Shown: positions 1-30,039 of the stretch, one piece after another
Position numbering within the stretch: position 1 is the stretch's first letter
How the letters are laid out: each line of letters opens with the position of its first letter
IMG/VR virus record: IMGVR_UViG_3300017720_000042
Span: 1 to 30,039 of that record
Reading direction: 5' to 3' (one strand)
DNA from: a virus
DNA length: 30,039 nucleotides
The notes under the pieces: generated by a model
Databases searched by the model: none
What the model was told of the DNA's origin: nothing
What the model saw: only the letters and a program-made list of their open reading frames with translations
Translations under genes and position numbers: made by a program

Positions 1-143
1 GCTACTATTACTTCGTCTTGGGGGAAACGTTCTTTATACATTCTAGCTAAGTCAGGGTCTAACTCTACTGCTGTAATTTTATGTTCGTCTGACCATTTAT
101 ACCGATTACCTCCTAAGCAGGCATATAAATTTAATATTCTCAT
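1..143 (-). CDS. Cytosine-C5 DNA methyltransferase, N-terminal part (cut by window edge)
   Basis: This is the first 47 codons of the methyltransferase found complete at 29229-29888, seen again because the genome wraps round. It contains motif I (LYACLGG) and motif II (VELDP). The ATG at 141-143 overlaps the TGA stop (140-142) of the downstream nuclease as ATGA, so the two genes are probably translationally coupled. The one difference from the other copy inside this gene, base 104, exchanges two arginine codons. The rest of the gene is missing only because the window starts here. Confidence 0.93.
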   Translation of the reverse strand, partial: MRILNLYACLGGNRYKWSDEHKITAVELDPDLARMYKERFPQDEVIV

Positions 144-294
144 AACGTACCCTGGATAGTATAATCGTTTATATCAAAGTCGTCTCTTATGTAAGTGTTA
201 TATAGTTCTATGCCTCGTTTTAATTCTTTACGTCCGTACTCGTAAAACTCTTCCGAAACGTTCCAAATTCCAATATCTAAGTTAGCTTTGTCTA
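1..294. repeat. Terminal direct repeat, copy 1
   Basis: Bases 1-294 match 29746-30039 at a constant offset of 29745 with no indels. The seven substitutions are at 104, 145, 149, 155, 164, 170 and 191 of this copy. The repeat covers the start of a methyltransferase gene and the end of a PD-(D/E)XK nuclease gene. It shows that the sequence wraps round a circular or terminally redundant genome. Confidence 0.97.
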
Positions 295-919
295 AACATA
301 AAAAAGTAAAGTCTTTATAGTCTACATTAAAAGCCTCACAATATATAGCTACTTGTAAATAATATTTATAGCGATAAGCAGATTTATTAAAGTGTTGTAC
401 GTCTACTGTAGTTTTTAAATCTACTATGCCCCCTTTATTTTTAAGTACGTCAGCCTTAGCTCTAAAAGGTCTACCGAAAATTTCTACAAGACCCGGCACT
501 TCAAACTGACTATCGCCTAGTAATTCTACTGCTCTAGGGTTTTTATAAAAAGCATCTACTAACCTATTGTTTTCTTCTAATTCTTTAGCTGTAAATACTT
601 GACCGTATTCTTCTTTAGCTAATTTATATTTCTTAGTGTTTTTACTTTGAACGTCTACAAAATGTAAAGTGTCAAATTTTTCAGGCTCAAGTATTCTCGT
701 ATGAAAAAGCCAACCTGTAGTCAAAGCAGAAGTATTACTATCTTGACCATATTTAGTAACGTAATAAAAAGTTTTAGGACTATCTAACATTAATTTTAAT
801 GAAGAGCTTGATAAGGCTAGTTTGTTTAATTCTCCATAATAATATTCATCGTCTGACATTTTTTCTAATATCTTATTTCTATTGTAGAAATTACCGTCTA
901 ATAGTTTTATATTCTTCAT
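140..919 (-). CDS. PD-(D/E)XK exonuclease, RecE/YqaJ-like (PDDEXK, DUF3799 type)
   Basis: This 259-residue protein looks like the nuclease domain shared by RecE (exodeoxyribonuclease VIII) and phage recombination exonucleases. The N-terminal half has the GWLFHTRILEPEKF region typical of the family. The core follows at about residues 155-200: RAKADV supplies the first acidic residue, IVDLKTT the D-x-K pair, and YYLQVAIY the QxxxY motif. Such enzymes degrade one strand of linear duplex DNA to leave a tail for annealing or strand invasion. No separate recombinase was recognised, although three candidate ssDNA-binding proteins lie in the neighbouring early block. Its ATG overlaps the stop of the small upstream gene at 916-1086 and its stop overlaps the methyltransferase start, both as ATGA. 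Family assignment is firm; the exact substrate is inferred. Confidence 0.85.
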   Translation of the reverse strand: MKNIKLLDGNFYNRNKILEKMSDDEYYYGELNKLALSSSSLKLMLDSPKTFYYVTKYGQDSNTSALTTGWLFHTRILEPEKFDTLHFVDVQSKNTKKYKLAKEEYGQVFTAKELEENNRLVDAFYKNPRAVELLGDSQFEVPGLVEIFGRPFRAKADVLKNKGGIVDLKTTVDVQHFNKSAYRYKYYLQVAIYCEAFNVDYKDFTFLCLDKANLDIGIWNVSEEFYEYGRKELKRGIELYNTYIRDDFDINDYTIQGTL

Positions 920-1086
920 TCTTCTATAATTTTAAAATTCTTAGCTCCAACTATACTTTGTTGTTTAGCTTTACTTATAGCTTGTTTAGGGCTTATAGCT
1001 TTAACGTTTACTACGTCAAAATCATAACCTAAGTCTTCGCCTCCTATAAATAGTAAATACCAATATTCAACTTTATAATTTTTCAT
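916..1086 (-). CDS. Small hypothetical protein (56 aa)
   Basis: An open frame of 56 codons fills the gap between two early genes. It starts at ATG 1084-1086, overlaps the end of the upstream gene by 14 bp, and its TGA (916-918) overlaps the nuclease ATG (917-919) as ATGA. The product begins MKNYKVEYWYLLFIGGEDLG and has a mixed beta/alpha character, with a later segment ISPKQAISKAKQ. That pattern, a short beta unit followed by 'A...A...A', resembles small phage proteins with a ferredoxin-like half-fold, but I recognise no specific family. The overlaps at both ends and a continuous frame make it a real gene. Function unknown. Confidence 0.78.
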   Translation of the reverse strand: MKNYKVEYWYLLFIGGEDLGYDFDVVNVKAISPKQAISKAKQQSIVGAKNFKIIEE

Positions 1087-1297
1087 AATCTACGGCTGTT
1101 TTTTTATAAACGTAAAAATCGTTTTCATTTAAAAATTGTATCGCTTGTTTTATTCTTTGCTCATTTTTTCGGTAGTGATCGAATATTGGGCTTTCTAAGG
1201 CATTATGTTTATTATTCATTTTTGATTCTATTTGTATTGTTTGTTGTTTTTCTTTAAAATAAATTTCCTGAAGATATTGTAAGTATTTATTTTTCAT
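1073..1297 (-). CDS. Hypothetical early protein (74 aa)
   Basis: Charged, mostly helical protein of 74 residues. No catalytic motif, signal peptide or membrane segment is visible. It overlaps the upstream gene (1287-1595) by 11 bp and the downstream small gene by 14 bp, so it belongs to the early operon that ends in the RecE-like nuclease. The composition (rich in K, Q, N and E) suits a small nucleic-acid-associated or regulatory protein, but this is only a guess. The frame is well supported by tight packing with its neighbours. Confidence 0.72.
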   Translation of the reverse strand: MKNKYLQYLQEIYFKEKQQTIQIESKMNNKHNALESPIFDHYRKNEQRIKQAIQFLNENDFYVYKKTAVDYEKL

Positions 1298-1595
1298 TAT
1301 TATCTAGTTCTATAAGTCTAGTTATTTCGGCTTCTAAGTGTAAACATTTACGCCTCCATTTACTTATTTGTGAATTATATTCTCGCTGTCTACTTTGCAT
1401 ATTAGAAACGTATATCCCAATTTTTGTAACACTTGTTATAACGTTTTGTAACTCTAGCTTTGACCTCTCACTTATATTTTTATCTTTAGAGGCTTTGTCC
1501 CATTCTAAAACTATTTTAGATAATAACTCAAACTCATTATAATAACTAAGTTCTTCAATATCTAAAACGTTGCTTTCATAATCTTTTAAACCCAT
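1287..1595 (-). CDS. Hypothetical coiled-coil-prone early protein (102 aa)
   Basis: A 102-residue, highly charged, almost wholly helical protein. Residues from about 65 to 100 (SRQREYNSQISKWRRKCLHL and beyond) look like a coiled coil with regularly spaced hydrophobic residues. The N-terminal part has an acidic stretch around DIEELSYYNEFE. It overlaps the zinc-ribbon gene upstream (1586-1753) by 10 bp and the 74-residue gene downstream by 11 bp. I recognise no family. The position in the early recombination and methylation operon suggests an accessory role in DNA metabolism or host takeover. Confidence 0.72.
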   Translation of the reverse strand: MGLKDYESNVLDIEELSYYNEFELLSKIVLEWDKASKDKNISERSKLELQNVITSVTKIGIYVSNMQSRQREYNSQISKWRRKCLHLEAEITRLIELDNNEK

Positions 1596-1753
1596 TCTTT
1601 AAATATTCCTGTATATTTTACGCCTTGTTTATATAGCCTGTATCTTATGACTATGTCATTACAACTATTACAGCATCTACCTGAATTTTTAAATGGTTGG
1701 GGGTTATGACCGAAACCTATTATGGTATCGCCACAAATTGTACATTTTTTCAT
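1586..1753 (-). CDS. Small zinc-ribbon-like protein (55 aa)
   Basis: Open frame of 55 codons from ATG 1751-1753 to TAA 1586-1588. The protein starts MKKCTICGDTIIGFGHNPQP and continues with GRCCNSC, giving a CxxC pair and a second CCxxC cluster that could hold one zinc ion. The order 'CxxCG..I.G.G.NP.P....GRCC..CN' is common in very small phage proteins of unknown function. It is the first gene after an early-type promoter (1776-1804), with a leader of roughly 15 nt, so it is probably expressed early. It overlaps the next gene by 10 bp. The role is unknown; DNA or protein binding is likely. Confidence 0.82.
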   Translation of the reverse strand: MKKCTICGDTIIGFGHNPQPFKNSGRCCNSCNDIVIRYRLYKQGVKYTGIFKEWV

Positions 1754-1775
1754 ATCGTTAAGTATTTGAATTTCT

Positions 1776-1804
1776 TAAAGGTACAAAAAAATTGTTAATA
1801 AATA
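1776..1804 (-). promoter_or_regulatory. Putative early promoter E1
   Basis: On the minus strand TATTTATTAACA (1793-1804) is followed by nine mainly T bases and TACCTTTA (1776-1783), a near match to the Bacteroidota -7 box TAnnTTTG. The same module with the same 9-bp spacing lies at 5275-5303. Both precede genes of the early block, and both genes have the start context ACGATATG. A start site near 1768 would give a leader of about 15 nt. I see no clear -33 TTTG. Confidence 0.6.
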
Positions 1805-1811
1805 ATAACAG

Positions 1812-2273
1812 CTATTTTCTTTTTCTAGCGAAATATTCAGCCCAAGGTCCAGGCTCAGGGTCGGTATCGTTTATAGAGACTATACTAGCTTTGCTTTCAG
1901 GTAAATAATAAACTTCTTTAGATTCGTTTTCTCCACCCCAAAAAGTAGTCTTAGAACAACTGACAGTCTCAAGCTCTGGCATACTCAAATCATTTAACCA
2001 ATACATATAATTACCTTTAGGGTCAGCTACAAAATATAGTTTAACTACATTACTAGGTATTGACATTAAAGCATCATATTTTTTTTTCTCTATCATTTTA
2101 GTTTCGTAATACTTGTTTCGAAATTTCATTTCTATTACGACAGGATAATTTTTGGGCGTAAAACCTTTGGCATCGTATCTGCTCATACCCCCTATATGTT
2201 CAAGTTTCCAGCCGTCAAAATTTAGAAAATGAACAACTGCTTTTTCAAATAATTCGGTTTTTTCTATATCCAT
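1812..2273 (-). CDS. PD-(D/E)XK-type nuclease, resolvase- or VRR-like (153 aa)
   Basis: A 153-residue protein with the features of a small PD-(D/E)XK nuclease. After an N-terminal helix (residues 5-17) comes GGMSRYDAKGF (about 28-38), which supplies the acidic residue. VVIEMKFRNKYYETK (about 45-59) supplies the E-x-K pair, followed by a beta strand VVKLYFVAD (about 76-84). This arrangement is used by VRR-NUC and Holliday-junction-resolvase-like enzymes, and phages often encode one for branched DNA. The last third is acidic and proline-rich with no recognised motif. It lies directly after the 68-residue gene with a 2-bp gap and is the last gene before promoter E1. Nuclease fold is likely; specificity is not determinable here. 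Confidence 0.6.
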   Translation of the reverse strand: MDIEKTELFEKAVVHFLNFDGWKLEHIGGMSRYDAKGFTPKNYPVVIEMKFRNKYYETKMIEKKKYDALMSIPSNVVKLYFVADPKGNYMYWLNDLSMPELETVSCSKTTFWGGENESKEVYYLPESKASIVSINDTDPEPGPWAEYFARKRK

Positions 2274-2275
2274 TA

Positions 2276-2482
2276 TTACATTGAGGTATAAACTTTATTA
2301 ATGTCATTTATAAATCTTTGTATTCCTTTAGGGTTGCAAGTACAGGGTAAAAAATATTTATGCTCGAATACTTCACTATGTATAGAACTAATTCTTTTTA
2401 ACTCTGTTCCTGTAATTCTGTCTTTAGTAGAGGATCTAAACTTAGTCCAATATTTATAGTCTTTATTATTTAGATTTTTCAT
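2276..2482 (-). CDS. Hypothetical small phage protein with CTC motif (68 aa)
   Basis: A 68-residue basic protein. The C-terminal half reads like a conserved small phage protein: 'ISSIHSEVFEHKYFLPCTC' followed by a basic helix. The single CTC pair could help bind metal, but there is no second cysteine cluster. It overlaps the 54-residue gene upstream by 17 bp and sits 2 bp before the PD-(D/E)XK nuclease, so the two are probably co-translated. No function can be assigned. Confidence 0.7.
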   Translation of the reverse strand: MKNLNNKDYKYWTKFRSSTKDRITGTELKRISSIHSEVFEHKYFLPCTCNPKGIQRFINDINKVYTSM

Positions 2483-2630
2483 TCCTGAATATTTTTATAT
2501 TGTTAAGGGCTTTTTTTCTGTCTTCACAGCCGCAGGACTCATAGCCTAATAAATCAATTACTATTTTTTTTACAAGCCATTTAACGCCTGTATATTTAAA
2601 AATCGTCTCTAATATGTTTCCTAAATTCAT
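2466..2630 (-). CDS. Small hypothetical protein with CGC motif (54 aa)
   Basis: An open frame of 54 codons from ATG 2628-2630 to TAA 2466-2468, out of frame with and overlapping the end of the sigma-like gene by 35 bp. The product has an amphipathic N-terminal half (LETIFKYTGVKWLVKKIVID) and then ESCGCEDRKKALNNI. This order, a hydrophobic helix followed by 'CGCDxRxxxLN', is one I know from many very small phage proteins of unknown role. The overlaps on both sides and the recognisable motif make it a real gene despite its size. It may associate with membrane or with a partner protein. Confidence 0.78.
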   Translation of the reverse strand: MNLGNILETIFKYTGVKWLVKKIVIDLLGYESCGCEDRKKALNNIKIFRNEKSK

Positions 2631-3183
2631 AGTCGTTATGTATTTGTTTTTTTATGTTTCTAATAGTGTTTCTTAAACTCCAATAAGTTATGTTAGTGTT
2701 ACGAGATAACTCGCTTACTTTAGTATTATCTAAAAATACTTCTTTAAAGATTCTTCTTAAATAATATACTTTCATTTTATCCTGAGAGAAATTATCTAAT
2801 AAGTTTGCTTCTTCTAGCATTTGTAAATACTTATCGTTTTCGTACCAATCATTTATAACTTTTAATTTTAAATAGTCGTCAGGCTCTTTATACTCACTAG
2901 TATATCCTAAGTCAGGTAAGTTGTCTAGGGTTTCAAAGTAAACCTTTTTTTCTTTACGTTTTAAGTCGAAGACTAAATTTCTAATAGTAACAAATATAAA
3001 ATAGTAATTAACCTCCTTATCGTTATACATTATAGATTTGTTCGTTTTTTCTTTTACAAACTTATCTATCTTTATATATAACTCAGAAACTATATCTTTT
3101 GCAGTTTCAGGGTTTACTCCGAATGATTCGGTAATTTCTAACCAAGTGTTATGTTTACTATATAATTGGGTTAATATGCACAC
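2596..3183 (-). CDS. RNA polymerase sigma-70-like (ECF-like) factor
   Basis: A 195-residue protein with the two-domain layout of a short sigma factor. Residues about 20-80 look like region 2: 'ETAKDIVSELYIKIDKF' and 'YFIFVTIRNLVFDLKRKEKK' match the helix that binds the polymerase clamp and the following basic promoter-melting helix. Residues about 145-180 look like region 4, a helix-turn-helix (KVSELSRNTNITYWSLRNTI). The linker is short and there is no region 1 or 3, as in ECF sigmas. No in-frame ATG precedes region 2. The frame begins at GTG 3181-3183 with AGAGG just before it. Five copies of a bipartite promoter motif stand before the late genes, so I infer that this protein directs host polymerase to them. 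A related phage HTH regulator that is not a true sigma cannot be excluded. Confidence 0.7.
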   Translation of the reverse strand: MCILTQLYSKHNTWLEITESFGVNPETAKDIVSELYIKIDKFVKEKTNKSIMYNDKEVNYYFIFVTIRNLVFDLKRKEKKVYFETLDNLPDLGYTSEYKEPDDYLKLKVINDWYENDKYLQMLEEANLLDNFSQDKMKVYYLRRIFKEVFLDNTKVSELSRNTNITYWSLRNTIRNIKKQIHNDYEFRKHIRDDF

Positions 3184-3212
3184 CTCTATAATATAGCTAA
3201 AACTATACTATT

Positions 3213-4121
3213 TTAAAATGGGGCATTATGTCTTTTAAGTATTTTTACTATACTTTCATCGTTAATAGAATAGCCTACGTTGTTAATAAGTGCTCTTAGT
3301 TTTATTGGGTTGTCTAGGCTAGTGCAACGTCCGCCTGTCTCTATGGACTTAATCTTTTTTATATGTAAAAAGCTATACATAAATTCTGTAGGGTGCTGAA
3401 TAAATCTATGAACTACAGCGAATGAGTCGCAACGATTAACGAATTTACCTCCCCCCTCAATAGAAGAACTTTCGCATACCATAGGATAACCCTCGTATTG
3501 GTGAGGGCTTTTATAAACTCTTCTTAGAGCTTCGGTATTAGCGTGAGCACAAAGCCAAAGAGATACCCTATGTTCGGAACAAAACATTCTAAACTTACTT
3601 AAAACTTCATAGTCGTATTCGTGAAACCCTAGGGACTTTGATAATTCTCTGTCCTTTGCTAAACTATTATAAGGGTCTACTAAAAAGCCTGTAAAATTAA
3701 ATTTCTTCTTTGTTTGTTCTGCTACTTCTAATAACTCTATATAAGTATAAAGTTTTTTATTTGAGATAAACTGAAAATGTTCTTCTATAAATTTTATTCC
3801 TTTTTTAAAGTCTGCAGGAATTATTCGGTTTATTGGCTCTTCTATTAAATATTCTAAGAGCTTTCTTATTAACTCGTAAGGCTCATTTTCTGAAGAGTAT
3901 ATTAAGAATTTGGTATTATGTCTAACAGCATAACATAGCATTAAAAATAATACTAAGGAAGTTTTCCCTACGTTGGCGTGTCCTAAAAATAAATTTAGAT
4001 CCGTAGGTTTTAAAACAAAATGAGAATCTAATTCAGATACTCCTAACTTGAGTCCTGTTTTTAATTCTCCATTCCTTATTTTATTAATTGTTTTTATTTG
4101 GGACTTATAGTCTACTAGCAT
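3213..4121 (-). CDS. DnaB/RecA-type ATPase, replicative helicase-like
   Basis: A 302-residue P-loop protein. Walker A is GHANVGKTS at residues 47-55. SSEN at 76-79 corresponds to the catalytic-glutamate strand of DnaB C-terminal domains. GFLVDP around 145-150 is the Walker B strand, and LCAHANTE around 191-198 resembles the DnaB sensor strand. It lacks the N-terminal primase-binding domain of full DnaB, as do many phage helicases and RecA-like ATPases. It stands between the SSB-like genes and the sigma-like gene, which suits a role in replication fork movement. An intrinsic terminator (4149-4195) lies just upstream, so expression probably depends on partial read-through or its own promoter. 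The start has the ACGATATG context shared with two other early genes. A recombination ATPase is the alternative. Confidence 0.8.
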   Translation of the reverse strand: MLVDYKSQIKTINKIRNGELKTGLKLGVSELDSHFVLKPTDLNLFLGHANVGKTSLVLFLMLCYAVRHNTKFLIYSSENEPYELIRKLLEYLIEEPINRIIPADFKKGIKFIEEHFQFISNKKLYTYIELLEVAEQTKKKFNFTGFLVDPYNSLAKDRELSKSLGFHEYDYEVLSKFRMFCSEHRVSLWLCAHANTEALRRVYKSPHQYEGYPMVCESSSIEGGGKFVNRCDSFAVVHRFIQHPTEFMYSFLHIKKIKSIETGGRCTSLDNPIKLRALINNVGYSINDESIVKILKRHNAPF

Positions 4122-4148
4122 ATCGTAATTTTAGAGTTTGTAATATAT

Positions 4149-4195
4149 AAAAAAAAACCCCCCTAACCGAACTTAATTCGATATTGTAGGAGGGA
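4149..4195 (-). terminator. Intrinsic terminator after the SSB-like gene
   Basis: On the minus strand CCCTCCTA pairs with TAGGGGGG, and inside it ATCGAA pairs with TTCGGT round a small loop. Nine T residues (4149-4157) follow. It ends or attenuates the transcript of 4215-5257. The next gene starts 28 bp beyond the T-tract, so it may work as an attenuator that lowers helicase and sigma-like gene expression. Confidence 0.9.
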
Positions 4196-4214
4196 TAAAC
4201 AAATTAGATTTGTT

Positions 4215-4511
4215 TTAAAAAGGTAAGTCGTCTCTGTCAGGCATTTGTTCCTTATGAGTAACAACCTCTTCTTTTACCTCTACTAATTGACTATGTTTTA
4301 AATATAGTTTATTAGGATCTTTAAAAGATTTACATAAAGTAACACTAAAAAAACCATTATTACTTTCGATAAATTTTTTATGCTTAGTAAATACGTCTTG
4401 TAATTCTTGAACTTTTATATGAAGCTCAGATACTATAAAGTCTTGTTTACCTTGTTTAGGTATAATACAGTTTATATATTCAGTTTGATATTCTTTTTTT
4501 GTTGTTTCCAT
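4215..4511 (-). CDS. Single-stranded DNA-binding-like protein with acidic DDLPF tail
   Basis: A 98-residue protein whose last nine residues are MPDRDDLPF. This matches the acidic, proline-phenylalanine tip by which bacterial and phage SSB proteins recruit partners. The preceding 80 residues are short and beta-rich with alternating hydrophobic positions, compatible with a minimal OB fold, though I do not see classic SSB sequence signatures. It is the last gene before the terminator at 4149-4195, follows two related OB-like proteins, and precedes a helicase. The role inferred is coating ssDNA during replication or recombination. The tail is direct evidence; the fold is inference. Confidence 0.65.
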   Translation of the reverse strand: METTKKEYQTEYINCIIPKQGKQDFIVSELHIKVQELQDVFTKHKKFIESNNGFFSVTLCKSFKDPNKLYLKHSQLVEVKEEVVTHKEQMPDRDDLPF

Positions 4512-4514
4512 TTT

Positions 4515-4874
4515 TTATGATTTTATCCAATTAAACATTAACTCAGCTTCGTTTATAAGAGTATCAACCCCTACGTTTCTTTGGGCGTTATAATGAGCCG
4601 AAGCCTTTATACAAGTCTGACGAATTATTAAATCGTTTTTATCAGTATAATTAGTAGTAGGAGGAACGTTTCTCTCGTATTGGTCTTTAGGTATTTTAGC
4701 GTTTTTATATTCAGCGTTAGTAACTTCATAAGAAATTACGTCTCCGACTTTAAATTTAAAATCTCCTAAAGCAAAAAAAGTATAAGCGTCTCCGTTATCA
4801 AACGTTACTTTATACTTACTTTTATCATTCCATTTTCCGTTAGGCTCTATGTTTTTTATTTTTCCTTGTTTCAT
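4515..4874 (-). CDS. OB-fold-like ssDNA-binding protein (119 aa), paralogue of 4876-5100
   Basis: Residues 1-60 align by eye with the 74-residue neighbour at 4876-5100: both have 'G.V...PNG.W....KY.V', then 'GDF.F' and 'K.KVG..I.YE..N.EY..AKI'. This five-strand pattern suggests an OB fold. Residues 75-119 form a separate helical segment starting IIRQTCIKASAHYNAQ, similar to C-terminal helices seen in phage ssDNA-binding or annealing accessory proteins. The gene lies 1 bp from its paralogue and 3 bp from the SSB-like gene, so three candidate ssDNA binders are made together. Tandem duplication followed by gain of a helical tail is the simplest origin. Function is inferred from fold and context. 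Confidence 0.6.
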   Translation of the reverse strand: MKQGKIKNIEPNGKWNDKSKYKVTFDNGDAYTFFALGDFKFKVGDVISYEVTNAEYKNAKIPKDQYERNVPPTTNYTDKNDLIIRQTCIKASAHYNAQRNVGVDTLINEAELMFNWIKS

Positions 4875-4875
4875 T

Positions 4876-5100
4876 TTAATAGTTATTAGCGTTATAATAA
4901 ATTTTTGCTGTTCGGTATTCGTTATTTTTTATTTCAAATTCAATACTTTCTCCAACCTTTTTTTTAAATTCTCCTTTTGCCAAGAAATTAAAGTCTCCTA
5001 CTTCAAAGTCGTTATTCTCAATTTTAACTATATATTTGTTAAATTCAGACCAACTACCATTAGGAGTAACCTCTAGGACTTTACCTTTTTTTATACTCAT
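4876..5100 (-). CDS. OB-fold-like small protein (74 aa), paralogue of 4515-4874
   Basis: A 74-residue protein consisting of one beta-rich domain. It matches the first 60 residues of the next gene: the shared signature is 'V.PNG.W', 'KY.VK', 'GDFNF' and 'KKVGESIEFEI..NEYRTAKI'. It lacks the C-terminal helical tail of its paralogue. It follows the coiled-coil gene (5105-5257) by 4 bp and is the second gene downstream of promoter E2. It might form a hetero-oligomer with its paralogue on single-stranded DNA. No sequence motif fixes the function. Confidence 0.58.
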   Translation of the reverse strand: MSIKKGKVLEVTPNGSWSEFNKYIVKIENNDFEVGDFNFLAKGEFKKKVGESIEFEIKNNEYRTAKIYYNANNY

Positions 5101-5104
5101 TTTT

Positions 5105-5257
5105 TTAGTTATTAAGTTCGTAATATGATAGACGACTAAAGGCGTTATCTAACATCGCCTCTTTTTCTTCTAATTTGTTTTTAAGTTGTTGATTTTCTTT
5201 TCTCAAAGCCTCTACAGAATATTGAAGCTCGGCTATTAAAGTTTCTCTAGCAGTCAT
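5105..5257 (-). CDS. Small coiled-coil protein (50 aa), first early gene
   Basis: A 50-codon frame from ATG 5255-5257 to TAA 5105-5107. Residues 5-40 (starting ETLIAELQYSVEALRKEN and continuing QQLKNKLEEKEAM) show clear heptad spacing of leucines and hydrophobics, so the protein is probably a parallel coiled coil. It is the first gene downstream of promoter E2 with a leader of about 10-15 nt, and lies 4 bp from the OB-like gene. It may be a regulator, an oligomerisation scaffold for the DNA-binding proteins after it, or a host-takeover peptide. No family recognised. Confidence 0.75.
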   Translation of the reverse strand: MTARETLIAELQYSVEALRKENQQLKNKLEEKEAMLDNAFSRLSYYELNN

Positions 5258-5274
5258 ATCGTTTTTAATTTTGT

Positions 5275-5303
5275 ACAAGTTATAAAAAAAATGTTAATAA
5301 ATA
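5275..5303 (-). promoter_or_regulatory. Putative early promoter E2
   Basis: TATTTATTAACA (5292-5303), nine bases that are mostly T, then TAACTTGT (5275-5282), a partial match to the Bacteroidota -7 box. The module and spacing equal those of E1 at 1776-1804. It lies between a terminator (5326-5370) and the first gene of the early DNA-metabolism operon, which is where a promoter is needed. Confidence 0.62.
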
Positions 5304-5325
5304 GTACACTTATATAAAAAGTTTT

Positions 5326-5370
5326 TACAATAAAAGACAAAAGGAACTAAAGTTAGACCTCAATTCCTTT
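5326..5370 (-). terminator. Intrinsic terminator after the NinG-like gene
   Basis: The minus strand forms a 14-bp stem, AAAGGAATTGAGGT with its partner at 5340-5353, closed by a 3-nt loop and containing three G-U pairs. A T-rich run (TTTTGTCTTTTATTG) follows. Wobble pairs that keep the stem intact point to selection on RNA. It closes the transcript of the lysis and NinG genes, 40 bp before the early promoter E2. Confidence 0.82.
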
Positions 5371-5411
5371 CGCTTACGATATGATGAATTTTTACAATTC
5401 AAACAAATATA

Positions 5412-5810
5412 CTACATTTTATCTACTAAACCCTGATATTTTTCTATTAGTTCTACTATTTCAAAATCGGTTTGTTTTATAGTTTGTCTAGATTTTTGAA
5501 GTAATTCGGCTGCTTTGTCGTAACCATATTCTTTATTTAGATTCATAGCAAATATATAATTTTGCCCATATCTCATACAATTACAAGCGTAGCACTGGGG
5601 ACGGCAGTTATCCTCCGACCAACGTAAAATTCTAGAGGATCTAGAGATAAAGTGTCCGTTTTGCATACCTTTACCCCTCCAATACTCCTGCTTATTACAA
5701 GTATAGCATTTTACAATACCTAGTTTGTTAGCATACTTACGCCTGATATACTCACTAAATATAGTATCTAATTTTTTTATTAAGGTTTTACGTTTTGTTT
5801 TTCTAGGCAT
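5412..5810 (-). CDS. ninG: NinG-like recombination endonuclease (HNH-type zinc protein)
   Basis: A 132-residue protein resembling lambda NinG (Rap). The key features are CYTC at 35-38, the central GHFISR block (52-57), and LRW..DNCR.QC..CN (62-77), which provides the second cysteine pair. Together they make a zinc-bound HNH-like site that cuts branched recombination intermediates. The N-terminus is strongly basic (MPRKTKRKTLIKKLD), suiting DNA contact, and the tail is helical. It is the last gene of its unit and is followed by a strong terminator. Its ATG overlaps the stop of the 76-residue gene by 8 bp. With the RecE-like exonuclease and the ssDNA binders it would complete a phage recombination set. 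Confidence 0.85.
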   Translation of the reverse strand: MPRKTKRKTLIKKLDTIFSEYIRRKYANKLGIVKCYTCNKQEYWRGKGMQNGHFISRSSRILRWSEDNCRPQCYACNCMRYGQNYIFAMNLNKEYGYDKAAELLQKSRQTIKQTDFEIVELIEKYQGLVDKM

Positions 5811-6033
5811 CTTCTGCTCGAGTTAGCATACTACCTATGTCGTAGTCTAAAGTTTTAATAGCGTCATAAATATAACGACTATTTTTTTTAGCTAAGTTAA
5901 TTTCTATTGGACTAGACTCGATACCTAAGTTAGTATATTGAATACTATCTATTCTTAAACAGTTGTCTATTTTTTCCCTAGTAGATAAATTATTGTTTTT
6001 AAGTACGTTTTTTATTAGGTCTGGTATATTCAT
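5803..6033 (-). CDS. Hypothetical small phage protein (76 aa)
   Basis: A 76-residue, largely helical protein. The central part, 'IDSIQYTNLGIESSPIEIN' followed by KKNSRYIYDAIKTLD, has the look of a small protein often found next to recombination or lysis genes in phages of this host group, but I know no function for it. It overlaps the 48-residue membrane-protein gene upstream by 31-35 bp and the NinG-like gene downstream by 8 bp. Transcription from upstream of 6145 is implied. Confidence 0.7.
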   Translation of the reverse strand: MNIPDLIKNVLKNNNLSTREKIDNCLRIDSIQYTNLGIESSPIEINLAKKNSRYIYDAIKTLDYDIGSMLTRAEDA

Positions 6034-6145
6034 AATATTTATAAATATAACAAATACTATTAAACAACAATACTAAAACTAGTAGAGAAAATATATTAAT
6101 ATGCGATTCTCCACAAATTCCGAAAAAGTGTTTTATTAGTTCCAT
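5999..6145 (-). CDS. Small membrane protein (48 aa)
   Basis: Open frame of 48 codons, ATG 6143-6145 to TAA 5999-6001. A short amphipathic N-terminus (MELIKHFFGICGESH) precedes one transmembrane helix (about residues 17-36, IFSLLVLVLLFNSICYIYKY) and a basic tail (RPNKKRT) that should stay in the cytoplasm. It starts right after the A+T-rich repeat region, next to the holin gene, so a role in lysis timing is possible, for example as antiholin or a second holin. It overlaps the 76-residue gene by 35 bp. Function is inferred from topology and place only. Confidence 0.72.
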   Translation of the reverse strand: MELIKHFFGICGESHINIFSLLVLVLLFNSICYIYKYYEYTRPNKKRT

Positions 6146-6175
6146 ATTTGCAAGTTATTAAAATTCTTATATATT

Positions 6176-6239
6176 ATACTATTATATACTAGTATTATAA
6201 TCTAGTTATATAAATATACTATTATATACTAGTGTTATA
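6176..6239. repeat. Pair of 24-bp direct repeats in A+T-rich noncoding region
   Basis: ATACTATTATATACTAGTAT begins at 6176 and recurs at 6216; over 24 bp the copies differ only at 6194/6234. The start-to-start distance is 40 bp, close to four helical turns. Copy 1 contains the perfect palindrome ATACTAGTAT. The stretch 6146-6264 holds no gene and is the most A+T-rich part of the window, so it may be an operator, promoter region or origin. Confidence 0.85.
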
Positions 6240-6246
6240 CTATAAG

Positions 6247-6276
6247 AAGCGTTTTAAGACGCTTTTATTTTTTTTT
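6247..6276 (+). terminator. Hairpin at end of holin gene; terminator-like on the plus strand
   Basis: AAGCGT pairs with ACGCTT round a 6-nt loop. On the plus strand TTATTTTTTTTT follows, the usual form of an intrinsic terminator. On the minus strand the hairpin stands just after the holin stop, but only CTTATAG follows. It could end the lysis transcript weakly or block antisense transcription starting in the A+T-rich repeats. Confidence 0.55.
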
Positions 6277-6663
6277 GGTACTAGCATATTCTTTAGCTAT
6301 TTTTTCTCCTGTACGCCCTATAACGTAGCCTCCTATACCTAATTGAAGTAAATTCCAAAACTCGTTTTCTAATTCAGGTATTGGTAGCTGAAATAACGGA
6401 GCTAAGAATTTAACGTATATAACTATAAAACCAAAAGCTAACATTAGAATAGGTCTCCAACTACGCTGTAACCAATTACCCTTAGCTTCTTGTATAATTA
6501 TATCTGTTTGCATTTGCTGAAGCTCTAACTCTTTTTGTTTAAGTGTCTCAAAGATTTTACGTTTAGCTTCTAAGCGTTCTTCGTCATTAGTAATTAAGTC
6601 GTCTAGCAAATCGCTAACTCCCTTAAAAACATTACTACCGAAAAATTCTAGTATTTTTTTCAT
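6265..6663 (-). CDS. Holin-like membrane protein (3TM holin type)
   Basis: A 132-residue protein with a long charged, helical N-terminal half (residues 15-60: many E, K and Q, probable coiled coil). WLQRSWRPILML follows at 64-75, and then hydrophobic segments at about 71-90 and 101-116. The 'NW(L/V)..(W)RP' junction before the first membrane helix is typical of phage/GTA holins with helical N-termini. The tail is basic (STKKK). It would collect in the inner membrane and open it to release or activate the amidase encoded three genes upstream. ATG 6661-6663 overlaps the upstream stop as ATGA. A hairpin follows the stop codon. Confidence 0.75.
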   Translation of the reverse strand: MKKILEFFGSNVFKGVSDLLDDLITNDEERLEAKRKIFETLKQKELELQQMQTDIIIQEAKGNWLQRSWRPILMLAFGFIVIYVKFLAPLFQLPIPELENEFWNLLQLGIGGYVIGRTGEKIAKEYASTKKK

Positions 6664-6788
6664 CGACCCTGACTATTATATTTTTTTTTATAACCCTTGC
6701 TAGTTTTAAGTCTACTAGCGTTTTTACTATGTACTCCAGGACGTTTTTTCCTTTTTGTTTTATATATAGATATATTTTTATTCTTCAT
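6660..6788 (-). CDS. Small basic protein with KRPGVHSKNASR motif (42 aa)
   Basis: Open frame of 42 codons from ATG 6786-6788; its TGA overlaps the holin ATG as ATGA. The product is extremely basic, with KRKKRPGVHSKNASRLKTSK followed by GYKKKYNSQGR. The 'K(R)xGVHxKxxxSxxKxSxxYKKxYxxQGR' pattern is familiar from tiny phage proteins encoded near lysis genes, all of unknown function. It may bind RNA or nucleic acid, or act with the holin. It overlaps the 53-residue gene upstream by 11 bp. Confidence 0.78.
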   Translation of the reverse strand: MKNKNISIYKTKRKKRPGVHSKNASRLKTSKGYKKKYNSQGR

Positions 6789-6939
6789 TACTCCAGCGAA
6801 ATTGTAATTGTATAATTAATAAATATATGTCTAATTCATAATAATTAAATTCTCCTACAGGGTCAGGCTCGTAATATGCCCAACCAACGATCATACCACT
6901 AGTAAGTAAATTAATAATACTAAAATCGTATTTATTCAT
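6778..6939 (-). CDS. Small hypothetical protein (53 aa)
   Basis: Open frame of 53 codons, ATG 6937-6939 to TAA 6778-6780, 2 bp after the amidase stop. The protein begins MNKYDFSIINLLTSGMIVGW; residues 7-20 could form a short hydrophobic segment, and the remainder is acidic and aromatic (YYEPDPVGEFNYYELDIYLL). Its place between the amidase and holin suggests a lysis accessory such as a spanin-like or antiholin factor, but no lipobox or clear signal peptide is present. Function unknown. Confidence 0.68.
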   Translation of the reverse strand: MNKYDFSIINLLTSGMIVGWAYYEPDPVGEFNYYELDIYLLIIQLQFRWSNEE

Positions 6940-6941
6940 TT

Positions 6942-7385
6942 TTACCAACGTTCTGAAATGTTTTCGTATTCTTTTTTAGCATCAAAGCAAGGACAAGCCT
7001 TACTAGAAAAATCGTTATGCCCATATATATTAACATTACCATAAGTGTCTTTTAGTTGACAAAGTAAATCTACTAAGCTGTCTTTTTGTTCTTCTGTCCT
7101 AGTATCTTTAGCAATCCATTTACCATTTTTACCCCTCTCTGCTTCTACGCCTCCGATATAACAAAGTCCGATACTATCCCAATTTTCGCCTTTTGTGTGA
7201 GCCCCTGACATTTCTATAGGACGACCCTCTTCTACTAGTCCGTTACGTTGAATGACAAAGTGATAACCAATGTCTCTCCAACCTCTTTTTAAGTGCCAAC
7301 GTCTAATCTCTTCTACTGAAACGTCTTTACCCTCCTGAGTTGCAGAGCAGTGAATTATTATTTTATTAATTTTTCGCAAGGACAA
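6942..7385 (-). CDS. N-acetylmuramoyl-L-alanine amidase (endolysin), TTG start
   Basis: A 147-residue single-domain amidase of the T7 lysozyme/amidase-2 class, which cuts the bond between MurNAc and the stem peptide. Zinc ligands are H12 (in IIHCSAT), H123 (in YGHNDF) and C131 (in SKACPC); Y41 and K129 match the catalytic pair of T7 lysozyme. There is no cell-wall-binding domain and no signal peptide, so it needs a holin. No ATG is available: a stop codon stands just upstream (7386-7388) and the next methionine comes after the first zinc ligand. Translation must start at TTG 7383-7385 or TTG 7377-7379. It overlaps a 41-codon frame by 28 bp, which may couple and limit its translation. Confidence 0.93.
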   Translation of the reverse strand: MSLRKINKIIIHCSATQEGKDVSVEEIRRWHLKRGWRDIGYHFVIQRNGLVEEGRPIEMSGAHTKGENWDSIGLCYIGGVEAERGKNGKWIAKDTRTEEQKDSLVDLLCQLKDTYGNVNIYGHNDFSSKACPCFDAKKEYENISERW

Positions 7386-7483
7386 TTAGTTTTTAATTTA
7401 TCTAGAAAATTATTCCATTTATTATGTCTCCAACATCTAAACGTTTCTAGTTTTTTCGTTATGTATTTTAATAGTCTAATCAT
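7358..7483 (-). CDS. Small basic hypothetical protein (41 aa) overlapping the amidase
   Basis: Open frame from ATG 7481-7483 to TAA 7358-7360, coding for 41 residues that begin MIRLLKYITKKLETFRCWRH and include a CPC pair near the end. It fills the gap between the LamG-like gene and the amidase and overlaps the amidase start out of frame. Terminating ribosomes would be in place to restart at the amidase TTG. I recognise no family. It may be a translational coupler more than a functional protein. Confidence 0.6.
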   Translation of the reverse strand: MIRLLKYITKKLETFRCWRHNKWNNFLDKLKTNCPCEKLIK

Positions 7484-7487
7484 TTTA

Positions 7488-8435
7488 TTAATTTATTATT
7501 TGAGGTACTCTATTAGCTAAAGTCATTGAAGTATCGGAACTAGCATTTGGGGCGGACGAAGTGCTAGAAGCGTTAGGTATTGACCAAGTGCTACCGTTAA
7601 AGGTTGCTCCGTCTCCCATTCTAAACCAACTATTTAAAAATATATTGCTTACTCTAGATCCTGAAGCAGGGTCGTTTAAGTTTAATCTATACTCATTATT
7701 TATTCCGTCAAAATAATTAGCTGACGCAGTTTCCCAACCGAAGAAAGCTCCCCTCCAAGTTGCGACTTCGTCTATTTCTCCTACAAATTCGCTAGAAGTT
7801 GTTCCTGCATCGTTAGTATTTCCAATAACAAAGTTTTGTCCTGTTGGATAAGGAGTACATAAAGGGTTACAAGTATTAGGAACATTTTTTATTTCCTCTA
7901 AGTAATTATTAGCATTTAAACCCTGCTGATAAGCTCTGAATACTTGCCTAGAAAATACTTGAGGATCCATTCCGTCAGGCTCTATTCCTGCTACTAATAA
8001 TATAGGTTTGTTTAAATCATATTGGTTTAAATCTATTATGCAACTACAATTAGCCCTAGTTTCTCCTGTCCTTTTGAAAAACCAATTTAAAGTTAAAGTA
8101 GTAGTAGTTTTTCTTACAAAAATAGAATAACCTTTACCGTTAGCAGTATTAAATATATCTTGACTAAAATCAATTATACATCTTTGATTAAAGTTACTAA
8201 AAGTTGTAATTGTTGGCGATACTTTAACCCAAGCATAAAACCCAAAACCATTTTGAGTATTCATATTGTAAGTAGCAGCCGGAGTTGAAATTGCCTCTCC
8301 TGGCGTTATGCCGTCATAGGCTATACTATACTCATTAAAAGTTTGTGATAAGTCAGCATAAGCAGACCCCCAACCTATATCATTTGGTATTCCGTCTCCC
8401 CACCAAGTAGTTTTATATATTTCTCCCCAAGCCAT
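7488..8435 (-). CDS. LamG/concanavalin-A-like virion protein
   Basis: A 315-residue protein of beta-sandwich character. The pattern of a LamG-like (concanavalin A-like) domain covers about residues 40-245: alternating strands such as FGFYAWVKVSP, RCIIDFSQD, YSIFVRK, LTLNWFFK, ILLVAGIEPDG and FVIGNTND, and the closing EFVGEIDEVATWRGAF with 'IDEV.....F' typical of LamG C-termini. Such domains bind carbohydrate or protein, and in phages they sit on tail tips, fibres or capsid surfaces. It lies between the fibre gene and the amidase, so attachment to the host surface is the likely role. There is no signal peptide. The C-terminal 60 residues are serine- and asparagine-rich. Confidence 0.72.
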   Translation of the reverse strand: MAWGEIYKTTWWGDGIPNDIGWGSAYADLSQTFNEYSIAYDGITPGEAISTPAATYNMNTQNGFGFYAWVKVSPTITTFSNFNQRCIIDFSQDIFNTANGKGYSIFVRKTTTTLTLNWFFKRTGETRANCSCIIDLNQYDLNKPILLVAGIEPDGMDPQVFSRQVFRAYQQGLNANNYLEEIKNVPNTCNPLCTPYPTGQNFVIGNTNDAGTTSSEFVGEIDEVATWRGAFFGWETASANYFDGINNEYRLNLNDPASGSRVSNIFLNSWFRMGDGATFNGSTWSIPNASSTSSAPNASSDTSMTLANRVPQIIN

Positions 8436-8436
8436 A

Positions 8437-8595
8437 TTATTTATTTTTGTCGTTATACATTATATACCACCTATGAAGCGTATATCCTAAAGTGGCAATT
8501 AATAATAAAATTTTTAATATCAATTCAATATCTGTAAAACTGATGCCTATAGCACCAAAATTAATTCCGTATAATTTTAAGTCTTGCATATTCAT
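8437..8595 (-). CDS. Small single-span membrane protein, holin-like (52 aa)
   Basis: Open frame of 52 codons; ATG 8593-8595 overlaps the upstream stop by one base (TAATG). The protein has a polar N-terminus with an amphipathic stretch, one transmembrane helix (about residues 22-40, DIELILKILLLIATLGYT) and a basic C-terminus (HRWYIMYNDKNK). This layout is frequent in small phage membrane proteins encoded near the tail fibre and endolysin, and it is a second holin or antiholin candidate beside 6265-6663. No motif distinguishes these options. Confidence 0.75.
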   Translation of the reverse strand: MNMQDLKLYGINFGAIGISFTDIELILKILLLIATLGYTLHRWYIMYNDKNK

Positions 8596-8936
8596 TAGTT
8601 CCAACTACTAGGAAACCCCTCTTCAATAGTTGGGTTAGTATTTTCATTATATATTTTTGTGTATTCTCTTAAAACAAACTCTTCCATATTCGCCAAAGGC
8701 TCTGCAGGAATTTGTTCTAAACACCATTCTATAACCTCTGCTTCAGTTACGTCTTCAAATGGTATAAAATCGTCTCCTTTGTCTTCAGAAAAAGTACAAC
8801 TTACGTTTTGAGAAAACATAGCTTCGTCTGACTCAATTTTATAAGTTAGGGTTGCTTCTACTATATATCCGTCTTCAGTTTTTCGTTCTAAATTTGTTAT
8901 ACTATAAGTACCTGGTTTTGAATTTTTTTTAGGCAT
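8595..8936 (-). CDS. Hypothetical virion-associated protein (113 aa)
   Basis: A 113-residue acidic protein. Residues 10-60 contain several predicted strands (GTYSITNL, YIVEATLTYKI, NVSCTFSE). Residues 60-85 include FIPFEDVTEAEVIEWCLEQI, a 'F.pye.lTe..vi.W' segment that occurs in small structural proteins next to fibre genes in other tailed phages. It lies 10 bp after the fibre gene and overlaps the small membrane protein gene by one base. Probably a tail or fibre accessory protein, by position. No enzyme motif. Confidence 0.66.
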   Translation of the reverse strand: MPKKNSKPGTYSITNLERKTEDGYIVEATLTYKIESDEAMFSQNVSCTFSEDKGDDFIPFEDVTEAEVIEWCLEQIPAEPLANMEEFVLREYTKIYNENTNPTIEEGFPSSWN

Positions 8937-8946
8937 ATTATTATTT

Positions 8947-11664
8947 TTAAGTTATTCTTATTCTTACTGTTCCTGCTTTATGGTATAAGCCCATAAGTTC
9001 TATACCTCCTGTAGCAGCCGCTGAGTCGTCAGCAAAATCTTGTAACCTAGGTATAACTATTTGGTTGTTAGTAGTACCTGTTCCTTTATAAACTTCTATA
9101 GCGTTTTGTACACTACCAAAAGAACTACCTGCTCCAACTACAAAAGAAGGGTCTGAATATAAAGCACCTTTATTAAATACTCCTGTTAGTACTGTATCTT
9201 TTACAAAATTAACTGAATTTGTGCTTAAACCTGCGCCTAATAAATTCATTTTGCTTTTATTACTAATACTAGAGCTTGTACCTGTTATTGTGTTGTTTTG
9301 TGAATTTGCTCCAGTTATACTATTTCCTTGACCAAATATATAATTAGCATTTCCTGAAGTTGGGTTAGCATTATTTTGAGTTCCAATTACTATACTATTA
9401 TTTCCACCATTATTAACATTATCGTTTCCTATTACTACTCCATTATTACTTGTTACTGTAGAATTATAACCTATACTAACTGATCTTAAACCTGAGCTAG
9501 TATTTCCTTGACCCATAGCCAAACTATTATTACCTGTAACATTATTTTGATTACCTAGGGCTATAGACTGCGAAGCGTTTACTGTATTAGATAAACCACT
9601 AATAAAAGAATTTTTAGACTCTGTAGTAGTAGCTATATTATTACCATTACCTGTTACTATACTATTATTAGCAGAAAAATTACGATTAAGTGTATTACCT
9701 ACGTTATTTACGCTTCCTAAACAAGTTACGTTATCTATGTTATTTGTCCATATAGTATTATTAGTTCCTGTTAATATACTATTAGCTAAGTCTGTACCCT
9801 CTATACTATTAGAATAACCTGCTAATAAATTATTTTTACTAGTAGAATCAGTTATTTGGTCTATATTATCTCTACCTCCGACAATATTATTTTGACCTCT
9901 TGCAGTATTATTTTCTCCAACTATTAAAGAATTTTGTATTTTTTCTTGTAGTTGATTATCTTTACCTCCAATTAAATTATTAACCCCTAGTGAACGTTGA
10001 CTAGCTACATTTCCTGTACCACCAACAATAGTATTGAACATCGAATTTTCATTACTAAGTCCTACAGTTAAATTATTACCTGAAAATACCGTATTCCCTG
10101 TTCCAACAGCTAAAGCTGTAAAATCTTGTTGTTCGTAATTTGCGACTTGAAAATCATTACCTCCTGAATCAGGTCTAACACTAAAATTCCCTGCTGATTC
10201 AATATAGGGTTGTTCTGTAAGAGCTTCATTATCTGTAGCGTTAAGGTTAAGAAATCGTAATCTTCCTACATTTCCTATTCCTTGTTCTGAAGCATTTACG
10301 CCCCCTATAGAAAGAAAATTATTTCGCATTTGTAATCTCTCGTATTCTATTTCGTTTTGACTAGCGTCTGTATATAATTTATTATAGGTTAGACCGAAAT
10401 CATTACCTCCGTAACTTCGCCAATATAAAGAGTCTCTAGAATCATTTTGAGTAGTTAATCTACCTTTGTTATTACTATTAGAGTCAAAAGTACCCATATA
10501 TATATTTGAACTATTAACCGTAGTTCCTATACCCATTGAAATATTTCCGCTAAGAAAATTTAAATTAACGCTAGTACCTGAATTTGTACCTAAAGCAACG
10601 TCTCCGTCTGTTATTTCTACTCCATTGTCATTATTAGTTTGATTAACTATTAGTTTAGCATCGTCAATAGTTAGGTCTCCTGACATAGTGTCTCCTGTCT
10701 TAGAAACCTTATTTGCTACGTCTGTTTGTAAATTAGATATATCAGTAGCGTTAGTACTTATATTTGTCGCATTTACCACTATAGCGTCTCCATTAAGAGT
10801 TATATCTGCTGCATTATCGTTTATACCTTGAGTATTATTTGAAATATCGGTTGCATTAATAGAAATTTCTTGACTATTATTAGAAATATTAGTAGCGTTA
10901 GTAGATATATTAGTAACGTTTGTAGCTATAGCTGTAGAATTGTTAGCTATGTCAGTTTGGTTATTTGCTATTTCTGAAGAGTTAGTCGAAATGTTTGTAG
11001 CGTTTGTCGTAATGTTACTAGCGTTATTACTTATGTTTGTTACGTTAGTAGCTATTTGAGCAGCATTAGTATTTATATTACTAGTGTTAGTAGCTATGTC
11101 TGAAGCATTATTAGAAATAGCAGTAGCATTTAAAGTAATATCGTCTCTATTTATAACTATTTCGTCTGCATTGTCTTGAATATCGCTTGAATTAGTGTTT
11201 ATAGCAGTCTCTAAGGTTATTCCGTCAATTACTATTTTATTGTTTGAAGCAGTAGTAGATAGTCCGTTAGAGCCTAAAATTTCAAATATTTCTGAATCTA
11301 AATCTACGTCTCCTGTTCCTGAGTCTGCTTGAAAATCTAGATCCTGAGCAGTAATATTATTATCTACATAGTCTTTAATTGCTGCTGAGGTTGGAATAGT
11401 AAAATCATTATCGTTATTAGCTATTCCGTCTGCTTCGTCTATAAAGTTTTTTATAATAACAGTATTAGAAGTATCGATTAAACCCGTTCCAAATGATAAA
11501 TTTCCAGCTGCTTCTAAATTACCTGCGTTATCAATAGTTAAGCCTGAGCTATTTCCTGCTCCGTCAGTTAATAAAGTAGGAGTAGCGTTTAAGGTTTCAT
11601 TATTACTAGTTTTTAGTAACGCCTCGTAAGTTTCGCTAATTTTTTTATTTGTTAGATTTGCCAT
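8947..11664 (-). CDS. Trimeric tail fibre with heptad stalk and YadA-like head repeats
   Basis: A 905-residue fibre. Residues 1-150 form the attachment region. Residues about 155-315 are an almost pure run of 7-residue units of the 'NATNISN' or 'NTSDIAT' kind, with isoleucine or valine every 3-4 positions, which predicts a long trimeric coiled-coil stalk. KVSKTGDTMSGDLTID (about 318-333) is the common phage-fibre junction motif. Residues about 510-860 carry many repeats of the form 'N-x-I-V-G-x-x-N', such as NSLIVGENN, NNIVGGRDN and NSIALGNQN, typical of the left-handed beta-roll head of YadA-type trimeric adhesins. No chaperone endosialidase domain is visible at the end. It should bind the flavobacterial surface. 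The high N, T, S and I content, with few charges, differs from all neighbours. Confidence 0.9.
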   Translation of the reverse strand: MANLTNKKISETYEALLKTSNNETLNATPTLLTDGAGNSSGLTIDNAGNLEAAGNLSFGTGLIDTSNTVIIKNFIDEADGIANNDNDFTIPTSAAIKDYVDNNITAQDLDFQADSGTGDVDLDSEIFEILGSNGLSTTASNNKIVIDGITLETAINTNSSDIQDNADEIVINRDDITLNATAISNNASDIATNTSNINTNAAQIATNVTNISNNASNITTNATNISTNSSEIANNQTDIANNSTAIATNVTNISTNATNISNNSQEISINATDISNNTQGINDNAADITLNGDAIVVNATNISTNATDISNLQTDVANKVSKTGDTMSGDLTIDDAKLIVNQTNNDNGVEITDGDVALGTNSGTSVNLNFLSGNISMGIGTTVNSSNIYMGTFDSNSNNKGRLTTQNDSRDSLYWRSYGGNDFGLTYNKLYTDASQNEIEYERLQMRNNFLSIGGVNASEQGIGNVGRLRFLNLNATDNEALTEQPYIESAGNFSVRPDSGGNDFQVANYEQQDFTALAVGTGNTVFSGNNLTVGLSNENSMFNTIVGGTGNVASQRSLGVNNLIGGKDNQLQEKIQNSLIVGENNTARGQNNIVGGRDNIDQITDSTSKNNLLAGYSNSIEGTDLANSILTGTNNTIWTNNIDNVTCLGSVNNVGNTLNRNFSANNSIVTGNGNNIATTTESKNSFISGLSNTVNASQSIALGNQNNVTGNNSLAMGQGNTSSGLRSVSIGYNSTVTSNNGVVIGNDNVNNGGNNSIVIGTQNNANPTSGNANYIFGQGNSITGANSQNNTITGTSSSISNKSKMNLLGAGLSTNSVNFVKDTVLTGVFNKGALYSDPSFVVGAGSSFGSVQNAIEVYKGTGTTNNQIVIPRLQDFADDSAAATGGIELMGLYHKAGTVRIRIT

Positions 11665-11791
11665 TATTTTTAGTTTTTTTATTTTTTTCTTTTGTTGTAA
11701 CGTATTCTATAAGTTTACTAACATTTTGAAATTTAATTTTATATTCGCTTTGTTTCATATACTCTATGCCATTATTAAAAAAATGATTCAT
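11645..11791 (-). CDS. Small basic protein (48 aa) between connector and fibre genes
   Basis: Open frame of 48 codons. ATG 11789-11791 overlaps the stop of the 168-residue gene as ATGA, and the 3' end overlaps the fibre start by 20 bp. The product begins MNHFFNNGIEYMKQSEYKIK and ends in a lysine-rich tail (TTKEKNKKTKNNGKSNK). No family is recognised. Overlaps at both ends suggest that it is translated and couples the connector to the fibre gene. A start at the internal methionine (residue 12) is possible. Confidence 0.65.
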   Translation of the reverse strand: MNHFFNNGIEYMKQSEYKIKFQNVSKLIEYVTTKEKNKKTKNNGKSNK

Positions 11792-12294
11792 AATACCCAG
11801 CCTGTAAAAGTTGCTGACATATCCGGGTACATTTGGTCGTTTCTATTTTGCCAATACTTAGGAAACTTAGCAGAAGCATTAAAAGACATATAATCTATAA
11901 AACGTCTAGTATAAAATTCTGCAAAATTTCTATGTTTTTGAACTAAAAAGTCTACTTCGTCTTTGTTAGGACTAGTAGCATTTTCAGCAGTATGTTTAAA
12001 TAACCCTCCGTTTCTTAATTCTATAGAACTAAAAGGGAGGAAATCGACCATACTATAGTGAATTAACATTGGCTGAATATAGTCGTTTAGCAAGTCTGTT
12101 TGGTCTTGAGTAACTGTTCCATTAAGTATAGCTTCAGAAAATTGATTATATAAAGCAGTGCCCATATAATTTTGTATATGCATCTGCTGGGCTATTTTGA
12201 TAAATTGGATAAACTTATCCGTATCTAAATTTCCGTTGATTATAGTATTTCTAACTAAATCTGTTCTATTTATAAATAGTGCTGTTTCTGCCAT
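11788..12294 (-). CDS. Head-tail connector / head completion protein (DUF6712-like)
   Basis: A 168-residue, mostly helical protein. The N-terminal part, 'NGNLDTDKFIQFIKIAQQMH' then IQNYMGTALYNQFSEAI, is typical of a small protein family placed after the portal or capsid genes in Bacteroidota phages and thought to be a gp6-like connector. RNGGLF and FLVQKHRNFAEFYTRRF follow. It should form a ring under the portal and join head to tail. It starts 5 bp after the portal stop and overlaps the next small gene as ATGA. The family name is from memory of sequence style and was not searched. Confidence 0.68.
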   Translation of the reverse strand: MAETALFINRTDLVRNTIINGNLDTDKFIQFIKIAQQMHIQNYMGTALYNQFSEAILNGTVTQDQTDLLNDYIQPMLIHYSMVDFLPFSSIELRNGGLFKHTAENATSPNKDEVDFLVQKHRNFAEFYTRRFIDYMSFNASAKFPKYWQNRNDQMYPDMSATFTGWVL

Positions 12295-12299
12295 AATTT

Positions 12300-14258
12300 T
12301 TAACTTCTATATCCAGGTTGTAAACTCCACCAATTATTATTTGCTCCTGCAATTTGTGCGACTTCAGGAACGTTTTTTTGTATTCTCGCTTCGTCTCTAA
12401 GACTAGGATCTATTTCAGTAATTAGTTTACGAGCTTCATTTACCGTTACTCTTTTATTATTTTTTCTTAAATAAGTTCTTCGTTCCCAATAGTGCTGACA
12501 ATTAACGCCTCCTTTGTATAACCATAAATTATACCCTCCTTGGTTAGACCCTTTAGGACTTAGTTCTTTATTAGCTAAACTATTTTTGTCTAAGTCTTCC
12601 ATTCTATAAACTTTCTGAGCAGCCCACATTTGACGACAGAAAATTCTCTCAGGGTTATTACTGCCATAATATCTATATCTAACTTTTATGATACTTGTAT
12701 CTTGTTCGGACTTTTGGTTAGGAGTACTCTTAGGTACAAAACTTAATTTAGTTACTACGTCTAGACTTTGATTCAGTTGTTTATCATAGTCGTTAGCAGG
12801 TCTACTATCTATTAGTTCATAGTCTTCTAATATTTTTTCTTCGTCTTCGCCTAAGTCTTTATACTCTTCTAAAACTGCGTCTATTATTTCGTCAGTTAAT
12901 TCTGGTCTATCGTCTTTTTTAGATCCTTGGTAATTATGAGTCTTACAAGGCATATACCACATTTTCCCGTTTTCGTCAAGGTGTTCGTGATAACCCATAC
13001 AGCCTAAAGTATTAGCTTTTTCTTCTGCTTCAGCTATTGTTTCATAAGCCTCGTAACCGTCTATCATTTTAAACTCTTTACGTTCTTCTTCTTTTATACC
13101 TGTTTGCTCTTCAATTTCTTTACCTGAAATAGCATTTTCTAAATCTACAAAAGCTAAAGGCTGAAAACTCTTAAAATACAAGTCTAAACTAATTTCGTTA
13201 TAAGCTAGTATTTCGTCAAAAGCAGTAATTAATAAGTCTTGAAACGGGCGTATTACAGTATTATCAAATAAAACTGAACTTGTTTCTAGTTCTTCGGCAT
13301 TAGACCCAAAACCTGCTGAAGTATTTTTTATACCAAATAATAAAGGACTCGTTACTCTATGACCGACCAAAATTTTGGACTGCGATTCTTCTGACAAAAA
13401 TTGGTATTGGTTATGAGCATCGGATAACTGAACAGCGTCTATAGTAGCAGCCTGCTCTCTGTCATCATTAAAAGCTATGATTATTTTTCCTGCATTGGTC
13501 GTTCCTACATATTTATTTAGAATTTTACGTTCTATGTCGTTTTGCATATCTTCGTCAGGAATACCTGAATTAAAATTCATTAAGAGCCCAGGAGTCATAC
13601 CATTACGAACATTATTTATATGAAACGTTCCTATTTCGGCTTCTAAATTTTGATAATCTAAAGCTCCGACATAGTCTACAGGACTATAATAAAAATAGCC
13701 TGCTCTATAAGGTTTTATATATAAAATTTCTATGTCTTCTTCGCTACAACCAAACGCAGGAATACGTTCTGGCTCTTCGCCTGGCTTAATGTTAGACCAG
13801 TCAGGATAATAATAATAGCCTTTTATTTCTCCGTCTAAAGTACTGCATTTTTCTGCTCTTAAAGTTTCTACGGGAAAATGTTCTATTTGTGCTATTCTAG
13901 TTCTATCTTTACTATATATAATTTGTATAGAAGCCATACCGAAGAGCTTTAAATCAGTAGCTAATTTCCTAGTACAATCGTCAGTAAATAAACTCTTCAT
14001 TTGGGCGTATTCGTCAGGCTTTTTACTAGAATCAGTACAATCTAAACCCCTACCATAAATCATTTGACTAATACCCGTTATACAAGCTACTGCAGTAGGG
14101 CTACTTTGATACGAATTAATAAGGTAGTCGAAATACAAATTATCTGCTCCGTATTCTACCCAATTTTTGTTTTTTTGTTCAATTATAATAGGCTGACTAT
14201 ATTGACTTAAATTCAATACTCGCATATTTTTTTGAAACTCTTTTTTCTTTTTTGTCAT
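12300..14258 (-). CDS. Portal protein with long C-terminal extension
   Basis: A 652-residue protein. Residues 1-385 resemble a phage portal: NWVEYGADNLYFDYLINSYQ near the start, then 'AVACITGISQMIYGRGL', a central wing-like region, and 'VGHRVTSPLLFGIKNTSAGF' followed by ETSSVLFDNTVIRPFQ, the helical crown region of portals. The portal ring forms the DNA entry channel and docks terminase. Residues about 395-440 (EAYETIAEAEEKANTLGCMG and following CK.H) and 545-620 (ERIFCRQMWAAQ, YKGGVNCQHYWERRTY) are extra. They have Cys/His patterns that look like separate minor head modules, often on their own gene in related phages. It overlaps the upstream gene by 4 bp. Portal identity is strong; the role of the extension is open. 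Confidence 0.85.
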   Translation of the reverse strand: MTKKKKEFQKNMRVLNLSQYSQPIIIEQKNKNWVEYGADNLYFDYLINSYQSSPTAVACITGISQMIYGRGLDCTDSSKKPDEYAQMKSLFTDDCTRKLATDLKLFGMASIQIIYSKDRTRIAQIEHFPVETLRAEKCSTLDGEIKGYYYYPDWSNIKPGEEPERIPAFGCSEEDIEILYIKPYRAGYFYYSPVDYVGALDYQNLEAEIGTFHINNVRNGMTPGLLMNFNSGIPDEDMQNDIERKILNKYVGTTNAGKIIIAFNDDREQAATIDAVQLSDAHNQYQFLSEESQSKILVGHRVTSPLLFGIKNTSAGFGSNAEELETSSVLFDNTVIRPFQDLLITAFDEILAYNEISLDLYFKSFQPLAFVDLENAISGKEIEEQTGIKEEERKEFKMIDGYEAYETIAEAEEKANTLGCMGYHEHLDENGKMWYMPCKTHNYQGSKKDDRPELTDEIIDAVLEEYKDLGEDEEKILEDYELIDSRPANDYDKQLNQSLDVVTKLSFVPKSTPNQKSEQDTSIIKVRYRYYGSNNPERIFCRQMWAAQKVYRMEDLDKNSLANKELSPKGSNQGGYNLWLYKGGVNCQHYWERRTYLRKNNKRVTVNEARKLITEIDPSLRDEARIQKNVPEVAQIAGANNNWWSLQPGYRS

Positions 14259-14674
14259 AATACTATATAGTCGTTATTATAAGAATTATCCTTTTTATAT
14301 TCTCCTTTGTTTAATTCGTAATTTTGGTTGTTTAATTGTTGTATAGGTTGGTTAGTACAAAATATTCTATCTATTGTATTTTTAAAACTCCTTTTATTTA
14401 CTTCGTCCCAAGTATCAGGACTTAAATTATATAAGTCTTCGTTAGTATTCCATACGTCATAATCTTGGTCTACTATAATATCGTAAAAATGTCCCTCTAC
14501 TAAATCAAATACGTCTGTTATTTGCAAATAGTCGTTTACTTGTATTATACTTGGAGAATAGAATTTTTCTTCGTTAGTTGTATCGTCCCTTAACTTAAAT
14601 TGTAATCCAATATTATATACTCTAGGAATAATATAAAATGTTTGAGGATCTGTAGTTGGTTTTAATACTTGCAT
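14255..14674 (-). CDS. Hypothetical virion protein (139 aa), first gene of the portal-lysis unit
   Basis: A 139-residue protein with a beta-rich N-terminal 90 residues (IPRVYNIGLQFKLRDD, SIIQVNDYLQITDVFDL, HFYDIIVD) and a tail of low complexity rich in N, Q and Y, ending YNNDYIVL. Small proteins with a beta domain and this 'RIFCTNQ' plus asparagine tail occur next to portal and tail-tube genes in phages of this kind, and a structural role is likely. It overlaps the portal by 4 bp. Late promoter motif L1 ends 4 bp upstream of its ATG and a terminator stands immediately before that, so a transcript appears to begin here. Confidence 0.65.
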   Translation of the reverse strand: MQVLKPTTDPQTFYIIPRVYNIGLQFKLRDDTTNEEKFYSPSIIQVNDYLQITDVFDLVEGHFYDIIVDQDYDVWNTNEDLYNLSPDTWDEVNKRSFKNTIDRIFCTNQPIQQLNNQNYELNKGEYKKDNSYNNDYIVL

Positions 14675-14678
14675 ATCT

Positions 14679-14705
14679 ATATAACGTAAAAAAATAAAAA
14701 TTTGC
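14679..14705 (-). promoter_or_regulatory. Late promoter motif L1 (GCAAAT-N12-ACGTTATAT)
   Basis: GCAAAT lies at 14700-14705 and ACGTTATAT at 14679-14687, with 12 bp between CAAAT and the second box. The start codon begins 4 bp later (14674). The -35-like box directly follows the T-tract of the terminator at 14707-14735, making a terminator-promoter joint. It should drive the portal, fibre and lysis genes. It is one of five copies. Confidence 0.8.
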
Positions 14706-14706
14706 C

Positions 14707-14735
14707 AAAAAAAAAGGCTACCTATAAAAGTAGCC
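14707..14735 (-). terminator. Intrinsic terminator after tail-tube-like gene
   Basis: On the minus strand GGCTAC and GTAGCC form a 6-bp stem round an 8-nt loop, followed by nine T residues (14707-14715). It ends the capsid and tail-tube transcript 25 bp after the stop codon. It lies directly upstream of late promoter L1. Confidence 0.93.
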
Positions 14736-14759
14736 GATTTTCAAAGGAAAACAAAATAA

Positions 14760-15317
14760 TTAAGGGTTAACCGTATTACTAGGGTTAATTTGTGTAGGTG
14801 CAGCTGCCGAAGCAGATATTGCACCCTCTACTACGCTTTCTTCTATAAAAAACGCAGGTAATTTTTCCATTCCTACTTGAGTTAACGTAAAGCCTGTTAA
14901 ATCGCCTCCGGCTGCTCCGGTTACGATAGTCCCCCCGCTACAATCTGTGCCATTTTCAGCACCGATAAGTAGGTAATTTTTGTTATAATCTTCTACAATA
15001 CAATAAGGTCTAGCATCGATAATTTTTATAAGTTCTTCTTGAGTTTCAACGTCCAAAAATGGTAGCGTTAAACTTAAAGTTTGCTCATAAAATACCGTCC
15101 CATTCTCTCTACTCGCATTAATTGTCTGCTCGAGGTTAGAATTACCTTTTAAATCATACTGAAAAAAAGCAGGAGTTCCCGCGAATCCGGTAATTACTCC
15201 ATTTGTTATTGATAGTGTACCTAGAGTACCAAAGTCCGCAAAATAAACAGCCTTTAGACCGCCCATTGAATTTTTGCAATTTAGCTCTCTACCCGTACTT
15301 AGTGCATCACAAGACAT
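14760..15317 (-). CDS. Major tail protein-like (tail tube)
   Basis: A 185-residue, beta-rich, low-charge protein. It begins 'CDALSTGRELNCKNSMGGLK' and continues AVYFADF, then 'FFQYDLKGNSNLEQT' and NGTVFYEQTLSL. A later segment 'YLLIGAENGTDCSGGT' precedes GFTLTQVGMEKLPAFF. This pattern, a cysteine-bearing N-terminus with 'GG.K.VY' and a late 'NG..LLG..NG', is one I associate with tail-tube proteins of Bacteroidota siphoviruses. It directly follows the major capsid gene and is the last gene before a strong terminator, as expected for a protein made in large amounts. A hairpin (15340-15363) lies in its leader. A head decoration protein is the main alternative. Confidence 0.65.
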   Translation of the reverse strand: MSCDALSTGRELNCKNSMGGLKAVYFADFGTLGTLSITNGVITGFAGTPAFFQYDLKGNSNLEQTINASRENGTVFYEQTLSLTLPFLDVETQEELIKIIDARPYCIVEDYNKNYLLIGAENGTDCSGGTIVTGAAGGDLTGFTLTQVGMEKLPAFFIEESVVEGAISASAAAPTQINPSNTVNP

Positions 15318-15339
15318 ATTTATAAGTTTTATATACCTT

Positions 15340-15363
15340 ATAGCCGAGCCGAAACCCGGCTAT
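15340..15363 (-). other. RNA stem-loop between capsid and tail-tube-like genes
   Basis: ATAGCCGGG pairs with its partner CTCGGCTAT (one G-U pair) round a 6-nt loop, in a very A+T-rich gap. No T-tract follows (AAGGTATATAAAAC), so it is not a normal terminator. It may protect the 3' end of the capsid message, act as a processing site, or set the ratio of capsid to tail-tube protein. Confidence 0.75.
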
Positions 15364-15385
15364 TTAGTATGATTAATTAAATTTA

Positions 15386-16387
15386 TTAAGATAAGCTATA
15401 TACTACAGCATCTTTAGGTACTCCAACTTGACAGCCTGCAAAAAATCTTACGATAACTCTTACATTATTACTTCCGTCTAAATCTGCCATATCTAGCAAC
15501 TTCACAGTTTGCTGAATATCACTTAATACTGAAGTTCCAAAGAATAAATTAGATTTTTCAGCCAATACTGCGTTAGTAGTAGGCATACCTGGGCACATAG
15601 CAACTTGAATACCGTCAAAAGTTAAAGCTGCTCCACCATTAGAATACCACATAGTACCTCTGTTATCCACACCTTGAGCACCTAAGCCTTGAGTAGCAAA
15701 ACCTCCTAAAGCTCTTACATACGCTTTGTATGCAGCTGTAGGAACGTATAGGTATAAATCGTCTTTACCATATACAGCAGGTAGCATAGCGTCTACTATA
15801 GATCCAAATTCGTCAATTACTGTACTTGAGTCCCAAGCAGTCTCAGCCGATACTACTTTTTGTGAGTTAGCCTCAGCTAATAATTTAGGTACGAAACCTT
15901 CAAACTGTCCTGAAGTTGTTCCGTCTCCTTGCCAAATGTTAATTTCTACTTTTTCTGCGATTTTTGCTGCAACGTGAGCTAGCATATAATCAGCAAAAGA
16001 GCCTGGTAAATCTACAAACGCTGAAGCTCCTTGTTCTAGGGCTAAATAGTCAGATTCGAAGTCAGACTTACAAATCTGTAGGTTTGTTTGATAGTTACCA
16101 ACTTCTAAAACTCTTTGTTCTAGGTTAATAGCATCTGCTGTTGGGTCGAAGTCGCAAGTTCCGTCTACTACGATATTTGACATATCTAGTTTTTTGATTA
16201 CTTCTTTGTACTTTACGTTAGGCTTAATTGTAACTAAACCTTTATCTAAAGTAGTTCCTGATAGTAACGCTGCTGCGATAAATTGACCGGCGAATTGTCC
16301 CTCATAGGTAGTAGTAATAGTACCTATAGAACCTGAGCCTGTAATGTCTCTAAGTGCAACGTTTCTGTTTTTTAAATTTCTGTTCAT
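15386..16387 (-). CDS. Major capsid protein (HK97 fold)
   Basis: A 333-residue protein with the look of an HK97-fold capsid subunit. A short flexible N-terminus (MNRNLKNRNVALRDITG) precedes the E-loop-like segment at about 40-85 (TIKPNVKYKEVIKKLDMSNI), the spine and P-domain region 'FADYMLAHVAAKIAEKVEIN' with IWQGDG (about 132-157), and an A-domain segment DLYLYVPTAAYKAYVRAL (about 210-227). The C-terminal part ends VRVIVRFFAGCQVGVPKDAV. It follows the scaffold gene by 11 bp and precedes the tail-tube-like gene. The base and residue composition (rich in A, G and V, with common codons) is that of a highly expressed gene. No cleavable long delta domain is evident, consistent with a separate scaffold. 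Confidence 0.88.
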   Translation of the reverse strand: MNRNLKNRNVALRDITGSGSIGTITTTYEGQFAGQFIAAALLSGTTLDKGLVTIKPNVKYKEVIKKLDMSNIVVDGTCDFDPTADAINLEQRVLEVGNYQTNLQICKSDFESDYLALEQGASAFVDLPGSFADYMLAHVAAKIAEKVEINIWQGDGTTSGQFEGFVPKLLAEANSQKVVSAETAWDSSTVIDEFGSIVDAMLPAVYGKDDLYLYVPTAAYKAYVRALGGFATQGLGAQGVDNRGTMWYSNGGAALTFDGIQVAMCPGMPTTNAVLAEKSNLFFGTSVLSDIQQTVKLLDMADLDGSNNVRVIVRFFAGCQVGVPKDAVVYSLS

Positions 16388-16398
16388 TTTAGTTATTG

Positions 16399-17013
16399 TT
16401 ATTTTAAATTTAGTTTAGATAATTTAGACATAACTCGGTCTAAAGTTGTATTCATATTTCTATTTTGCGAAAACGACATAGCCGGAGCTTTTTCTTCACT
16501 TTTAGGACTATGTTTCAAAGGCTTACGAGCAGCAAATTTATGCGACTTTAAGTCTTCTCTTACGTCTTCTTTTTCGTCATCAATTCCGTCTTTATAACCC
16601 TCTTCTTCTGCTTCAGGTATAGACTCAAACTTACGTTTAAGTTCTTCGACTTCCTTTTTAACTTCTTCTATAATTGGTGCTACAACCTCTACGACAGCTT
16701 CTATAACAGCTGCTACGTCTTCGGCTACCTCTTCAGGTGCTTCAATTATAACCTCTTCTGTTTCGAGTTCTTCCTTAACTCTAAATTCAGAGATAACCCC
16801 CTCTTCAGTTACAACTAACATACGACCGTCTTCGATCATATATTCGCCAACTGGTAAAGCGATTCTTTCTTCGTCAGATACGATAAAAACTGCTGAGTCT
16901 TTCTCAAAAGATTCTGCTTCGATTACCGTTCCATTATCCAAAATAAGCTGGGCTAAATTTACTTTCGCACCTAGCAGAGCTTTAATTTGGGTTAACATTT
17001 CAGTAGTATTCAT
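16399..17013 (-). CDS. Scaffolding protein-like
   Basis: A 204-residue, highly acidic protein just before the capsid gene. Residues 15-75 form a small beta domain (AQLILDNGTVIEAESF, ALPVGEYMIEDGRMLVV, GVISEFRV). Residues 80-135 are very rich in E and V with heptad spacing (VEVVAPIIEEVKKEVEELKR), a probable coiled coil. The C-terminal 50 residues are basic (SHKFAARKPLKHSPK, then SKLSKLNLK), as in scaffolds whose C-terminal helix binds the capsid subunit. The order protease, accessory genes, scaffold, capsid also fits. It should be removed or cleaved by the XkdF-like protease during head maturation. A weakly similar promoter-like sequence occurs before its start, but I do not call it. Confidence 0.7.
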   Translation of the reverse strand: MNTTEMLTQIKALLGAKVNLAQLILDNGTVIEAESFEKDSAVFIVSDEERIALPVGEYMIEDGRMLVVTEEGVISEFRVKEELETEEVIIEAPEEVAEDVAAVIEAVVEVVAPIIEEVKKEVEELKRKFESIPEAEEEGYKDGIDDEKEDVREDLKSHKFAARKPLKHSPKSEEKAPAMSFSQNRNMNTTLDRVMSKLSKLNLK

Positions 17014-17032
17014 ATATAATTAATTTAAGTGA

Positions 17033-17494
17033 TTATTTAATAAAATCGTTATTATTAGTATAATTAATAGTCTCTCTATATTTACTAATAAAGTCTTTAT
17101 AAACTCCGTCTGCTTCATCTACATAACGTCTATAGTCATCGTAGTTAGGTAAAACCTCAGTAGGATCTAAACCTAATCTATCCATTCCAGTATCAAAGTC
17201 TGCTAACAAGTTTTTAACTTCTTCTGCAATAAAAGGTAAATTACTAGCATTACCATTAATAGCCATTTCGTCAATTTCTGTTTTGATAGGGTTAGTCGCT
17301 TCAAACCATTGGTCTAATAAATCGTCTAACCTTTCGTAACCATAATAACTAGCGTCATCGAAAGCGTATTGTAATTCGTCTAGTCTATCTTCTAATTCAG
17401 ATACTAAACTTAAATTAGTTCTCTGCTCTTTGCTTAATTTTGTCTTAGGCAATTTGTTTAATATTGCTAAGGCTTTTTTTTCGTTAATTCCCAT
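17033..17494 (-). CDS. Hypothetical head-assembly region protein (153 aa), paralogue of 17687-18139
   Basis: A 153-residue acidic helical protein. By eye it aligns with the 150-residue protein at 17687-18139. Each has a segment that ends in 'DQW(F/Y)E' and follows 'L..L.Y...(D/E)', then a 'PFI.E.......D' segment, then 'LG(L/I)(D/E)P.(E/Q)(V/I).P...D'. The N-terminus is basic (EKKALAILNKLPKTKLSKEQ). The pair flank a 66-residue gene, between the protease and the scaffold. A duplication is likely. No fold is recognised; a role in procapsid assembly or maturation is inferred only from the neighbours. Confidence 0.65.
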   Translation of the reverse strand: MGINEKKALAILNKLPKTKLSKEQRTNLSLVSELEDRLDELQYAFDDASYYGYERLDDLLDQWFEATNPIKTEIDEMAINGNASNLPFIAEEVKNLLADFDTGMDRLGLDPTEVLPNYDDYRRYVDEADGVYKDFISKYRETINYTNNNDFIK

Positions 17495-17684
17495 AAGTTT
17501 TTTTTATATATCCACAAATTTTAGGAGCAGCTTCAGCCCCATATCTTTTAGTTTGTTCTGCTATACATTCGTCCCAAGGATAAGACTCTAAGTCCATTCC
17601 TTTTTTAGACATTCTATCTACTATCATTTCAACAGTATCATAAGAACTAAACATTTTTTTAAAAACTGTATTTAAAGTGCTCAT
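17484..17684 (-). CDS. Small phage protein with 'PWDECI..Q...YG.EAAPKICG' motif (66 aa)
   Basis: A 66-residue protein whose C-terminal half reads YPWDECIAEQTKRYGAEAAP and then KICGYIKKTYGN. This 'F/W-x-x-C-(I/V)-x-(E/D)....G-x-x-x-A-x-x-(I)-C-(G/A)-x-I' pattern is a small conserved module in many tailed phages, often near or fused to head genes, with two conserved cysteines. Its function is unknown to me. It overlaps the 153-residue gene by 11 bp and is 2 bp from the 150-residue gene. Confidence 0.72.
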   Translation of the reverse strand: MSTLNTVFKKMFSSYDTVEMIVDRMSKKGMDLESYPWDECIAEQTKRYGAEAAPKICGYIKKTYGN

Positions 17685-17686
17685 AA

Positions 17687-18139
17687 TTATACTGATTTAC
17701 TTTCGTTTTCAAATTCTTTTTTCTGCTCTTCAAAAGCCTCTATATAAGCGTAGCCGTCCTGTATAACGTTAATATGGTCGTTTATACTAGGATATATTTG
17801 TTCAGGCTCTATTCCTAATTCATAAGCAGTTTCGTATATAGTGTCTATTAATTCACTATCTTTATTTAAGTCTGCTTCAGTAATAAAAGGCTCTGCATTT
17901 TGAAAATATACTGAATATATTTCTCTACCTAATTCATACCATTGGTCAAATCTATCAGGAAACCATTCATTTACAAAATAACCTAAGTTATCTATTTCGT
18001 CATTAATTTCATCAAATTGACCATAGCTAAAATCGTCTAAAATACTTAGCGTAGCCTTATATTTTTTTAATTGTACTCCTTTTAATTCTTTTGTCTTATC
18101 CTTAAAAAGTTTACTAAATACTCTGTTTTTTGTATTCAT
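17687..18139 (-). CDS. Hypothetical head-assembly region protein (150 aa), paralogue of 17033-17494
   Basis: A 150-residue, acidic, helix-rich protein with aromatic segments: 'DNLGYFVNEWFPDRFDQWYE' and 'AEPFITEADLNKDSELIDTI', followed by LGIEPEQIYPSINDH. It shares these landmarks with the 153-residue gene at 17033-17494. It is the first gene after late promoter motif L2, which ends 4 bp before its ATG, and so opens the capsid transcript that runs to the terminator at 14707. The role in head assembly is inferred from position. Confidence 0.68.
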   Translation of the reverse strand: MNTKNRVFSKLFKDKTKELKGVQLKKYKATLSILDDFSYGQFDEINDEIDNLGYFVNEWFPDRFDQWYELGREIYSVYFQNAEPFITEADLNKDSELIDTIYETAYELGIEPEQIYPSINDHINVIQDGYAYIEAFEEQKKEFENESKSV

Positions 18140-18143
18140 ATCT

Positions 18144-18170
18144 ATATAACGTTAGTTTAAAATTATTTGC
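18144..18170 (-). promoter_or_regulatory. Late promoter motif L2 (GCAAAT-N12-ACGTTATAT)
   Basis: GCAAAT at 18165-18170, 12-bp spacer, ACGTTATAT at 18144-18152. The ATG at 18137-18139 begins 4 bp after the motif. From the motif to the start codon (ACGTTATATAGATATG) it is identical to L1. It should drive scaffold, capsid and tail-tube expression up to the terminator at 14707-14735. Confidence 0.82.
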
Positions 18171-18174
18171 ATTT

Positions 18175-18330
18175 TTAAGTTAATCTAGTAATAGATCCGA
18201 TACCCTGAGCCCATAAAGTCCCGTCGCAGCATTTACGACTATAAGTATTTTCGTCTTTACATAGACAACCTCTTTTTCCGTTTTTTGGAGATACTACCGG
18301 TAAAGGTATTGGTTGGTTAAAGTTGCTCAT
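18175..18330 (-). CDS. Small cysteine-rich phage protein (51 aa)
   Basis: Open frame of 51 codons from ATG 18328-18330 to TAA 18175-18177. The key segment is RGCLCKDENTYSRKCCDGTL followed by WAQGIG. Its CxC and CC pairs and the closing 'LWAQGIG' are a pattern I know from tiny proteins in head gene clusters of flavobacterial phages; zinc binding is possible. It overlaps the protease gene by 14 bp and ends 4 bp before promoter L2. Function unknown. Confidence 0.8.
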   Translation of the reverse strand: MSNFNQPIPLPVVSPKNGKRGCLCKDENTYSRKCCDGTLWAQGIGSITRLT

Positions 18331-18931
18331 TTTCTATAAGTGCTTTTTTTATTTTTAATAAAGTAAGTCCGTCTTCGATTTGTTGTTTATGAGCTTTTAC
18401 TTCGGTTTGATATTTTTCTCCGAACATACCCTCTATACTAAAACCATTTAACGACCCTGACTCTTTAATTTCGTTCCAAATTTTATCATTGTGAACTCTA
18501 ACAGTTCCAACCCAAGTTCCGACAGGTAAATCTAAATTATAGATATTACTTTTATCTTGTTCTTTAGATTCTACAATCCAAGATTCAACTAGTGTTAGAC
18601 CTTTTACTTTTTCTATATGCTCATAACTAGCGTTATTTTGGTAGCCTCGCTGCATATATAATTCAGAAGCTAAACGAACAGTATCTTTATTAAAAAATAT
18701 ATAATAAGGCTCTTCGTCTGCTCCGTCTTTACGATAAATTGTTTTATTAGGGACTAGCAAAGCTCCTAATAATAGTCTTTGGTCTTCATCGACCTGTTTA
18801 AATTCGTACTGCTTTTTGTCGTCTTTTAAAGCGACCCAATTTTCCTCAATAGCAGGGTGCTCTACAATACTTATGCAGTCGACCCCAGAATCTAAATCGT
18901 TTTCATCTATAATTAATTCTACAATTTTCAT
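18317..18931 (-). CDS. XkdF-like prohead serine protease
   Basis: A 204-residue protein with the signature of the phage XkdF-type (S78-like) prohead protease. The N-terminus has 'CISIVEHPAIEENWVAL', which marks the protein in many phages. 'NNASYEHIEKVKGLTLVESW' follows with the likely catalytic H105. The core continues with IVESKEQDKSN, then DLPVGTWVGTVRVHNDKIW, and SLNGFSIEGMF with the likely catalytic S165. It would trim scaffold and capsid proteins before DNA packaging. It lies four genes upstream of the scaffold. Late promoter motif L3 ends 4 bp upstream of its ATG. Identity is strong; which acidic residue completes the site is not clear. Confidence 0.88.
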   Translation of the reverse strand: MKIVELIIDENDLDSGVDCISIVEHPAIEENWVALKDDKKQYEFKQVDEDQRLLLGALLVPNKTIYRKDGADEEPYYIFFNKDTVRLASELYMQRGYQNNASYEHIEKVKGLTLVESWIVESKEQDKSNIYNLDLPVGTWVGTVRVHNDKIWNEIKESGSLNGFSIEGMFGEKYQTEVKAHKQQIEDGLTLLKIKKALIENEQL

Positions 18932-18935
18932 ATTT

Positions 18936-18962
18936 ATATAACGTTATTAAATTAATATTTGT
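18936..18962 (-). promoter_or_regulatory. Late promoter motif L3 (ACAAAT-N12-ACGTTATAT)
   Basis: ACAAAT at 18957-18962 (one change from GCAAAT), 12-bp spacer, ACGTTATAT at 18936-18944. The start codon of the protease begins 4 bp later. It occupies almost the entire gap between the tape-measure stop (18965) and the protease ATG (18931). Confidence 0.8.
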
Positions 18963-18964
18963 GT

Positions 18965-20581
18965 TTATATAGAACTTTCAGTAATAGTATTACGTTCTAA
19001 TTCTTGAGCAGTAGTTACGTCTCCGGCTACTACATAGGATCTACTAGGCTTATTTTCTTGGTCTGCTATAGCTGAAGCTAAGTTAGAAGTTCCACCCGTA
19101 CCGACTACGTTAAAAGCAGGCATAGTTGGACCAGGAGCACCACCACCCCCACCACCTTTAACGCCTTTAGGTTTAGGTACAGTTTTAATTTGTTGAACGG
19201 TTTTCATACCAGCTATTAAAACCCCTGCTGAAGCTACAGCTTTTTGTATAACATCAAATGGAGCAGGCAAAGTAGATTCATTAGCCCAAACTTCAGAAAT
19301 ACCCTGATAAGTGTTTATTGTTGCTGCTGCAATAGCGGCTGCTTTACCGGCTGCTGAATTTTTTCCTAGTACTTCAGCTAAAGTTCCAAAGGTCATTTTC
19401 ATTAAACCTATTTTTTGGTCTGCTACTGATTTTTCTCTAGCCGATTCTTCTTTGTCATAATTGTCGTTAGACTCAGCTATTTGAGAATTAAAGTTTTGGT
19501 TTATTTCTTCTATAGCTCGTTTCTTCATAAACTCCGAAGCAGTACTAGCTTCTACTTCAGCAACTAGCCTTTGACGTTCTAAGTCTAGAAGCATAGCGTC
19601 ATTTTCTTTAGTTTTTTCTAAATTAGCTTCCCAGTATTGTCGTCTTAACCCAGCAACCATTTCTGTATCTTTAACGTATAACGCTAACTTATCGGCTGCT
19701 AACTTTGCTTCGGCTGCTAGTTCGTCAGCCCTAGCCTTATCTGCAATAGCTTTACGTTTATCTCTCTCTGCTTTTTCGTTTTCGGTTATGGTATTCTCCA
19801 TTCCCGCTTTCATATTTTTTAGCTTCAATAAATTAGCCTGAGCAGTTTCTATAGCTTCGTCTGCTTCTTCGTCTTCAGTACTAATAATAAAAGAAGCCAT
19901 ATTATTAAAAATAGCAGAAGAATTACTTCCTGTAATATAATCGTAGGCTTTCATTATCCAGCCTATAGGTCCAGTCAAAAATTGTATTAACCCGGCTAAA
20001 AAGTCCTGGGATCGTTGGGCAGTTTCTTTTTGTATTTTACGTTGCTCGATTTGAGTAGTTATTTGAGCCTCTAGAGCTTTAATAGTTTCTCCTGTTTGAG
20101 CAATTTTCATTTGCAATATTTCCTTATCAGTTTTGCCTTGCTGTTTAAGTATATTTTCTGACTGAGAAATAACGTCTAATTGTTTCTGGGCAATTTCTGC
20201 TTGTTTAGTTTGGTTAGCTAGTACTTCTTTTTGTTCACTAGAAACCCCTGACATAACCGATTTAATGTCGTCCCAATAAGCAACTACTGTACCTAGAGCA
20301 ACTACTAAAGCCCCTATACCTGTAGCTATAATAGCTCCTTTTAAAAGATTCATAGAAGCAGCGAAACCTCTTACTGCTACTATAGTACCCTTAATCATTT
20401 TTTGGAGGTTACGACCTTGAGTAACCATACCCCCTGTAATAGCGTCTAACCCTTGTACAGCGTCTCGGTTTTTATCTAAGGTTTTATTAAATTTAGAAAC
20501 ATCGCCTGATAATTCCTTAAATGCTGCAGCCGCCCCTTTCGACTTAACGACTACTTCAATACCTATTTTTTCAGTTGCCAT
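18965..20581 (-). CDS. Tail tape-measure protein
   Basis: A 538-residue protein. The start 'KIGIEVVVKSKGAAAAFKEL' is typical of tape measures. A helical segment leads to a hydrophobic stretch (about residues 80-102, KGAIIATGIGALVVALGTVV), a usual feature for crossing the host membrane. A coiled-coil rich region runs through residues 120-390. Then comes a small-residue segment 'LGKNSAAGKAAAIAAATINT' with YQGISEVW (about 410-435), conserved near the ends of many tape measures, and a glycine-rich linker (KGVKGGGGGGAPGP). At roughly 1.5 angstrom per residue, a tail near 80 nm is implied. It overlaps the small upstream gene by 19 bp. Confidence 0.9.
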   Translation of the reverse strand: MATEKIGIEVVVKSKGAAAAFKELSGDVSKFNKTLDKNRDAVQGLDAITGGMVTQGRNLQKMIKGTIVAVRGFAASMNLLKGAIIATGIGALVVALGTVVAYWDDIKSVMSGVSSEQKEVLANQTKQAEIAQKQLDVISQSENILKQQGKTDKEILQMKIAQTGETIKALEAQITTQIEQRKIQKETAQRSQDFLAGLIQFLTGPIGWIMKAYDYITGSNSSAIFNNMASFIISTEDEEADEAIETAQANLLKLKNMKAGMENTITENEKAERDKRKAIADKARADELAAEAKLAADKLALYVKDTEMVAGLRRQYWEANLEKTKENDAMLLDLERQRLVAEVEASTASEFMKKRAIEEINQNFNSQIAESNDNYDKEESAREKSVADQKIGLMKMTFGTLAEVLGKNSAAGKAAAIAAATINTYQGISEVWANESTLPAPFDVIQKAVASAGVLIAGMKTVQQIKTVPKPKGVKGGGGGGAPGPTMPAFNVVGTGGTSNLASAIADQENKPSRSYVVAGDVTTAQELERNTITESSI

Positions 20582-20712
20582 AGCAATTCGGTTTTAAGTT
20601 GTTTAAATGATTCTTTTAGACCTGTACTTAGTTTATTTTTACCTTGTGCAATTCTAATATTTTCTGTTTCTCCGTTTGCCTCCTGTAATAAATCTATAAT
20701 TAGTTTCAACAT
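20563..20712 (-). CDS. Small protein upstream of tape measure (49 aa)
   Basis: Open frame of 49 codons, ATG 20710-20712 to TAG 20563-20565, starting 2 bp after the stop of the 743-residue gene and overlapping the tape-measure start by 19 bp. The protein begins MLKLIIDLLQEANGETENIR and has a basic, helical C-terminal half. The place is where many siphoviruses carry the frameshifted chaperone, but here that gene is at 25811. No family recognised; possibly a tail-assembly accessory protein. Confidence 0.68.
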   Translation of the reverse strand: MLKLIIDLLQEANGETENIRIAQGKNKLSTGLKESFKQLKTELLWQLKK

Positions 20713-20714
20713 AA

Positions 20715-22946
20715 TTAAATATTTAAGTCTTGAGTTAATAATTCTAATTCGCTTTTACCTGTAGCAAAATTTGTTTTTATACTATTAATCATATAAGTAT
20801 TATTTCCTATAACAAACCTATTAGCTAGAGATAATTCAAACAACACCGAATCAGGCAAATAAGCAGTAACTTTAACTAATCTTTTAGACTGCTCGAATAT
20901 TCCCTGTATATACCTTTGATGAAATTCAGTAAATAATGTTTGTTGGTTAATTGCTCCTGTAAATTCGTTAGTTTCAGGGAAAAAAGCTAAACTTCTAGAA
21001 AACGCACTACTACCCACACTAGCAGAAGCAGGTATTCTATAATTTTCTATATATCCAACAGAATTTTCTGTAGGCATAAAACTAAAAAGTGTACCCTCGT
21101 CAATAAATGTTGCTTTATGTAGTAATGGTTTACCCATTATAGGCTTTCTATCATTATCTACTGTCCAACCCCATTGTAATTGAGTTTGAGAATCAGGTAA
21201 AGCAGTGTCCCAAATTCTCTCATATTTCTGAAACTCAAAAGGAACTTCTATAGTATAAGGTTTCCCTACAAATACTCCGTCTGTAGCACCTCTATAGTTT
21301 TCTGTTCCCCATTCTTGACCAAATAATTGATTATGATAATCTGCAAAAAATGTTTCTAAACCTTTATATTTATATTTAACCATATTATAAGGTAAAGTAT
21401 TACTTACGTCTTGTTCTTTAGCGTCTACATACTGAGTAATATCTATTGTTTTATAACCATTTATATAATTAGTGTCTCCAAAATAAAACTTATTATAATC
21501 TTTTAAAATTATAGTTTGTTTCTGATTTGTTTGATTAAATTTTACCTCTGCTATAATATTAAACATTTTAAAAATACCTGATAAAAATTCTATTATTTTT
21601 ATTTTTGGTACTTGGTCAGTAATGTTAAATTCAAAATTTGGGTTAAAAGTTACATTAGATATTTGAAATTCACTACGCCAATAATCAAGATTATAAATTG
21701 GAAAATATATACCTCTAGTGATTCTAAATTCAATTAAATCAAAGGCTATAAGAGAAGTAGGGGCTATAATAAGTCTAAAAGTTCCGTTTGTTACCTGCTG
21801 TTGTGCTGAGGGTACAATTTCTTGGTTTCCTATAACTAAGTCTAAAGAATCTACTACTGTTCCATTATATAATAATTGAGCCGAATAAGTAGTATTTAAG
21901 TAAGCGGTTAAAGGTCTTATAAAAACTCTTATCTCATTACCTGTTTGACCAAAAAAACTACTAGAGTTTTGCTCTACATTACTAGGAACAGCTATAGTTA
22001 TATCTGACCCATTACTAGTAGCTAAATTTACTGAAGAAGTCGAACTACTATTAGTAGGGTTTAAAGGAAATGTATTTACTATTTGAGGGAATGTCTGAGG
22101 TACGTTGTCATCAGTATTTAAAACTCTTCCCTGTGTTTTACTTAAATGTAAAAATATACTAGTAAAATAACTATCATTAAAAATAGTGTCTGCTGATCTA
22201 TCAAATTCTATTTCAGGATATGATTCTTCTATAGCTTTAAATATTAATTCTACTCTAAAAGAGGGCTTTAAGTCTTCCCAATAACAACCTTGTATATTAC
22301 CTGCTTGAGGATATAAATTCCCGTTTCCTTGAATATAAGGAGAAGCCGAATTATAAAACCAACGTTTCTCGTTAGAAATTAAAGTAACCGGAGTAACATT
22401 AGTATAAGTAACTCCGTCAACTACTTTAGAGTCAGAGGGGAAATTTTCTAACCTAGCTCGTATGTTAGCTGCATCATAAGGAAAACTAAAGTTATCTAGC
22501 CATATTAAATTTCTTAAAGTGTCTTCTCCAAATAATTGAGTTAAGGCTACAGTATTACCAAAAAAAGTTAGCTTATAATCTTTAGGTCTATTGTTTTCTA
22601 TTCCTGAGCTTTCTAATTTTATATATCCGTCTTGAAATGGACTAGTATTTAATTCTAGTTTAGCAGGTATTTTAATTCTTGAATCAAAGCCTGAAATACC
22701 ATTGTTATAAAAATGTCTAAATATTTTATTATTTTGTTTACTAGTTGGTACTGTAAATTTCCTAGTAAATGGAGTAAATACTTTAGCAGGGTCTTTAACG
22801 TTTTTTACTGTCTGAGTTAAAGTAACGCTTTCATCTTTAAACATTTCTACTTTTTCCCAAGGAAAATTTAATGGGTTTTGTATCTCTTCAATAGTACCTC
22901 CTGTAGTATTTCTAATATATAATTCTAATTTTTTTTTACTAGGCAT
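20715..22946 (-). CDS. Large distal tail / baseplate-like protein (743 aa)
   Basis: A 743-residue, beta-rich protein. Its N-terminal region (about 30-70: VEMFKDESVTLTQTVKNVKD and FTPFTRKFTVPTSKQNN) and the following FNNG-like and 'GFDSRIKIPAKLELN' with PFQDGYIKLES are a pattern shared by large tail proteins of Bacteroidota phages, including some in the crAss-like group. The C-terminus 'FELSLANRFVIGNNTYMINS' then 'GKSELELLTQ' resembles the closing segment of distal tail proteins. It overlaps the 325-residue gene by one base (TAATG) and precedes the tape measure. It probably forms the tail tip or baseplate hub. No peptidoglycan hydrolase motif is visible. Confidence 0.72.
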   Translation of the reverse strand: MPSKKKLELYIRNTTGGTIEEIQNPLNFPWEKVEMFKDESVTLTQTVKNVKDPAKVFTPFTRKFTVPTSKQNNKIFRHFYNNGISGFDSRIKIPAKLELNTSPFQDGYIKLESSGIENNRPKDYKLTFFGNTVALTQLFGEDTLRNLIWLDNFSFPYDAANIRARLENFPSDSKVVDGVTYTNVTPVTLISNEKRWFYNSASPYIQGNGNLYPQAGNIQGCYWEDLKPSFRVELIFKAIEESYPEIEFDRSADTIFNDSYFTSIFLHLSKTQGRVLNTDDNVPQTFPQIVNTFPLNPTNSSSTSSVNLATSNGSDITIAVPSNVEQNSSSFFGQTGNEIRVFIRPLTAYLNTTYSAQLLYNGTVVDSLDLVIGNQEIVPSAQQQVTNGTFRLIIAPTSLIAFDLIEFRITRGIYFPIYNLDYWRSEFQISNVTFNPNFEFNITDQVPKIKIIEFLSGIFKMFNIIAEVKFNQTNQKQTIILKDYNKFYFGDTNYINGYKTIDITQYVDAKEQDVSNTLPYNMVKYKYKGLETFFADYHNQLFGQEWGTENYRGATDGVFVGKPYTIEVPFEFQKYERIWDTALPDSQTQLQWGWTVDNDRKPIMGKPLLHKATFIDEGTLFSFMPTENSVGYIENYRIPASASVGSSAFSRSLAFFPETNEFTGAINQQTLFTEFHQRYIQGIFEQSKRLVKVTAYLPDSVLFELSLANRFVIGNNTYMINSIKTNFATGKSELELLTQDLNI

Positions 22947-23923
22947 TATCTAATATTATTAATTATTTCGTTTGCTATTTCAAAGTCTAAAGTATATTCG
23001 ACTAAATAATCGTTTAAGCTAGTTTTTTTCAATAACTCCTTAGAAGTTAAAACTACAGGATAAGTTTCAGTTGCATCAGTTAACCAAATAAAAGGAGACA
23101 GCATTAATTCCTGTAAATAAGGGTTATAACATTCTCCTACTAAACCTGTACTTAATTTTATTTTTTGCTGACCTACAAAATTATATGTTTTCTTATAATG
23201 GGCAGTAGTACTATAACTAGGGTTAGCTTTGTTAAGGTCTAATACATTAGATATGTAATTAGTATTACTTACACTAGTTGTGTCTATACTTTTTTTGAAA
23301 AACCATAAGTCCTGAAGAGCACCCCATTTATTTAAAAAAGTTATTTTAGTATGAGGATATTTACATTCTCTTATCCTATTTATTTTTATGTCTGTTCCGT
23401 CTACGTCTGTAGTAGTGTCATTAGGCAGAACTGTTTCGTCTCCTAAAACATCGCTTCCGTCATTATAATATATTCTAGTAGTTTTTCCATTAGGTAAATA
23501 AATTTCTGTACCTGATAATAAAATTTGATTTGTAGGTAGTGAATAATTAAGTCCGTCTTGAAATTCTGAGTAACCCTCTAAACCTGTAACTAACCCTGTT
23601 ATAGTACCTCCTAATTGAGCAGTAGTAGAAAAATTTAATAGTTGGTAAGTCATATCTACATTTGGAGGCAAAGCAGGTAAACCAGTTTGACCATTATAAA
23701 AAATTTCTATTAAATCTTTAATTAAGTCTGATATGTCAAAACTATTATAACCTTTGGCTACGCCTGCGTTATCTTTAAATTGGAAAGCGTTTTTAGTAAT
23801 AGTATATAAAGGGTTAGAAGAAGTTCCTCCCGTATAATATAATAAAAGTATAGAATAAGATAAGTCTGTAACCTCTCCTGTATATACTATGTAAGGACTT
23901 CTTGTAAATATTTTTGTAGCCAT
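22946..23923 (-). CDS. Tail-associated structural protein (325 aa)
   Basis: A 325-residue, beta-rich protein. It begins 'TKIFTRSPYIVYTGEVTDLS' and continues YSILLLYYTGG, then SFDISDLIKDLIEIFYNG. A later part 'CKYPHTKITFLNKWGALQDL' with WFFKKS is the kind of sequence seen in tail proteins that partner the large distal tail protein in Bacteroidota phages. It ends with VEYTLDFEIANEIINNIR. Tight coupling to the next gene (one-base overlap) and to the one before (2-bp gap) suggests joint assembly in the tail tip. No enzyme motif. Confidence 0.68.
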   Translation of the reverse strand: MATKIFTRSPYIVYTGEVTDLSYSILLLYYTGGTSSNPLYTITKNAFQFKDNAGVAKGYNSFDISDLIKDLIEIFYNGQTGLPALPPNVDMTYQLLNFSTTAQLGGTITGLVTGLEGYSEFQDGLNYSLPTNQILLSGTEIYLPNGKTTRIYYNDGSDVLGDETVLPNDTTTDVDGTDIKINRIRECKYPHTKITFLNKWGALQDLWFFKKSIDTTSVSNTNYISNVLDLNKANPSYSTTAHYKKTYNFVGQQKIKLSTGLVGECYNPYLQELMLSPFIWLTDATETYPVVLTSKELLKKTSLNDYLVEYTLDFEIANEIINNIR

Positions 23924-23925
23924 AA

Positions 23926-24570
23926 TTAAGTTTTTCTAGGTCTTCTACTTGTACTAAATTGAGTATAAGCAGCATTTGTTTTTAAAGGATCTAAAGTTTC
24001 TAAAGTTTTAAGTTGTATATCAACTAAGAACGAAGCTCTTAATTTTTGTATAATTCTAGAATCGTATTCTTTTTGTGCATTAGAAAAAAAGTAACTAGGA
24101 GATAACCCTGATAAATATATACTTCTAGTCATTAAATAGACTAAACTTTTTCTAGGAATAAATCTACCTTTTTCGTCTCTTATACCTGGAATACCTTTAG
24201 TAATAGTCCATTTATCAATAGCACCTCTAAGCCCAGGTTTACCTTTACCACTTCCGAATTTATAAGGAGACATAGGAGCTTTATTTATACCATACCATTT
24301 TGACCCCTTAGTTTCTTTACCTTGTTTGTTTACTCCTGGAGCAGGTAATTCGTTTGGGTTAGCCCCTTGTACCCCTTGGTCTATAAATTTACCATAAGCT
24401 AAAGAATAAAAATTTAAAGTACCTCCCCAGTCGAATTCGTCTAATATTTGATAGTCAAGACTATCGGCTAAAGCTCCGGTATTATTATTTTTTTCTAGGT
24501 TAGCCCTAGCAGAAGAAATTACGTTTAAAGCATAGGCTTGTAATTCTTTATATACTTCTTCGCTTAACAT
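23926..24570 (-). CDS. Neck / tail-completion protein, HK97 gp10-like (214 aa)
   Basis: A 214-residue basic protein. The N-terminal helix and 'NVISSARANLEKNNNTGALA' followed by DSL is the typical start of HK97 gp10-like tail-completion proteins (helix, then 'tG.L..Si'). 'FYSLAYGKFIDQGVQG' matches the 'A.yve.Gt' strand of that family. An inserted loop of about 50 residues (GKETKGSKWYGINKAPMSPY and beyond) is rich in G, K and P. SPSYFFSNA around 160 and a helical C-terminus complete it. It should sit at the head-tail interface. It overlaps the upstream gene by 7 bp. Confidence 0.7.
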   Translation of the reverse strand: MLSEEVYKELQAYALNVISSARANLEKNNNTGALADSLDYQILDEFDWGGTLNFYSLAYGKFIDQGVQGANPNELPAPGVNKQGKETKGSKWYGINKAPMSPYKFGSGKGKPGLRGAIDKWTITKGIPGIRDEKGRFIPRKSLVYLMTRSIYLSGLSPSYFFSNAQKEYDSRIIQKLRASFLVDIQLKTLETLDPLKTNAAYTQFSTSRRPRKT

Positions 24571-25046
24571 AAGTAAATATCGTTTTTAAATGTTATGTCA
24601 AAAGTACAAGCCCAACCTGCTAATTGATTTTCAAATCTTTGGTAAAAAGGCTCACAGGTCATACTCCCCTCGCATTGAAAACCTTGAAGTCTTAAATCAG
24701 ATCCTTTATACCTACCAAATAATCTATTACCTACAGCTAACATTGTGTTTAATATGTTCTGCTCATTTGTAACCCCATAAAATATATCAGTTTTTCTATC
24801 CTTAGAAATGTCTACTATATCCATTAAAATTACTGTAACGTTAAAAGTTATTAGTTGACCTGATTCATCTACATTAGCATTATTAGGGACTATATGTCCT
24901 ATAGGAAATATACTTTGTTTGCTTAAATCAATTTGTGCTAAGTCTCCATAAGTACAAGTATTTATACTTACGTCTTCTAGTAGATTAACTTTTAAAGAAT
25001 CTAACATTGTAAAAAAAGCAGTTGCTCCTATATTATTATTTGCCAT
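24564..25046 (-). CDS. Tail terminator / completion-like protein (160 aa)
   Basis: A 160-residue protein of mixed alpha/beta type. It has a helical start (residues 5-25), a beta region with 'QLITFNVTVILMDIVDISKD' (about 63-82), a helix 'NEQNILNTMLAVGNRLFGRY' (about 94-113), and a closing pair of strands 'GWACTFDITFKNDIYLC'. This order resembles tail-terminator proteins of siphoviruses, which cap the tail tube. Its start overlaps the end of the frameshifted chaperone frame (stop 25036-25038), so translation of the two is linked. Confidence 0.58.
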   Translation of the reverse strand: MANNNIGATAFFTMLDSLKVNLLEDVSINTCTYGDLAQIDLSKQSIFPIGHIVPNNANVDESGQLITFNVTVILMDIVDISKDRKTDIFYGVTNEQNILNTMLAVGNRLFGRYKGSDLRLQGFQCEGSMTCEPFYQRFENQLAGWACTFDITFKNDIYLC

Positions 25047-25811
25047 TTTTAAATTTATTTTTTATGTTTTGTGCCTCAGCCTCTTCTAATTCTTTTTGAT
25101 ACTGAAGCATTGTTAAACAGTGATGAACAGGTTTACGAGTAACCTCTTCTACCTTTGTTATGTCTCCGTTACTTAATTTATATATACTATTATACCAACC
25201 ATATTTTACTCTAAAATCTTCGTTTGCTCCGAAACTTTTTTCTTCAGTCTGTTCTCCTGTTTCAGAGTAGAGGTTAGAGTAACTTCTAATAATTCCGTCT
25301 CTAAACTGTAAAAAAAAACCAAGGCTGATACTGCTACAGAAGTAGGCATATTTTTTAATACCTCTGCATAATGAACTCCGTCATAAGGTTTAAGTTTATA
25401 CTTACCTTTATAGGTCATATCAATAGGACGATATAAAACAGCCATAGCTTTATTCATAGTAGCCCAATTAGTTAAATTAGTTTCTGCGTCTATGTATTCT
25501 CCAAAACTTAGATCCTGTAAGTCAGGAACAAAACCAAACTCTAAGCCTCCGAGCTTGAATCTAGTTATAAGACTAGGTTTTTGATTAAGTACTTTATTGA
25601 GTTTATTTACAGCTTTGTCTACGTCTGTCATTTTATACTGCAGACCCTCTTTAGGTTTTAGCCCACAGAATATTTCTAGCATTTTAAGACTAGCCTCTTC
25701 GCTTGTATAGTCTTCGTCAGATTTACCCTCAAACTCCATAAGGAATTTTTGATATTGGTATAGTGGTATGCTATGTAAATCTTTAGGTATTAATAATTCT
25801 ATTTTCTTCAT
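25036..25811 (-). CDS. Tail assembly chaperone, long product by -1 frameshift (about 258 aa)
   Basis: This is the long product read from the same ATG as the entry at 25206-25811. At 25311-25317 the ribosome meets T TTT TTT inside a run of nine T residues and can slip back by one base. The -1 frame then stays open for 91 codons to TAA 25036-25038. The extension begins LQFRDGIIRSY and contains KYGWYNSIYKLSNGDITKVE and RKPVHHCLTMLQYQ, which are well-formed protein segments that no ATG of its own can reach (the only upstream ATG in the gap, at 25200-25202, is out of frame and gives 9 codons). The total is 167 + 91 residues. Siphoviruses make G and GT chaperones in this way. Direct mass-spectrometric proof is absent, and transcript slippage at the T9 run is an alternative mechanism. 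Confidence 0.85.
25206..25811 (-). CDS. Tail assembly chaperone, short product (201 aa, G-like)
   Basis: The unshifted product is 201 residues, mainly helical, beginning MKKIELLIPKDLHSIPLYQY, then 'FLMEFEGKSDEDYTSEEASL' and EIFCGLKPKE. The pattern 'IPLYQYQ.....E' with a later 'FGFVPDLQDLSFGEYIDAET' occurs in a family found between neck and tail genes of Bacteroidota phages. Proteins of this type bind the tape measure during tail assembly. The last 34 residues, after the slippery site, are basic and polar (TLKQENRLKKKVSEQTKILE) and are replaced in the longer product. Promoter motif L4 ends 7 bp before the ATG and a terminator lies just upstream of it. In most siphoviruses this gene is next to the tape measure; here five genes lie between. 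Confidence 0.8.
   Translation of the reverse strand: MKKIELLIPKDLHSIPLYQYQKFLMEFEGKSDEDYTSEEASLKMLEIFCGLKPKEGLQYKMTDVDKAVNKLNKVLNQKPSLITRFKLGGLEFGFVPDLQDLSFGEYIDAETNLTNWATMNKAMAVLYRPIDMTYKGKYKLKPYDGVHYAEVLKNMPTSVAVSALVFFYSLETELLEVTLTSTLKQENRLKKKVSEQTKILE
25311..25317 (-). promoter_or_regulatory. Slippery heptamer T TTT TTT for -1 frameshift
   Basis: In the zero frame the codons are GTT TTT TTT TAC (25308-25319), so the P- and A-site tRNAs can both re-pair after a one-base slip. The run is nine T residues on the coding strand (25310-25318). After slippage the next codons are TTA CAG TTT AGA. No obvious strong hairpin was found within 10 nt downstream. Confidence 0.8.
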
Positions 25812-25818
25812 ACTATAT

Positions 25819-25844
25819 ATATAACGTTAAAATTTTAAATTTGA
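25819..25844 (-). promoter_or_regulatory. Late promoter motif L4 (TCAAAT-N11-ACGTTATAT)
   Basis: TCAAAT at 25839-25844, an 11-bp spacer (one shorter than the other four copies), and ACGTTATAT at 25819-25827. The ATG of the chaperone gene begins 7 bp later, 3 bp farther than in L1-L3. The -35-like box lies 5 bp from the T-tract of the terminator at 25850-25878. Confidence 0.76.
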
Positions 25845-25849
25845 GGCAT

Positions 25850-25878
25850 AAAAAAAACCCCCTAGAAAATCTAGAGGG
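25850..25878 (-). terminator. Intrinsic terminator closing the small inserted unit
   Basis: CCCTCTAGA and TCTAGGGGG form a 9-bp stem (one G-U pair) with a 3-nt loop, followed by eight T residues (25850-25857). It ends the transcript of 25901-26319 and is followed at once by late promoter L4. Confidence 0.94.
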
Positions 25879-25900
25879 TAATTTAACTAAACACTAATTA

Positions 25901-26074
25901 TTAAACAAATTCTTTTTCTAAATGTTCAAATTCGTTTTCTCTGAGTTTTAATTCTTCAAAGGATAATCTAGCAAGGTATAATTTGTTGTCGTAGTCGTCC
26001 CTTTGTTTAGTATAGTATTCTACGTTCCATTGAGCCTCCTTTAGGAGTTTCTCGTATCTAGTTTCTTTTTCCAT
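25901..26074 (-). CDS. Small coiled-coil protein of the inserted unit (57 aa)
   Basis: Open frame of 57 codons. ATG 26072-26074 overlaps the stop of the 81-residue gene by one base (TAATG), and the stop is 22 bp before a strong terminator. The product is highly charged and helical throughout, starting MEKETRYEKLLKEAQWNVEY, with a heptad-like pattern in its second half (SFEELKLRENEFEHLEKEF), so it should form a coiled coil. No family recognised. Being in a unit with its own promoter and terminator, it may serve an accessory function such as host takeover or exclusion of other phages, but this is only inferred. Confidence 0.75.
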   Translation of the reverse strand: MEKETRYEKLLKEAQWNVEYYTKQRDDYDNKLYLARLSFEELKLRENEFEHLEKEFV

Positions 26075-26319
26075 TATCTTATAGCAAATTGTTCGTCAGT
26101 ATAAGAAGTATAAAAAGTCTTAGGTAATTGCTTAGTAATAGCTAGTGCTAAAGAATTATTATTATTAGCATATTTACATATCATAGTAGATAGTTTACCT
26201 TGAAGCTCAAATAGTTCTTCTTGGTCTAGCATATCACATAAGAAGAAATCGTCTCCTAAAGTGTTGGCTATTGCTTTTACTAACTTAGTGTTAGTGTACT
26301 CGTTTTTTGTTTTCATCAT
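26074..26319 (-). CDS. Hypothetical protein of the inserted unit (81 aa)
   Basis: An 81-residue protein, helix-rich and with several acidic residues: 'TLGDDFFLCDMLDQEELFEL' in the centre, then ICKYANNNNSLALAITKQLP and an aromatic tail (KTFYTSYTDEQFAIR). It has two adjacent methionines at the start; either may be used. There is no membrane segment or known motif. Upstream are a consensus host-type promoter and a folded RNA leader that ends 17 nt before the ATG, so expression may respond to that RNA. Downstream it overlaps the 57-residue gene. The whole unit interrupts the usual order from terminase to structural genes. Confidence 0.75.
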   Translation of the reverse strand: MMKTKNEYTNTKLVKAIANTLGDDFFLCDMLDQEELFELQGKLSTMICKYANNNNSLALAITKQLPKTFYTSYTDEQFAIR

Positions 26320-26336
26320 ATAGTATTTAATTAACC

Positions 26337-26441
26337 AAAACCTATTTAGTAGTTTACGTCTGTTCAGGGGCTCGGTTTACCTGAGACGACAATTATTCTC
26401 ATTGCTGAGGTTTTCGGTCTTACTGTATATCTGCCTACTAA
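26337..26441 (-). ncRNA. Structured RNA leader or small RNA (putative riboregulator)
   Basis: The minus-strand RNA starting near 26443 can fold into: P1, TTAGTAG/CTACTAA (26435-26441 with 26346-26352); P3, CTCA/TGAG closed by a GCAA tetraloop (26398-26409); P2, GTCT and CAGG (84-87, 80-83 of 26300s) with CCTG and AGAC (26365-26368, 26358-26361). A 7-bp pseudoknot, AAAACCT (26408-26414) with AGGTTTT (26337-26343), is also possible. G+C content is clearly higher than in the surroundings. It has a promoter directly upstream, no terminator before the next gene, and ends 17 nt from the ATG at 26319. I do not recognise the class. A packaging signal (pac/cos) next to terL is an alternative. Confidence 0.6.
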
Positions 26442-26449
26442 CGACAATA

Positions 26450-26481
26450 CAAATATAGTAAATATAAATGATATTAACAAA
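26450..26481 (-). promoter_or_regulatory. Consensus Bacteroidota promoter (TTTG-N20-TATATTTG)
   Basis: TTTG at 26478-26481, a 20-bp spacer and TATATTTG at 26450-26457, an exact match to the -7 consensus TAnnTTTG of the primary Bacteroidota sigma factor. The predicted start, 5-7 nt downstream, falls just before stem P1 of the RNA at 26337-26441. It lies in the gap right after the large terminase gene. Confidence 0.8.
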
Positions 26482-26498
26482 CGTTGTGTATAAAACTT

Positions 26499-27656
26499 TT
26501 ATCGTATAGCGTAACGAGCTACCTTTGGTCTAGCTAGTTTTTTGATAATACTATAACGGACTGAATCAATACTATGATCGTTTTTTTGTACAGGAACATT
26601 AAGCAGAGTTCCGTTTTTATCTTCTTGCCATTTATAGTTTTTAAACTCCTTTAAAGTATTCATAGACCTGGAGGTTATATGGAGCTTGTATCTTTTAAGT
26701 AAGTCAATACCCATATTAATAGAGTCCCTACCTTTTTGAGCAGCCTTAACATTATATCCGTATCTATGCAGTTCGTCTATAGACTTAGGCTCGGCTGAGT
26801 CTGCAAAGATTTCTATTTGTCTAGTTATTCCTAGTTCTACAAATTTGTCTTTTATGTCTCGGTTAGTTAAACCATAACTATAAAATAATTCATCTATATA
26901 TAATTTGTCTTGATAGACGTAAGAAAAAACTAAACAGCTAGGATCGTTGACAAAGCCCCAATCTAAACCTCCTGCTATAAACTCAGCCTCAGCAGGTATT
27001 TTATCTATTTCTAAATAAGTAAATATAGTTGCTCTATTCCTACCTACCTGACCTAAACCATAAACCCTCCAATAGTCAGCGTCAGTATCTTTAAGGCGTT
27101 CTATTTCTTTTACTATGTCAGGGTTTAGAAACCTATTATCTTTATAAGTTGTTATATTAAAAAAAGCATCGTTCCTGGTTTTAACTTTGCTATATATCCA
27201 GGAGTATTCATCGGAGGGGTTATAATCTAAAATAAGGTTAGACTCAGTTCTAAATAGAATTTGATTAAATGATTCGTAGCTACATTCGTTAGCCTCGTTT
27301 ATAAAGGCTATATGTCTTTTACGTCCTTTAAGTCTTGAGGGTTGGTCGATACTCACAAACTCGAATAAATTGTTGTTTAGTTTATATTCGCTATTACTTT
27401 TATTATGAGCTTGGTCTTCGTATAGATTATACGTCTCAAGTATGTCGAAGAAGTCTCTCATTACTGTAGCCCTTAAAGCAGGATAGGTAGCCCTAAATAT
27501 TGTAATGGTTTTATTAGTATGTTTCATAGCATACCCAAAGATTAACCAAAGAATTATATTATAGGTTTTACCTGAACGAGTTCCTCCTTGAAATATTTTT
27601 ATTTTATGATCTGACTTATGCAGATAGTCATATACTATATTAGTCTGTACTTTCAT
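26499..27656 (-). CDS. terL: Terminase large subunit
   Basis: A 385-residue packaging motor with ATPase and nuclease domains, on the short side for the family but complete. Walker A is GGTRSGKT (24-31). Walker B is HIAFINEANE (115-124) with the catalytic glutamate. The coupling region follows near 145-150 (DYNPSDE). The RNase H-like nuclease has aspartates at D232 (GGLDWGFVNDPS), D286 (IFADSAEP) and D364 (NDHSIDSVRY). The sequence is of the PBSX/terminase-3 kind. It cuts concatemeric DNA and drives it through the portal. It overlaps the small subunit by 17 bp. The downstream gap is occupied by a promoter and RNA element of a different unit. Confidence 0.96.
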   Translation of the reverse strand: MKVQTNIVYDYLHKSDHKIKIFQGGTRSGKTYNIILWLIFGYAMKHTNKTITIFRATYPALRATVMRDFFDILETYNLYEDQAHNKSNSEYKLNNNLFEFVSIDQPSRLKGRKRHIAFINEANECSYESFNQILFRTESNLILDYNPSDEYSWIYSKVKTRNDAFFNITTYKDNRFLNPDIVKEIERLKDTDADYWRVYGLGQVGRNRATIFTYLEIDKIPAEAEFIAGGLDWGFVNDPSCLVFSYVYQDKLYIDELFYSYGLTNRDIKDKFVELGITRQIEIFADSAEPKSIDELHRYGYNVKAAQKGRDSINMGIDLLKRYKLHITSRSMNTLKEFKNYKWQEDKNGTLLNVPVQKNDHSIDSVRYSIIKKLARPKVARYAIR

Positions 27657-27996
27657 CTATTGAGCCTAAAACTTCTACTTCAAATTTCCTAGCTTCAGGT
27701 ATAGCAATTTCTTGACGTTCTACATAACCTCGGCTTTTAGCCCTAGTTTTTAAATAGAATATAATTGAAGCAGTGTCGTTAGCTTTGATTCTCTCATAGA
27801 GCTTAGACTCTACAAAATCTATAGCTGACTCAGTTATGTCTTGGACTTCTTGTTTGTAGTCTTCGTCTTCTTTTAACCACCTATAATGAGTCTGCCTACT
27901 AATATTTACAGCTAGACAACTTGTAGAAACTATGCCTAGGTTAAAGGTCAAGGCTTCTATCATATCCTTTTTTTTAGTGTAACTTTTGTCATTCAT
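27640..27996 (-). CDS. terS: Terminase small subunit
   Basis: A 118-residue protein with an N-terminal helix-turn-helix (about 10-37: DMIEALTFNLGIVSTSC then VNISRQTHYRWLKED), an 'SR.T.YrWl..D..' recognition helix common in phage small terminases. A helical oligomerisation region follows (ESAIDFVESKLYERIKANDT) and then 'ASIIFYLKTRAKSRGYVERQ', typical of the family C-terminal to the HTH. It recognises the packaging site and feeds DNA to the large subunit. It overlaps terL by 17 bp. Late promoter motif L5 ends 5 bp before its ATG, inside the 3' end of the preceding gene. Confidence 0.9.
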   Translation of the reverse strand: MNDKSYTKKKDMIEALTFNLGIVSTSCLAVNISRQTHYRWLKEDEDYKQEVQDITESAIDFVESKLYERIKANDTASIIFYLKTRAKSRGYVERQEIAIPEARKFEVEVLGSIDESTD

Positions 27997-28001
27997 TTTA
28001 T

Positions 28002-28028
28002 ATATAACGTAAGAAATTTATTATTTGC
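28002..28028 (-). promoter_or_regulatory. Late promoter motif L5 (GCAAAT-N12-ACGTTATAT)
   Basis: GCAAAT at 28023-28028, 12-bp spacer, ACGTTATAT at 28002-28010, with the terS ATG beginning 5 bp later. The -35-like box lies inside the last codons of the DnaA-like gene (stop 28021-28023), so the motif is kept even where it must also serve as coding sequence. Confidence 0.8.
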
Positions 28029-28449
28029 TAAGTAATTCTTTTAGAAACTTTCTAGTTTTATTTAATTGGTTTTTGGTTTGTATCTTACTAACTAGGCTTA
28101 TTACATTGTTAATTTGCCTTGGAGAAACTTCTTGTAGTTTTATAACGTCTACTATATCTAAGAAATGAGGGTTTCTAAATACTACGTCTTTAAAGTTTTT
28201 TATACTATGTATAATAGTAGTATGATGCCTTTTTTTGTTTTTACTTAAATAGTAATCTCTTATTGCAAATAACGTCTGCTGATATTCTACTTTTAATAAA
28301 TAATCAAATAAAGCTCTAGCGTCTACTAGGTCTTGAGTCTTAGCCTCTATAAATATATTAGTCTTAGTATGTTCTATTACTAAGTCGGCTACTCTTTTTA
28401 TCTGAGAGTTATTTAATGGTTTTTTAATTATCTGGTTTGTCTTTAACAT
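28021..28449 (-). CDS. Free-standing DnaA domain IV-like DNA-binding protein
   Basis: A 142-residue protein with no ATPase domain. Residues about 20-90 match the helical DNA-binding domain IV of DnaA: 'VIEHTKTNIFIEAKTQDLVD' and ARALFDYLLK correspond to 'v...y.i....l.s..R...i..pRqiamyL', and YLSKNKKRHHTTIIHSIKNF corresponds to the helix-turn-helix signature 'f.grDHtTVlha...i', with HHTTI at 75-79. The remaining 50 residues are helical and basic. It could bind DnaA-box-like sites to start phage replication, or compete with host DnaA. It lies between the methyltransferases and terS. The similarity is seen by eye and persuasive, though the aspartate of DHTT is histidine here. Confidence 0.72.
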   Translation of the reverse strand: MLKTNQIIKKPLNNSQIKRVADLVIEHTKTNIFIEAKTQDLVDARALFDYLLKVEYQQTLFAIRDYYLSKNKKRHHTTIIHSIKNFKDVVFRNPHFLDIVDVIKLQEVSPRQINNVISLVSKIQTKNQLNKTRKFLKELLSK

Positions 28450-28576
28450 TTTCTTTTTTTGTTTCGGCTAACTCTGTAACCATATTATTATAATTCATTA
28501 ATAAAGCGTATAAATTAGTTACTGCTTTTTCTAGCTGACTAATACGCTGAGTATTTGTACTTTTTTTCGGTTTCAT
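28424..28576 (-). CDS. Small hypothetical coiled-coil-prone protein (50 aa)
   Basis: Open frame of 50 codons. ATG 28574-28576 overlaps the methyltransferase stop (28576-28578) by one base, and the 3' end overlaps the DnaA-like gene by 26 bp. The product starts MKPKKSTNTQRISQLEKAVT and is helical with a heptad-like centre and a charged tail. No family recognised. The overlaps and frame length support a real gene. Confidence 0.72.
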   Translation of the reverse strand: MKPKKSTNTQRISQLEKAVTNLYALLMNYNNMVTELAETKKENVKDKPDN

Positions 28577-29232
28577 TACATTGATTTATTTAAAATTTCT
28601 ATACATAGATCCTTTGGTATTTTACTACGTTCATAATTATTTTTTTGACCCTGAAGACCTTTACCTAAAGCTCCGGCTTCTTTTTTAGCTTTATAACCTC
28701 TAGGCTGTTTATCGTGATGACAATTTTCATTACCATTAAAACATTGAGGTCTTGGTAGCCAACCATTCGGTCTAAACAAACTATAAATATTATTACTCCA
28801 AATATCGGTAGGTTTAGCATAGCTTAAACCATACTTACAATACCATACTGTCGTTTTAGGTAGCCCATACATAAAAGGCATTTTCCGTAACATTCCCCTA
28901 GGGTTTTCAATATACCAATATTTAGGTTTTAGTTGTTTAATAATACTTAGTGTTTTTTTTACTATGTCGTCTGAAACTTTAGCAAAGTCTGACATTGGTT
29001 TATTATGGGGTCTATGGTGCGAAATAGCCGAAACGCTATAAGTAGTACAAGGAGGCGAAGCCCATATCATAGTAGGCTTAAAAGGTATTTTGTTTATATC
29101 AAATTCTAATATATCTACGACATAATCTATTTTATCAAAATTATGCAAGTCGCTACTAAAAACTTCAAAGCCTAATTTCTCTGCTTCTATTCCTATACTA
29201 CGACTACCTGCAAATAATTCTAATAGCTTCAT
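28576..29232 (-). CDS. Cytosine-C5 DNA methyltransferase-like protein A (218 aa)
   Basis: A 218-residue protein with Dcm-type motifs. Motif I is LFAGSRSIGIEAEKLGF (6-22), which binds AdoMet. Motif IV is WASPPCTTYS (57-66) with the catalytic cysteine C62. YWYIENPRG (105-113) stands for motif VI, with ENP in place of the usual ENV. The C-terminal 'RSKIPKDLCIEILNK' may be a reduced motif X. It is far shorter than bacterial C5 enzymes (over 300 residues) and has little room for a target-recognition domain, as in other phage versions. Likely role: modify phage DNA against host restriction. It overlaps methyltransferase B as ATGA. No restriction enzyme gene is nearby. Confidence 0.8.
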   Translation of the reverse strand: MKLLELFAGSRSIGIEAEKLGFEVFSSDLHNFDKIDYVVDILEFDINKIPFKPTMIWASPPCTTYSVSAISHHRPHNKPMSDFAKVSDDIVKKTLSIIKQLKPKYWYIENPRGMLRKMPFMYGLPKTTVWYCKYGLSYAKPTDIWSNNIYSLFRPNGWLPRPQCFNGNENCHHDKQPRGYKAKKEAGALGKGLQGQKNNYERSKIPKDLCIEILNKSM

Positions 29233-29888
29233 AACAATAACGAAGTTTGAGTTGTATTCTTACTCTCCATAATTCCCATAGCCCTATTTAATATTACGTC
29301 TCCAACCTCATAGTCTACTAAGTTTCTTATAATTTTTATTTTACTTTGACTCCCTTTATAAGTGTCTAAAAACTTTCTATCAATTTTATGAAACTCACAT
29401 AGTTTATTTTTTTCATCGTCAGCCTGACCACACATTATACCCTTTGCCTCGGCTCTATCTATAGTAGCAGGTAATTTAAAATTACACCAATATAAATGAC
29501 GACCTCGTTTCTGAGCTTCGATTAAAGGTTTGTAATAAGGTATAACATTTTCGACTACATATTTTCCTTTAAAATGTTCTTGAAGAAATAATATTTGTTG
29601 ATACAAACTCATATCAGGATATTTAGGAATATAAAAATCTCTGTTTTTTTGGGTTACTCTTACTTTGCTATGGGTAGGGCAAGGAGGACTAGACCAAATA
29701 AAATCATATTCTTTATAGTGATCTAAAATATATTTATGGGCATCGGCTACTATTACTTCGTCTTGGGGGAAACGTTCTTTATACATTCTAGCTAAGTCAG
29801 GGTCTAACTCTACTGCTGTAATTTTATGTTCGTCTGACCATTTATACCTATTACCTCCTAAGCAGGCATATAAATTTAATATTCTCAT
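29229..29888 (-). CDS. Cytosine-C5 DNA methyltransferase-like protein B (219 aa)
   Basis: A 219-residue protein with motif I NLYACLGGNRYKW (5-17), motif II AVELDPDLARMY (25-36), an acidic motif III-like segment VIVADAHKYI (45-54), motif IV SSPPCPTHS (66-74) with catalytic C70, motif VI YVVENVIPYY (110-119), a segment GRHLYWCNF (129-137) like motif VIII, and 'IRNLVDYEVGDVILNRA' near the end, a clear motif X-like 'RN.v.p..G..i'. It is only distantly similar to its neighbour A, so the pair is unlikely to be a recent duplication. The ATG overlaps the stop of the RecE-like gene across the genome junction. Target site not predictable from sequence. Confidence 0.85.
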   Translation of the reverse strand: MRILNLYACLGGNRYKWSDEHKITAVELDPDLARMYKERFPQDEVIVADAHKYILDHYKEYDFIWSSPPCPTHSKVRVTQKNRDFYIPKYPDMSLYQQILFLQEHFKGKYVVENVIPYYKPLIEAQKRGRHLYWCNFKLPATIDRAEAKGIMCGQADDEKNKLCEFHKIDRKFLDTYKGSQSKIKIIRNLVDYEVGDVILNRAMGIMESKNTTQTSLLL

Positions 29889-30039
29889 AGCGTCCCCTGA
29901 ATAGTATAGTCGTTAATATCAAAGTCGTCTCTTATATAAGTGTTATATAGTTCTATGCCTCGTTTTAATTCTTTACGTCCGTACTCGTAAAACTCTTCCG
30001 AAACGTTCCAAATTCCAATATCTAAGTTAGCTTTGTCTA
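29746..30039. repeat. Terminal direct repeat, copy 2
   Basis: Second copy of bases 1-294, 287 of 294 identical and without indels. Substitutions relative to copy 1 fall at 29849, 29890, 29894, 29900, 29909, 29915 and 29936. All are synonymous in the two genes covered. This copy joins the end of the methyltransferase cluster to the nuclease gene, and with copy 1 it closes the genome. Confidence 0.97.
29885..30039 (-). CDS. PD-(D/E)XK exonuclease, C-terminal part (cut by window edge)
   Basis: The last 50 or so codons of the RecE/YqaJ-like nuclease, the complete form of which is at 140-919. The amino-acid sequence is identical to that copy although six bases differ, all at third codon positions. 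Its TGA (29885-29887) overlaps the methyltransferase B ATG (29886-29888). The rest is absent because the window ends. Confidence 0.93.
   Translation of the reverse strand, partial: DKANLDIGIWNVSEEFYEYGRKELKRGIELYNTYIRDDFDINDYTIQGTL

Follow-up and report, generated by a model that had tools for sequence, protein, structure and literature searches.

The stretch of DNA analysed here (the window) is IMG/VR record IMGVR_UViG_3300017720_000042 over its full 30,039 nucleotides, and it is a small marine tailed phage in which terminase, portal, protease, amidase and holin genes are recognised by profile and library matches. Its contig ends (1-294 and 29746-30039) form an inexact direct repeat of 294 bp with 97.6% identity and its gene order is circular relative to that of relatives G002 and G003, so that the record in effect represents the whole genome, about 29.75 kb long, in permuted form; with such overlapping ends the contig is not taken to be truncated. 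The slight mismatch between the end repeats of this "linear" record is probably due to slightly different strains. A flavobacterial host is likely by sequence relationship, since the closest cultured relatives are the Nonlabens phages P12024S and P12024L. Two neighbouring DNA methyltransferase-like genes (28576-29888), for which tblastn finds no counterpart in the close relatives G002 and G003, are probably a recent insertion, and a putative tail-fibre region (7488-11664) is poorly conserved against these otherwise similar genomes.

Five bipartite sites in the window

Nearly all genes of the window lie on the minus strand, as do all five copies of a bipartite signal, CAAAT followed after 11 or 12 bp by ACGTTATAT, which an earlier note had described as a late promoter. 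P1 (28002-28027, with CAAAT at 28023-28027 and ACGTTATAT at 28002-28010) precedes terS (27640-27996), whose unit includes the large terminase gene (26499-27656, minus strand; PHROG/library match). P2 (25819-25843, with CAAAT at 25839-25843 and ACGTTATAT at 25819-25827) precedes an ORF at 25206-25811, P3 (18936-18961) the head protease gene (18317-18931; Peptidase_S78_2), P4 (18144-18169) an ORF at 17687-18139, and P5 (14679-14704) an ORF at 14255-14674 that is followed by the portal gene (12300-14258, minus strand; PHROG/library match). The spacer is 12 bp in four sites and 11 bp in P2. As the spacers have only 0-7 of 12 bases in common between sites, the five are not copied segments. The gap from ACGTTATAT to the ATG is 4, 4, 4, 7 and 5 nt in ascending coordinate order, in agreement with the 4-7 nt originally given, while the G said to flank CAAAT is present in three of the five sites and absent from the other two. 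Gene labels held up for terS (PHROG), the protease and the portal-containing unit, but not for the "tail chaperone" at 17687-18139, which has no informative library match; nor do library matches back any function for the ORFs at 14255-14674 and 25206-25811.

ACGTTATAT occurs nowhere else in the 30-kb window: there are exactly five exact copies, all at the sites, and none on the plus strand. Under a dinucleotide Markov null of the window a mean of 0.61 copies (maximum 3) was obtained for this element alone, and the bipartite pattern appeared in none of 200 such replicates. Comparison with shuffled sequence, the control that the earlier note had proposed, likewise places the motif far above chance, bipartite matches being close to zero in shuffles (mean 0.01; 0/100 shuffles reach five). 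De novo k-mer counting upstream of all ATGs ranks CGTTATAT as the first 8-mer in the window (p 2.7e-9, uncorrected), and it also ranks first in relative G002 (7e-10).

Two of the sites lie directly behind terminator-like hairpins on the minus strand, one of 10 pairs followed by a T run (25857-25879, upstream of P2) and one of 8 pairs followed by nine T (14716-14735, upstream of P5), the gap from hairpin to promoter being 11-13 nt in both cases.

Conservation and geometry of the promoter class

In IMG/VR relatives the motif is found again ahead of the orthologous genes, with spacers that differ. In cultured Nonlabens phage P12024S, whose portal protein is about 40% identical, seven CGTTA sites are located 6-7 nt upstream of an ATG, and all seven of these ATGs (179, 3031, 5412, 21280, 23961, 25201 and 26802) are annotated CDS starts; AAAACAAA stands at the −35 position in six of the seven. 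Homologous contigs are not independent observations in such conservation counts. Counting non-redundant sites that have correctly spaced CAAA and a gap of exactly 7 nt between CGTTA and ATG gives 19, where 59 anagrams of that pentamer average 0.08. The five sites are a promoter class.

When non-redundant sites are aligned on CGTTA and ATG alone, CAAA emerges at −30 to −27, taking the A of the ATG as +1. The ECF-type anatomy first proposed for the sites, two elements at rigid spacing, is retained here in refined form, CGT occupying −12 to −10 and CAAAT having its conserved C at −30. The 17 nt between them equal the spacing of known ECF promoters, and the non-redundant sites show the two elements 16-17 nt apart that mark promoters of ECF sigma factors. 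In Mycobacterium tuberculosis (Mtb), the promoters of sigma-H carry GGAAYA at −34 to −29, GTT at −11 to −9 and a 17-bp spacer (PMC6411747), and C−30 together with G−11, T−10 and T−9 fall on the same numbering when the A of the ATG is +1.

From this geometry, transcription is predicted to start at the ATG in three sites, on the A of the start codon itself (18931 for P3, 18139 for P4 and 14674 for P5), and 1 and 3 nt before it in the other two (27997 for P1 and 25814 for P2). The geometry thus supports the suggestion of leaderless mRNA, with a predicted leader of 0 nt at three sites and of 1 and 3 nt at the others, but such starts would not be universal in the class, because some homologous promoters in relatives predict leaders of about 6-10 nt. 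Some relatives have a gap of 10-17 nt to the ATG, and in some of them the portal-unit promoter lies 16-17 nt from it, so that a short leader would be tolerated and one of about 10 nt is possible. The best reading of the geometry is the prediction that late mRNAs have no leader or almost none.

A phage gene for an ECF-like sigma factor

A profile built from P12024S gp33, in which Sigma70_r2 is found above the Pfam cut-off, and from its weak homologues in relatives was used to search the window and related genomes. It matches the window at 2596-3183 (minus strand) as well as G002, G003, G005, G006, G010, G013, G022, G028 and G030, and a scan of IMG/VR yielded 112 relatives. The homologue in G022 (24090-24663; L104) is split over two frames, a frameshift in either the phage or the assembly. 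Tblastn of the phage collection returned no sigma relatives, and gp33 itself was reached through annotation and profile. The window gene encodes 195 aa from a GTG start, the exact position of which is uncertain, and its product would comprise a region-2-like N-terminal domain, a disordered linker and a C-terminal helix-turn-helix domain. It lies outside the late block, beside a DnaB-C-like ATPase/helicase gene (3213-4121, minus strand) directly upstream of it, and without a preceding motif, a placement like that of a phage late sigma of the 7-11 gp47 type; the order of the two genes is kept in G002 and G003. The 142-aa ORF beside terS, a candidate for the sigma gene by synteny with P12024S, shows no sigma similarity and was rejected in favour of 2596-3183.

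The window's own sigma protein has no direct sigma-family match in Pfam or PHROGs, and a profile search of the PDB turned up no sigma, the resemblance there being seen by fold comparison only. Among 53 aligned family members, 27 match PF04542 (Sigma70_r2) at E<=0.1 (best 2.8e-4) and 28 match the phage sigma family phrog_1740 of PHROG at the same threshold. When the window protein and a member from a distant clade were modelled with AlphaFold, the best Foldseek matches in the PDB were almost all ECF sigmas, among them Mtb sigma-L, E. coli sigma-E and region 4 of SigW/SigD. The models are of moderate confidence (pLDDT 75 and 67, with a low pTM of 0.41), and their TM-scores to sigmas reach only about 0.3 because they do not reliably fix how the two domains lie with respect to each other. 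At the level of these models, region 4, the C-terminal helix-turn-helix, appears to be present, with no room for regions 1.1 or 3. On the strength of the relatives and the models, we call the product ECF-like. A search of 84,980 bacterial and archaeal genomes found no relative, which makes this a phage gene and not a host one.

Promoter motif and sigma factor go together

The association was also approached from the motif. In a sample of contigs of at least 15 kb, the sigma family was found in 11 of 20 picked by the motif alone, compared with 0 of 20 picked by an anagram. Among the nine motif-picked contigs in which the sigma was not found, two (G038 and G040) are one chance match in GC-rich DNA; two near-complete ones, G039 and G047, have a diverged sigma candidate. 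Four or five motif-positive fragments of 15-19 kb with head genes in common with the window carry no clear sigma, an absence that is allowed for in fragments but not thereby explained. Every near-complete motif-bearing relative examined has a sigma gene or candidate.

One clade (G028, G030 and G023) has a diverged sigma, about 30% identical, as seen in G028 and G030, and CGTTATA is absent before its ATGs. In its place these phages have GGTTATA or GGTTATT, again with a 7-nt gap to the ATG, at three genes, namely the protease, the portal-unit gene and one more; in two of the three, AACA lies nearer by one base. In the contigs compared, signal and sigma recur together across many related phages. 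Conservation, ECF geometry, the phage ECF-like sigma family, co-divergence and the motif-first test all support the dedicated late promoter class of ECF type that the earlier note had put forward.

A model for late transcription

It is very probable, in our judgement, that the five sites, which are the full set in the genome given its completeness, constitute the complete set of late promoters and are read by host core RNA polymerase with the phage ECF-like sigma encoded at 2596-3183 (minus strand). For binding, timing and start sites we infer the following course. Early genes, that of the sigma included, would be expressed first by the host holoenzyme. Domain 4 of the sigma would then recognise CAAA(T), centred in the interval from about −30 to −26, and domain 2 would read and melt CGTTATA at −12 to −6. 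In this way the terS/terL, tail, protease, capsid and portal units would be switched on from five points, of which two immediately follow terminators. By the geometry, three units would have transcripts beginning with the A of the start codon, and in the other two transcription would begin 1-3 nt ahead of it.

The proposition that the sites are promoters, but that their specificity comes from a host alternative sigma or from another phage regulator and the 2596-3183 protein does something else, could draw on the 142-aa ORF (28021-28449), which has a weak DnaA-C helix-turn-helix match, and on the several motif-positive fragments without a sigma gene. Motif and sigma family, however, co-occur (11/20 against 0/20) and diverge together, near-complete motif-bearing relatives consistently have the gene or a candidate, and the sigma has no kin among the bacterial and archaeal genomes searched, all of which makes another factor improbable. 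It is harder to dismiss an origin of the fixed ATG distance in something else, for example an A-rich translation context, with transcription starting elsewhere and the mRNAs carrying leaders: in Flavobacterium johnsoniae 87% of transcripts have leaders longer than 10 nt and an A at −3 favours initiation (PMC6847099), and some homologous sites stand 10-17 nt from the ATG. We nevertheless regard this as unlikely, as the 7-nt distance recurs ahead of different genes, as well as in P12024S and the GGTTATA clade, and equals the ECF distance from −8 to +1, and as a translation signal would have no need of CAAA 30 nt upstream. Finally, a short AT-rich element within AT-rich DNA might be an operator or RNA element preceding late genes, or reflect a chance resemblance, but the site statistics, the strand bias, the two terminators immediately upstream, the ECF geometry and the linked sigma gene leave very little probability for a role other than promoter.

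Comparison with known systems

Late phage sigmas are a known kind, since phages 7-11 and phiEco32 already have them (PMC8948821). Salmonella phage 7-11 uses its sigma gp47 with eight bipartite late promoters (GTAAtg-16-aCTA), its early genes being transcribed by host sigma (PMC8948821). The two systems share a phage-encoded sigma with region 4, host core RNA polymerase (predicted here) and bipartite promoters before late units, a likeness in kind, whereas the motifs differ, 7-11 is an unrelated podophage of another host, and the start is predicted at the ATG in the present case. As far as it is described in PMC8948821, phiEco32 gp36 is a phage sigma that takes over host RNA polymerase for middle and late genes, as our candidate is predicted to do for late genes, but its promoter is a single element (tAATGTAtA) and no region 4 homology is described, in contrast to the two elements and C-terminal helix-turn-helix domain found here. 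The present system departs from both in its motif, its host group and its ECF geometry, as well as in a start predicted to fall at the ATG. Bacterial ECF sigmas such as Mtb sigma-H and sigma-L (PMC6411747, PMC6372665) have in common with the window two domains, a C at −30, GTT at −11 to −9 and 16-17 nt spacing; they differ in that phage late genes would be served here and the −35 box is CAAA in place of GGAAC. The Flavobacteriia primary promoter (PMC6847099) is likewise AT-rich and of the presumed host group, but its TAnnTTTG is not seen at the five sites and host transcripts mostly have leaders. We found no published account of this sigma/promoter system in literature outside subscription papers.

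On balance we lean towards a wider reading, in which a large and mostly uncultured marine phage group runs its whole late programme from a few ECF-type promoters that start at the start codon, the head genes of late units being leaderless in a host with mostly leadered transcripts, and in which changes in the sigma have gone along with changes in the −10 box (CGTTATA, GGTTATA, CGTTAATA). The system described here would provide a complete late-transcription switch, sigma and all promoters, for a common phage group with almost no molecular biology, and would explain how its late genes are turned on. The diverged sigma-promoter pairs would form a natural matched series for studying ECF specificity and, if the leaderless prediction is true, the phage uses another mode of translation start than the usual one of its host.

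Host-type promoters and early genes

The primary promoter of Flavobacteriia is TTTG / TAnnTTTG (PMC6847099), and this host element, which a Bacteroidota primary-sigma promoter would have about 5 nt before the start, is absent at all five sites. Scans for the host-type promoter TTG-N17-23-TAnnTTTG gave no excess over shuffles, and a generic sigma-70 scan came close to background. A TTAACA-N9-TAnnTTTG element before early genes is likely an early promoter in G002 and G003, and is degenerate in the window. Before the helicase and sigma genes (4121-4170), a terminator-like run precedes sequence that is conserved with G002 and G003, ends in TACGATATG and is possibly another promoter type. Several early genes have AACGA 1-2 nt ahead of their ATG (1759, 2637 and 5263, minus strand), and TAACGAC was observed four times upstream of ATGs against 0.08 expected.

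Follow-up and report, generated by a model that had tools for sequence, protein, structure and literature searches.

The window analysed here (the whole stretch of DNA, 30,039 bases) is an IMG/VR virus record of a marine bacterial virus. On its minus strand, an open reading frame at 25206-25811 starts with ATG and encodes a protein of 201 amino acids, which matches phrog_32199. This frame, designated the 0 frame, runs through nine consecutive T's at 25310-25318 (minus strand, register GTT TTT TTT TAC), inside which the heptamer T_TTT_TTT lies at 25317-25311 in 0-frame register, and its product, the short product, consists of an N-terminal domain and a tail of 34 codons past the T run, which is the candidate slip site. 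In the -1 frame of the same strand, an extension at 25036-25311 comprises 91 codons, from 25311 to 25039, and the TAA stop at 25038-25036; its translation after the -1 shift reads LQFRDG...KFKNGK and matches phrog_38404 with an E value of 0.0023. The long product obtained by joining both frames has about 258 residues, the first 167 of which are common to the short product.

The frame arrangement described in the original prediction is correct. Indeed, the 201-residue frame passes T TTT TTT in register at 25311-25317, the -1 frame is open for exactly the 91 codons that follow the run, and the extension stops just inside the next gene, the ATG of which is found at 25046-25044; the gap between the stop of the 201-aa frame and this gene, given as 160 bp, measures 159 bp (25205-25047). 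In addition, the extension domain was said to have no start codon of its own, which holds because, from 25380 to 25036, the -1 frame contains no ATG, GTG or TTG other than an ATG at 25110, far into the extension and deep in the domain.

The surrounding genes are arranged in the order terminase small and large subunits (the latter at 26499-27656 on the minus strand, assigned to Terminase_3 by Pfam), two small open reading frames, a hairpin, the frameshift gene, the phrog_30964 and phrog_29822 genes, two larger genes, tape measure protein, head protease (18317-18931), a virion structural gene (15386-16387) and portal (12300-14258). The hairpin at 25857-25879 (minus strand, -15.4 kcal/mol, z -3.7), which resembles an intrinsic terminator and is followed by a T run, sits between the upstream small open reading frame and the frameshift gene; its strength suggests that a separate promoter for the tail operon may follow it directly. 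The next gene at 24564-25046 (minus strand, 160 aa), whose start overlaps the end of the extension, belongs to phrog_30964, a group of unknown function in PHROGs. It is followed by a 214-aa gene at 23926-24570 (minus strand, phrog_29822), the counterpart of which in Nonlabens phage P12024L shows a weak match to 'tail completion or Neck1 protein' (phrog_5, E 4e-4).

The tape measure protein at 18965-20581 (minus strand, phrog_24676, E 2e-23) is encoded by the fifth gene downstream of the frameshift gene, so that the early remark on a distance of five genes, unlike the usual adjacency, was right. To place this distance, 16 records were checked, namely the window, P12024L and 14 further IMG/VR records, which were selected by length among those containing the 338 loci described below. 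The terminase is located upstream of the frameshift gene in 16/16 records and the tape measure model phrog_24676 matches in 8/16, about 4.5-7.5 kb downstream (in one of them, G004, only with the ends joined); where the model matches, the distance is kept and it looks normal for this clade. The module order of the window, with tail genes between terminase and head genes (11788-27996), is unusual. Two further observations were made in the window: residues 405-441 of the portal contain an above-cut-off match to PF12518 (DUF3721), and a 905-aa protein at 8947-11664, possibly a fibre or adhesin, shows a weak YadA head-repeat match (PF05658) below the cut-off.

A homologous gene was found by tblastn in the Nonlabens phages P12024S and P12024L (Inhavirus), in which the same T9 joins the same two frames. 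They share with the window the gene pair, the -1 extension and the neighbours phrog_30964 and phrog_29822, and differ in that their protein has about 30% identity to that of the window and is listed in GenBank as two hypothetical proteins (P12024L_40/_41). Further relatives were gathered from IMG/VR with the 0-frame protein and with a fused alignment, the patterns of which include the slip site. To counter the resulting bias, samples were also drawn with search patterns off the slip site (the next gene, motifs of the N-terminal part, and a motif of the extension only), and the frame of the extension was placed by HMMs of the two halves.

The conservation of the extension in homologues, proposed earlier as a check, was examined in this way, and the extension was found in the -1 frame first in 258/258 and then in 338/338 loci. 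The T run has a length of 9 in 285 of the 338 loci, 10 in 50 and 12 in 3; these counts take in the window's own copy and overlapping copies of the same contigs, and for the 275 distinct 300-nt sites the corresponding numbers are 228, 45 and 2. Clustering at 85% protein identity gave 149 clusters, drawn from 327 of the 338 loci, with a pairwise identity of the N-terminal part of at least 23% (median 45%). Beyond the 0-frame stop, the extension frame is free of stops in 130/130 testable clusters, whereas stops close the two remaining frames in 130/130 and 128/130. Substitutions in the extension fall mainly on the third codon position (536 vs 265 and 133 at the others), and the substitution pattern of the extension is that of a region under purifying selection. 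A frame-by-frame substitution count shows that both frames are constrained in the overlap, the -1 frame slightly more. The 0-frame tail has a length of 25-84 codons across 103 clusters, and the homology of the extension starts at the T run in most alignments. Outside the viral records, a scan of a genome collection (84,980 species) gave one locus of the family, on a contig of a Bacteroidetes MAG.

The prediction that the T run joins the two frames in a programmed, that is conserved, way, from the 0 frame into the -1 frame, and so gives a short and a long product, is strongly supported by the 338/338 loci. The conservation shows that both frames are used, and we infer that both proteins are made; this is a real and deeply conserved two-frame tail gene.

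Flavobacterium phage 6H, which was examined for a weak BFVD match, was excluded from all counts, as it contains only a T6 run, its frames are not one simple -1 fusion and the family HMMs gave nothing significant. In its record, about 300 bp without annotation (10047-10352) follow a 191-aa gene (10352-10927), the length of which fits the weak BFVD match R9VW65, and a stretch that is open in another frame may correspond to an extension of this kind, unless the record contains frame errors. Among the IMG/VR records, one of 35351 bases (G011, locus L194) contains the frameshift gene and the terminase twice each, near both ends, and is possibly a chimeric or concatenated contig.

Ordinary decoding of the gene would give the short protein of 201 amino acids, whereas a fraction of decoding events would enter the -1 frame at the T9 and give the long protein of about 258 amino acids with a helical C-terminal domain. 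This may come about in two ways. RNA polymerase may slip on the run of at least nine T's, so that some mRNAs with one extra U would put a normally translating ribosome into the -1 frame; alternatively, in a classical ribosomal -1 frameshift on T_TTT_TTT, the tRNA-Phe of the P and A sites would re-pair one base back. Both would produce the same peptide (VFF/LQF at the junction), and since a -1 slip and one extra U yield an identical protein, the conservation of nucleotides is here the sole evidence on the mechanism.

An in-frame heptamer of the X_XXY_YYZ type, as used by ribosomal sites, is indeed present throughout: T occupies positions -8 to -1 in 103/103 clusters and T_TTT_TTT is in register in all of them. 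The ribosomal shift is also what lambda and other tailed phages usually employ, according to PMC5009743. The third base of the second Phe codon, that of the A site, is however T in 149/149 clusters. A change to C at this base would be doubly silent in 121/149 clusters, yet it was never seen, whereas C is found in 47/161 of the other doubly silent T/C sites of the overlap. On the tree, 13-29 T/C changes occur at other conserved Phe columns vs 0 at the A-site column, and a pattern search targeted at a slip site with TTC returned 120 loci, 64 of them in the family, with 0/64 TTC and runs of 9 or 10 only. The E. coli shift ranking in PMC4066793 is A_AA.G >> U_UU.C > U_UU.U, so that a TTC codon in the A site would be at least as shifty there, which speaks against the ribosome, although the A site of a flavobacterial ribosome might require UUU.

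The length of the run was considered in the same manner. Runs of at least 9 T's exist in three registers (NTT TTT TTT T, TTT TTT TTT C and GCT TTT TTT TTG), and parsimony on the tree gives at least 10 register changes and 69 changes of the flanking context, with the run never below 9. When the 3' flanking T was lost, which happened 3 times, or the 5' T was lost (GCT), another T was gained each time; such offset losses speak against the ribosomal shift, but they are few, and relatedness was weighted by parsimony alone. When the heptamer and the residues were held constant and the flanks drawn at random among synonymous codons, 97% of draws had a run of at least 9, which would let the heptamer alone explain the long runs, and all 149 clusters reach at least 9 in 2/300 of the same draws. 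Since synonymous draws mostly reach 9 anyway, the argument that 9 rather than 7 T's are kept depends on few events.

Runs of this kind are avoided in the other genes of the same genomes. Within 571 genes (355 kb) from the loci of 103 clusters, 1 sense run of at least nine T's was observed vs 6.4 expected, and 8 runs of at least nine A's vs 30.3 expected, with 0/100 synonymous shuffles as low; the avoidance is visible already at T8 (4 vs 16.6) and T7 (38 vs 61.6). A similar pattern, the avoidance of slippage-prone runs in bacterial genomes, is described in PMC1088944. Replication slippage could be an alternative cause of such avoidance.

Stimulatory elements, which are common but not obligatory at ribosomal sites, were not found. 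Windowed folding of the RNA downstream of the slip site gave a mean z of about 0 for offsets of 0 to +60 across 103 clusters, no stimulatory structure was seen in the RNA downstream of the window's own site (z 0.09), and SD-like motifs upstream of the slip site were present in 8/103 clusters vs 20/412 control positions. The missing stimulator counts against the ribosomal shift as weak evidence, because phage tail frameshift sites can do without one. PMC12421855 reports that Flavobacterium johnsoniae rarely uses Shine-Dalgarno sequences and frameshifts poorly at prfB; by analogy, such traits would make a ribosome-independent route plausible, and they prove nothing.

Taken together, because the A-site T is fixed, the run has at least 9 T's in three registers, long runs are avoided and stimulators are missing, we favour transcriptional slippage by RNA polymerase, to which we give somewhat better than even chances, whereas the classical ribosomal shift on the heptamer seems to us quite possible but not probable. 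Of the original prediction, the conserved -1 joining thus stands, while the ribosome, as in lambda G/GT, is one candidate for the slipping machine, the nucleotide pattern leaning to transcription; the prediction was probably too quick on this point.

As for the identity of the protein, AlphaFold2 with a 79-sequence alignment gave a model of the 0-frame product with a pLDDT of 93, and the extension was modelled as helical with moderate confidence (pLDDT 81). No convincing match was obtained in the PDB by sequence or by fold, and no convincing named match in PHROGs, BFVD or, among the window proteins, in Pfam, in which the 79 members showed only scattered weak matches. In BFVD, the matches are viral proteins without characterised function, that of P12024S among them, and a single weak one (E 0.22) bears the name tail assembly chaperone. 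The model phrog_166 ('tail protein') matched in 8/79 members and gave nothing in HK97, lambda, A118, TP901-1, P12024L or 6H. A family profile search of lambda, HK97, A118 and TP901-1 was equally without match.

The gene was named tail assembly chaperone because of its genome position and its short/long design. Neither the sequence nor the fold gave a convincing match to a known chaperone, and we regard the name as a reasonable guess by analogy, and a fairly probable one. The pair would then work like lambda G/GT, in which many short and few long copies assist tail tube assembly on the tape measure. It is on the other hand possible, though less probable, that the frame change is real and that the protein is something else, e.g. 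a factor for the neck or for tail completion with a short and a long form, as would suit a gene that has the terminase on one side and predicted neck/tail genes on the other, is some 5 kb away from the tape measure and has no homology to known chaperones. Against this, a short/long pair in a late tail operon marks chaperones of the G/GT type, and no other phage tail pair built in this way is known.

Seven BFVD proteins of 226-267 aa (A0A516L611, A0A516L5A8, A0A6J5N0W0, A0A6J5SVK3, A0A6J7WDG4, A0A6J5MY57 and A0A6J7WJY4) match the models of both domains, the extension match being weak in some of them (E up to 0.15). More distant viruses thus seem to encode the long form as a single chain, which speaks for a real long protein, and the frame change would be particular to this clade rather than common to the whole fold family.

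That the extension is a separate gene, as in the GenBank annotation of the P12024 phages, is very improbable, and an independent second gene was rejected for want of a start codon of its own, the -1 frame of the window offering none until 25110, deep in the domain, and the homology beginning at the T run in most alignments. A sequencing or assembly error in the T run of a truly single-frame gene, which the error-prone nature of homopolymers and the apparent single-chain proteins of distant viruses might suggest, is practically refuted by the same offset in 338/338 relatives from many assemblies and two isolate genomes, never with a frame-restoring run, and by the 0-frame tails of 25-84 codons in 103 clusters.

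Transcriptional slippage and the chaperone role combined lead to the proposal that the large, P12024-related and mostly uncultured phage clade sets the ratio of a short and a long tail assembly protein through programmed slippage of RNA polymerase rather than ribosomal frameshifting, with a run of 9-12 T's as the obligatory site, which we put at slightly under an even chance. If true, this would be an independent solution to the ratio problem of lambda G/GT, and it may fit flavobacterial-type ribosomes, which rarely use Shine-Dalgarno pairing. A literature search showed neither this gene pair nor a phage tail chaperone that relies on transcriptional slippage, most subscription papers being outside the search. 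Regardless of the mechanism, the analysis joins two genes that are listed as separate unknowns (P12024L_40/_41, or phrog_32199 and phrog_38404) and provides a function lead for both. In this clade, the long protein may continue to escape annotation programs that seek only single frames or ribosomal heptamers. In addition, a natural site with hundreds of aligned examples lends itself to a clean test of the idea that RNA polymerase, by slipping on a homopolymer, can take the place of ribosomal frameshifting in the same assembly task.

Compared with lambda G/GT and HK97 gp13/14, the gene shares the design of a short protein and a long protein extended in the -1 frame from overlapping frames, the location in a tail operon and the low-ratio design, all of this known here from the genes. 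It differs from lambda G/GT in that no sequence or fold similarity was detected, in that it comes after the terminase and some 5 kb ahead of the tape measure, not directly upstream of it, a position that is usual but not strictly defining, and in its slip site of at least nine T's, which is GGGAAAG in lambda. With the known slippage systems on nine A's or T's (Thermus dnaX, IS elements and Shigella mxiE) it has in common a coding homopolymer of at least 9, here at the junction in 338/338 loci and avoided in other genes, and, as predicted from the sequence, independence of the register with one extra base leading to the fusion. It differs from them in being a phage tail gene, and in that the run is kept across a whole phage clade.

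Follow-up and report, generated by a model that had tools for sequence, protein, structure and literature searches.

Does the short segment that separates the terminase gene from the next late gene in this phage genome represent a moron-like accessory unit, and, if so, what does it carry? The window, i.e., the whole stretch of DNA that was analysed, comprises 30,039 nt (IMGVR_UViG_3300017720_000042, positions 1–30,039), and the unit studied occupies positions 25850–26481. The source is a marine Bacteroidota phage, from a group that is abundant and understudied. Upstream of the unit lies terL (26499–27656; Terminase_3, with PF04466/PF17288 matches) and downstream of it a 201-aa gene of unassigned function (25206–25811), the unit and both neighbours being on the minus strand. 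The original prediction had placed the unit between terminase and tail or chaperone genes. The terminase half of that statement stands; a chaperone or tail role is not established for the 201-aa gene, which matches phrog_32199 only. Genes for the portal, the head protease, and the tape measure are found farther downstream of it. A PHROGs scan of 30 window proteins, a subset of the ORFs, gave no integrase. A direct repeat of 294 nt, 98% identical, is found at both ends of the window (1–294 and 29746–30039), so the record is probably a complete genome of ~29.7 kb with terminal redundancy.

Empty and Loaded Slots

Relatives of terL were fetched from viral contigs, and the slot was defined as the stretch from the terL stop to the conserved gene of ~200 aa. 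In 30 relatives the slot is empty: it measures 24–76 nt and usually contains little besides the late motif ACGTTATATA, with a lone terminator retained in one locus of this class (L081). In 67 non-redundant relatives the same flanking genes enclose an insert of 0.2–2.8 kb, and nearly all the loaded slots whose far end is visible finish with a terminator and then the ACGTTATATA motif. The cultured Nonlabens phage P12024S has no insert, its terL overlapping the next gene. The comparison of this gap among relatives, which was proposed together with the original prediction, thus reveals the presence or absence with intact flanks that is expected of a moron. Conservation of the two small genes at this place in all relatives, the outcome named in advance as contrary, did not occur: the 57-aa family is found in 15 of the 67 loaded slots and the 81-aa gene in very few.

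The unit also has a promoter and a terminator of its own, as judged from sequence signals. Flavobacterium psychrophilum has TAnnTTTG as its sigma-A box and, in addition, the box TAnnTTGY (SM5); the −7 box spans −12 to −5 relative to the start (PMC9723704). The Bacteroidota promoter announced earlier for this DNA, TTTG-N20-TATATTTG, is indeed present at 26481–26450 on the minus strand, with TTTG at 26481–26478 (−33) and TATATTTG as the −7 box at 26457–26450. The relaxed pattern gives three matches in the 30 kb against 1.0 expected, a single match alone being not significant; the significance comes from recurrence at the same place in the relatives. A search for TTG, 17–22 nt, and TAnnTTTG or TAnnTTGY from −40 to +130 of the terL stop retrieved a host-type promoter in 33 of the 67 loaded slots and in none of the 30 empty ones, the same search in shuffled sequence giving a mean of 1.46 and a maximum of 5. 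This strict pattern has no match in about half of the loaded slots. Most loaded slots use TATATTGC (TAnnTTGY, SM5-type); in the window and some others, the sigma-A box TATATTTG takes its place.

At the other end, the strong terminator that had been noticed is found as an intrinsic terminator (25850–25879, minus strand) formed by a stem-loop of 10 pairs (25879–25857) plus a T tract. It is followed by the late-type promoter motif TAACGTTATATATA (25829–25816, minus strand), which stands before the 201-aa gene, outside the inserted unit, and occurs four times in the window against 0.26 expected. From the empty/loaded polymorphism, the promoter enrichment, and the terminator followed by ACGTTATATA, we conclude that the moron layout is real, the sequence signals describing a transcription unit that has been placed after the terL stop and ahead of the late promoter. 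It is a self-contained insertion, absent from the 30 relatives and from P12024S, and other cargo is found at this place elsewhere. Like lambdoid morons, it lies between conserved genes as an additional unit equipped with a promoter and a terminator, is missing from close relatives, and varies in content. Unlike them, it has promoters of flavobacterial types, one dedicated slot after terL across the whole phage group, and a conserved pseudoknotted 5′ UTR.

The Leader RNA

This 5′ UTR, which we call RNA A, is the main finding of the present work. The original prediction mentioned a structured leader as a detail of the unit; the structure is borne out, but the leader turns out to be a conserved RNA family. 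In the window, it begins on the minus strand at G26445, the predicted +1, and runs to 26332, where the 3′ strand of the pseudoknot ends; it scores 106.8 bits with the covariance model R1. The family comprises 12 members, duplicates left out (window, L025, L030, L033, L034, L035, L039, L040, L047, L084, L109, and L163). From 5′ to 3′, the leader comprises the conserved start GUCGUUAGUAGGCA (26432–26445), the conserved stretch GUAAGACCGAAAACC (26409–26423), hairpin P2 (26389–26405; GCAAU/AUUGU, in relatives GCUAU/AUAGC), and hairpin P3 (26357–26388), which has an outer stem CGUC/GACG and an inner stem AGG/CCU. The P3 loop UAAACCGA (26379–26372) is the 5′ strand of the pseudoknot, and its partner UUGGUUA (26332–26338) is separated from the first ATG by 12 nt.

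Covariation gives strong support to the pseudoknot. The helix between the P3 loop and the strand upstream of the start codon ranked first in an unbiased helix scan of the alignment. P2, P3, and the pseudoknot together have 96% standard pair cells, compared with 78% after shuffling and 26–38% with slid partners, and changes on both sides are seen in 11 of the 18 pairs. The two pseudoknot strands vary in concert as AACUAGCC/GGUUAGUU, AGCCAAACA/UGUUUGGUU, AAGGCGUG/CACGCCUU, and others. Plain MFE folding of the window leader performs no better than shuffles (z −0.55), which is misleading because the fold is a pseudoknot and MFE cannot form it. A 5′ outer stem AGUAG/CUACU of the window leader was dropped, since it is absent from the relatives. 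Searches of Rfam with the leader, at gathering and relaxed thresholds, returned only chance matches and no family at the cut-off. Going by alignment and covariation, RNA A is thus a conserved RNA family absent from Rfam and previously undescribed.

The placement of the RNA is likewise conserved. In 9/9 members that have the 5′ start GUCGNNAGUA (GUUG in two of them), a spacing of exactly 4 nt separates it from the 8-nt −7 box upstream. Since the −7 box covers −12 to −5, this spacing indicates that RNA A should begin at +1. At its other end, the distance from the pseudoknot to the ATG is 12–19 nt in 12/12 members. No other RNA comes between RNA A and the gene that follows, and at least five unrelated gene families are found in that position: the 81-aa family in the window and, by eye, in L109 and L040; the 57-aa family in six members; and different small genes in L047, L084, and L163. 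Even in L163, whose TerL is only 29% identical, RNA A keeps the same place. Five members (L030, L033, L035, L039, and L047) carry further modules that separate the 5′ start from the core, so the −7 box lies 79–223 nt from the core instead of the usual 32–34 nt.

The family seems confined to this site. Model R1 found 15 matches in 695 kb of loci, all in the slot and all on the sense strand. Two MAG contigs with terL relatives (L166 and L167) have no RNA A match, and blastn against GenBank phages gave no real match. A host origin was considered and rejected: none of 299 Flavobacteriaceae genomes has an R1 match, the control being recovered in 5/5 cases and about 12 candidates being scored per genome, which makes this a moderate negative.

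The Genes behind the Leader

The two overlapping small genes that had been reported are confirmed in the window as an 81-aa ORF (26074–26319) and a 57-aa ORF (25901–26074), both on the minus strand and sharing one base (TAATG). The first probably starts at its second ATG (26316), which gives 80 aa and is the point at which its relative in L041 starts. Between these two sequences dN is 0.065 and dS 0.69 (dN/dS about 0.1), and the gene is under purifying selection. Window and L041 are 89% identical in this protein, compared with 69% in TerL and about 51% in the next gene, which is a sign of exchange of the gene between phages. Close relatives of the 81-aa protein were found in only three viral contigs, one of them identical, and all in this slot. 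The 57-aa ORF belongs to a family of small charged proteins, of which 15 members were found; in most cases, no further gene stands between a member and the terminator. Neither protein has a match in Pfam, PHROGs, or PADLOC.

Proposed Role of the Leader

We consider, with a probability of roughly 55%, that the inserted segment is a moron-type accessory unit whose leader would control an interchangeable cargo in cis. The host RNA polymerase would start at about G26445, and the first ~115 nt of the transcript would fold into a compact pseudoknotted RNA, i.e., a 5′ UTR whose end lies shortly before the first start codon. There, RNA A may serve as a portable gate or stabiliser for the translation of whichever small gene sits behind it, the 81- and 57-aa genes being the putative current cargo. 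The terminator would insulate the unit from the late genes, whose transcription would restart at ACGTTATATA. The spacing of RNA A is fixed while the gene behind it changes, and the 81-aa gene occurs without RNA A in L041; we therefore regard RNA A as a portable 5′ UTR of the unit and not as a gene-specific switch. It is from the spacing that we infer an action in cis on translation or stability, which might activate, protect, or be subject to regulation. A benefit to the phage or its host is likewise conjectural, as are the expression outside the lytic programme and the roles in superinfection exclusion, anti-defence, or host fitness that the original prediction had suggested. Members of this phylum do without Shine–Dalgarno sequences, and their initiation is adjusted through mRNA structure (PMC6847099). 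The five members with modules between the 5′ start and the core count against a leader acting in cis, since such an arrangement is unusual for a simple UTR regulator.

Moron slots, and RNA at moron sites, are already known; what is new is an RNA family as 5′ UTR and many RNA modules as content. A strongly covarying family, new to Rfam, here has a clear place, since it fills the 5′ UTR of an accessory unit of a phage; RNA elements, besides genes, are thus exchangeable as moron-like cargo. With about a dozen noncoding modules and dozens of small ORF families, this slot is a directed source of phage accessory functions. No literature on RNAs in this slot was found in a search that covered few subscription journals.

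Other Noncoding Modules and Alternative Readings

RNA A is not the only noncoding element in the slot, and structured RNAs make up much of what this slot carries. About a dozen further modules (B–O), of 55–300 nt, co-directional and on the sense strand, were found only in this slot among the fetched loci, and several are highly conserved. For modules B–K, structure was scanned roughly, most of them with few sequences, and our claim concerns their conservation and place and no fold. Module B (~153 nt, not in Rfam) has 106 of 155 columns invariant among phages with TerL 58–83% identical to that of the window (L007, L008, L010, L012, L029, L112, L113, L117, L118, L120, L125, and L126). Module F (~115–120 nt) is tRNA-like: it has a D-like and a T-like arm, and the anticodon arm is replaced by a long AU-rich one. 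It is present in L004, L009–L014, L016, L017, L023, and L031 (e.g., L009:1542–1659). Matches of module F to RF00005 reach 29.6–36.3 bits in five of the loci scanned, and ARAGORN called no tRNA in the module F loci. Two more tRNA-like modules were observed in L013 and L029. The order of modules is constant (C or T1, D, E, F or T2, B, ORFs), like gene cassettes, in L011, L010, L012, L013, and L029.

A boxA-like motif occurs in seven slots (L006, L025, L029, L030, L032, L035, and L053) against 0.11 expected, the pattern having been picked after seeing them; it lies in several unrelated modules, for example as CGCTCTTTAACAT and AAGTTCATTGACATA. The 16S leaders of Flavobacteriaceae carry boxA GTTCATTRACATATTG, and the copies in L006 read AAGTTCATTGACATA. 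An earlier candidate for the host boxA, TTCTTTGACATATTG, had no match in host genomes and was replaced by GTTCATTRACATATTG on reading the 16S leaders. The resemblance of the module copies to these leaders suggests that some modules could be untranslated RNAs protected by rRNA-type antitermination.

Such boxA-led untranslated modules are the basis for a different and more tentative reading of the whole locus, to which we give clearly less credit than to a leader in cis. The slot would be a dedicated RNA cargo site, in which a dozen or more structured RNAs (pseudoknot, tRNA-like, boxA-led) are kept and exchanged by marine Bacteroidota phages under a host promoter, acting in trans on host systems as effectors or decoys, the small proteins being companions. 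In its stricter form, which we hold to be rather unlikely, the leader itself would also act in trans with the other modules, for example as anti-sRNAs or by decoying or inhibiting defences that sense RNA or target tRNAs. The number and conservation of modules found nowhere else in the loci, the RF00005 matches of some, and the host rRNA boxA copies, as expected of untranslated RNAs, all agree with it. Moreover, there are precedents. The moron anti-sRNAs AgvB and AsxR of EHEC prophages are also noncoding RNAs at a phage moron insertion site, although these are Hfq-bound sRNAs of 51–60 nt (PMC4104026), whereas here we have a pseudoknotted leader of ~115 nt and modules of 55–300 nt. CBASS senses phage RNAs from the terminase region; the cabRNA of staphylococcal phages is, like RNA A, a structured phage RNA from that region, but its transcription takes place inside terS-terL, and it does not form a conserved RNA family of its own (PMC10686824). 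The fixed distance of RNA A to the start codon and its constant position as the last RNA before a gene would be needless for a trans-acting RNA, and point back to the leader acting in cis.

Processive antitermination, in the manner of HK022 put or EAR, seems to us improbable. A 5′-terminal RNA would modify the polymerase for read-through of the terminator into the late genes. RNA A does resemble put RNA, since both are structured phage RNAs located 5′-terminally in a transcript, here a predicted one with fixed promoter spacing, and boxA-like sequences exist in other slots. However, its fold is different, it ends beside the ATG, and a terminator with a fresh late promoter comes after it in nearly all loaded slots, which points to insulation; the fixed distance from RNA A to the ATG would also be left unexplained. 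SAM-II and preQ1 riboswitches are H-type pseudoknots, formed between a hairpin loop and a strand that closely precedes the start codon, with an A-rich linker and conserved unpaired stretches next to that codon. RNA A shares these features, but a metabolite riboswitch, i.e., a pseudoknot through which a bound small molecule would switch the gene that follows, is the least probable reading, since RNA A precedes at least five unrelated small gene families and no pathway gene, has no Rfam match, and is found only in one phage slot, with no R1 match in the 299 Flavobacteriaceae genomes (control 5/5; about 12 candidates scored per genome).

Besides RNA modules and small ORFs, the slots of L034, L040–L043, and L165 also contain a gene of ~210 aa that, by eye, resembles a DNA cytosine methyltransferase, and in some of them this gene has its own TATATTGC box.
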